The notes beneath the pieces are model-generated. The model saw nothing but the letters and a program-made list of their open reading frames with translations, was not told the origin of the DNA and ran no database searches. 31,755 bases of DNA. Origin: a virus. Position numbers and translations under genes: made by a program. The stretch covers positions 1 through 31,755 of the IMG/VR virus record IMGVR_UViG_3300032006_000047. One strand, 5' to 3'. Shown here piece by piece: positions 1 through 31,755 of this stretch. Each line of letters opens with the position of its first letter. Positions within the stretch are counted from its first letter, which is position 1.

Positions 1-1
1 T

Positions 2-1510
2 AATTATGCTACAAAAACAGCATCAGGTAGTTACGATAACATGACAGGTCGTGATCCTCAAATTAAGATATATGATTCAACTTTAACAATAAACGGTGCA
101 TTAGTTTCATCATTAAGTAATAAAGCAGGTCTAAAAGCACATTATACTATGGATAGTGCAGGTGGAACTGAATATGGTAGTTTGGTTCTTGATGATGTGA
201 TGCATTGGGAAGCTGGAAATAACAGTTATACTGAACCACATCCAATAATATATGGTAATAAAATTACATCAGGTAATCCATTAATTGGAAAAACAATTAC
301 ATCATTAGGTTTTCAATTATATCGAGGAGAAGGAACAACAACAGATACTATCACATTCGCTGTTTGGGATGGAGATTCAACAAGCACTACACCAAGATAC
401 ACTTTTGGTAGTATGAATATTAATGATATAGTGACATCAGGCAGTTTAGGTTCATCAAGTCCTTGTCAATTATATGTAATTGGTTCATCAGATAGTGGAG
501 TCACAATCCAAGAGAATGATGTTTTAGGAGCAGTTCATAATAGAGAATCAGGTTCGTACACAACTCCAAACTCGGTAGAAATGGGACAAGAAGATGCAAA
601 CGCTACATACCAAAACGGTCATAGAGCAATTAATATGAGAAATACTTCTTCTGCTAGAGCATGGACAGAAGCTACAAACAAATCACCTTACTTCACAACA
701 TCAAATCATTGTAAAAACGATGCTTCATCAACAAGTGAATTAGCTGGAATGACAAATCTACCAGCTAACACAATATTTGAACAAACAGATGATACACCTA
801 CATACTGGTGGAAACAATCTGATAATACGTGGAAGTTAGATGGAAAAACAAATATTGAACCATCATTAACAGATGCATCAGTATGGTCAATGGTAGGAAA
901 TCAGGGTTCAGCAACAACCTCATTAACAGGTGGCAAACTTAGAATAAATCAGGCAACAAATAGTGGTAATGCATCTGATTCAGGTTGTGTTGCAGTATTT
1001 GACACAGGGAGTGCAACTGATAAATTTGTAATGAGATTTAATTTCACAACAGGTTCTTCACATACAGATGGTGGTGGTAATGCTGTATGTTATTGGGGAT
1101 TCTCATCTAACAATAGTCATTCATCAACACAAGGATTTGTCACAGGTCAGTCAGGTAATTCTGCTGATTGTGTAGCATTTAGATGGCATATTCAAAGTGA
1201 TAAAACAAGAGTTGGTTCTTGGGATAATGGTTCATTAACATGGGGAACTGATCCAAATGAAAGTTTAACATTTGCAAATAGCACTACATATTATTGGGAA
1301 TTATCTTATGATGGAACAAGTGCAGTATTAAAACGATTTACAAATGATACATATACAAGTCCTGCACATACTGGAACATACACATTAGCTGGAAGAACCG
1401 GAATGAGATATTTTGTTATGGGTAGTACTTACGATACTCAAGCTGGTGTTTTTATAATAGACCATAATAAAATAGAAATTCAAAAAGGTAGGAGTACGTG
1501 GTTAGAATGA
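2..1510 (+). CDS. Virion surface/adhesin protein, 5'-truncated by window edge
   Basis: The frame is open from base 2 to the stop at 1508-1510. The first ATG is at 41, but the codons before it (N-Y-A-T-K-T-A-S...) continue the same protein, so the true start probably lies left of the window. The first 50 or so residues end with a strand pattern (IYDSTLTIN...SLSNKAGLKAHYTMD) typical of the C-terminal edge of LamG/concanavalin-like domains. The rest is Ser/Thr/Asn/Gly-rich beta structure: a middle domain, a short module (IFEQTDDTPTYWWKQSDNTW) resembling the C-terminus of the gene ending at 4722, and a second predicted jelly-roll with WGFSSNN and YYWELSYDG motifs. No signal peptide or membrane segment is visible. 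It probably binds host surface glycans as part of a tail fibre or head decoration. The virion role is inferred from composition and from its neighbours. Confidence 0.7.
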   Translation, partial: NYATKTASGSYDNMTGRDPQIKIYDSTLTINGALVSSLSNKAGLKAHYTMDSAGGTEYGSLVLDDVMHWEAGNNSYTEPHPIIYGNKITSGNPLIGKTITSLGFQLYRGEGTTTDTITFAVWDGDSTSTTPRYTFGSMNINDIVTSGSLGSSSPCQLYVIGSSDSGVTIQENDVLGAVHNRESGSYTTPNSVEMGQEDANATYQNGHRAINMRNTSSARAWTEATNKSPYFTTSNHCKNDASSTSELAGMTNLPANTIFEQTDDTPTYWWKQSDNTWKLDGKTNIEPSLTDASVWSMVGNQGSATTSLTGGKLRINQATNSGNASDSGCVAVFDTGSATDKFVMRFNFTTGSSHTDGGGNAVCYWGFSSNNSHSSTQGFVTGQSGNSADCVAFRWHIQSDKTRVGSWDNGSLTWGTDPNESLTFANSTTYYWELSYDGTSAVLKRFTNDTYTSPAHTGTYTLAGRTGMRYFVMGSTYDTQAGVFIIDHNKIEIQKGRSTWLE

Positions 1511-1526
1511 CACGATCCCTAACTTC

Positions 1527-1535
1527 ATATATAAT
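1527..1535 (+). promoter_or_regulatory. Possible TATA box upstream of the adhesin array
   Basis: The 45-base gap between two co-directional genes contains ATATATAAT, about 25 bases before the next ATG at 1556, as expected of an archaeal TATA box. AAAGGAG at 1537-1543 also supplies a ribosome binding site. In so AT-rich a genome the match may be chance. Confidence 0.28.
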
Positions 1536-1555
1536 TAAAGGAGAATTGTATTGAT

Positions 1556-2614
1556 ATGGTTCTAGCATATAAAGGAGCTAATCGTGCAACTGGTGTAACA
1601 ACTGATAGAATAGGCACTGAATCATATTCTGCAAAATCATGGGTAGAATTGGGAAGAACAACATTAAGTAGTGCTGGTGATTCAATTAATGTAGCAAGTT
1701 TATCTACATCAGATTATCCATACATGATGGTATTAGTACATGGAATAAATTCAGGTCAAATTCAAAATAATATGCGTTTTAACAATGATAGTGGTAATAA
1801 CTACGCAAATAATTATTCTAATGACGGTGGTAACACTAATTTTACATCACAACCATATGTTGTAAATTCAGATACATATACAAGTGATATTTTTCAAACC
1901 GATTTTATAATGAATAATTCTGATCAAGAAAAATTAGGTACTGGTCATGTTATAGCACAAAACGCAACAGGACAAGGAACAGCTCCTAGAAGAACCGAAT
2001 ATGCTTCAAAGTGGGCAAACACATCAGATTCTATCACATCAGTTAGTCTAATCAACACAGGTTCAGGAGATTATGCAAGTGGTTCAGAAGTAGTAGTATT
2101 AGGAGCAAAGTCTAGTGGAACCGACACATCTAACGGTAGTTTTTGGCAAGAGTTAGCAGATGTTGAATTAAGTGCTACTGCTAATGAAATAAATTCAGGT
2201 ACATTTACAGCTAAAAAATATCTCATGGTTCAATTACATGGTGTTGCAGATGGTAGCATTAGTGGTTCTGATTTACAATTTAACGGAGATGACGGTGCTA
2301 ATTATGCAAGAAGATATTCAGCAAACGGTGACTCAGATGGAACTGGAACAAGTGAATCAACTCTCGGTGGTATTGGTACAGCTAGTGGTGATTCGTTTGT
2401 TAATTGGTTTATAATAAACAAATCAGATAAAGAAAAACTTGTAATTGGCGAAGGTCTTGCAAATACAACTGGAGCTGGTAATGCTCCAGATCGTAGAGAA
2501 CTTACAGGCAAATGGGCAAATACCTCTGCACAAATAACATCAATTAAAGTTAAAGAGAATGGTTCAGGTGGTTGGACTAGTGGTACTACATTAAAAGTAT
2601 GGGGTTCTGATTAA
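1556..2614 (+). CDS. Two-domain repeat adhesin, paralogue 1
   Basis: A 352-residue protein made of two copies of a domain of about 165 residues. Each copy starts with W-x-E-L (SWVELGRTTLSS; FWQELADVELSA), has an N-N/D-D-x-G-x-N-Y-A segment in the middle, an S/N-D-K/Q-E-K-L strand, an A-P-x-R-R segment, and ends K-W-A-N-T-S-x-x-I-T followed by a final strand ending VVLGAK or KVWGSD. The next two genes carry four more copies. Composition is Ser/Thr/Asn/Gly-rich and predicted all-beta, with no membrane segment. Start ATG 1556 is preceded by AAAGGAG at 1537-1543. Similar N-D-S-G-x-N-Y repeats are familiar to me from marine phage structural proteins; a role in receptor binding or capsid decoration is inferred. 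Confidence 0.75.
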   Translation: MVLAYKGANRATGVTTDRIGTESYSAKSWVELGRTTLSSAGDSINVASLSTSDYPYMMVLVHGINSGQIQNNMRFNNDSGNNYANNYSNDGGNTNFTSQPYVVNSDTYTSDIFQTDFIMNNSDQEKLGTGHVIAQNATGQGTAPRRTEYASKWANTSDSITSVSLINTGSGDYASGSEVVVLGAKSSGTDTSNGSFWQELADVELSATANEINSGTFTAKKYLMVQLHGVADGSISGSDLQFNGDDGANYARRYSANGDSDGTGTSESTLGGIGTASGDSFVNWFIINKSDKEKLVIGEGLANTTGAGNAPDRRELTGKWANTSAQITSIKVKENGSGGWTSGTTLKVWGSD

Positions 2615-2615
2615 G

Positions 2616-3668
2616 ATGGTTTGGGAAAGATTAGGAAGTGCAAGTGTTGGTGGATCAGTAGCAAATAACTCATGGAAAGAATTAGGTAGGCAAACACTAA
2701 GTTCTAGTGGAGATGTTATGACGACAGGTACAATAACTGCCAAAGATAATATGATGATATTATATTATGGTGTGGCAAGTGGAGAGATGATAAATAAATT
2801 AACTTTTAATGATGATACAGGTAATAATTATGCTTATAGATTATCAGATGGTGGTGCAACTGATTCAACTACAACAAGTAATGCTTTCTTAGAATTTGCA
2901 ACATCATCAACAAGTAATGAATTTTCAGTAGCAAATGTTGTTAATATCGCAAATCAAGAAAAATTAGTCCAATTAAATCATGTTGGTCAAAATACAGCAG
3001 GAGCAGGAACAGTTCCACGAAGGCGCGAATTAACAGGTAAATGGGCAAATACGTCAAACGCTATAACAAAAGTCACAGCAACAAACTCACAATCAGGTTC
3101 TTTTGGTAGTGGTAGTGAATTAATCGTACTAGGATATGATAATGATGAAGCTGATACAGGTTCTAATTTTTGGCAAGAGTTAGCTAGTGTCACTAGAACA
3201 GATAGTGGTTCAACATTAGAGTCAGGTAACTTTGCTGCAAAAAAATATCTTATGGTTGAAGCTTGCACAATCCCTGCAAATAATGGATTTAAAGGTAGGC
3301 TTGAGTTTGGTCATTCAAATGGCACAATGGACACAGGTTCTAATTATACAGATAGGTATGAACAAGATGGTGGATCTGATAGCACTAATGCTAGTCACCA
3401 ATACATATATGCTTACACAAACCATGATGATAATATTCAACATCTAAAAATGTTTATAGTTAATAAATCAGATAAGGAAAAATTAGTATTATGGTGGGCT
3501 AGTAGTGGTGGAAGTTCAACTGGAGCTGGAAACGCACCACAGAGAAGAAACGGTGTAGCAAAGTGGACTAATACTTCAAACCAAATTACAAATATTAGAT
3601 TAAATAATCAAGTAGCTGGTGGCGATGCTGCTAGTGGTTCTTTCATAAAGGTGTACGGAGCAGATTAA
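2616..3668 (+). CDS. Two-domain repeat adhesin, paralogue 2
   Basis: A 350-residue paralogue of the preceding gene, separated by one base from its stop and without its own clear ribosome binding site, so translation probably continues by re-initiation. It contains domain copies three (SWKELGRQTLSSSGD to ELIVLGYDND) and four (FWQELASVTRTDSG to FIKVYGAD). The KWANTS/KWTNTS signature, the A-P/V-P-x-R-R segment and the E-K-L strand are all present. Copy four is the most divergent, with inserted loops in its middle third (FGHSNGTMDTGSNYTDRYE). An all-beta fold exposed on the virion is inferred. Confidence 0.75.
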   Translation: MVWERLGSASVGGSVANNSWKELGRQTLSSSGDVMTTGTITAKDNMMILYYGVASGEMINKLTFNDDTGNNYAYRLSDGGATDSTTTSNAFLEFATSSTSNEFSVANVVNIANQEKLVQLNHVGQNTAGAGTVPRRRELTGKWANTSNAITKVTATNSQSGSFGSGSELIVLGYDNDEADTGSNFWQELASVTRTDSGSTLESGNFAAKKYLMVEACTIPANNGFKGRLEFGHSNGTMDTGSNYTDRYEQDGGSDSTNASHQYIYAYTNHDDNIQHLKMFIVNKSDKEKLVLWWASSGGSSTGAGNAPQRRNGVAKWTNTSNQITNIRLNNQVAGGDAASGSFIKVYGAD

Positions 3669-3669
3669 A

Positions 3670-4722
3670 ATGGCTTGGGAAAGATTAGCTCATGTTGAAT
3701 TAAGTAGTTCAGGCGATACATTAGATTCAGGTACTTTTACAGCAAAAAAAAGTTTGAGAGTTATTGTATATATAATTCCTTCAGGAAACACAAGAACAAC
3801 ATTTAGATTTAATTCAGATTCAGGTTCAAACTATGCACATAGAAACTCTTTCAATGGTGGTTCAGATTCAACTAAAACAAGTAGAAGTTCAATAGAAGCA
3901 GGTGATCAAGATAACGACCATAACGCATATCATGTATTAGAAATTACAAATATAGCAGATAAAGAAAAAATTATCATAAATCATAATTTAAAATCAGGTG
4001 GTAGTGGAGCTAGTAATGCTCCAAGTAGAAAAGAAGATGTAGCAAAATGGGCTAATACTTCAAATCAAATAACTTCAATTCAAGCAATTAATGATCAAGG
4101 GGGTTCTTATGGTGTAGGATCATACATAACCGTACTAGGAGCAAAAGAACCAGCTACGGCAGATTCAATAACAGTATCAAGTTTTACAGCAAAGAAAAAT
4201 TTGAAAGCACAATTATTTGCAAGTGGTACAGGTGGAACAATAAATTGTAATTTTACATTCAACAACGATACAGGTTCTAACTATGCAATAAGAGAATCTG
4301 TAAATGGTGGTAGTGATTCAACAAACGTGAGTCAAGCCAATACAGATAATTTAACAGGTACAGTCACAGGTAGTATTTTTGCAGATGTTAACATAACAAA
4401 TGAATCAAGTAAAGAAAAATTATTCATATCAGAAGGATTGGAAAGTACAAGTGGTGCAGGTACAGCACCTGACAGAAAAGAGATGGTTGGTAAGTGGGCG
4501 AATACATCAGCACAAATTACAACAATAAAAGCAAATAATGGTGGAACAGGTTCATACTCTGAAGGAAGTGAACTTATAGTTTGGGGAAGTGATGGCTCAG
4601 CTGATATTACTCTTAGCGGTGCTCTAACTAACATTGTAGGTGGATTTATATTTGAAGAAACAAATACAGGCAAACACTATATTTGGAACGCAACTACGAG
4701 TACGTGGACAGAGATTGCATAA
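3670..4722 (+). CDS. Two-domain repeat adhesin, paralogue 3, with C-terminal tip module
   Basis: A 350-residue paralogue, again one base after the previous stop. Copy five is AWERLAHVELSSSGD to YITVLGAK. Copy six lacks the leading W-E-L strand and starts at SITVSSFTAKKNL, so it looks shortened at its N-terminus. After copy six comes a unique module of about 40 residues (ITLSGALTNIVGGFIFEE..., ending YIWNATTSTWTEIA) that resembles a segment in the gene ending at 1510. This tail could be a trimerisation or attachment tip. The N-terminal MAWERL resembles MVWERL of the paralogue before it, which supports the chosen starts. Function is inferred as for the two genes upstream. Confidence 0.75.
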   Translation: MAWERLAHVELSSSGDTLDSGTFTAKKSLRVIVYIIPSGNTRTTFRFNSDSGSNYAHRNSFNGGSDSTKTSRSSIEAGDQDNDHNAYHVLEITNIADKEKIIINHNLKSGGSGASNAPSRKEDVAKWANTSNQITSIQAINDQGGSYGVGSYITVLGAKEPATADSITVSSFTAKKNLKAQLFASGTGGTINCNFTFNNDTGSNYAIRESVNGGSDSTNVSQANTDNLTGTVTGSIFADVNITNESSKEKLFISEGLESTSGAGTAPDRKEMVGKWANTSAQITTIKANNGGTGSYSEGSELIVWGSDGSADITLSGALTNIVGGFIFEETNTGKHYIWNATTSTWTEIA

Positions 4723-4770
4723 CCATGGTGCCGGGAACCTTTATGACCTTACATATGGAGAGAATTAACA

Positions 4771-5142
4771 TTGTCTGAGGAATTTGAAGATTTACTCGCC
4801 TTAGGTACTTCCTACCAAGCATTAGCTATTGGAGATACTTCTGGCGCAAAAGGTCAAAATGTAGAATGGTTTTCAACTGATCTAACAAGAACAGGTGGAC
4901 CACAATTTTCATCTAAATACAGAATATCCTTAGCATTAGATGCCGAGAAATCTGTTGAAGTTACATTAAACAGTGGAACCAATTGGGTTAAATTAAATGG
5001 TGGCACAGCTTTAACAGCTAATTGTGCTTATGTATTTGATATACCAATTAGAGCTTCTGATACTTTTAATGTTCGTATTCCTGATGCAAGTGGAGCTACA
5101 GTTGTTTATTGTAGAGTCGACGAGGTATTTAGTGAAGGATAA
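4771..5142 (+). CDS. Small virion structural protein
   Basis: A 123-residue protein starting at TTG 4771 (M-S-E-E-F-E-D-L), preceded by GGAGAG at 4757-4762, eight bases upstream. It is predicted all-beta, with strands such as KYRISLALDAEKSVEVTLNSG and YVFDIPIRASDTFNVRIP, and has no membrane segment or cysteine cluster. It overlaps the following fibre gene by one base (TAATG), so the two are probably made together. The position between adhesins and the fibre gene suggests a fibre adaptor or head-decoration protein. I do not recognise the family. Confidence 0.65.
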   Translation: MSEEFEDLLALGTSYQALAIGDTSGAKGQNVEWFSTDLTRTGGPQFSSKYRISLALDAEKSVEVTLNSGTNWVKLNGGTALTANCAYVFDIPIRASDTFNVRIPDASGATVVYCRVDEVFSEG

Positions 5143-5984
5143 TGGGTAGCAATCCTCCTCAAGGTGGTGGCGGAAGTGGAACCGTTATCAATGCTTTATC
5201 TGATGTAGAAGATGTAACAATTAGTGGTAATAGTTCTGGTGAAATTTTAAAGTGGAATGGTTCAGCTTGGATTAATCAAACTTTAGCTGAAACTGGTATT
5301 CAAACTACATTATCAAATGCTGCAATTAAAACTGCTTATGAAGCAAATGCAGATAGTAATGAATTTTCAGATGCAGAACAATCAAAATTGGCAGCAATTG
5401 AAGCAAGTGCAACAGCTGATCAAACTAATGCAGAAATAGTAGCTGCTGTAGAAGCAGGGGCAGATTCAAACACATTTACAGATGCAGATCATAGTAAACT
5501 AAATGCTATAGAGGCATCAGCCACAGCTGATCAAACAGCAAGTGAAATTAAAACAGCATATGAATCAAACTCAGATACTAATGAATTTTCAGATGCTGAA
5601 CAAACTAAATTAGCTGGTATAGCTGCTAATGCAAATAATTATACACATACAACTAATGCTAATTTAACAGGCGAAGTAACCTCATCAGGTAATGCTGCAA
5701 CAATAACAGATGATATAGTTGATGAAGCAAACCTTAAAGTAGATAATAGTCCAACAAATGATTATGTATTAACAGCTAAATCAAGTGCAGCTGGTGGTTT
5801 AACATGGAAAGTTGGCGGTGGAGGTAATCATACAGTCCAAGATTGGGACTTACAAGGTTCAACTCCAGCAGACCCAGGAACTGATACTGGTAGAATGTAT
5901 ATGAAAGACATTGATAGTAACAATGAAGGTCTCTTTATGAAAATAAAGAAAAATGGTACAGTAAGTGAAGTGCAAGTACTTTGA
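5142..5984 (+). CDS. Tail fibre protein with phage fibre repeats
   Basis: A 280-residue protein. Residues about 55-165 contain three copies of a unit of about 40 residues, built from x-I-K-T-A-Y-E-x-N-x-D-S/T-N-E-F-S-D-A-E-Q-x-K-L-A-x-I-E-A-x-A. The D-A-E-x-x-K-L-x-x-I-E motif is a hallmark of phage tail-fibre shafts, which trimerise. A Gly-rich start (GSNPPQGGGGSGT) is followed by a domain with KWNGSAW, and the C-terminal part (NHTVQDWDLQ... to VSEVQVL) is predicted beta. It starts at ATG 5142 within TAATG and ends in TTGA, overlapping the protease gene. A role as a host-contact fibre is well supported by the repeats; the receptor is unknown. Confidence 0.85.
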   Translation: MGSNPPQGGGGSGTVINALSDVEDVTISGNSSGEILKWNGSAWINQTLAETGIQTTLSNAAIKTAYEANADSNEFSDAEQSKLAAIEASATADQTNAEIVAAVEAGADSNTFTDADHSKLNAIEASATADQTASEIKTAYESNSDTNEFSDAEQTKLAGIAANANNYTHTTNANLTGEVTSSGNAATITDDIVDEANLKVDNSPTNDYVLTAKSSAAGGLTWKVGGGGNHTVQDWDLQGSTPADPGTDTGRMYMKDIDSNNEGLFMKIKKNGTVSEVQVL

Positions 5985-6664
5985 GTGATTTTAGAAGCTG
6001 CGTATATAAATACGACAGCAATGGTGTAGATTTAGTAGCTGAGGAAATTAACCTTGGTGGTGGAAATATTGAAGAATGGCCTCATAAATGGGATGACCCT
6101 GTTCTTTATTGGGATTTAGTTTCTGATTCACCAGATATTGAAGGTGTTGATTTAGAAGAGAAATCTGTTTCTCGTGCATTGTTACGTTGGCAAGTTGTAA
6201 TAAGTGATTTAAAATTTAGAAAGTGGAGAAAGAATAAACCAGCTCCAAAAATTAGAATAGAATTTCGTACTGGTGAGAATGATGATTTATTTAGAAAAAG
6301 TAAAGGAACTTTAGCTTATGCATATTTCCCAGGCCAAGGAGCTGTGTCTGGTAAAGTAGTATTTAATGATGACAATTTATGGTCAACAACTGGTAAAGGT
6401 GTACCACACATCAACCCAGATGGTTCTAGAGTTGTATTGAAAGCATATCTTTTAGAACACGTATTGATACATGAATTTGGTCATATGTTAGGACTAAGAC
6501 ATGACAAAGCAGATAGAAAAAGTGTAATGTATCCTTTCTATAGTGGTATATTAGATTTATCAGGTACAGATATCTTAAGAATACAAAAGAAATACGGAGT
6601 GAGAAGCATATGGAAAAAGTTGCTCAGCAAATTACAAGGATACTTCAACAGGAAGATTCAGTGA
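5981..6664 (+). CDS. Matrixin-like zinc metalloprotease (M10-type)
   Basis: A 227-residue protein starting at TTG 5981, overlapping the fibre stop (TTGA). Residues 164-174 read HEFGHMLGLRH, a complete H-E-x-x-H-x-x-G-x-x-H zinc site, with the Met-turn at M183 (SVMYPFY). Residues 111-134 (LAYAYFPG...GKVVFNDDNLW) match the strand region that precedes the helix in matrixins, and LSGTDILRIQKKYG at 193-206 matches the domain's closing helix. There is no signal peptide, pro-peptide or cysteine switch. Residues 1-35 are unique and the C-terminus is basic. Its place between the fibre and terminase genes suggests a virion-associated enzyme that cuts host surface protein, such as an S-layer, or a maturation protease. 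The fold is confident; the substrate is inferred. Confidence 0.9.
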   Translation: MSDFRSCVYKYDSNGVDLVAEEINLGGGNIEEWPHKWDDPVLYWDLVSDSPDIEGVDLEEKSVSRALLRWQVVISDLKFRKWRKNKPAPKIRIEFRTGENDDLFRKSKGTLAYAYFPGQGAVSGKVVFNDDNLWSTTGKGVPHINPDGSRVVLKAYLLEHVLIHEFGHMLGLRHDKADRKSVMYPFYSGILDLSGTDILRIQKKYGVRSIWKKLLSKLQGYFNRKIQ

Positions 6665-6792
6665 GATGTTCAAATGCTCTACACGCTTGGGTAGAGATTT
6701 TGAATTTAAAAGAAGACAAATACACTAGAAAATGTGTCAAATGTTCTTCGGAACAAGAATACAAAGGAGGTAAATGGGAATGGATAGTGTAA
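6661..6792 (+). CDS. Small zinc-binding protein
   Basis: A 43-residue protein if started at GTG 6661, which overlaps the protease stop as GTGA and has AGGAAG at 6650-6655 as ribosome binding site. An in-frame ATG at 6610 would add 17 residues but overlaps the protease by 55 bases. The short form begins V-R-C-S-N-A-L-H-A-W and contains R-K-C-V-K-C-S-S-E-Q, so C, H and two C residues could bind one zinc. This C...H-x-W...C-x-x-C pattern recurs in very small phage proteins, which favours the shorter form. Its C-terminus overlaps the next gene. Function unknown; it may help DNA or terminase binding. Confidence 0.65.
   Translation: MRCSNALHAWVEILNLKEDKYTRKCVKCSSEQEYKGGKWEWIV
6763..6770 (+). promoter_or_regulatory. 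Strong ribosome binding site deciding the small-terminase start
   Basis: AAAGGAGG lies 3 bases before ATG 6774 but 9 bases before ATG 6780. Normal spacing favours 6780. Confidence 0.6.
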
Positions 6793-7322
6793 AGGATGAT
6801 ATTAAATTATTACAACCTGAACGACCTTGTGAGATTTGTAGAACACCTAATATTGAAAAGGTGGAAATGGCTTATGTACAAAAGCAATTGTCAACACAGG
6901 AAGTTATAACACAGTTAGATTGTTCTAAATGGAAATGGTATCATCATGTAAAATATCATTTAAAACCTGGTGTAGCCAGTGCAATGAGTAAAAATGCGGA
7001 TTTCTTAGCTAACCAAATTGTAGATAAAACTGGTGATTTATTAGAGAGTTTAGAACGATTACAAGAGAAAGTTAATTTATTAGAATCACAGATAGATGGT
7101 AATACTGAACCAGCTAAAATTAAAGCATACACTAGTATGGAAGCTGAGATTAGAAATACTATATTAGCCTTGGGAAAGATTCAAGGTGACTTTAAAGATT
7201 CTGCTTATATTCAAGTTAATAACATTACTGTTCAATTAAATAAAATTTCTGATGTTATAATGTCAAACGCTTGTCCAAAGTGTAAACCAATTTTCGCAAG
7301 TAAACTAGAAGATCTTAAATGA
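6780..7322 (+). CDS. Putative terminase small subunit
   Basis: A 180-residue protein read from ATG 6780; ATG 6774 would add M-G and is too close to the AAAGGAGG site. The N-terminus has R-P-C-E-I-C-R-T and, after a helix-turn-helix-like segment (QLSTQEVITQLDCSKWKWY), two His-containing positions (HHVKYH). The middle is coiled-coil (DLLESLERLQEKVNLLESQ), and the C-terminus has C-P-K-C. Such a DNA-binding N-terminus plus oligomerising helices, directly before the large terminase and joined by ATGA, is the usual organisation of TerS. The family cannot be proven from sequence alone. Possible zinc binding by the two C-x-x-C motifs is an inference. Confidence 0.65.
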   Translation: MDSVKDDIKLLQPERPCEICRTPNIEKVEMAYVQKQLSTQEVITQLDCSKWKWYHHVKYHLKPGVASAMSKNADFLANQIVDKTGDLLESLERLQEKVNLLESQIDGNTEPAKIKAYTSMEAEIRNTILALGKIQGDFKDSAYIQVNNITVQLNKISDVIMSNACPKCKPIFASKLEDLK

Positions 7323-8848
7323 AGTCCGGAATAATTTCTACTTGTGATGCTGCTGATTGGTCAGATTTACCTCAACATAAAAAGATGAGTGTATTACTTA
7401 AAGCATCTGAAGACCCAGTTTATTTTTGGACACATCCTGCACTTGGTAATACCAAACCATGGGCAGCACAAACTAAAATGTTAAAAGATTTTTATTCTAA
7501 AAATAAAGATGGTAAAAGAAATTATTCAGAACTAATATTTGTATCAGGAATGAGAGGTGGTAAAACTACCTTAGCTGCTATGATTAGTTTGTATGAAGTT
7601 TTTAAATTATTAATTCTAGATGACCCAGCTAAACATTATAATCTTGGTCCGGGTAGTGAAATTCAATGTATTAATGTAGCTCCTTCAGAGCCTCAAGCAT
7701 TAGATACTGTATTTAAGAGAAGTAAAGAACTTGTAGCACATAGTCCTTTCTTTATGGCTAGAGAATATGAACTAGTTTATAACGCAATTAAATTCCCAGA
7801 TAAAAATATTACAATTAAAGCTTTAGGTTCTAACTCCGGTTCTGGTGTAGGAAGAACAGTTAAGTGTTTCATTGCAGACGAGGTTAGTAGTTTCTTAGAT
7901 AACCAAAATAAAAGATCTGCCCAAGAAGTATATTCTAGATTATCAAAATCAACTGCAACTTTTAAACCATGGAATGAAAATATTAGAGTAGCTATCTCTT
8001 CCCCTCTCTATGACGGTGATTTTATCACAAGTATGCATAAAAGGGCAAAAGAAGAAGAATGGGATTGGGCTATGACAATTTGGGAACCTACTTGGAATCT
8101 TAATCCTAATTTAACTAAAGATGTCTTAGAGGAAGAGAGAAAGAAAGACCCAATTTCTTTTGACAGAGATTTCGGTGCAACTCCTGGTGTTGAAGTTGAA
8201 AACTTCTTTTCTAGTGAACTAATAAAACGTATAAAAATGTCACAAGAAAGAAATCATAATTTATTAGAAGACTTGGAACATCTTGAAGCTAAAAACGATG
8301 CTGTATATTATATTGTAGGAACAGACCCTGCAATTAAAAATGATTCGTTTGGTTTAGCTTTGGGCCATGTAACAACTAGTGGTGATATAATTATTGATGG
8401 TTCATTATCATTTTCAGCTGATAGGGGAGAAGAAATTAAGAGTGAAGATATTAAACAAATACTTGTTCCTTTATTTGAACAATTACCAGTACAGTATTAT
8501 GTATTTGATGCATACTTACATGGTGAATTAAAAGACTTGGCAGAGACTTATGGTATTACTACTTTCCAGCATTATCTCAATATTGAAGATTGGATTAAAA
8601 CTCGAGATGCTTTAGATAAAGGAACTGCACAATTACCATTAGATGAACAATTAACTAAAGAACTACAATATCTACAACTGATTAAAGCAAAGCAAGTAGA
8701 CCACCCTAGAAAGTTTCCTGACGGATCTCAAGGGGGAAAAGACGTTGCTGATGCTTGCTGTCAGATTATATCGCTGGTTAAGAGGACAGAGGATCTCCAA
8801 TCAAACAAATACTCTAAAGTCCCTAGTTTTATCGTGCAAACATTTTAG
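7319..8848 (+). CDS. terL: Terminase large subunit (packaging ATPase and nuclease)
   Basis: A 509-residue protein that powers DNA packaging and cuts concatemers. The Walker A motif is SGMRGGKTT at residues 76-84, and Walker B with the catalytic Glu is FIADEV at 184-189. The RNase H-like nuclease begins with VGTDPAIKND (D336), continues with VFDAYLHGE (D397) and ends near GGKDVADAC (D475/D478), the usual acidic triad spacing. Length is normal for TerL. It starts at ATG 7319, overlapping the upstream stop by ATGA, and stops at TAG 8846-8848, where AGGTGAA doubles as the ribosome binding site for the portal gene. The last 150 bases look less AT-rich than the rest of the gene. Confidence 0.95.
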   Translation: MKSGIISTCDAADWSDLPQHKKMSVLLKASEDPVYFWTHPALGNTKPWAAQTKMLKDFYSKNKDGKRNYSELIFVSGMRGGKTTLAAMISLYEVFKLLILDDPAKHYNLGPGSEIQCINVAPSEPQALDTVFKRSKELVAHSPFFMAREYELVYNAIKFPDKNITIKALGSNSGSGVGRTVKCFIADEVSSFLDNQNKRSAQEVYSRLSKSTATFKPWNENIRVAISSPLYDGDFITSMHKRAKEEEWDWAMTIWEPTWNLNPNLTKDVLEEERKKDPISFDRDFGATPGVEVENFFSSELIKRIKMSQERNHNLLEDLEHLEAKNDAVYYIVGTDPAIKNDSFGLALGHVTTSGDIIIDGSLSFSADRGEEIKSEDIKQILVPLFEQLPVQYYVFDAYLHGELKDLAETYGITTFQHYLNIEDWIKTRDALDKGTAQLPLDEQLTKELQYLQLIKAKQVDHPRKFPDGSQGGKDVADACCQIISLVKRTEDLQSNKYSKVPSFIVQTF

Positions 8849-8857
8849 GTGAAATAG

Positions 8858-10363
8858 TTGGGAATTTTCGATATTTTTAAATCTAAATCTGCTTCCAACC
8901 CTGTACCTCAAACTACACAGCCATCAGATCCTTTGGTGATGGAACCTTTTCAAGTTGAAACAGGTAGATTAGTAGATTCAAGAACACAAAGAGCATCTAA
9001 TAGATATACTGAAGCAGACGCTCTTGTAAACATGGATGAGAGATTATGGTCTGTTATTGAATTAGCAGCCGTTATGGTTAGAAAGTCATATAATGGAATA
9101 AGTTTAAAACCAGAGGGTAACGAACCTATACCAACAAATACTTCTAACGCTGAAGAGAATGCAATCTTAGAAGCAAAGAAATTTGCAGATCAAATTGATA
9201 TTCCAAGTTTACTTTACAATTACACAAAAGATTTGTGGAAATATGGCGATGCTGTAGATAAAATTACATTCTATGGTGGTAATGGTATTTCTAAAATAAC
9301 ACCTTTACCTATGAATCTAGTTACAGCAATTGATAATAGAAAACAATTCCAACAGCAATTAGGTTTAGGTGGTGAAGTTATTCAAGATCCAAAATTCTAT
9401 TGCGTAGATGAATTGAATGCTAATTTAAGAGTTAAAGATCAAGTTATTCCTGCAAATAGAATTATGCACATCTCATTCGATAATCGTAGACAATGGGTAG
9501 TTGATAATATTGGTAGATGGACATTTAATGTTTGGTCACATTCTCCAATTGAAACCTTAAAAGTTCTTATTGAATGGAAACATAACTTAATTAGAAATGA
9601 TCTACTTTGGAGAAATAGATTATTACCAAGAGAGCATCATAAATTAGATTTATCTGTATATGATCCAAGTAAATATACCGGAACATATTCTACCAAAGTT
9701 GCAAATGCTAAATCAGATGCAACAACTGCAATTAAAGATTATAATGACAAGATTAAGAGAAGAGAAGCTGACCAAGGTTTCACTACTGGTACAAATGTTG
9801 ATATTGATATCATTGAACCAAAAACAACTAATTACACTTCACCAAATCAAATCATAGATCAAATCAATAGCTTGATCTCAACTCCAACTGGCACTCCAGG
9901 TGCGTTAGTTGGTGGTGAGAGCAAAGGATTTACATCATTACTTCATTCATCATCTTTCACTGCTATGAGAGCAGATATATATGCAATGAGAATTACAAAT
10001 GCACTTGAAGGACTAGTCAAGAAACACGTTGCACTAGTTAGACCTGGTTTGAAACAAGATGTGATAGATAGATTATTTATAAGAAATAAATTAATTTTAG
10101 ATAGAGACAGAACAGAATTGGCAAAGATAATTGGTGTACTTGTAAATACAAATGTATTTACTCCATCAGAGATAAGAGCAATATGGGGATTAGATCCTTT
10201 GACTGAAAAACAAAGTGAAGAGATTGAAGCTGTATTAAATAAACCATCTCATACTGATTCTGTAACAGAAGATTTACTTAGAGAGAATCCTGAAAGTCCA
10301 ACTGGTGATATGGAAACTGGCGGTCAACGTGGTAGAAATATTAATCAGAGAGGAGATTTATAA
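8858..10363 (+). CDS. Portal protein
   Basis: A 501-residue protein starting at TTG 8858, five bases after an AGGTGAA site that overlaps the terminase stop. The start M-G-I-F-D-I-F-K-S-K is a familiar portal N-terminus. The sequence has the portal pattern of an alpha/beta core (YGDAVDKITFYGG...), a clip/stem region (about residues 235-300, with a basic helix DYNDKIKRREADQG) and a C-terminal helical crown (ELAKIIGVLVNTNVFTPSEIRAIWGLDPLTEKQ). The order TerL-portal-protease-capsid supports the call. The portal forms the dodecameric DNA gate at one capsid vertex. It ends at TAA 10361-10363, sharing one base with the next start (TAATG). Confidence 0.92.
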   Translation: MGIFDIFKSKSASNPVPQTTQPSDPLVMEPFQVETGRLVDSRTQRASNRYTEADALVNMDERLWSVIELAAVMVRKSYNGISLKPEGNEPIPTNTSNAEENAILEAKKFADQIDIPSLLYNYTKDLWKYGDAVDKITFYGGNGISKITPLPMNLVTAIDNRKQFQQQLGLGGEVIQDPKFYCVDELNANLRVKDQVIPANRIMHISFDNRRQWVVDNIGRWTFNVWSHSPIETLKVLIEWKHNLIRNDLLWRNRLLPREHHKLDLSVYDPSKYTGTYSTKVANAKSDATTAIKDYNDKIKRREADQGFTTGTNVDIDIIEPKTTNYTSPNQIIDQINSLISTPTGTPGALVGGESKGFTSLLHSSSFTAMRADIYAMRITNALEGLVKKHVALVRPGLKQDVIDRLFIRNKLILDRDRTELAKIIGVLVNTNVFTPSEIRAIWGLDPLTEKQSEEIEAVLNKPSHTDSVTEDLLRENPESPTGDMETGGQRGRNINQRGDL

Positions 10364-10536
10364 TGGAAGAAATAGAAAGTAAACAAGCAATAGAAAAGAT
10401 AGAATTAATTATGGAACAATTACAAGAAATTAAACAACATCTTGAAGGTGCTGCTCCTAAAGTAGAAGAAGAACCTGAAGAATATGATGAACTACCAGAT
10501 GATGTGAGGGCTTTAATAAATGGCGCTACTTCCTGA
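10363..10536 (+). CDS. Small acidic coiled-coil protein
   Basis: A 57-residue reading frame, M-E-E-I-E-S-K-Q-A-I... to ...I-N-G-A-T-S, starting within TAATG at the portal stop. GAGGAGA just upstream (about 10349-10355) gives a ribosome binding site. The first 27 residues form an amphipathic, highly charged helix (IEKIELIMEQLQEIKQ), followed by an acidic Glu-rich tail. It overlaps the protease gene by 17 bases. Its place between portal and protease suggests a scaffold-like or portal-accessory peptide. No family is recognised. Confidence 0.65.
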   Translation: MEEIESKQAIEKIELIMEQLQEIKQHLEGAAPKVEEEPEEYDELPDDVRALINGATS

Positions 10537-11539
10537 AGATAATAGTAGTCATTCCTACAGTATTCATACTGTATGGAGAGGTAGAACACCTAAACTATTT
10601 CTTAATTTAAAATTCGGATCTAATGTACATACTTTTAAATTTTCACTACCACACGAAGAAGAAAGATCAATTAGAACATATAAATTTGCACAACGTAAAA
10701 CTGATGAATTAAGTTACTTGTCTGATAATGTAAATGTATCTAGATTGTTTGGACAATTTTCTGAGATTAGAGCACCTTCCTGGTTAAACTTGGAAGGAGT
10801 TGATAATAAAACAAAAGAAGTATATGTAAAGAATACTATGGGAGAATTTACTATTGGTACACAAACAGATGACTTTACAGAGTTATTCTTTCATAAAGGT
10901 AAATTATCAGGTAGATGGGTGTTAAGAAATATTCCTAATGTATTTGCAAAGGAATTTCTTAATAAGAAAAAAGATGTATATCTGCTATGGAAACCTACAG
11001 AACAAACTCCTCATGCAGAACAAAAATCTATTAATTGTGGTATATGTCCAACTAAATCATTACAAAGCCAGCCTATGAAGAAAGGTAAATTAATACCAAA
11101 AAAGGCTAAATTTCAGATGCAAATCAATGTAGATGAAGAGAATCATACATTTGAAGGCATTGCATCAGCAGAAGGAACTTGGGTAGATATGTTTGGAAAC
11201 AAGTTCATTTACACAGCAGATTTTGTCAAAACGTTGTACAATCGTATGACACAGACAACTTTAAAGGGAAAATTAACGGTTGATAAGGAACATGACGAAG
11301 AAGACAGCGGATTAATAACTAGTGTCCAGCTGGTCCAAGAACCTATAAACCATATCATCGTTAAGGGAACATATAGCGGTACTTTAGACGATGTTCGAGG
11401 TTTGTCCCCCGAGCTAACTTTACGTTCTGCCTGGAATGAGGAATTCGCTGGGTGGGTACCGGTAGATGTCACACCCGATAGGGTATCATTGGTAACAAAC
11501 CCAGCATGTAAAATATGCTGGATTCAGGAAATTAGGTGA
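10520..11539 (+). CDS. Prohead maturation protease (XkdF/S78-like) with extra N-terminal domain
   Basis: A 339-residue protein. Residues about 190-339 resemble capsid maturation serine proteases of the S78/XkdF type: FEGIASAEGTWVDMFGNKF, then a His in KEHDEEDSG, a candidate Ser in GLSPELTLRSAW, and the characteristic closing segment DVTPDRVSLVTNPAC. The N-terminal 180 or so residues are not part of that domain. Around residues 113-156 they read GEFTIGTQTDD...LFFHKGKLSGRWVLRN...VYLLWKP, which recalls the end of LigD-type 3'-phosphoesterase domains (hGxxLkGrWvLvR...WLLiK). The histidine-rich active-site start of that family is not clearly kept. The gene sits between portal and capsid as expected. 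The protease call is solid; the N-terminal assignment is tentative. Confidence 0.8.
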   Translation: MALLPEDNSSHSYSIHTVWRGRTPKLFLNLKFGSNVHTFKFSLPHEEERSIRTYKFAQRKTDELSYLSDNVNVSRLFGQFSEIRAPSWLNLEGVDNKTKEVYVKNTMGEFTIGTQTDDFTELFFHKGKLSGRWVLRNIPNVFAKEFLNKKKDVYLLWKPTEQTPHAEQKSINCGICPTKSLQSQPMKKGKLIPKKAKFQMQINVDEENHTFEGIASAEGTWVDMFGNKFIYTADFVKTLYNRMTQTTLKGKLTVDKEHDEEDSGLITSVQLVQEPINHIIVKGTYSGTLDDVRGLSPELTLRSAWNEEFAGWVPVDVTPDRVSLVTNPACKICWIQEIR

Positions 11540-11546
11540 ACAAACA

Positions 11547-12194
11547 ATGTCAACCAAAACAACAGAGACTCCAGAAACTTCAAACAAATACTTAGAGTTT
11601 GAAAGTGATGATCTCAAGAATGAAGCTACACTAATTAAAGAAGCACTCGTTGCATCTAAAGTAGACTTACATTCCGCATTTGGTCTTGAAAAAACTGAGG
11701 TACAAGTAGATAACACCGAAGCAATCGCAGCTCTTCAAAAAATTCATATTGCCACTGGCAAGAAAATCGAAGAACTCGGTGGCGAAATCACTTCTAAACA
11801 ATCTTCTGTAGAACAAACACCAGCTGAGAAACAAGTTTATGCTGAACTAGAAAAACTTCATGCATCTTCATTGTCTGCAAAGACACAAGAGGTATTGAAA
11901 CTAGATCCAGACTTCCCAGTCGATGTTGTAAAAGAAGCAAACATTCCTACTGCTGATAAAGTTTCATTAATGTCTGCAATGACTACCGTTGCTGCAAGAC
12001 AATCTGAAGCAATTAACAGAGTAAAATCTGAAGTAGCATCACAGGAAAAAGAATCAGAAGAGACCGCTAAATTTAGCGCTCCAACTGAGGAAGCAACTAA
12101 AGAAGACGACCCAGAAGCAGGTGCAAAATACTTAGCAGCTCTACAAGCAAAGTTTGGTATAACTGAAACTGAAACTAAAGAGGTAGAAAACTAA
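11547..12194 (+). CDS. Putative capsid scaffold protein
   Basis: A 215-residue, strongly acidic, mostly helical protein starting at ATG 11547 after AGGTGAA at 11534-11540. Charged helices alternate with Glu/Lys/Ala-rich linkers (EEATKEDDPEAGAKYLAALQ), and there are no cysteines or membrane segments. This composition, and the position between the maturation protease and the capsid genes, is typical of internal scaffolds that are digested during head maturation. The C-terminal helix AKYLAALQAKFGITE may contact the capsid protein. Assignment rests on composition and synteny, not on a recognised family. Confidence 0.6.
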   Translation: MSTKTTETPETSNKYLEFESDDLKNEATLIKEALVASKVDLHSAFGLEKTEVQVDNTEAIAALQKIHIATGKKIEELGGEITSKQSSVEQTPAEKQVYAELEKLHASSLSAKTQEVLKLDPDFPVDVVKEANIPTADKVSLMSAMTTVAARQSEAINRVKSEVASQEKESEETAKFSAPTEEATKEDDPEAGAKYLAALQAKFGITETETKEVEN

Positions 12195-12195
12195 A

Positions 12196-12744
12196 ATGGC
12201 AACATATTCAGGTGCCGGTAGAGTCAGAGAACCTGGCGAAATCTGGTACGAACAATTGAAAAATGCAGACTCTTTAGATGATTCTGGTTATGTATTAGCA
12301 TATACTACTGAAAGTAGTGTAGTTAAACTAACTAAGGCAGGCAGTTCGGATTTAGGCGTTGCAGTTAACTATAGATCTTCAAGAGATCCTCATGATCTCA
12401 ATTTCCCACCTGCAACATATAAAACAGGAACAGACATCGGTGAGATGGGTATTCCAGTTTTAGACGAAGGATGGGTAAGATTGAAAGTAGCAAACAACAA
12501 TGCAGCAATTTCTATTGGTGACCCAATTAAAATCTCAGCAGGTGGTAAAGTGGATAAATACACTGCAACCACAATCGGCGATACATCTTCAGCAAACCAA
12601 GCAACAGCTTTGAATGCAAGATTTACCGAGTTGAGAAAAGTAGTTGGAATCGCTAAAGAAGCAGTCGCTGCAGGATCTGGAAGCGCTCCTGGACAAGACA
12701 AAGTGTTAGTTAAATTAACACTTGGTACCGTAGGTACCCAATAG
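12196..12744 (+). CDS. Capsid decoration/stabilisation-like protein
   Basis: A 182-residue protein starting one base after the scaffold stop. It begins GAGRVREPGEIWYEQLKNAD and is otherwise beta-rich, with GVAVNYRSSRD, GWVRLKVANNNAAISIGDPIKISAGGKVDKYT and a closing DKVLVKLTLGTV strand. A 'state-of-parameter' pattern with I-x-x-G-D-P-I-x-x-S-x-x-G-K-V is typical of phage capsid-cement proteins of the DUF2190-like type. Its place directly before the capsid gene supports this. It probably binds the outer capsid surface in many copies; codon use here is less AT-biased, as in the capsid gene, consistent with high expression. Confidence 0.7.
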   Translation: MATYSGAGRVREPGEIWYEQLKNADSLDDSGYVLAYTTESSVVKLTKAGSSDLGVAVNYRSSRDPHDLNFPPATYKTGTDIGEMGIPVLDEGWVRLKVANNNAAISIGDPIKISAGGKVDKYTATTIGDTSSANQATALNARFTELRKVVGIAKEAVAAGSGSAPGQDKVLVKLTLGTVGTQ

Positions 12745-12754
12745 GTGAATTAAA

Positions 12755-13747
12755 ATGGCAGATATTCCATATATTAATACACAAGAGTTGAAGTCCTATA
12801 ACGCAGGCGCACTAGAAAAGCTTAAAACCAAATTCGGTGGAGAGGCTTCATTTGATGAAGCAGTTCAACTAAACATCATTAGAGAAAAAATTTATCAAGA
12901 ATCCGCACTTCTATCAGTTGTAAATCAAGTTGTACGTCAACGTGCAATGAACCAACTAGAAGCACAGATTTTTGCTCCTGGTGATGACGCAGTTAAGGTA
13001 ACTTATCCTGTTCCTCCTGAGGCAATCGGTACAACAGCCCGATCTGAACCAGTCACATACAACTTGAAGAAAGTTGATCTCCAAATGGCAGAAGTTAGAT
13101 ACTTTATATCTGATGATGCTAAATTAAGAGGAGCATTCAACTGGCTACAAGAAGACTCAATCAGAAGAGCAGCCGAGCACCTTGCAGAACAAAGAGACAA
13201 ACACGTCTTAACAGAACTAAACACAGCAGCTCCATCTGGAAACAATGTAGCAGCAACAGGTGTTTGGACTGGTTCAAGTGCAACCCCAGAAGATGATGTA
13301 GCTAAAGCAATTGCTAACATCGTAAAGAACAGTAACATACCAACAGCACAGTTGAATAAACCAAGAGCCTTTGGATTAATTCTCCCTGCAGAAGCATTTG
13401 TAGGAGTAACTAAACTAAAGCTCATCCGAAACATAACTCAGCCGATACAAGACTTCCTTTCCACAGAATACAAATTATCAATTTTCTTAACTAGAAAGCC
13501 TAGAATAGAACCAACATGGCCAGTTAATAATGATGCACTCGTTGTACCATTAGATGACCCATCACTTGGATTCTTAGGAACTTTCGATGGTGCAGGAATT
13601 ATCCCAGCACAAAAGAGAATTGAATTCGATCGTGGAGAAGATATCATCACAAGAGAATGGTTCAGATACATAACTATCCCAGAACCACTGGACGGATCAA
13701 CAACAACAAACGCAAGAATAGCAAAGATTACTGGAGTAGCATCTTAA
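12755..13747 (+). CDS. Major capsid protein, HK97 fold
   Basis: A 330-residue protein starting at ATG 12755, with AGGTGA at 12743-12748. A helical N-terminal arm (residues 1-60) leads to an extended loop and a spine helix (LQEDSIRRAAEHLAEQRDKHVLTELN, about 130-155). The A-domain follows (KPRAFGLILPAEAFVGVTKLK, ALVVPLDDPSLGFLGTFDG), and the P-domain closing strand is EDIITREWFRYITIPEP. This order is that of HK97-type capsid proteins, and the gene sits after protease, scaffold and decoration genes. There is no long N-terminal delta domain, so scaffolding is probably by the separate upstream gene. A poly-T terminator follows. Confidence 0.88.
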   Translation: MADIPYINTQELKSYNAGALEKLKTKFGGEASFDEAVQLNIIREKIYQESALLSVVNQVVRQRAMNQLEAQIFAPGDDAVKVTYPVPPEAIGTTARSEPVTYNLKKVDLQMAEVRYFISDDAKLRGAFNWLQEDSIRRAAEHLAEQRDKHVLTELNTAAPSGNNVAATGVWTGSSATPEDDVAKAIANIVKNSNIPTAQLNKPRAFGLILPAEAFVGVTKLKLIRNITQPIQDFLSTEYKLSIFLTRKPRIEPTWPVNNDALVVPLDDPSLGFLGTFDGAGIIPAQKRIEFDRGEDIITREWFRYITIPEPLDGSTTTNARIAKITGVAS

Positions 13748-13781
13748 TCATAGACAGTGATTAAAATGTGTATAACCTCCC

Positions 13782-13795
13782 TTTTCTTTTTTTTT
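13782..13795 (+). terminator. Poly-T transcription terminator after the capsid gene
   Basis: CCTCCC is followed by TTTTCTTTTTTTTT, with nine T residues in the last run and no strong hairpin before it, in a 58-base intergenic gap. This matches archaeal intrinsic terminators. It would separate head-gene transcripts from the neck and tail genes, and partial read-through would favour capsid protein output. Confidence 0.6.
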
Positions 13796-13805
13796 ACGAT
13801 GAAAC

Positions 13806-14123
13806 ATGATTGAAATAATTGAAAATAATTTAGGTTTTATAGGTCTAGCTTTAGGCACTGTCACTGCTGCAATTGGTAGTGTGGCAGCTTATAATAAATA
13901 TTGGATGGAGAGAGGTAGAGAGAGGGGTATAGACCAATTACAAGATGAAATAATGAAACAAGAGATTAAGGGAATCCATGACTGTATTACCGAGTTGGAA
14001 AATAAAGTGGACAGTACCCGTAAGGATTTATATCAGCGTTATGAGCATATTCATGGAGAGATCAAAGAAGTGACTGGTAAAGTGGATACTGTTATAGATT
14101 TAATTAGGAGAAACGGAAATTGA
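13806..14123 (+). CDS. Membrane-anchored coiled-coil protein
   Basis: A 105-residue protein. Residues 8-29 (NLGFIGLALGTVTAAIGSVAAY) form one membrane segment. It is followed by a basic patch (RGRERG) and about 70 residues of heptad-like coiled coil (ITELENKVDSTRKDLYQRY... KVDTVIDLIRR). This layout resembles XhlA-type lysis accessory proteins and other small holin-like phage proteins, but the gene is in the neck cluster rather than next to a lysin. It overlaps the next gene by TTGA. Alternatives are a head-neck structural protein or a membrane anchor for assembly. No lysin gene is seen nearby. Confidence 0.65.
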   Translation: MIEIIENNLGFIGLALGTVTAAIGSVAAYNKYWMERGRERGIDQLQDEIMKQEIKGIHDCITELENKVDSTRKDLYQRYEHIHGEIKEVTGKVDTVIDLIRRNGN

Positions 14124-14527
14124 CCGCAACAATTGCTGAAGTCAGAGATTTAATGGACTCAGTTTCTGCAAGTCAATTATCTAATGATGTATTAACTGCT
14201 AACTTAACTAGATCACAAAACTGGATTGATAATATTAAAGAAGCAACAGCTACTGCAACTGATATTGATAATGCTGTAAGATCATTATGTGTATGGTTAG
14301 CTTACGGTAGTTATACCGAAGGAATTGATAGACAACTTGGTGCTGTTCCAACAACAGCAAAATGGAAATTAGAACATTATAGAAGAGTAGCAGAATTATT
14401 TATTAACGATGTTAGTAAATCTTCAATCGACTTTGATGATGATCACAGTCCAATAGGACTACCACCATTAGTAGAATTTCCTACTTCTGAAGGCTGGCAA
14501 AAAAGTTGCGATTGTGATTGTGACTAA
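14120..14527 (+). CDS. Head-tail adaptor/connector protein
   Basis: A 135-residue, mostly helical protein started at TTG 14120 within TTGA. It begins with a helix (IAEVRDLMDSVSASQLSNDVLTANLTRSQNWIDN) in the style of gp6/gp15-type adaptors that attach under the portal. The middle has DNAVRSLCVWLAYGSYTEG and a helix of LEHYRRVAELFIND. The C-terminus is unusual: it ends S-C-D-C-D-C-D, three cysteines alternating with Asp. Gene order portal...capsid-adaptor-neck-terminator-tube supports the call. The function of the Cys/Asp tail is unknown. Confidence 0.72.
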   Translation: MTATIAEVRDLMDSVSASQLSNDVLTANLTRSQNWIDNIKEATATATDIDNAVRSLCVWLAYGSYTEGIDRQLGAVPTTAKWKLEHYRRVAELFINDVSKSSIDFDDDHSPIGLPPLVEFPTSEGWQKSCDCDCD

Positions 14528-15018
14528 TGAAACCTTCAATTAGAGTAACAATTAGAGCAACTCCTATAAAAGTTGAAAGACTTTCAGCTGCTATAAACAA
14601 TGCAAAGAATTCTATAAATAAACAATTACCTGGAATTGGTAGATCAATGACTATGGTAATAACTAAAGCATTAAAAGAAGAAGTTCCTGTAAGAACAGGT
14701 AGATTAAAGAACTCTATTAAAGTATTAGAACGAAGTACCAATTTAATGGGAGATGTTGGTAAATTAAGTAGGGTAGTTGGACCTACTGCCAGATATACAA
14801 ATTATGTAATTAAAGGTACTGCACCAAGTATTGGTAGATTTGTACCACAATTTAATGCAAGAATAAGTAGAGGTTTCCATCCTGGAACACCTGCAAATAA
14901 TTTTGTAGATAGAGCTAGAATAAGAGTTAGAGGAGAAATTCAAACTAGAAAGGGTAGATGGCAACAAAAGATGACTAGTGCATTTAAACTTTCATTCTAT
15001 CAAGGAGGTAGAAGATAA
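14527..15018 (+). CDS. HK97 gp10-like neck/minor tail protein
   Basis: A 163-residue basic protein with two motifs of the HK97-gp10 family: PVRTGRLKNSI (about 57-67) and the closing GFHPGTPANNFVDRA (about 118-132), followed by a basic helix. In other siphoviruses these proteins join head and tail or help close the neck. It is translated from TAATG overlapping the adaptor stop and ends in TAATG with the next gene. The first 50 residues are an amphipathic helix region (VERLSAAINNAKNSIN). Confidence 0.82.
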   Translation: MKPSIRVTIRATPIKVERLSAAINNAKNSINKQLPGIGRSMTMVITKALKEEVPVRTGRLKNSIKVLERSTNLMGDVGKLSRVVGPTARYTNYVIKGTAPSIGRFVPQFNARISRGFHPGTPANNFVDRARIRVRGEIQTRKGRWQQKMTSAFKLSFYQGGRR

Positions 15019-15458
15019 TGGCTTTAGCAAACATTTATAAAAATTTGGTAACTGAGATAGTTACTCAATGTAAGACGATTAGCGAGTTAGCAGACGATAG
15101 TGGAAACACTAGAGTACATAAATGGCAAGGTAAACGCAGAATGAAAACTGACGATTACGAAGCCGTAGTAATAGCAGGTCCAATGGATAACATAGGAGGA
15201 TATACTTCTAATAGTACATTGAACAACTTTACTGTTTATGTAGATATATCATACAATTCTCAAAACTTCGATACCGGATTCGATAATGCGATGGGTGTCG
15301 CCGAGAAAGTATATGATAAATTCCACCTCACTAATATCAATAACAAGTGCCGTCAAGCACGAGTTGAACTATTGCCTGGAGAGACATCAGTCGAAGGATT
15401 TTATATGATAACGGTACGATGCGTTATATTATGTGAAAAAATAGTAACACAAACATAG
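15018..15458 (+). CDS. Tail terminator/tail completion protein
   Basis: A 146-residue alpha/beta protein. The first helix (NIYKNLVTEIVTQCKTISEL) is followed by strands and NNFTVYVDISYNSQN, then a helix (NAMGVAEKVYDKFHLTNI) and a final strand pair (GFYMITVRCVILCEK). Size, fold pattern and location between the gp10-like protein and the major tail protein match tail-terminator proteins, which cap the tail tube and join it to the head. The family match is by pattern and synteny. Codon use is less AT-biased than in the neighbours. Confidence 0.68.
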   Translation: MALANIYKNLVTEIVTQCKTISELADDSGNTRVHKWQGKRRMKTDDYEAVVIAGPMDNIGGYTSNSTLNNFTVYVDISYNSQNFDTGFDNAMGVAEKVYDKFHLTNINNKCRQARVELLPGETSVEGFYMITVRCVILCEKIVTQT

Positions 15459-15471
15459 AAGGTGAATAAGT

Positions 15472-16446
15472 ATGACAAAAAGATACACACGATTTGAGAC
15501 TCAAGCAGCAATGACTACTAATGATAGTAGCTGGTCTGTAGGGTCTAATGTGCATGTGCTCGATGTCAGCGGCGAAGATATTTCTGTAGATAATGGATAT
15601 ATTTATCCAGCAACAGCTTCTAGTAGACACTATAAACGTGGTATTAAAGGTCCAATAAAAATTACAGGACCTATTGATACTCCTTTGTTCCCAAAAGGTG
15701 CAGCATCATTGCTATACTATACATTGGGCGCAAACACTACTACAGGAAGTTCAGCACCATATACTCACACAATAAAGAAAGGAGATTCAATTCCTCAATT
15801 TAGTTGTGAAGTAGGTAAAGATGTTAAAGCTCACAAATTTGTTGGTGGTATAGTTAATTCCGCAACTATAGATTATGCACCAGATGATACACTTAATGGA
15901 TCATTTGATACAGTCTTTAGAAAAGAATTAGCAACAAGTGCCCTAGCAAGTGTTACATTCCCAGACTTTGATAGTGCTGAAAGAGCATTTGCAGGTCACG
16001 AATGTACCTTTAAGATCGGTGCAGCAGAAGGAGGAAGTCCATCAACATCTACTATTTGTGAATCATTTTCATTATCCTTAGAAAATAATGTTGCAGACGA
16101 CGCATTTGCTTTAGGAGATAGATATCTTCCAGCAAATATAGTTGCACAATTTGCAGCATCAGGTACTATGGACTTGAGATATGATGCTAGCTCACACTAT
16201 GATGACTTTTTAGCAACAACTGAAAAAGAAATTCATATTGTAGCCGACAACGGTTTAAGCAGCGCAAATAATAGAAAGCTAACAATAAAACTTCCAAGAA
16301 TTGCATATGATTCTAACAGATTACCAACCGACAATGTAGAAAGATTTGTACAAGCAATTAGTTTCACTTGTGAAACCAATGCAGCTGGCGATCCAATAAT
16401 TGTTGAAGTAATCAACGCCGAGACAGAAGCACAATTCACAGCTTAG
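15472..16446 (+). CDS. Major tail (tube) protein
   Basis: A 324-residue, predominantly beta protein starting at ATG 15472 with AAGGTGA at 15459-15465. It contains long strands and loops: KGPIKITGPIDTPLFPKGAASLLYYTLG, CEVGKDVKAHKFVGGIVNSATIDYAPDD, ESFSLSLENNV and EIHIVADNG. The motifs 'KFVGGIVNSATI' and 'SFSLSLENN' are the pattern seen in siphovirus major tail proteins, which stack as hexameric rings around the tape measure. The gene stands immediately before the chaperone pair and the tape measure. No sheath gene is present, so a non-contractile tail is inferred. Confidence 0.82.
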   Translation: MTKRYTRFETQAAMTTNDSSWSVGSNVHVLDVSGEDISVDNGYIYPATASSRHYKRGIKGPIKITGPIDTPLFPKGAASLLYYTLGANTTTGSSAPYTHTIKKGDSIPQFSCEVGKDVKAHKFVGGIVNSATIDYAPDDTLNGSFDTVFRKELATSALASVTFPDFDSAERAFAGHECTFKIGAAEGGSPSTSTICESFSLSLENNVADDAFALGDRYLPANIVAQFAASGTMDLRYDASSHYDDFLATTEKEIHIVADNGLSSANNRKLTIKLPRIAYDSNRLPTDNVERFVQAISFTCETNAAGDPIIVEVINAETEAQFTA

Positions 16447-16455
16447 GAGAAAAAC

Positions 16456-16905
16456 ATGGTCAATCCAAAGATTCAACGTCTACGAGAGAAAACACAACAC
16501 ACTGTGATCGTAAAAGATGAAAATCTAGGTGAGATCGAATGGGTAATTCGATCGATACCTGCATATGATTTGTTACAACATTATGATTTATTTTCTTCCA
16601 TGCCTCAAGACATCAACCTTGATGTAGATAAGGATGGACAAATGAATGATAAGCAAGCTAAAGTACTTAAAGAAAAATTACTTCCAATGATGGAATTAAT
16701 TGTTCCGGCATGTGCTATAGACCCTCCTGTTACCGTTGATCTAAAGGATCCTCGATTAGCAGAAGGTGAAGTCTTACATTTAAGAGATATTTCATTTCAA
16801 GCAGTAACAGATTTATTTGCAAAGATTTTAGACGTTTCTGGTCTGTCTAAGGAGGCAGACGAGAAAAGAAAAAAATCGGCAGGAGCCAGTTCGCCAAAAC
16901 AATAG
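16456..16905 (+). CDS. Tail assembly chaperone, short (G-like) product
   Basis: A 149-residue protein starting at ATG 16456 with AGGAGA at 16445-16450. It has an N-terminal beta segment (TVIVKDENLGEIEWVIRSIP), helices (QAKVLKEKLLPMMELIVPACAID) and a C-terminal helix (HLRDISFQAVTDLFAKILDVSG) before a basic tail. Position between major tail protein and tape measure, and size, are those of gpG-type chaperones that bind the tape measure and keep it soluble. The tail includes the seven-A run 16869-16875 that allows a -1 shift into a conserved downstream frame; the zero-frame stop is TAG 16903-16905. Confidence 0.82.
   Translation: MVNPKIQRLREKTQHTVIVKDENLGEIEWVIRSIPAYDLLQHYDLFSSMPQDINLDVDKDGQMNDKQAKVLKEKLLPMMELIVPACAIDPPVTVDLKDPRLAEGEVLHLRDISFQAVTDLFAKILDVSGLSKEADEKRKKSAGASSPKQ
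16869..16875 (+). promoter_or_regulatory. Slippery heptamer for -1 ribosomal frameshift
   Basis: The zero-frame codons are AGA AAA AAA TCG, so the site reads A_AAA_AAA, the canonical slippery form. Slipping by one base moves ribosomes to codons ATC GGC AGG from 16875. AGGAG at 16882-16886 and a small GGC-AGGA-GCC hairpin at 16878-16887 lie directly downstream and might modulate the shift. Confidence 0.75.
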
Positions 16906-17096
16906 GTTCGTTATGTCATGCAGTTCCTTGTACACTACCCCATCTTATGTTGGGATACGCTATAGATGACCCCGAAGGCATATTTCTTAGCGCAGAAATA
17001 CTTAATGCTTCATCTCCACACGGAGGAAGCTCAAGTAGTACAAAGACTGGACAACAACAACGACGTGCGAGGTTGGCTCGTAAAAGCAGGTATTAA
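16875..17096 (+). CDS. -1 frame extension making the long (GT-like) tail assembly chaperone
   Basis: Read in the -1 frame from 16875, the sequence is open for 73 codons to TAA 17094-17096. Joined to residues 1-140 of the upstream gene it gives a fusion of 213 residues. The extension has IDDPEGIFLSAEILNASS, which is helix-forming, and ends with a basic Arg/Lys-rich tail (QQQRRARLARKSRY). No start codon of its own with a binding site is apparent, so it is likely made only by frameshifting. In tailed phages the G and GT products act together on the tape measure at a fixed ratio. The extension ends just before the terminator and tape measure gene. Confidence 0.75.
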   Translation: MGRSQFAKTIGSLCHAVPCTLPHLMLGYAIDDPEGIFLSAEILNASSPHGGSSSSTKTGQQQRRARLARKSRY

Positions 17097-17104
17097 CCCT
17101 CTCC

Positions 17105-17111
17105 TTTTTTT
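17105..17111 (+). terminator. Possible poly-T terminator between chaperone and tape measure genes
   Basis: CCCTCTCC is followed by seven T residues, in the short gap after the chaperone extension. It resembles the CCTCCC-T-run element after the capsid gene. It could attenuate transcription into the tape measure gene, whose AGAGGA site is at 17115-17120. Confidence 0.45.
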
Positions 17112-17125
17112 ATTAGAGGAATTAT

Positions 17126-20100
17126 ATGACTCCTAAAGAAACAATTAACTTTATTTTCCAGTCCAATGTGGCTGGTATTAAAAAAGCCTCAGGTGCTGTT
17201 AAAAAACTTAACGCACGTATAAAGGCTACAAAGAAAGCAAGTAATACTAGCTTTAATGCCATGAATAAGGGCATGATAGAGTCTGGTACTATTGCAGAGA
17301 AATTAGGTAACAAATTTGGTTTCATTGCATTCCAGTGGACATTTATAGCTGGTACTGCAAGTAGAGCACTAGGTGAAATTAGAATGGCTGCTCAGGAAGT
17401 CTTCCGTGAAGGCGCTGAGGGAATGTCTAAAATTCAAAAAGCTTCACTAGAAGCATTTGAACTAGGTGATTCAATAGACGAAACAAATAGAAAGATGAAA
17501 ATCTTCTCTCAGTATGCTCAAGAGATGGGTTCAGGGGCAACAATATTTAGCTCTGGAGAAGTAGCAGATACATTAAGAGAAGTAGTTAAAGCTACTAATG
17601 ATATTAACGCAGCAATTCCAATTACAAACTCACTTCTCAAATTAATGACAATTGAGGAAGTGGATGCAGCTAAAGGTGCTAAAGGTTTCCTTGCTGTAAT
17701 GAATAACTTTAAATTAACAGGTGAAGATGTAAATAGAGTAACTAATACATTAGTTGCTGTAAACAAACAATCTAGACTTTCTCTAGATGAAGTAATCCAT
17801 TCATATGAGTTTGCAGGTCAGCAGGCTAGATTAATGGGATTAGATATAGAAGAAGCAGGTACCTTGATTGGTATGATTGGTGACCAGTTACCAGCGGGAA
17901 CTGTAGGTAGAACCTTCTCACAGATGCTCGTTAACTTTAGAAAAGAAACTGTAGCATTAAATCCAGTATTACAAAAGATGGGTGTTAACTTATATGACAA
18001 CACAGGTAACATGAGAGAATTTGATGAGATCATGAGAGATATGTCAAAGATGATGAAATCAGCAGGAGAGAAAAGTGATTACTTTAGAGATTCAATATTA
18101 AGAAGTATGAAGTTAGATACTCGTGCAGAGAGAGTATTCTTAGCTTTAATTAATAACTTTGAAGAGTATGAAGATAGATTAGAAAAAGTAAGACGTGGTG
18201 GAGAGTATGTAGACTTTCTATATGAACAATTAAAGAATACTCCTGAAGCTGCAATGAAAAGATTACAGCATACGTTTGGACAATTAAAGATTCAATTAGT
18301 AGCAGGATTTGCTCCAGCCTTATTACAAATATTAGAAGTATTAATGGAATTTGTTAGACGAGAAGAAATTCAAAAAGCATTCCATGCAATAGGAAAAGCT
18401 ATAGGTCAAAATGTAATTCCTTTGGTAGAAGGAGCAGTATGGGCATTTAGAGGCTTAGTTGCCTTGTATAAGAAGGTAGGATTAGGTACGGATGGATTAG
18501 CAAAAATAGTCTTAGGACTATCAGTTGCACTAGGAACATTAGTTGTAGTTGGTACTTTAATTACATTATTTGCTATGTTCGCTAGCTTGGCAGAAAAGGC
18601 AGCTGCTAAGATGGCTGTATTGGGAATTACAACTAGATTTACAAATATGACAATGTCATCATTCTTAATTGGTATGATGAGAGTTGGTGCTATTATGTTT
18701 GGACTTTGGTTCTTAATATCTGGTATTAATAGATTATGGACAACATTATCTGATGGCTTCCAAGAAGGTGAAGAAGGAGCTGTATTAATGGGAGTAGGAT
18801 TAACTGCTTTAGGTGCAGCAATGGTAGCAGTACCGTTATTGCCTTATGTAACTAAAATGGGTGCATTTATTGCTGCTAACGTAGCTGGTAGTGCTTCGAT
18901 GATAAAATTCGGAATGGTTGTAAGAGGTGTAGGAGTTGCAATGTTGGCCAGTGGTGGAATAATTGGTATATTAGCTTTAGCAGCAGCAGCTATGGTAGCT
19001 TTAGGATATGCAATAGCTCAAGTCTGGAAAGACTTTGCAAATGTTAAACCAGGAGATGATTGGGCTACTTTATGGCAAAAGACATTCCATGCTATAGCTG
19101 AAGCATCTGCTACTGATTGGCAAACTGCATTCGAAGCTAAATGGAAGGAAGGCATGGACTTTGGTAAATTAATTATGGATGAATTAAATGAAAAGATGGC
19201 ATCAATTAAAGCCTTATTTGCATTAATGGCAGATTGGGGTGAAGCTGCATTTAGAGGTGAATGGGATCTTGTATTCGATATAGGAAAACAAATACATGAT
19301 AGTGTAGTAGCTTCACAATTACAATTCCAAATGTCTGGTAAATTAATGGCCGCACAAATAGCAGAAGGAATAGCAAACTTTGATTTGATTGGAGCAATAT
19401 GGGATAGTGTAATGGGTATAGAAACTGATTACATGAAACAATATGAAGAAGGTCAACAAATGATACAAGGATATAATAAAGAAGTACATCCATGGATAAC
19501 AAAACTTGATGAAACTATGGAAGCAACAGATGCATCATTAGATGATTATAAGAACCAAGTAGATATTATTACTGGAACTGTTGAAGCTTCTGACTTTACT
19601 GGTAAGACTGGTGAACTATTAATTGCAGCTGAAGAAGTTGTTTCAACTACAGCAGAATTAAATAGCAACACGAGTGCTGTGATGCAAGCTGCTTACGCAG
19701 AAATTGAAGAATCAGCTACCGGAATGGGATTAGTTCCTGGTGTTGTAGAGGATTTAACTAGAGGTGCAGAATCAGTAGTAGAATCTACAACAGAGTTAGC
19801 AGATGCTGTAACACCAACAACAGAAGAATTGAAATTACAAGAAGAAGTACTTAAAGAAACTACTAAAGAATTAAAAGCAGAAGTTGCTGCATTGGATAAG
19901 AAAGTCAAGGCACAAATATTAGAAACTGCAATTACCGAAACCATAATTGCACATAAAGAAGACCTTGATAAAATAATGAAGTTACAAGAAAAGGTAGTAG
20001 TTTCAATTATTGGTAAAGATGTACAATTAATAAGAGATAAAGAACGTCTTCATGCATTGTATGAATGGTATCTATTTGCATTAGAAACACGTTTAGTTCC

Positions 20101-20500
20101 AGCAACAATAGATTCAGTTGAACAAATAATGCTCTTTAATGATAGAGTTATTGAAGCAGATAATGCTTTTGCTAGATTAGCTTATGCAGCAGATAAAACT
20201 GTTGAGAGATTAGCTAGTGTAAAAATAAGTAAAGACGGAAGCTTTTCAATGGCTGGCTTTGGTCCATTACCAAAAGGAATGAATACACACATGCCACAAG
20301 CAACCCCTATTGCAGGTAACGCTCAAGACATAGCTAATCAATTAAGAGCACTAGCCCCATCGGCTCCCACAGTGAATAATAATATTGAAATGACTTTAGA
20401 TATTGAAAGTATTAGGTCTGAAGAAGATATAGAAAGAATGGCTGGATTAGTTGCAGATAAAATTGCAGAAGAATTAGATACAAAGAGTTTGACTGAATAA
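17126..20500 (+). CDS. Tail tape measure protein
   Basis: A 1124-residue protein, the largest in the window. The N-terminal half (about 40-330) resembles the phage-minor-tail/TP901 core domain with GATIFSSGEVADTLREVVKA, LDEVIHSYEFAGQQARLMGLDIEEAGTLIGMIGD and GRTFSQML. Four hydrophobic segments lie at about 458-491, 510-537, 550-575 and 601-634; they may insert in the host membrane during DNA entry. The C-terminal third is acidic and coiled-coil (LKLQEEVLKETTKELKAEVAALDKK). The usual 1.5 angstrom per residue would set a tail of about 170 nm. It ends at TAA overlapping the next ATG (TAATG). No peptidase or lytic domain is recognised inside it. Confidence 0.93.
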   Translation: MTPKETINFIFQSNVAGIKKASGAVKKLNARIKATKKASNTSFNAMNKGMIESGTIAEKLGNKFGFIAFQWTFIAGTASRALGEIRMAAQEVFREGAEGMSKIQKASLEAFELGDSIDETNRKMKIFSQYAQEMGSGATIFSSGEVADTLREVVKATNDINAAIPITNSLLKLMTIEEVDAAKGAKGFLAVMNNFKLTGEDVNRVTNTLVAVNKQSRLSLDEVIHSYEFAGQQARLMGLDIEEAGTLIGMIGDQLPAGTVGRTFSQMLVNFRKETVALNPVLQKMGVNLYDNTGNMREFDEIMRDMSKMMKSAGEKSDYFRDSILRSMKLDTRAERVFLALINNFEEYEDRLEKVRRGGEYVDFLYEQLKNTPEAAMKRLQHTFGQLKIQLVAGFAPALLQILEVLMEFVRREEIQKAFHAIGKAIGQNVIPLVEGAVWAFRGLVALYKKVGLGTDGLAKIVLGLSVALGTLVVVGTLITLFAMFASLAEKAAAKMAVLGITTRFTNMTMSSFLIGMMRVGAIMFGLWFLISGINRLWTTLSDGFQEGEEGAVLMGVGLTALGAAMVAVPLLPYVTKMGAFIAANVAGSASMIKFGMVVRGVGVAMLASGGIIGILALAAAAMVALGYAIAQVWKDFANVKPGDDWATLWQKTFHAIAEASATDWQTAFEAKWKEGMDFGKLIMDELNEKMASIKALFALMADWGEAAFRGEWDLVFDIGKQIHDSVVASQLQFQMSGKLMAAQIAEGIANFDLIGAIWDSVMGIETDYMKQYEEGQQMIQGYNKEVHPWITKLDETMEATDASLDDYKNQVDIITGTVEASDFTGKTGELLIAAEEVVSTTAELNSNTSAVMQAAYAEIEESATGMGLVPGVVEDLTRGAESVVESTTELADAVTPTTEELKLQEEVLKETTKELKAEVAALDKKVKAQILETAITETIIAHKEDLDKIMKLQEKVVVSIIGKDVQLIRDKERLHALYEWYLFALETRLVPATIDSVEQIMLFNDRVIEADNAFARLAYAADKTVERLASVKISKDGSFSMAGFGPLPKGMNTHMPQATPIAGNAQDIANQLRALAPSAPTVNNNIEMTLDIESIRSEEDIERMAGLVADKIAEELDTKSLTE

Positions 20501-21018
20501 TGGCTTGGAAAATAGATGATATAACATTACCAATGGATCCTACTTTAGTAGAAAGAAGAATTATTAGAAGTGCTCCTACACAATCAGCACAATTTGATTT
20601 TCCTTCAATAGGTACTACTTCATTGCAATCATTTACACTAAAACTTAAAGGATATATTTGGGATGAAGTATTAGCACAACAGTTATGGGAATTAACTAAA
20701 GATGCAGAATCTGAAATTATAAATATACAAATTACCGGTGATACTGATCATGAATGGGTAGCAGGAACATATGCAGCTGCAAAAAGCTTTATTAAACGTT
20801 CACATCCTCAATATGTAGAAGAAACAGATGGTACTGATTCTCCTGTATGGGAATATGATATATCATTCGTACAATTTGCAGAAGCTGGCTTGGATGGTCC
20901 TGGTGAAGAATTATTTCCAGAAGATGAAGACCCAGGCGTTGGCCCTGATAAATGGAATGATACATTAGATGATTGGACATTCAATACTTGGACCTGGTTT
21001 TCACAAATTTTGATATGA
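20500..21018 (+). CDS. Putative distal tail protein
   Basis: A 172-residue protein directly after the tape measure, started within TAATG. Predicted strands include FTLKLKGYIWDEV and SEIINIQITGD, with a helix between (LAQQLWELTKDAE) and another strand ending YDISFVQFAEAG. The last 40 residues are acidic and Trp-rich (FPEDEDPG... WTFNTWTWFSQ). Size, beta-rich fold and gene position agree with Dit-like proteins that form the hexameric ring at the tail tip. Not a certain family match. It overlaps the next gene by ATGA. Confidence 0.6.
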   Translation: MAWKIDDITLPMDPTLVERRIIRSAPTQSAQFDFPSIGTTSLQSFTLKLKGYIWDEVLAQQLWELTKDAESEIINIQITGDTDHEWVAGTYAAAKSFIKRSHPQYVEETDGTDSPVWEYDISFVQFAEAGLDGPGEELFPEDEDPGVGPDKWNDTLDDWTFNTWTWFSQILI

Positions 21019-22694
21019 CTCGTATTACAGTAGCTGGTCCAAAGGACGTAAGTAAATTTCAACCTTTAGGTAAAGTCTATAATAGATCAACTAAAGATGG
21101 ATCTATTCCTATTGCAACTTTTCTTGTAGGATCACACTATCAAGTTAATCCTAATGGTATATTAGATTCTACTACAGATGGTACTTACATGACAAGTAAT
21201 ACTTTAACAACAAGTAGTTCTAAATTAAACATTACTGGTAAAACTTCTCAAGTAGGTCAAATAGGAAAGAATATTGGTTCGTTTAGTTCTTTTACTTATC
21301 TTTATCCTAAAACTAAAATTGTAGGACATAGTGAATTAGCTATATCCACTAGTAGTTTATCACCAAGACCAACTCATAGATTAAGACACAAGTTTGAAGA
21401 TATTGCAACTACTGATTCATTAATTGTAGATTGGGGATTAAATGCTGCAGGTACTGCAAATGAATTAACACTTAAACAAACAATTGATGGTGTGGAATCA
21501 ACAGTAGCAACATATACAGCTTCAGCTGGAATAACTGAAATTAATTGGGAACTTAGATATCTCGAAGAAGGAGTTACTAAGTTCTTTTATAAAACACCTA
21601 GTGGTACAAGAACTAGATTATTTAAAGGCACAACAAATGCTGATATAGCTGAATGTAAAGTATCCGCAGAATATTGGACTACTGAAACAACATTAAGAAC
21701 AGTTAAAAGTGACTTTTTATTTATATGGTATCCAATCATACACTTAAATTATCAAGGTTCGATTTCTAATTATTTATTGGGCAATTGTAAAGTTTATGAT
21801 ACGAAAGGTTCTGATACTGAAGCAAACTGGATAAGAGTTTATTCTGGTGATCATGAATTTTCAGGCGATAGAGTTATAGAAAATGGATTGCTACGTATAC
21901 GTATTACTTCGGATCCTAAAGTAAAGTTCTATGGTTGGAATACTACTTCATCTTCTTATGAATATACAGGTGCATTAAATCCTATAGATTCTAATGGTAA
22001 TCTTTCTACAAATCTTAATGATGTATTATTCAAACAATTAACAAAATCCCGTATGAAATTTACTATCAAGTTTGGTGTAATAGACTATGAAGTGGATCTT
22101 CACAGAGGTTGGCCTCACGCAAGAATAGTATTAAATTCTAAACAATGTAGATTTGAAACTAGTAAAGGAAGATTTGCTACTAGTTCAGATTATGATAATA
22201 ACAAATTACTTAACTGGAATCAAAAAACTTCTGATGATTCAGGTAAAGGTAATCCACTTAATTTATCAGCTGCTTCTTTCCAGGATTGTTTTCAACCTAC
22301 TGCATTTCAGACTTCTATAGGAACAGGGGTGAATCCTTATAACTTTACAAATGATACTAATACCGATAGTGGATTGCAAAATATAGATGATAATTGGTTT
22401 GCATTTTATGATGCAGGTCAAGCTGATGATACTGTAGGATTTATTGGTGTACTTAAAAAACCAACAGGATTACAATTAAAAGCTTCAACTACGACAGCGC
22501 TAGAGTATGCTAACTTTACTTTCGATAAAAAAATGATTATTGGTGTTGGTATATTACAAGCATCTATATCCTCACAAGTATCAGGTATCCCATTAGCATT
22601 TCATATAGGTAATCAAGATCAATATGTAAAGTGGCGAGCTAATGAAAGTATTGTTGGCTTTGGTCAAAAACAATTCTCAAGGAGAAAGAGATAA
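21015..22694 (+). CDS. Large tail-tip/adhesion protein
   Basis: A 559-residue protein read from ATG 21015, which forms ATGA with the upstream stop. A TTG at 20973 would add 14 residues but overlaps the upstream gene more and is less likely. It is nearly all beta structure. Residues about 130-230 look like a jelly-roll (HRLRHKFEDIATTDSLIVDWG..., YWTTETTLRTVKSDFLFIWYP) as in carbohydrate-binding modules. The second half (SRMKFTIKFGVIDYEVDLHRGWPHARIVLNS) is another beta domain, ending with a basic QFSRRKR. Its location after the Dit-like gene suggests a baseplate or receptor-binding subunit. The exact family is not recognised. Confidence 0.68.
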   Translation: MTRITVAGPKDVSKFQPLGKVYNRSTKDGSIPIATFLVGSHYQVNPNGILDSTTDGTYMTSNTLTTSSSKLNITGKTSQVGQIGKNIGSFSSFTYLYPKTKIVGHSELAISTSSLSPRPTHRLRHKFEDIATTDSLIVDWGLNAAGTANELTLKQTIDGVESTVATYTASAGITEINWELRYLEEGVTKFFYKTPSGTRTRLFKGTTNADIAECKVSAEYWTTETTLRTVKSDFLFIWYPIIHLNYQGSISNYLLGNCKVYDTKGSDTEANWIRVYSGDHEFSGDRVIENGLLRIRITSDPKVKFYGWNTTSSSYEYTGALNPIDSNGNLSTNLNDVLFKQLTKSRMKFTIKFGVIDYEVDLHRGWPHARIVLNSKQCRFETSKGRFATSSDYDNNKLLNWNQKTSDDSGKGNPLNLSAASFQDCFQPTAFQTSIGTGVNPYNFTNDTNTDSGLQNIDDNWFAFYDAGQADDTVGFIGVLKKPTGLQLKASTTTALEYANFTFDKKMIIGVGILQASISSQVSGIPLAFHIGNQDQYVKWRANESIVGFGQKQFSRRKR

Positions 22695-23305
22695 TGCCTA
22701 TACAATTACATTTATCTGGTGGAACTGGTAATAGTAACCCTTATGGTAGTTTGGGTGGTAAAAGAAGTACTACACAAGTATCTAATGATACATTAGAAAA
22801 TATATTTGATAATATTTCAAGACAAGAAGCATTAGTTGGTAAGACAGAATATCGTTGCTTGTATGTATATAATCCTTCTGGTAGTACATTAACAAATGTT
22901 AAAGTACATATTTCACAACATCCTTCTACTACAAATATTTCTATTGGAGCTGATACAGCAGGAATAGGAAATGGTACTAGTACTGCTATTGCAAGTTCTA
23001 TTGCAACAGAAGATACAGTACCAACTGGAGTTACTTTTTATGGAGAATCAGAAGATCATTTTGGTTTGGCTTTAGGTACATTAAAAGTAGGAGAAGGTAC
23101 TCCATTTTGGTTAAAACGTCAAGCTGAAACTAGTACATCACAAACTATAACTTGGACATTAACAGTAACTGAAGATGGTGGTACATTACCTTCAACTTCA
23201 CATGCAGATGGATTAGCATTCTCTGAATGGAGAGACTTTGATACAACACCAACTGGTACATATAAAACTGGTACAGCTAAAGTAGGATTTAGTGATTTAG
23301 GATGA
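22694..23305 (+). CDS. Tail protein with Ig-like/beta-sandwich domain
   Basis: A 203-residue protein from TAATG. The start LHLSGGTGNSNPYGSLGGKRST is followed by a helix and the typical strand pattern EYRCLYVYNPSGSTLTNVKVHISQ. The C-terminal half is beta (FWLKRQAETSTSQTITWTLTV). The 'CLYVYNPSGSTLTNVKV' segment is common in phage and virus tail proteins. It probably forms part of the tail tip or a fibre base. It overlaps the next gene by ATGA. Confidence 0.65.
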   Translation: MPIQLHLSGGTGNSNPYGSLGGKRSTTQVSNDTLENIFDNISRQEALVGKTEYRCLYVYNPSGSTLTNVKVHISQHPSTTNISIGADTAGIGNGTSTAIASSIATEDTVPTGVTFYGESEDHFGLALGTLKVGEGTPFWLKRQAETSTSQTITWTLTVTEDGGTLPSTSHADGLAFSEWRDFDTTPTGTYKTGTAKVGFSDLG

Positions 23306-23568
23306 ATATATATGAGGAAGAGAGAGAAGCAGCTAGAAAAGCTATGCTATTAACTGTGTATCAACGAATGGGAGATATAGCCTCTCAGATAGAATTTACT
23401 ATAAGAAAACAGAAACACGGTAAACCTGTCGATACAATCGGACAGTCCAGTCCAGAAGATATTATTAAATCACTCTGGGATCGATTGAATGTACTAGAGA
23501 GTATTACGTGCAAACAAGAGAATGAACTTAATTTACATGAAAGAAACACATTGGAGGAATTATTATGA
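23302..23568 (+). CDS. Small helical protein of the tail operon
   Basis: An 88-residue charged, mostly helical protein (MNIYEEEREAARKAMLLTVY..., VLESITCKQENELN). It begins at ATG 23302 within ATGA and ends within ATGA of the following gene. Nothing resembles a known domain. The location inside the tail-tip operon suggests an assembly chaperone or small structural protein. Sequence after 23400 is slightly less AT-rich than the neighbours. Confidence 0.6.
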   Translation: MNIYEEEREAARKAMLLTVYQRMGDIASQIEFTIRKQKHGKPVDTIGQSSPEDIIKSLWDRLNVLESITCKQENELNLHERNTLEELL

Positions 23569-24113
23569 CTTTAGATAAATGGGCAACTGGAGATGTAATT
23601 ACCGAAGGTAATATCAATAAACGAGGTATTAGAAGAGGTACAACATCAGATAGAGGTTCTGCAACTACTGTTGTAGGAGATCATTATTTTAATGAAGATG
23701 AAGATTGTACACAAGTAAGAGTTTCTGCTAGTCCTGAAATTTGGATGAATGCAGGAAGAGTATTATTAGGAGCTGATTCTAATGAAACCGTAGTAACTGG
23801 TACTACAGCTACACAAGTAAAAGATATTGATGTAATAAAACACGATTCTACTTGGGCTGGATATTTAGTTTTAATAGTTGCTAGAATAAAATCATCTAAC
23901 GGTTCTCATGCTGCATCTTTGAGAGTAAGACTTAATGGTGCTGGTAGTGATTCATTAGTTTTAACTTCTAGTTCAACCAGCTATGCAATAGTAAAAGGAA
24001 CAATTGATGTTTCATCATTAGCTGCAGGTAGACATACTATAGAATTATTCTTAGATTCTGCAAACTCATCTTCAACAGCAACTATGGATATGACAGAAAT
24101 CTGGGGATCTTAA
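23565..24113 (+). CDS. Tail fibre/tip protein
   Basis: A 182-residue beta-rich protein started at ATG 23565, with GGAGGA at 23553-23558. The N-terminus DKWATGDVITEGNINKRGIRRGTT is the type seen at the start of marine phage fibre proteins. The rest is a beta sandwich (YLVLIVARIKSSNGSHAASLRVRLNG, GRHTIELFLDSANSSSTATMDMTEIWG) resembling carbohydrate-binding domains. It overlaps the next gene in TAATG. Receptor or fibre role is inferred. Confidence 0.65.
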   Translation: MTLDKWATGDVITEGNINKRGIRRGTTSDRGSATTVVGDHYFNEDEDCTQVRVSASPEIWMNAGRVLLGADSNETVVTGTTATQVKDIDVIKHDSTWAGYLVLIVARIKSSNGSHAASLRVRLNGAGSDSLVLTSSSTSYAIVKGTIDVSSLAAGRHTIELFLDSANSSSTATMDMTEIWGS

Positions 24114-24475
24114 TGGAATGGAAATTAATTAATAAACGAACCCAACAAGATAAAGTGGGTAATTTATTACAAGTTGATGGTGGCGTTGTTCCCAAGAAAT
24201 GTCAGAGTTGTAAATCTGATTTAGAAAGTAAAATAACACTTAAAGAAATGAAACAAACAATTCCATATTTTAAATGCAATGATTGTAAATTTGAAACAGC
24301 TGATGGTGGTCAAGCTTTATGGCATGAACATGAAGAATCAGCACATACAATAGAATTTACAACTGGTGAGAAAGTACTTGAAATTAATAAAGTAATTGAA
24401 AATCCTCCTAAAATTATTAAAGAGGATGACGACGTAATTATTTTATGTTCGGAATGCTATGACAAGAAGTATTAG
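24113..24475 (+). CDS. Zinc-ribbon protein in the tail operon
   Basis: A 120-residue protein with three C-x-x-C pairs: KCQSCKSD, FKCNDCKF and ILCSECYD. The second pair, followed by HEHEESAH, could build a C2H2-like site, and the first and third could form another zinc ribbon. The rest is charged and has no membrane segment. Nothing about the family is recognised beyond metal binding. Zinc proteins are unusual among tail genes; it could be an assembly factor or a regulator embedded in the operon. Its 3' end overlaps the next gene by 17 bases. Confidence 0.7.
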   Translation: MEWKLINKRTQQDKVGNLLQVDGGVVPKKCQSCKSDLESKITLKEMKQTIPYFKCNDCKFETADGGQALWHEHEESAHTIEFTTGEKVLEINKVIENPPKIIKEDDDVIILCSECYDKKY

Positions 24476-25760
24476 AAAAAATAATATTCCTCAAAACCTT
24501 ATATTATTTACAGGTTTAAGTTCTGTACCTTCTAAATTTATTATAGAAAGTAACAACGATAAAATGCCTAGAAATACTGCTAGTGGTGTTAATCCTGGTA
24601 GTGAAATTACTACAGCTGCACATCAGCATGCTACTTCGGGTACACACGAACACGATGGTAATGTAAGCCATGCTCATCATGCACAAACAGATACTTATAC
24701 AGGTTCAGCTGGACATGGTTCATATAATGGTTCAGCAGGAATACATTATCACGAGTATGATACTAATGCAACTACTGTTAATTTAGATACAGCAGCTGGT
24801 GGAGACCATCAACATGATGCTACAGCTACAGCAGATCCTCCTTATTATACTTATTTAGCTATAAAGAAAACTTCTGTTTATAATTTAAGATCATCACATC
24901 AGATACCACATAAAGCTTGTCTGATGTGGAAAAGTTCATCTCTTCATACAGGATATGCTGCTGATACAACTGGTAATGATAAATTTTTTAAATTTACAAA
25001 TACTCCTGGTCAGACAGGAGGAGAATCAACTCACACACACAGTGAAGTAGCTGGACATAATCATACTTTTACTTTAGCAAGTCATACTCATGCATTGCCT
25101 TCAGCTACAGGACCAGGCAGTAATAACACAGCTAAGATTGGTTCTGGTAGTGCAACTGTTACTGTTGGTGGTGGACATACACACGGATTATCAGGAACTA
25201 CTATTTCTAGTGATACTGCAACTGGTAGTACAGGAACTAGTGATGCACATTCAGAGATAGCAATAGCAAGAGATCCTGCTTGGTTTAAAGTTCGAGTTGC
25301 AAGAAGAGATATAGTCTCAATGAGAAAACCGGGAATACCTAAATCAGGTATTTGTATGTGGAAAAATACTCTAGCTAGTATCCCTACAGGCTTTGTATTA
25401 ACAGATGGTAATAATGGTACTACTAATTGGTTAAATAAATTTCCTAAAATTGGCAATAGTGCTTCTAGCACAGGCGGTAGTGATACACATCAACATGCCT
25501 CACAAAATCATACTCATACTTTAACTGCTCATCATACTCATACTATTTCTGGTAACACTGATTCAGGTGGCTCAGGAGGAAATCCTGGCGCAGCTGGAGC
25601 TACTGCAGGAACTAGATTAGGAGAACACGTACATGGTCCTGGTGATATAATGACTACAACATTTGATCCAGCTGTTACTAGTAGTACAGGACATCAACAC
25701 GCAGCTGCTACATCATTACCTAATTATATACAAGTTGCTTATATAGAGAGAACGAGTTAA
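24459..25760 (+). CDS. His-rich tail collar-type receptor-binding protein
   Basis: A 433-residue protein with three tail-collar-like units. The clearest is PKSGICMWKNTLASIPTGFVLTDGNNGTTNWLNKFPKIGN..., ending LPNYIQVAYIER; a second is HKACLMWKSSS...TGYAADTTGNDKFFKFTNTPG, and a first, degenerate unit is near the N-terminus and ends PPYYTYLAIKK. Each is followed by loops dense in H-x-H motifs, 14 in all (HQH, HEH, HAH, HYH, HTH, HNH, HVH). Similar repeated H-x-H motifs bind iron in the T4 gp37 fibre tip. It therefore probably forms a trimeric, metal-holding fibre tip. It starts at ATG 24459 and overlaps the upstream gene by 17 bases. Confidence 0.82.
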   Translation: MTRSIRKNNIPQNLILFTGLSSVPSKFIIESNNDKMPRNTASGVNPGSEITTAAHQHATSGTHEHDGNVSHAHHAQTDTYTGSAGHGSYNGSAGIHYHEYDTNATTVNLDTAAGGDHQHDATATADPPYYTYLAIKKTSVYNLRSSHQIPHKACLMWKSSSLHTGYAADTTGNDKFFKFTNTPGQTGGESTHTHSEVAGHNHTFTLASHTHALPSATGPGSNNTAKIGSGSATVTVGGGHTHGLSGTTISSDTATGSTGTSDAHSEIAIARDPAWFKVRVARRDIVSMRKPGIPKSGICMWKNTLASIPTGFVLTDGNNGTTNWLNKFPKIGNSASSTGGSDTHQHASQNHTHTLTAHHTHTISGNTDSGGSGGNPGAAGATAGTRLGEHVHGPGDIMTTTFDPAVTSSTGHQHAAATSLPNYIQVAYIERTS

Positions 25761-25778
25761 GGAGCCCGAGGGAAATTT

Positions 25779-26276
25779 ATGGTCCATAAACAAAACGAAG
25801 ATATGATCTTACCACATCATGGTGTTTTTACTTTAAAAGTATTCGATAAAGATGGTAATCTTAAACACGAACAAGAAACTGAAAATATAATTACTAATGC
25901 AGGTGTTTATGAATTAGGTGATTTATTAATAGGCGCTCATACTAATACAATAAACTATCTCTCCTGTGGCACAGGAACCGCAACACCGGCAGTTGGAGAT
26001 ACTGATCTCAATACAACTTGTAAACAGGGAGGTAGTACTACTGCAGCACAAGTAAGAAAAGCAGTTACTTCAAGAACTAGAACAACTAACACATTAACTT
26101 TTTCTAGATTAATCGCAGCAGGTGATTATGATAGACCAGCTGTTGTAGCTGAATTAGGAGTTTGGTTTGCACCTCATGCTAGCGGTGATTTATTTGCAAG
26201 AGGATTATTAAATACTACAGTTACACTTTCTAGTGGCGATACAGCTACATTAACTTACGGGATTCTATTAAGATGA
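25779..26276 (+). CDS. Tail-tip/fibre-associated beta protein
   Basis: A 165-residue protein starting at ATG 25779. GGAG at 25761-25764 lies 14 bases upstream, and GAGGG at 25768-25772 six bases upstream. It contains VFTLKVFDKDGNLKHEQETENIITNAGVYELGDLLIG, a pattern common in marine phage tail proteins (a 'hallmark' first strand, then NIITNAG), and TFSRLIAAGDYDRPAVVAELGVWF. No catalytic motif is apparent. Probably a structural tail or fibre-base protein. It ends in ATGA with a tiny downstream gene. Confidence 0.7.
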   Translation: MVHKQNEDMILPHHGVFTLKVFDKDGNLKHEQETENIITNAGVYELGDLLIGAHTNTINYLSCGTGTATPAVGDTDLNTTCKQGGSTTAAQVRKAVTSRTRTTNTLTFSRLIAAGDYDRPAVVAELGVWFAPHASGDLFARGLLNTTVTLSSGDTATLTYGILLR

Positions 26277-26386
26277 CCACTGTTAATTTTTCTGTAAAGT
26301 ATACCACAGGAAGTGCTACTACTGTCAGGCAAAAGCCAGAATACAATTTTGAATTTCCTAAAAGTCTTGTGGTGGTGATAGAGTAA
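26273..26386 (+). CDS. Tiny protein in the tail operon (37 residues)
   Basis: A reading frame of 37 codons starting within ATGA of the preceding gene and ending in TAATG with the next. It encodes M-T-T-V-N-F-S-V-K-Y-T-T-G... to ...L-V-V-V-I-E, a beta-type sequence. Overlap at both ends in an operon that shows this linkage at nearly every boundary is the main evidence that it is real. Function unknown. Confidence 0.5.
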   Translation: MTTVNFSVKYTTGSATTVRQKPEYNFEFPKSLVVVIE

Positions 26387-26538
26387 TGCCTTTAATTAAT
26401 CGATCCGAAGCTGAAGATACAATTGGTTCTGACGGAATTCATACATCTGCATGTGAATGTGGTTTATGGTTCAAAGGAGCACAAGTAATCAACGGCAAGG
26501 TTAAATGTAAAGTATGCGGCGCTGAGAAAACTGTATGA
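26386..26538 (+). CDS. Tiny zinc-ribbon protein (50 residues)
   Basis: A reading frame of 50 codons from ATG 26386 (TAATG) to TGA 26536-26538, which overlaps the hub gene start (ATGA). It contains A-C-E-C-G-L-W-F and K-C-K-V-C-G, a C-x-C plus C-x-x-C pattern of one zinc ribbon. The regular overlaps and the Cys pattern make it likely to be expressed. It may be a partner of the tail-operon zinc protein at 24113-24475. No family name is assigned. Confidence 0.62.
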   Translation: MPLINRSEAEDTIGSDGIHTSACECGLWFKGAQVINGKVKCKVCGAEKTV

Positions 26539-28259
26539 GTAGTTCTTCATTTACTGCAAAATACAATACATCAGCTGCAACTGATACTGCTGGTCAATAT
26601 CCTTATAAGAAAAGAGCAGCATTTAGTAATATATCCAATTGGACTATTACTGATAAACTTAATGAAATAAAAACGGTAAGGTTTTCTTTACCAAACCAAC
26701 CAGAAGAAAGAATTAATGTGGTACTGGAAAGAAATATTTCCATACCCTTTCTAACTCCTTTTAAAGGAATTATTACAAGTAAATCTTTAGGCAAGAATCA
26801 AATTACTGTTGTTGCTAAAGAAAATGCTTGGCATTTAACTAGACGAATATTCCGTTCAGGTAGTCTTGTAAATTATAATGCTGATAATCTTGAACTTGAA
26901 ATGCAAGGTGGTAGTGCTACCTATGTAGATGGTAAATATGCTAAAGCTTTTAATTTTACAGGTTCTAATGAAATTCAATGCAATGCTGCAGATGAAGCTT
27001 CTTTTGACTTTGAAAATAATCAACCATTCTCTATGGGAGGATGGATTAAATCTTCCAACACCGGTTCATTACAATACCTCTATCAGAAATTAAATGGCGT
27101 TATTGGGCTTTCTATTTATTTCTCATCATCCAATCATCTATGTGTCTCTTTATGTAATACTGCAAACTCTAACGAACTTAAAAAACGATATACTACAAAT
27201 CTCCTAGATGGAGAATGGCATCATATTTTTGTGACAAAGTCTACCTCTCTCTCAGCCTCAGGGTTAAAGCTTTATGTAGATGGTGCTGAAGTTTCTACAA
27301 CAACTGATGCAGATAATTTATCAGCAACTACTTTAAATAATAATGTAATGACCTTAGGTGGTAAAGCTGGATCATATAGGTTCACAGGTCACATGGATGA
27401 GTGGCGAATTTATAACGTTACCTTGGATAGTACGAAAGCGAACCAAGTATATAAGAATGTTGAAAATCTATCGGGTGTAGTTGCCCGTTATCCCTTTAAT
27501 AGTGCTAAACTCAGTTATAGTTCGACGGCGGTCAATGTGTTAGCACAAGAAATTTTAACAAAAGCAAATGAAGATATGCCAGATGGTATGGCTTGGGAAC
27601 TCGGTCCAAATACCTCTACTGAGGTTATAGACATAGAATTCAAATATCGTAATCACTGGCAAGCACTTCAGAAAATTGCTCAAGCAGCAAAACTAGATTT
27701 ATGGGCTGATAGTGAAAATCATATAATCTATCTTGAAACGTTTAGATCTAAAGGAAAAACGTTAGACAAGGTATTAGATGTAATGGTTGAATCTGTACCA
27801 GAAATTTCAGTTGATAATGTTGCAAACCAAGTAAATATTTTAGGAAAAGAAGAAAGTACTAATACTCAAATTGAGAGTATTGCAGAAACTGATACTGACC
27901 TAAAATATATTTACGAAATGGTAGTAACTGATAAACAGATTACTAGCATGGCACAAGCCACAGGTGTAGCTGAAAAGCTTTTAGATGAATATAAAATTCT
28001 CACACCAGTCGTTAAAGCAACAGTTCCATTCTCACAATACGTAAGATTCGATATGGAAACAGGGGATGTTATCCGTATTGTGAAACCAGAACAGGAACTG
28101 GATGGTAAATTCCGTATAATGGAAATAACTATCAAAAGTGATACAGTAAATTTGATTTTAGAATCAAATGATACTGCCGTATCGCACGTTAGGTCAAGAT
28201 CTATGGGAGATATATTAGGCCACTTACTCCGCAAAATGAATGATAACAACATCAATTAG
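26535..28259 (+). CDS. Tail hub protein interrupted by a LamG domain
   Basis: A 574-residue protein. Residues about 30-112 (KRAAFSNISNWTITDKLNEIKTVRFSLPN..., TPFKGIITSKSLGKNQITVVAKENAWHLTRR) and about 323-574 (NVLAQEILTKANEDMPDG..., HWQALQKIAQAAKLDLWADSENHIIYLE, ...MEITIKSDTVNLILES) have the split pattern of gp27/gp44-type tail hub proteins. Between them, at about 115-322, is a complete LamG/concanavalin-like domain: GKYAKAFNFTGSNEIQC, FSMGGWIKSS, DGEWHHIFVTKS, GLKLYVDGAEV and GHMDEWRIYNVTL. The insertion is in-frame and uninterrupted. The hub forms the tail tip's central ring; the LamG part would add glycan binding. The inserted part appears richer in G+C than the flanks. Confidence 0.8.
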   Translation: MSSSSFTAKYNTSAATDTAGQYPYKKRAAFSNISNWTITDKLNEIKTVRFSLPNQPEERINVVLERNISIPFLTPFKGIITSKSLGKNQITVVAKENAWHLTRRIFRSGSLVNYNADNLELEMQGGSATYVDGKYAKAFNFTGSNEIQCNAADEASFDFENNQPFSMGGWIKSSNTGSLQYLYQKLNGVIGLSIYFSSSNHLCVSLCNTANSNELKKRYTTNLLDGEWHHIFVTKSTSLSASGLKLYVDGAEVSTTTDADNLSATTLNNNVMTLGGKAGSYRFTGHMDEWRIYNVTLDSTKANQVYKNVENLSGVVARYPFNSAKLSYSSTAVNVLAQEILTKANEDMPDGMAWELGPNTSTEVIDIEFKYRNHWQALQKIAQAAKLDLWADSENHIIYLETFRSKGKTLDKVLDVMVESVPEISVDNVANQVNILGKEESTNTQIESIAETDTDLKYIYEMVVTDKQITSMAQATGVAEKLLDEYKILTPVVKATVPFSQYVRFDMETGDVIRIVKPEQELDGKFRIMEITIKSDTVNLILESNDTAVSHVRSRSMGDILGHLLRKMNDNNIN

Positions 28260-28263
28260 GTGA
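28258..28263 (+). promoter_or_regulatory. Ribosome binding site deciding the holin-like gene start
   Basis: AGGTGA overlaps the hub stop codon. It lies six bases before ATG 28270 and abuts a possible TTG start at 28264, so ATG 28270 is preferred. Confidence 0.6.
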
Positions 28264-28269
28264 TTGAAT

Positions 28270-28563
28270 ATGAGTTTTGAACAATTAATACTCCAAGGCA
28301 CAGTCGGTATCGGTATGGGAGCTTTAATAGCTGTCGCTGGATATCTTGCAACTGCTGCAGAATCTTGGAATAATAGAAAATTCGCATACTCTGTAATCAT
28401 TGGTGTCTTTACCTCGTTCACAGTGATAACTGGCTTAGGTCAGGAAATCAACACAAGTAACTTTATACCAACACTATTATCAATAGCTGGTGTAAGTTTC
28501 TTTGCTAACAAAGGTATCAAGACAGCATTGAGAGTACGCGGACACGACGACGAATTATACTAG
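28270..28563 (+). CDS. Holin-like membrane protein
   Basis: A 97-residue protein from ATG 28270, chosen because AGGTGA is six bases upstream. Three hydrophobic segments are visible: LQGTVGIGMGALIAVAGYLATAA, FAYSVIIGVFTSFTVITGLG and IPTLLSIAGVSFFANKG. The C-terminus is charged (TALRVRGHDDELY). Small size, three membrane passes and a position at the end of the late operon are typical of holins, which trigger lysis. No lysin gene is adjacent, so it could instead be a different membrane protein. It ends at the convergent junction. Confidence 0.68.
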   Translation: MSFEQLILQGTVGIGMGALIAVAGYLATAAESWNNRKFAYSVIIGVFTSFTVITGLGQEINTSNFIPTLLSIAGVSFFANKGIKTALRVRGHDDELY

Positions 28564-28580
28564 TCAGAGTTACTCCCGAC

Positions 28581-28609
28581 GTTAATGGGACTCCCCTTAC
28601 CTCATTAAC
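28581..28609. other. Nine-pair stem-loop at the convergent junction
   Basis: GTTAATGGG (28581-28589) pairs with CTCATTAAC (28601-28609), with one G-U pair, around an 11-base pyrimidine-rich loop. It lies directly after the late-operon stop and just before the tRNA-like element. The perfect GTTAATG/CATTAAC core could act as an RNA hairpin on either strand or as a protein-binding inverted repeat. Confidence 0.5.
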
Positions 28610-28611
28610 AA

Positions 28612-28682
28612 AAGCAGGGTAGTGTGAGTACGCACACTTGAAAAAGAAGACTGGTGTTACGAGCCAGCCCTGCTTCTTTTTT
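28612..28682 (+). terminator. Three-way-junction RNA element ending in poly-T
   Basis: AAGCAGGG (28612-28619) pairs perfectly with CCCTGCTT (28668-28675). Inside are two hairpins: AGTGTG/CACACT (28621-28626 with 28633-28638) and CTGGT/GCCAG (28651-28655 with 28663-28667, one G-U pair) with a seven-base loop. The second hairpin stacks directly on the outer stem, as a T-arm does on a tRNA acceptor stem. CTTTTTT at 28676-28682 follows. It may be a terminator, or a tRNA-like stable RNA with a terminator. An anticodon arm is absent, so it is not called a tRNA. Confidence 0.6.
28641..28650 (-). terminator. Possible poly-T terminator of the leftward operon
   Basis: On the minus strand this reads TCTTCTTTTT, directly after the last leftward gene and after the CTGGC/ACCAG hairpin of the junction element. 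It might end transcription from the QueC-ERCC4-ATPase operon, so the junction would serve both strands. Confidence 0.35.
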
Positions 28683-28818
28683 ATCCTTTATTTTCGTATT
28701 CAGAAATTAATCTTTTAAAAACTCTAAGTCTGTAATCTTGAGTTATACTAGGAAGTAAACGTTTCCATTCCTTGTAATGCTTTTCCCAAGTATCTTCGTC
28801 TTCATACATTACGGACAT
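28681..28818 (-). CDS. Small charged protein, last gene of the leftward operon
   Basis: A 45-residue frame read leftward, ATG at 28818 to TAA at 28683-28681: M-S-V-M-Y-E-D-E-D-T-W-E-K-H... to ...S-E-Y-E-N-K-G. It is charged and helical, with no cysteines or membrane segment. It overlaps the preceding gene's end by 10 bases, in keeping with the rest of this operon. Function unknown. Confidence 0.55.
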   Translation of the reverse strand: MSVMYEDEDTWEKHYKEWKRLLPSITQDYRLRVFKRLISEYENKG

Positions 28819-28955
28819 GGATTAGTCATTCCTATATTTGGTGCGATACAATCCCTAATAGGATGTGTATCTGCTGGTGTATTATGTGAAGCTATAAACA
28901 TAACTAAAATAAACATAAGAACAATTGGTACTAGATAGAATAAATTAAAGTTCAA
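28809..28955 (-). CDS. Small single-pass membrane peptide (48 residues)
   Basis: A leftward frame from TTG 28955 (TTGA overlap with the zinc ribbon stop) to TAA at 28811-28809. Residues 5-22 (LFYLVPIVLMFILVMFIA) form one membrane segment; the C-terminus (SHNTPADTHPIRDCIAPN...) is hydrophilic with two cysteines. GGAG lies about nine bases upstream of the TTG. It may be a lipoprotein-like or membrane-anchoring peptide. Function unknown. Confidence 0.55.
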   Translation of the reverse strand: MNFNLFYLVPIVLMFILVMFIASHNTPADTHPIRDCIAPNIGMTNPCP

Positions 28956-29095
28956 AATTTTGCTCCACATCCTTTACAAGTAGAATATCCTTTTGAATGA
29001 CCGTCATTCTTTCCCCAAGTCCACTTGTAACCTTCTTTCTTTTTACATTTAGGACAAGGTTCGATTGGATAATTACCTGAACCCCAATCACTCAT
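28952..29095 (-). CDS. Small zinc-ribbon protein (47 residues)
   Basis: A leftward frame from ATG at 29095 to TGA at 28954-28952. It has P-C-P-K-C-K-K-K and, 23 residues later, T-C-K-G-C-G, the classic two C-x-x-C pairs of a zinc ribbon (TFIIS/RPB9-like spacing), with aromatic W-T-W-G-K-N in between. Start overlaps the upstream stop as ATGA. It might be a viral transcription- or replication-linked zinc protein; small zinc ribbons of this type are common in archaeal viruses. Confidence 0.7.
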   Translation of the reverse strand: MSDWGSGNYPIEPCPKCKKKEGYKWTWGKNDGHSKGYSTCKGCGAKF

Positions 29096-29385
29096 TTATC
29101 ATCTAACTCGTGTTTTTCTTGTACATCTTCATCAGATACCCATACCCATTTACCTTTATCATTCTTTACAATTGGTTTTTTAGGTTTCTTTTTCTCTTGT
29201 ATCTGGTTAAGAAAAATCATTGCATTAGCTAAAGTATATAATAATCTAGTCTTTTCACTTCCTTGTGCTCCGACTAATTCAGCTTGAATTGAATCTGCCC
29301 AAGCTTGTATTTCAGCATCATTAGGTAGATCAAATTCTTCTCTTTCTAATAATCCACCTAGATTCTTAAACCATCCTAATCCCAT
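29092..29385 (-). CDS. Small unknown protein of the leftward operon (97 residues)
   Basis: A leftward frame of 97 residues: MGLGWFKNLGGLLEREEFDLP... with helices (AEIQAWADSIQAELVGAQGSEKTRLLYTLANAMIFLNQIQ), then a Lys-rich stretch (EKKKPKKPIVKNDKG) and an acidic C-terminus. It is a soluble, mostly helical protein. It overlaps both neighbours (10 bases with the upstream gene, ATGA with the downstream gene). No known domain is recognised. Confidence 0.7.
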   Translation of the reverse strand: MGLGWFKNLGGLLEREEFDLPNDAEIQAWADSIQAELVGAQGSEKTRLLYTLANAMIFLNQIQEKKKPKKPIVKNDKGKWVWVSDEDVQEKHELDDK

Positions 29386-29501
29386 CTTCCGTCACCTTTC
29401 TTTTTTCTACTTTCTTTCCACTTTGGGATATAATAACCTATCGTGAGTCCACCGAAGAAATAGGCCATACAAATTAATGTAAATCCTAAATCACCGATCA
29501 T
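29376..29501 (-). CDS. Small membrane peptide (41 residues)
   Basis: A leftward frame from ATG 29501 to TAG at 29378-29376. Residues 3-23 (GDLGFTLICMAYFFGGLTIGY) are hydrophobic, followed by a strongly basic tail (PKWKESRKKKGDGRWD). It starts within ATGA of the ATPase stop. One membrane pass with a positively charged cytosolic end is likely. Such peptides can recruit partners to the membrane; function unknown. Confidence 0.58.
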   Translation of the reverse strand: MIGDLGFTLICMAYFFGGLTIGYYIPKWKESRKKKGDGRWD

Positions 29502-30643
29502 TTCTTATCCCTAATGGCTACTATATCACCATTAACTTCTTTCTTAACCCATTTCAATTTAATCAAAGTCATAATTAAATCAGATGCATCTTGCCAATCC
29601 ATACCAAAGTCTAATAAATGATTCTTTAGTTTCAATTCACTTATTCTACCTACATCTTGTACTAAGGCCCATACTTGTGCTAATTGTGTTCCTCTTTTAA
29701 TCTTAAATCTATCTCCTTTCTCATTATCAAATAAAGCATCTAGTGTAGGATCCATTTTAATTGTCAAAGTCTTTGGCATTTCTTTTACTTTCATAAGCCA
29801 ATACCCTAAGGCAATTCGTTCATATAATGGTTCTTCATAATGTACTACATCTAATTCATCAAGCTTTTTGTAAACAGTTCTATCAAATTCTACCTTTTCT
29901 AATTTTTTCATAATATCATCATACCGTGTATTAATAGCAGCTTTAAGTTTACCCAATGTTAAAGTATTAGTCTTTACATTCTTACTACTTCTTCTATTCA
30001 ATTTGAATTGTTTAATATCATTAAAGTTAGGAATAAGTAATAGGAATAAGAATCTTCTAGCTAATCCACTGCTCAATTCATATCTTGCAGGTTGAACTCC
30101 AGTCCACAAAGAAAGGTTAGTTTGATATTCTATTTTACCTGCGGCTAATCTTTTCCTAACCATTCCCGAGTCTAATGCTGTAAGTAAAGCTGTATCCAAT
30201 CCTGCATTATAATTTTGACTTACTGCAGCAGATATAGCTGAAAATTCTTCTATTCCTACTATACTATTACTTTCATTTCTACATAAACCAGGTGACTCTT
30301 GTGCTACGCCTTCAGAATTAAATTTAGCAGTTCCTACAAATCCTGCTTCTGACATTTGCGATTCAAAAGTACAACCTATCTTTGTTCCTTTTACTAGACT
30401 TAATTCATTTTCTAAAAATTGTCTAAGCCAAAATGATTTACCGAAACCTGGAACCGTAACAAGGATAATATGTTGTCTAGTGTTAACTTTCAAACCAGCT
30501 TCTGTATAAATACCTTTTTGCTGATTCATGATATTAAATATGTGACAACCTAAAGAAGAAATATAGTATGGTGGAAACTTTCTAGCATAAGCTACATTCC
30601 TGGCCTCTAATTCATTTAATATTGCTTCATATACATCAGTCAT
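29498..30643 (-). CDS. MCM-like AAA+ ATPase (putative replicative helicase)
   Basis: A 381-residue protein. Walker A is VPGFGKS at 64-70. SIVGIEEF at 127-134 takes the place of Walker B (hydrophobic strand then E-E). The segment TALDSGMVRKRLAAGKIEYQTNLSLWTGVQPARYELSSGLARRF (156-198) follows the MCM pattern of a beta-hairpin, a sensor-1 strand and an arginine finger (ARRF). The C-terminal 60 residues look like a winged helix (LKLKNHLLDFG...LIKLKWVKKE). The N-terminal DNA-binding OB region of cellular MCM is missing, so the protein is much shorter. Linked to the ERCC4 nuclease, it probably works in viral DNA replication. An alternative is another AAA+ remodelling ATPase. Confidence 0.68.
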   Translation of the reverse strand: MTDVYEAILNELEARNVAYARKFPPYYISSLGCHIFNIMNQQKGIYTEAGLKVNTRQHIILVTVPGFGKSFWLRQFLENELSLVKGTKIGCTFESQMSEAGFVGTAKFNSEGVAQESPGLCRNESNSIVGIEEFSAISAAVSQNYNAGLDTALLTALDSGMVRKRLAAGKIEYQTNLSLWTGVQPARYELSSGLARRFLFLLLIPNFNDIKQFKLNRRSSKNVKTNTLTLGKLKAAINTRYDDIMKKLEKVEFDRTVYKKLDELDVVHYEEPLYERIALGYWLMKVKEMPKTLTIKMDPTLDALFDNEKGDRFKIKRGTQLAQVWALVQDVGRISELKLKNHLLDFGMDWQDASDLIMTLIKLKWVKKEVNGDIVAIRDKK

Positions 30644-30756
30644 CTTATTATCACTTCTATTCCCATTACTGTAAAAGTAGTTATTAGCATTACTGGTACG
30701 ATTATTGCTGGGATAACTATCACATATAATTGTGGATACTTTTTAAACAGATTCAT
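30640..30756 (-). CDS. Small membrane peptide (38 residues)
   Basis: A leftward frame from ATG 30756 to TGA at 30642-30640: M-N-L-F-K-K-Y-P-Q... then a hydrophobic segment (LYVIVIPAIIVPVMLITTFT) to I-I-R. Start forms ATGA with the nuclease stop and end forms ATGA with the ATPase start. The overlaps on both sides make it very likely to be translated. Single-pass membrane peptide of unknown function. Confidence 0.6.
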   Translation of the reverse strand: MNLFKKYPQLYVIVIPAIIVPVMLITTFTVMGIEVIIR

Positions 30757-31433
30757 TTTGATATCACATTATCCAACATGAATCTAATACGTTGTAATCT
30801 ACTTGGACCAATTCCTGGAACTTTAAGCAATTCATTATCATCTGCATTCACTATACATCTTACTGTAGAAAATCTATCTAAAAGATTTTGTGCGACATCA
30901 GTCGGAACATTTAATAATAATTTAACCACTTCTCTTTGTGGATTTTCAGTTCGTTTTATTCTTCTATCTTTAATCTGATCCAGCTTCCCTTCTGCAATCT
31001 TTTTCAAGAGTTTCGTAGCCACCATCAAACCATCATTATGTGGATCAGAATAACCATCCTGTATCCAAATTACACTTCTTAATCCAAATCTAACTATTGC
31101 ACTCGCAATTGCACCTTGAACGTGTTCTTCGGTTATCTTGCTCTTCTTGTAATACTTTTCTACTTCTTTGTAACTACCTGTAATAAGTAAAATTGGTATA
31201 GGTTCTGAAGCTAATCGTTTTAATTGATCTTCTAATCTACCCGATAGAAGACTTTGCATAAAATCAGAAATTGCTTTTCTTTCTATTGTAACTTTACCAT
31301 CATCAGCATAAGCTGCATAGTCACCACATGATAAAGCTTTTACTGTAAATTCTATTCCGTTATGTTTAAGTAAAGTTCTTTGTTTAACTTTTTCTCTGGA
31401 ATCAACAACAATCTCTATGTCTTTTGAGGCCAT
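30753..31433 (-). CDS. ERCC4/XPF-family nuclease with helix-hairpin-helix
   Basis: A 226-residue protein with all key motifs of the XPF/Mus81 nuclease: D-S-R-E (11-14), S-C-G-D-Y (35-39), V-T-I-E-R-K (48-53), then D-F-M-Q-S-L-L-S-G-R-L-E-D-Q-L (57-71), giving the G-D-x(n)-E-R-K-x(3)-D active site. Residues about 170-226 are a tandem helix-hairpin-helix (NVPTDVAQNLLDRF... LLKVPGIGPSRLQRI) that binds branched DNA. It lacks a helicase domain, so it is like short archaeal XPF. It is likely to cut flaps or branched replication intermediates. It overlaps QueC upstream by 19 bases and the tiny membrane gene downstream by ATGA. Confidence 0.9.
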   Translation of the reverse strand: MASKDIEIVVDSREKVKQRTLLKHNGIEFTVKALSCGDYAAYADDGKVTIERKAISDFMQSLLSGRLEDQLKRLASEPIPILLITGSYKEVEKYYKKSKITEEHVQGAIASAIVRFGLRSVIWIQDGYSDPHNDGLMVATKLLKKIAEGKLDQIKDRRIKRTENPQREVVKLLLNVPTDVAQNLLDRFSTVRCIVNADDNELLKVPGIGPSRLQRIRFMLDNVISK

Positions 31434-31755
31434 GTTTCTACTCCTTCATCATAAGCGATTGGATCTTTAATTCCTGCTTGGCCGAAACCTAAGAGTCTGT
31501 ATTCACAACTTGGACATTTGCCACAAGCGTTTAATCCACCCCGATAACAAGACCAAGTCTTATCCCAAGGTACTCCTACTTCCTCTCCTAATCTAACTAC
31601 ATCTGCTTTTGTAAGATACACAATTGGTGCATGTACAAAAATATCATTTGTATGTGTTTTGATTACTTCGTTTACTTTTGCTATGTATTCTGGTCTGCAA
31701 TCAGGATAACCAGAATAATCAATAATGTTAGCACCATAAAAGATATCAGTATATC
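31415..31755 (-). CDS. queC: 7-cyano-7-deazaguanine synthase, C-terminal part (truncated by window edge)
   Basis: The frame is open to the right edge, so the N-terminus and ATP-binding P-loop lie beyond base 31755. The visible 112 residues include FYGANIIDYSGYPDCRPEYI, the QueC motif around the D-Y-S-G-Y-P-D-C-R sequence, and the zinc-binding end TWSCYRGGLNACGKCPSCEYRL (four cysteines), then GFGQAGIKDPI. QueC makes preQ0 from carboxydeazaguanine. In a virus it can supply preQ0 or archaeosine-like bases for DNA modification that defeats host restriction, or for host tRNA. No transglycosylase is visible in the window, so the end use is open. Confidence 0.9.
   Translation of the reverse strand, partial: YTDIFYGANIIDYSGYPDCRPEYIAKVNEVIKTHTNDIFVHAPIVYLTKADVVRLGEEVGVPWDKTWSCYRGGLNACGKCPSCEYRLLGFGQAGIKDPIAYDEGVETWPQKT

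Follow-up and report, generated by a model that had tools for sequence, protein, structure and literature searches.

A conserved A_AAA_AAA heptamer and a -1 frame extension point to a G/GT-type tail assembly chaperone pair in a probable archaeal virus

Introduction

Programmed -1 frameshifting that yields the tail chaperones G and GT is established in dsDNA phages, including lambda (Xu, Hendrix and Duda 2004, as reported in PMC7911831 and PMC5009743), and is predicted for the haloarchaeal viruses HVTV-1, HCTV-1, HCTV-2, HCTV-5 and Hardycor1 (PMC5009743; PMC8211752; PMC7911831). As reviewed in PMC8211752, frameshifting in archaea has been studied directly in a single Sulfolobus gene and is predicted in viruses, so that the locus described here offers a compact test site for ribosome slipping in archaea.

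The window, by which we mean the whole stretch of viral DNA analysed (31,755 nucleotides), carries a short gene between those for the tail tube and tape measure proteins. Its position resembles that of lambda G/G-T, as does a predicted -1 slip near its 3' end, which would add a C-terminal extension ending just before the tape measure gene. The lambda heptamer is G_GGA_AAG, whereas the one here is A_AAA_AAA, and no sequence similarity between the two loci was detected. HCTV-2 (NC_021319), a hypersaline virus with an archaeal host, also has its tail tube, joined tail assembly chaperone (TAC; gp40/gp41) and tape measure genes in this order, and its A-rich heptamer, A_AAA_AAC, lies in the same register as ours, but its T part is 164 aa long, compared with 73 here. 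In HVTV-1 (TAC genes 129/130, KC117377) and Hardycor1, a joined TAC with a predicted -1 slip likewise precedes the tape measure (PMC7911831), and the HVTV-1 order of tube, joined TAC and tape measure, as annotated, matches that of the window. The slip sites of these two viruses are, however, of the G_GGA_AAx type, unlike A_AAA_AAA, and the chaperone sequences of HVTV-1, with which the comparison was made, are not recognisably related to those of the window. In another halovirus, HRTV-27, the same architecture is reached by a different route, its chaperone (L032, 13063-13903) being annotated with a putative -2 frameshift. No homology to the chaperones of HCTV-2, HVTV-1 or HRTV-27 was found with hhalign. 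G/GT frameshifting itself is already known; what is new, judging from sequence, is its occurrence in a further virus group, with chaperones lacking detectable homology to those of these three viruses.

The E. coli dnaX cassette, which combines an internal SD, the heptamer A_AAA_AAG and a 3' hairpin, provides a further comparison. Here too, an SD-like motif lies upstream of an A7-type heptamer, but the spacing is 13 nt, compared with the 8-11 nt reported as stimulatory for -1 frameshifting (PMC6321510), and in place of a 3' hairpin there is one on the 5' side, overlapping the SD-like motif. In E. coli, A_AAA_AAA shifts less strongly than A_AAA_AAG (PMC5009743).

Results

Reading frames at the chaperone locus

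The genes and reading frames at the locus are as follows.

15472-16446, plus strand: tail tube protein, presumed partner of T (PF18906 Phage_tube_2, 1.8e-19; phrog_290, 7e-29)
16456-16905, plus strand: G, short tail assembly chaperone, a zero-frame ORF of 149 aa from ATG at 16456 to TAG at 16903-16905
16869-16875, plus strand: slippery heptamer A_AAA_AAA, read directly and in the same register in relatives
16875-17096, plus strand: T extension in the -1 frame, 73 codons plus TAA at 17094-17096
16456-17096, plus strand: predicted GT fusion, 140 + 73 = 213 aa, based on both frames and their conservation
17126-20500, plus strand: tape measure protein, presumed client of G and GT (PF10145 PhageMin_Tail, 2e-18; PHROG tape measure families, best 9e-19)

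The gene order is thus tail tube, G/GT and tape measure, with G a short gene between the other two. The start of G is preceded by the SD AGGAG on direct reading, several PHROG tape measure families matched the gene downstream, and 29 nt separate the T stop from the tape measure ATG (17126). Direct reading bore out the position and register of the heptamer, as well as the coordinates and lengths, that an earlier note on this DNA had claimed, and the zero-frame codons it gave, AGA (16867), AAA (16870), AAA (16873) and TCG (16876), place the heptamer in the X_XXY_YYZ register. That note also had G end at these codons, which is incorrect, since nine further sense codons follow the heptamer in the zero frame. 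The 73-codon frame it described, reached by slipping one base and running to the TAA just before the tape measure gene, was recovered on translation. This frame accounts for what had looked like a gap of ~200 bases ahead of the tape measure. In this virus group, the 73-residue domain that it encodes would escape gene callers confined to a single frame.

We consider it very probable that the locus encodes a lambda G/GT-type chaperone pair belonging to a virus with a long tail and probably an archaeal host, and that GT is made by a ribosomal -1 slip at A_AAA_AAA. Most ribosomes would complete G (149 aa), and in a minority of passes the two tRNA-Lys in the P and A sites would re-pair one base back on the heptamer, after which 73 further codons would be read to give GT (213 aa). 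The slip rate would set the G:GT ratio. By analogy with lambda, G would form a coat on the tape measure protein and GT would, through its T part, bring in tail tube subunits.

Conservation of the heptamer

The heptamer alone is weak evidence, because two other genes of the window carry A_AAA_AAA in frame (at 3239 and 3744, both presumed to be chance occurrences), and we rejected it as stand-alone evidence. In total, the window's genes contain 3 in-frame copies of A_AAA_AAA, the general X_XXY_YYZ pattern occurs 29 times in ~10,000 codons, and AAA makes up 77% of the lysine codons.

We compared the window with L002 (3300030329_003381), L005 (3300020197_000044) and L013 (3300009149_000001), whose fusions are 96%, 44% and 38% identical to that of the window, respectively; the window and L002 were counted as one lineage, giving three distinct lineages with L005 and L013. 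All four sequences carry A_AAA_AAA in an identical codon register, within an invariant 9-column DNA block, G-AAAAAAA-T (columns 413-421 of the four-sequence alignment), despite the 38-44% protein identity of L005 and L013. Each of the three lineages has an A run of exactly 7, and none has a longer one. In the L005 lineage, contigs from four datasets show an identical frame break (three further contigs in addition to 3300020197_000044), and the order of tube, chaperone and tape measure is also found in both L005 and L013. The A run and the downstream frame, on whose presence in relatives the earlier note had staked its reading, are therefore both kept in distant ones. With A_AAA_AAA kept to ~38% protein identity, the comparative case for -1 frameshifting among probable archaeal viruses now extends past the haloarchaeal examples. 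A possible additional lineage, L017 (MCP 57%), was set aside, since its contig stops short of the chaperone, and the final viral scan returned only L017 itself.

Coding conservation of the T extension

The -1 extension spans 74-80 codons in L002, L005 and L013, and when its 73 residues from the window were used alone as a tblastn query, L005 and L013 were matched at 2.8e-14 and 2e-12. Across the extension, the other two frames contain 2-7 stops per lineage, and a stop-free run of its length has a 2-5% chance of occurring in each lineage. Downstream of the G stop, pN/pS between the window and L002 was 0.33 in the -1 frame, compared with 1.39 and 2.10 in the remaining two, which indicates codon-level selection in the -1 frame only and answers the question of coding conservation raised earlier for this frame; G in its own frame gave a value of 0.06. 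Where G and T overlap, the single difference between the window and L002 (16889) changes Ser/Asn in the zero frame and is silent in T (CAG/CAA).

Conservation of T begins exactly at the slip, at the I of RKK-I (RKK-I..S in the alignment). The -1 frame itself opens 18-57 nt upstream of the heptamer in all four sequences, and none of them has an ATG, GTG or TTG between the opening stop and the slip, so that full-length T needs the start of G. In L013, T and the tape measure gene share bases, the stop of one and the ATG of the other running together as TGATG. From these comparisons, the frameshift site is in all likelihood real and functional.

Chaperone identity

The match of G to PHROG families labelled tail assembly chaperone was weak (phrog_344, E 0.0088; phrog_4336, E 0.025). 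Such families were matched weakly by three of the four members, at best with E=0.0076 (phrog_4336), and no Pfam match for the chaperone lay above the cut-off. The structural model of G is of low confidence (pLDDT 68.7). When it was searched with Foldseek against BFVD, mycobacteriophage TACs were among the top hits (probability 0.9-0.97, E ~0.01, TM ~0.4), and against the PDB the HK97 chaperone 2ob9 was matched weakly, at E=1.9. A tblastn search of known phages with the L005 fusion gave no match. Since the family and fold matches are weak, the identification as a chaperone rests mainly on position and architecture. The gene order, together with the weak PHROG and structural matches, supports assignment of the locus as a G/GT tail assembly chaperone, as the earlier note had proposed.

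Alternative explanations for the frame change

The same arrangement could arise if RNA polymerase added or dropped A's at the A7 run, so that some mRNAs would encode GT in one frame. The site consists of A's alone, and transcriptional slippage would also yield a mixture of G and GT and fits a conserved run. However, the bacterial cases known use runs of ~9 A or T (PMC5009743), while the run here is exactly 7 in three lineages, has the codon register of a tandem slip and has never been lengthened, and we regard this origin of GT as unlikely. A break in what was once a single gene, with a base lost from the A run by mutation or by sequencing error, is brought to mind by the error-prone nature of homopolymer runs, but the identical frame break at the same base in three diverged lineages, its presence in four datasets for L005, and the recurrence of the zero-frame stop after the slip make this extremely improbable.

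Alternatively, internal initiation might yield T as a small protein of its own, with no fusion. There is an ATG at 16947 in the T frame, and the SD-like AAGGAGG lies upstream of this frame. This ATG is, however, codon 25; conserved T residues precede it, and neither L005 nor L013 keeps it in that position. The SD-like motif is ~90 nt away from it, and conservation begins at the slip rather than at any such start. An independently initiated T is thus very unlikely, and a ribosomal -1 slip at the heptamer remains the reading we favour.

Sequences flanking the heptamer

Two elements lie immediately upstream of the heptamer in the window.

16849-16855, plus strand: SD-like AAGGAGG, 13 nt upstream of the heptamer, a possible frameshift stimulator
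16835-16866, plus strand: very stable RNA hairpin that ends 2 nt short of the heptamer and carries AAGGAGG in its loop and 3' arm, a possible modulator

From their distribution, SD motifs appear to serve translation starts in this virus, as GGAG, GAGG or AGGA was found upstream of 15 of the 32 starts, against a background of 9%. The AAGGAGG motif is also present in L002, has no equivalent in L005, and is replaced by GGGG in L013. The hairpin has an MFE of -17.2, compared with a mean of -5.0 for synonymous shuffles, none of which was equally stable (0/2000), and it ranks second among the distinct 42-nt hairpins of the window's plus strand. Other very stable hairpins on this strand are located at 25558-25600 (42-nt MFE -18.6) and, inside G, at 16519-16566 (-17.1). 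The 5' hairpin is strong in the window and L002, whereas L013 has another stem and L005 none, and it was rejected as a feature of the whole group; since it is not conserved across the relatives, we offer a role for it as a hypothesis only.

Downstream of the heptamer, no stimulatory structure was conserved among the four sequences, with z scores for the fold of 100 nt against shuffles of +1.8 (window, +1.77), +1.2, -1.7 and -0.2. A downstream hairpin or pseudoknot was accordingly rejected as the stimulator, with no signal in the window, L002 or L013 and a modest one in L005.

A hairpin adjoining the slip site reportedly reduces -1 frameshifting (PMC6321510), and it is plausible that the hairpin holding AAGGAGG is a control element. 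The hairpin and the pairing of AAGGAGG with 16S rRNA would be mutually exclusive, and a switch could therefore be imagined in which the hairpin folds again once the ribosome has passed and damps the slip, and the rRNA pairing promotes it, so that G:GT would be set without a downstream stimulator. We put this forward as a speculative and rather doubtful model.

Host and virus group

The description of the DNA in the earlier note as that of a likely archaeal virus gains indirect support from PolB and a Hef/XPF nuclease. Among 50,697 phage records, the PolB of a relative, L027, is closest to those of haloarchaeal tailed viruses, and archaeal polymerases lead its matches in the PDB. The ERCC4-HhH nucleases of the window and of both relatives (L025 and L026) match archaeal Hef/XPF models, and a Hef nuclease and VWA/AAA genes are shared by HVTV-1 and the window's group, with AAA and VWA genes found in L029. 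Judged by these similarities, an archaeal host is likely. The window's nuclease gene (30753-31433, minus strand) encodes a protein 46-51% identical to its counterparts in L026 and L025, and tblastn against known phages gave no match to it.

When known phages were searched by tblastn with the MCP or portal of the window, no match was obtained, and by this measure the virus group is absent from the phage records searched. A pattern-based and not exhaustive scan of genome contigs with MCP and ERCC4 profiles found no provirus or host genome.

Other genes of the window

The tape measure protein (17126-20500) is 64% identical to that of L002 (5677-8829), the corresponding values being 97% for the tube, 97% for G, 92% for T and 96% for the MCP; a recombinational exchange of the tape measure gene, or its unusually fast evolution, may account for this. 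Three adjoining genes at 1556-4722 share repeated related motifs (KWANTSxQIT and KEKL) and look like duplicated tail or receptor-binding proteins, and a matrixin-type metalloprotease (Peptidase_M10, E 5e-26) is encoded at 5981-6664, inside the structural gene block. QueC is located at the edge of the window (31415-31753, minus strand), and in L027 the region 8636-11691 groups QueE, FolE and QueC, a cluster suggesting that these viruses encode the synthesis of 7-deazaguanine and perhaps have modified DNA.
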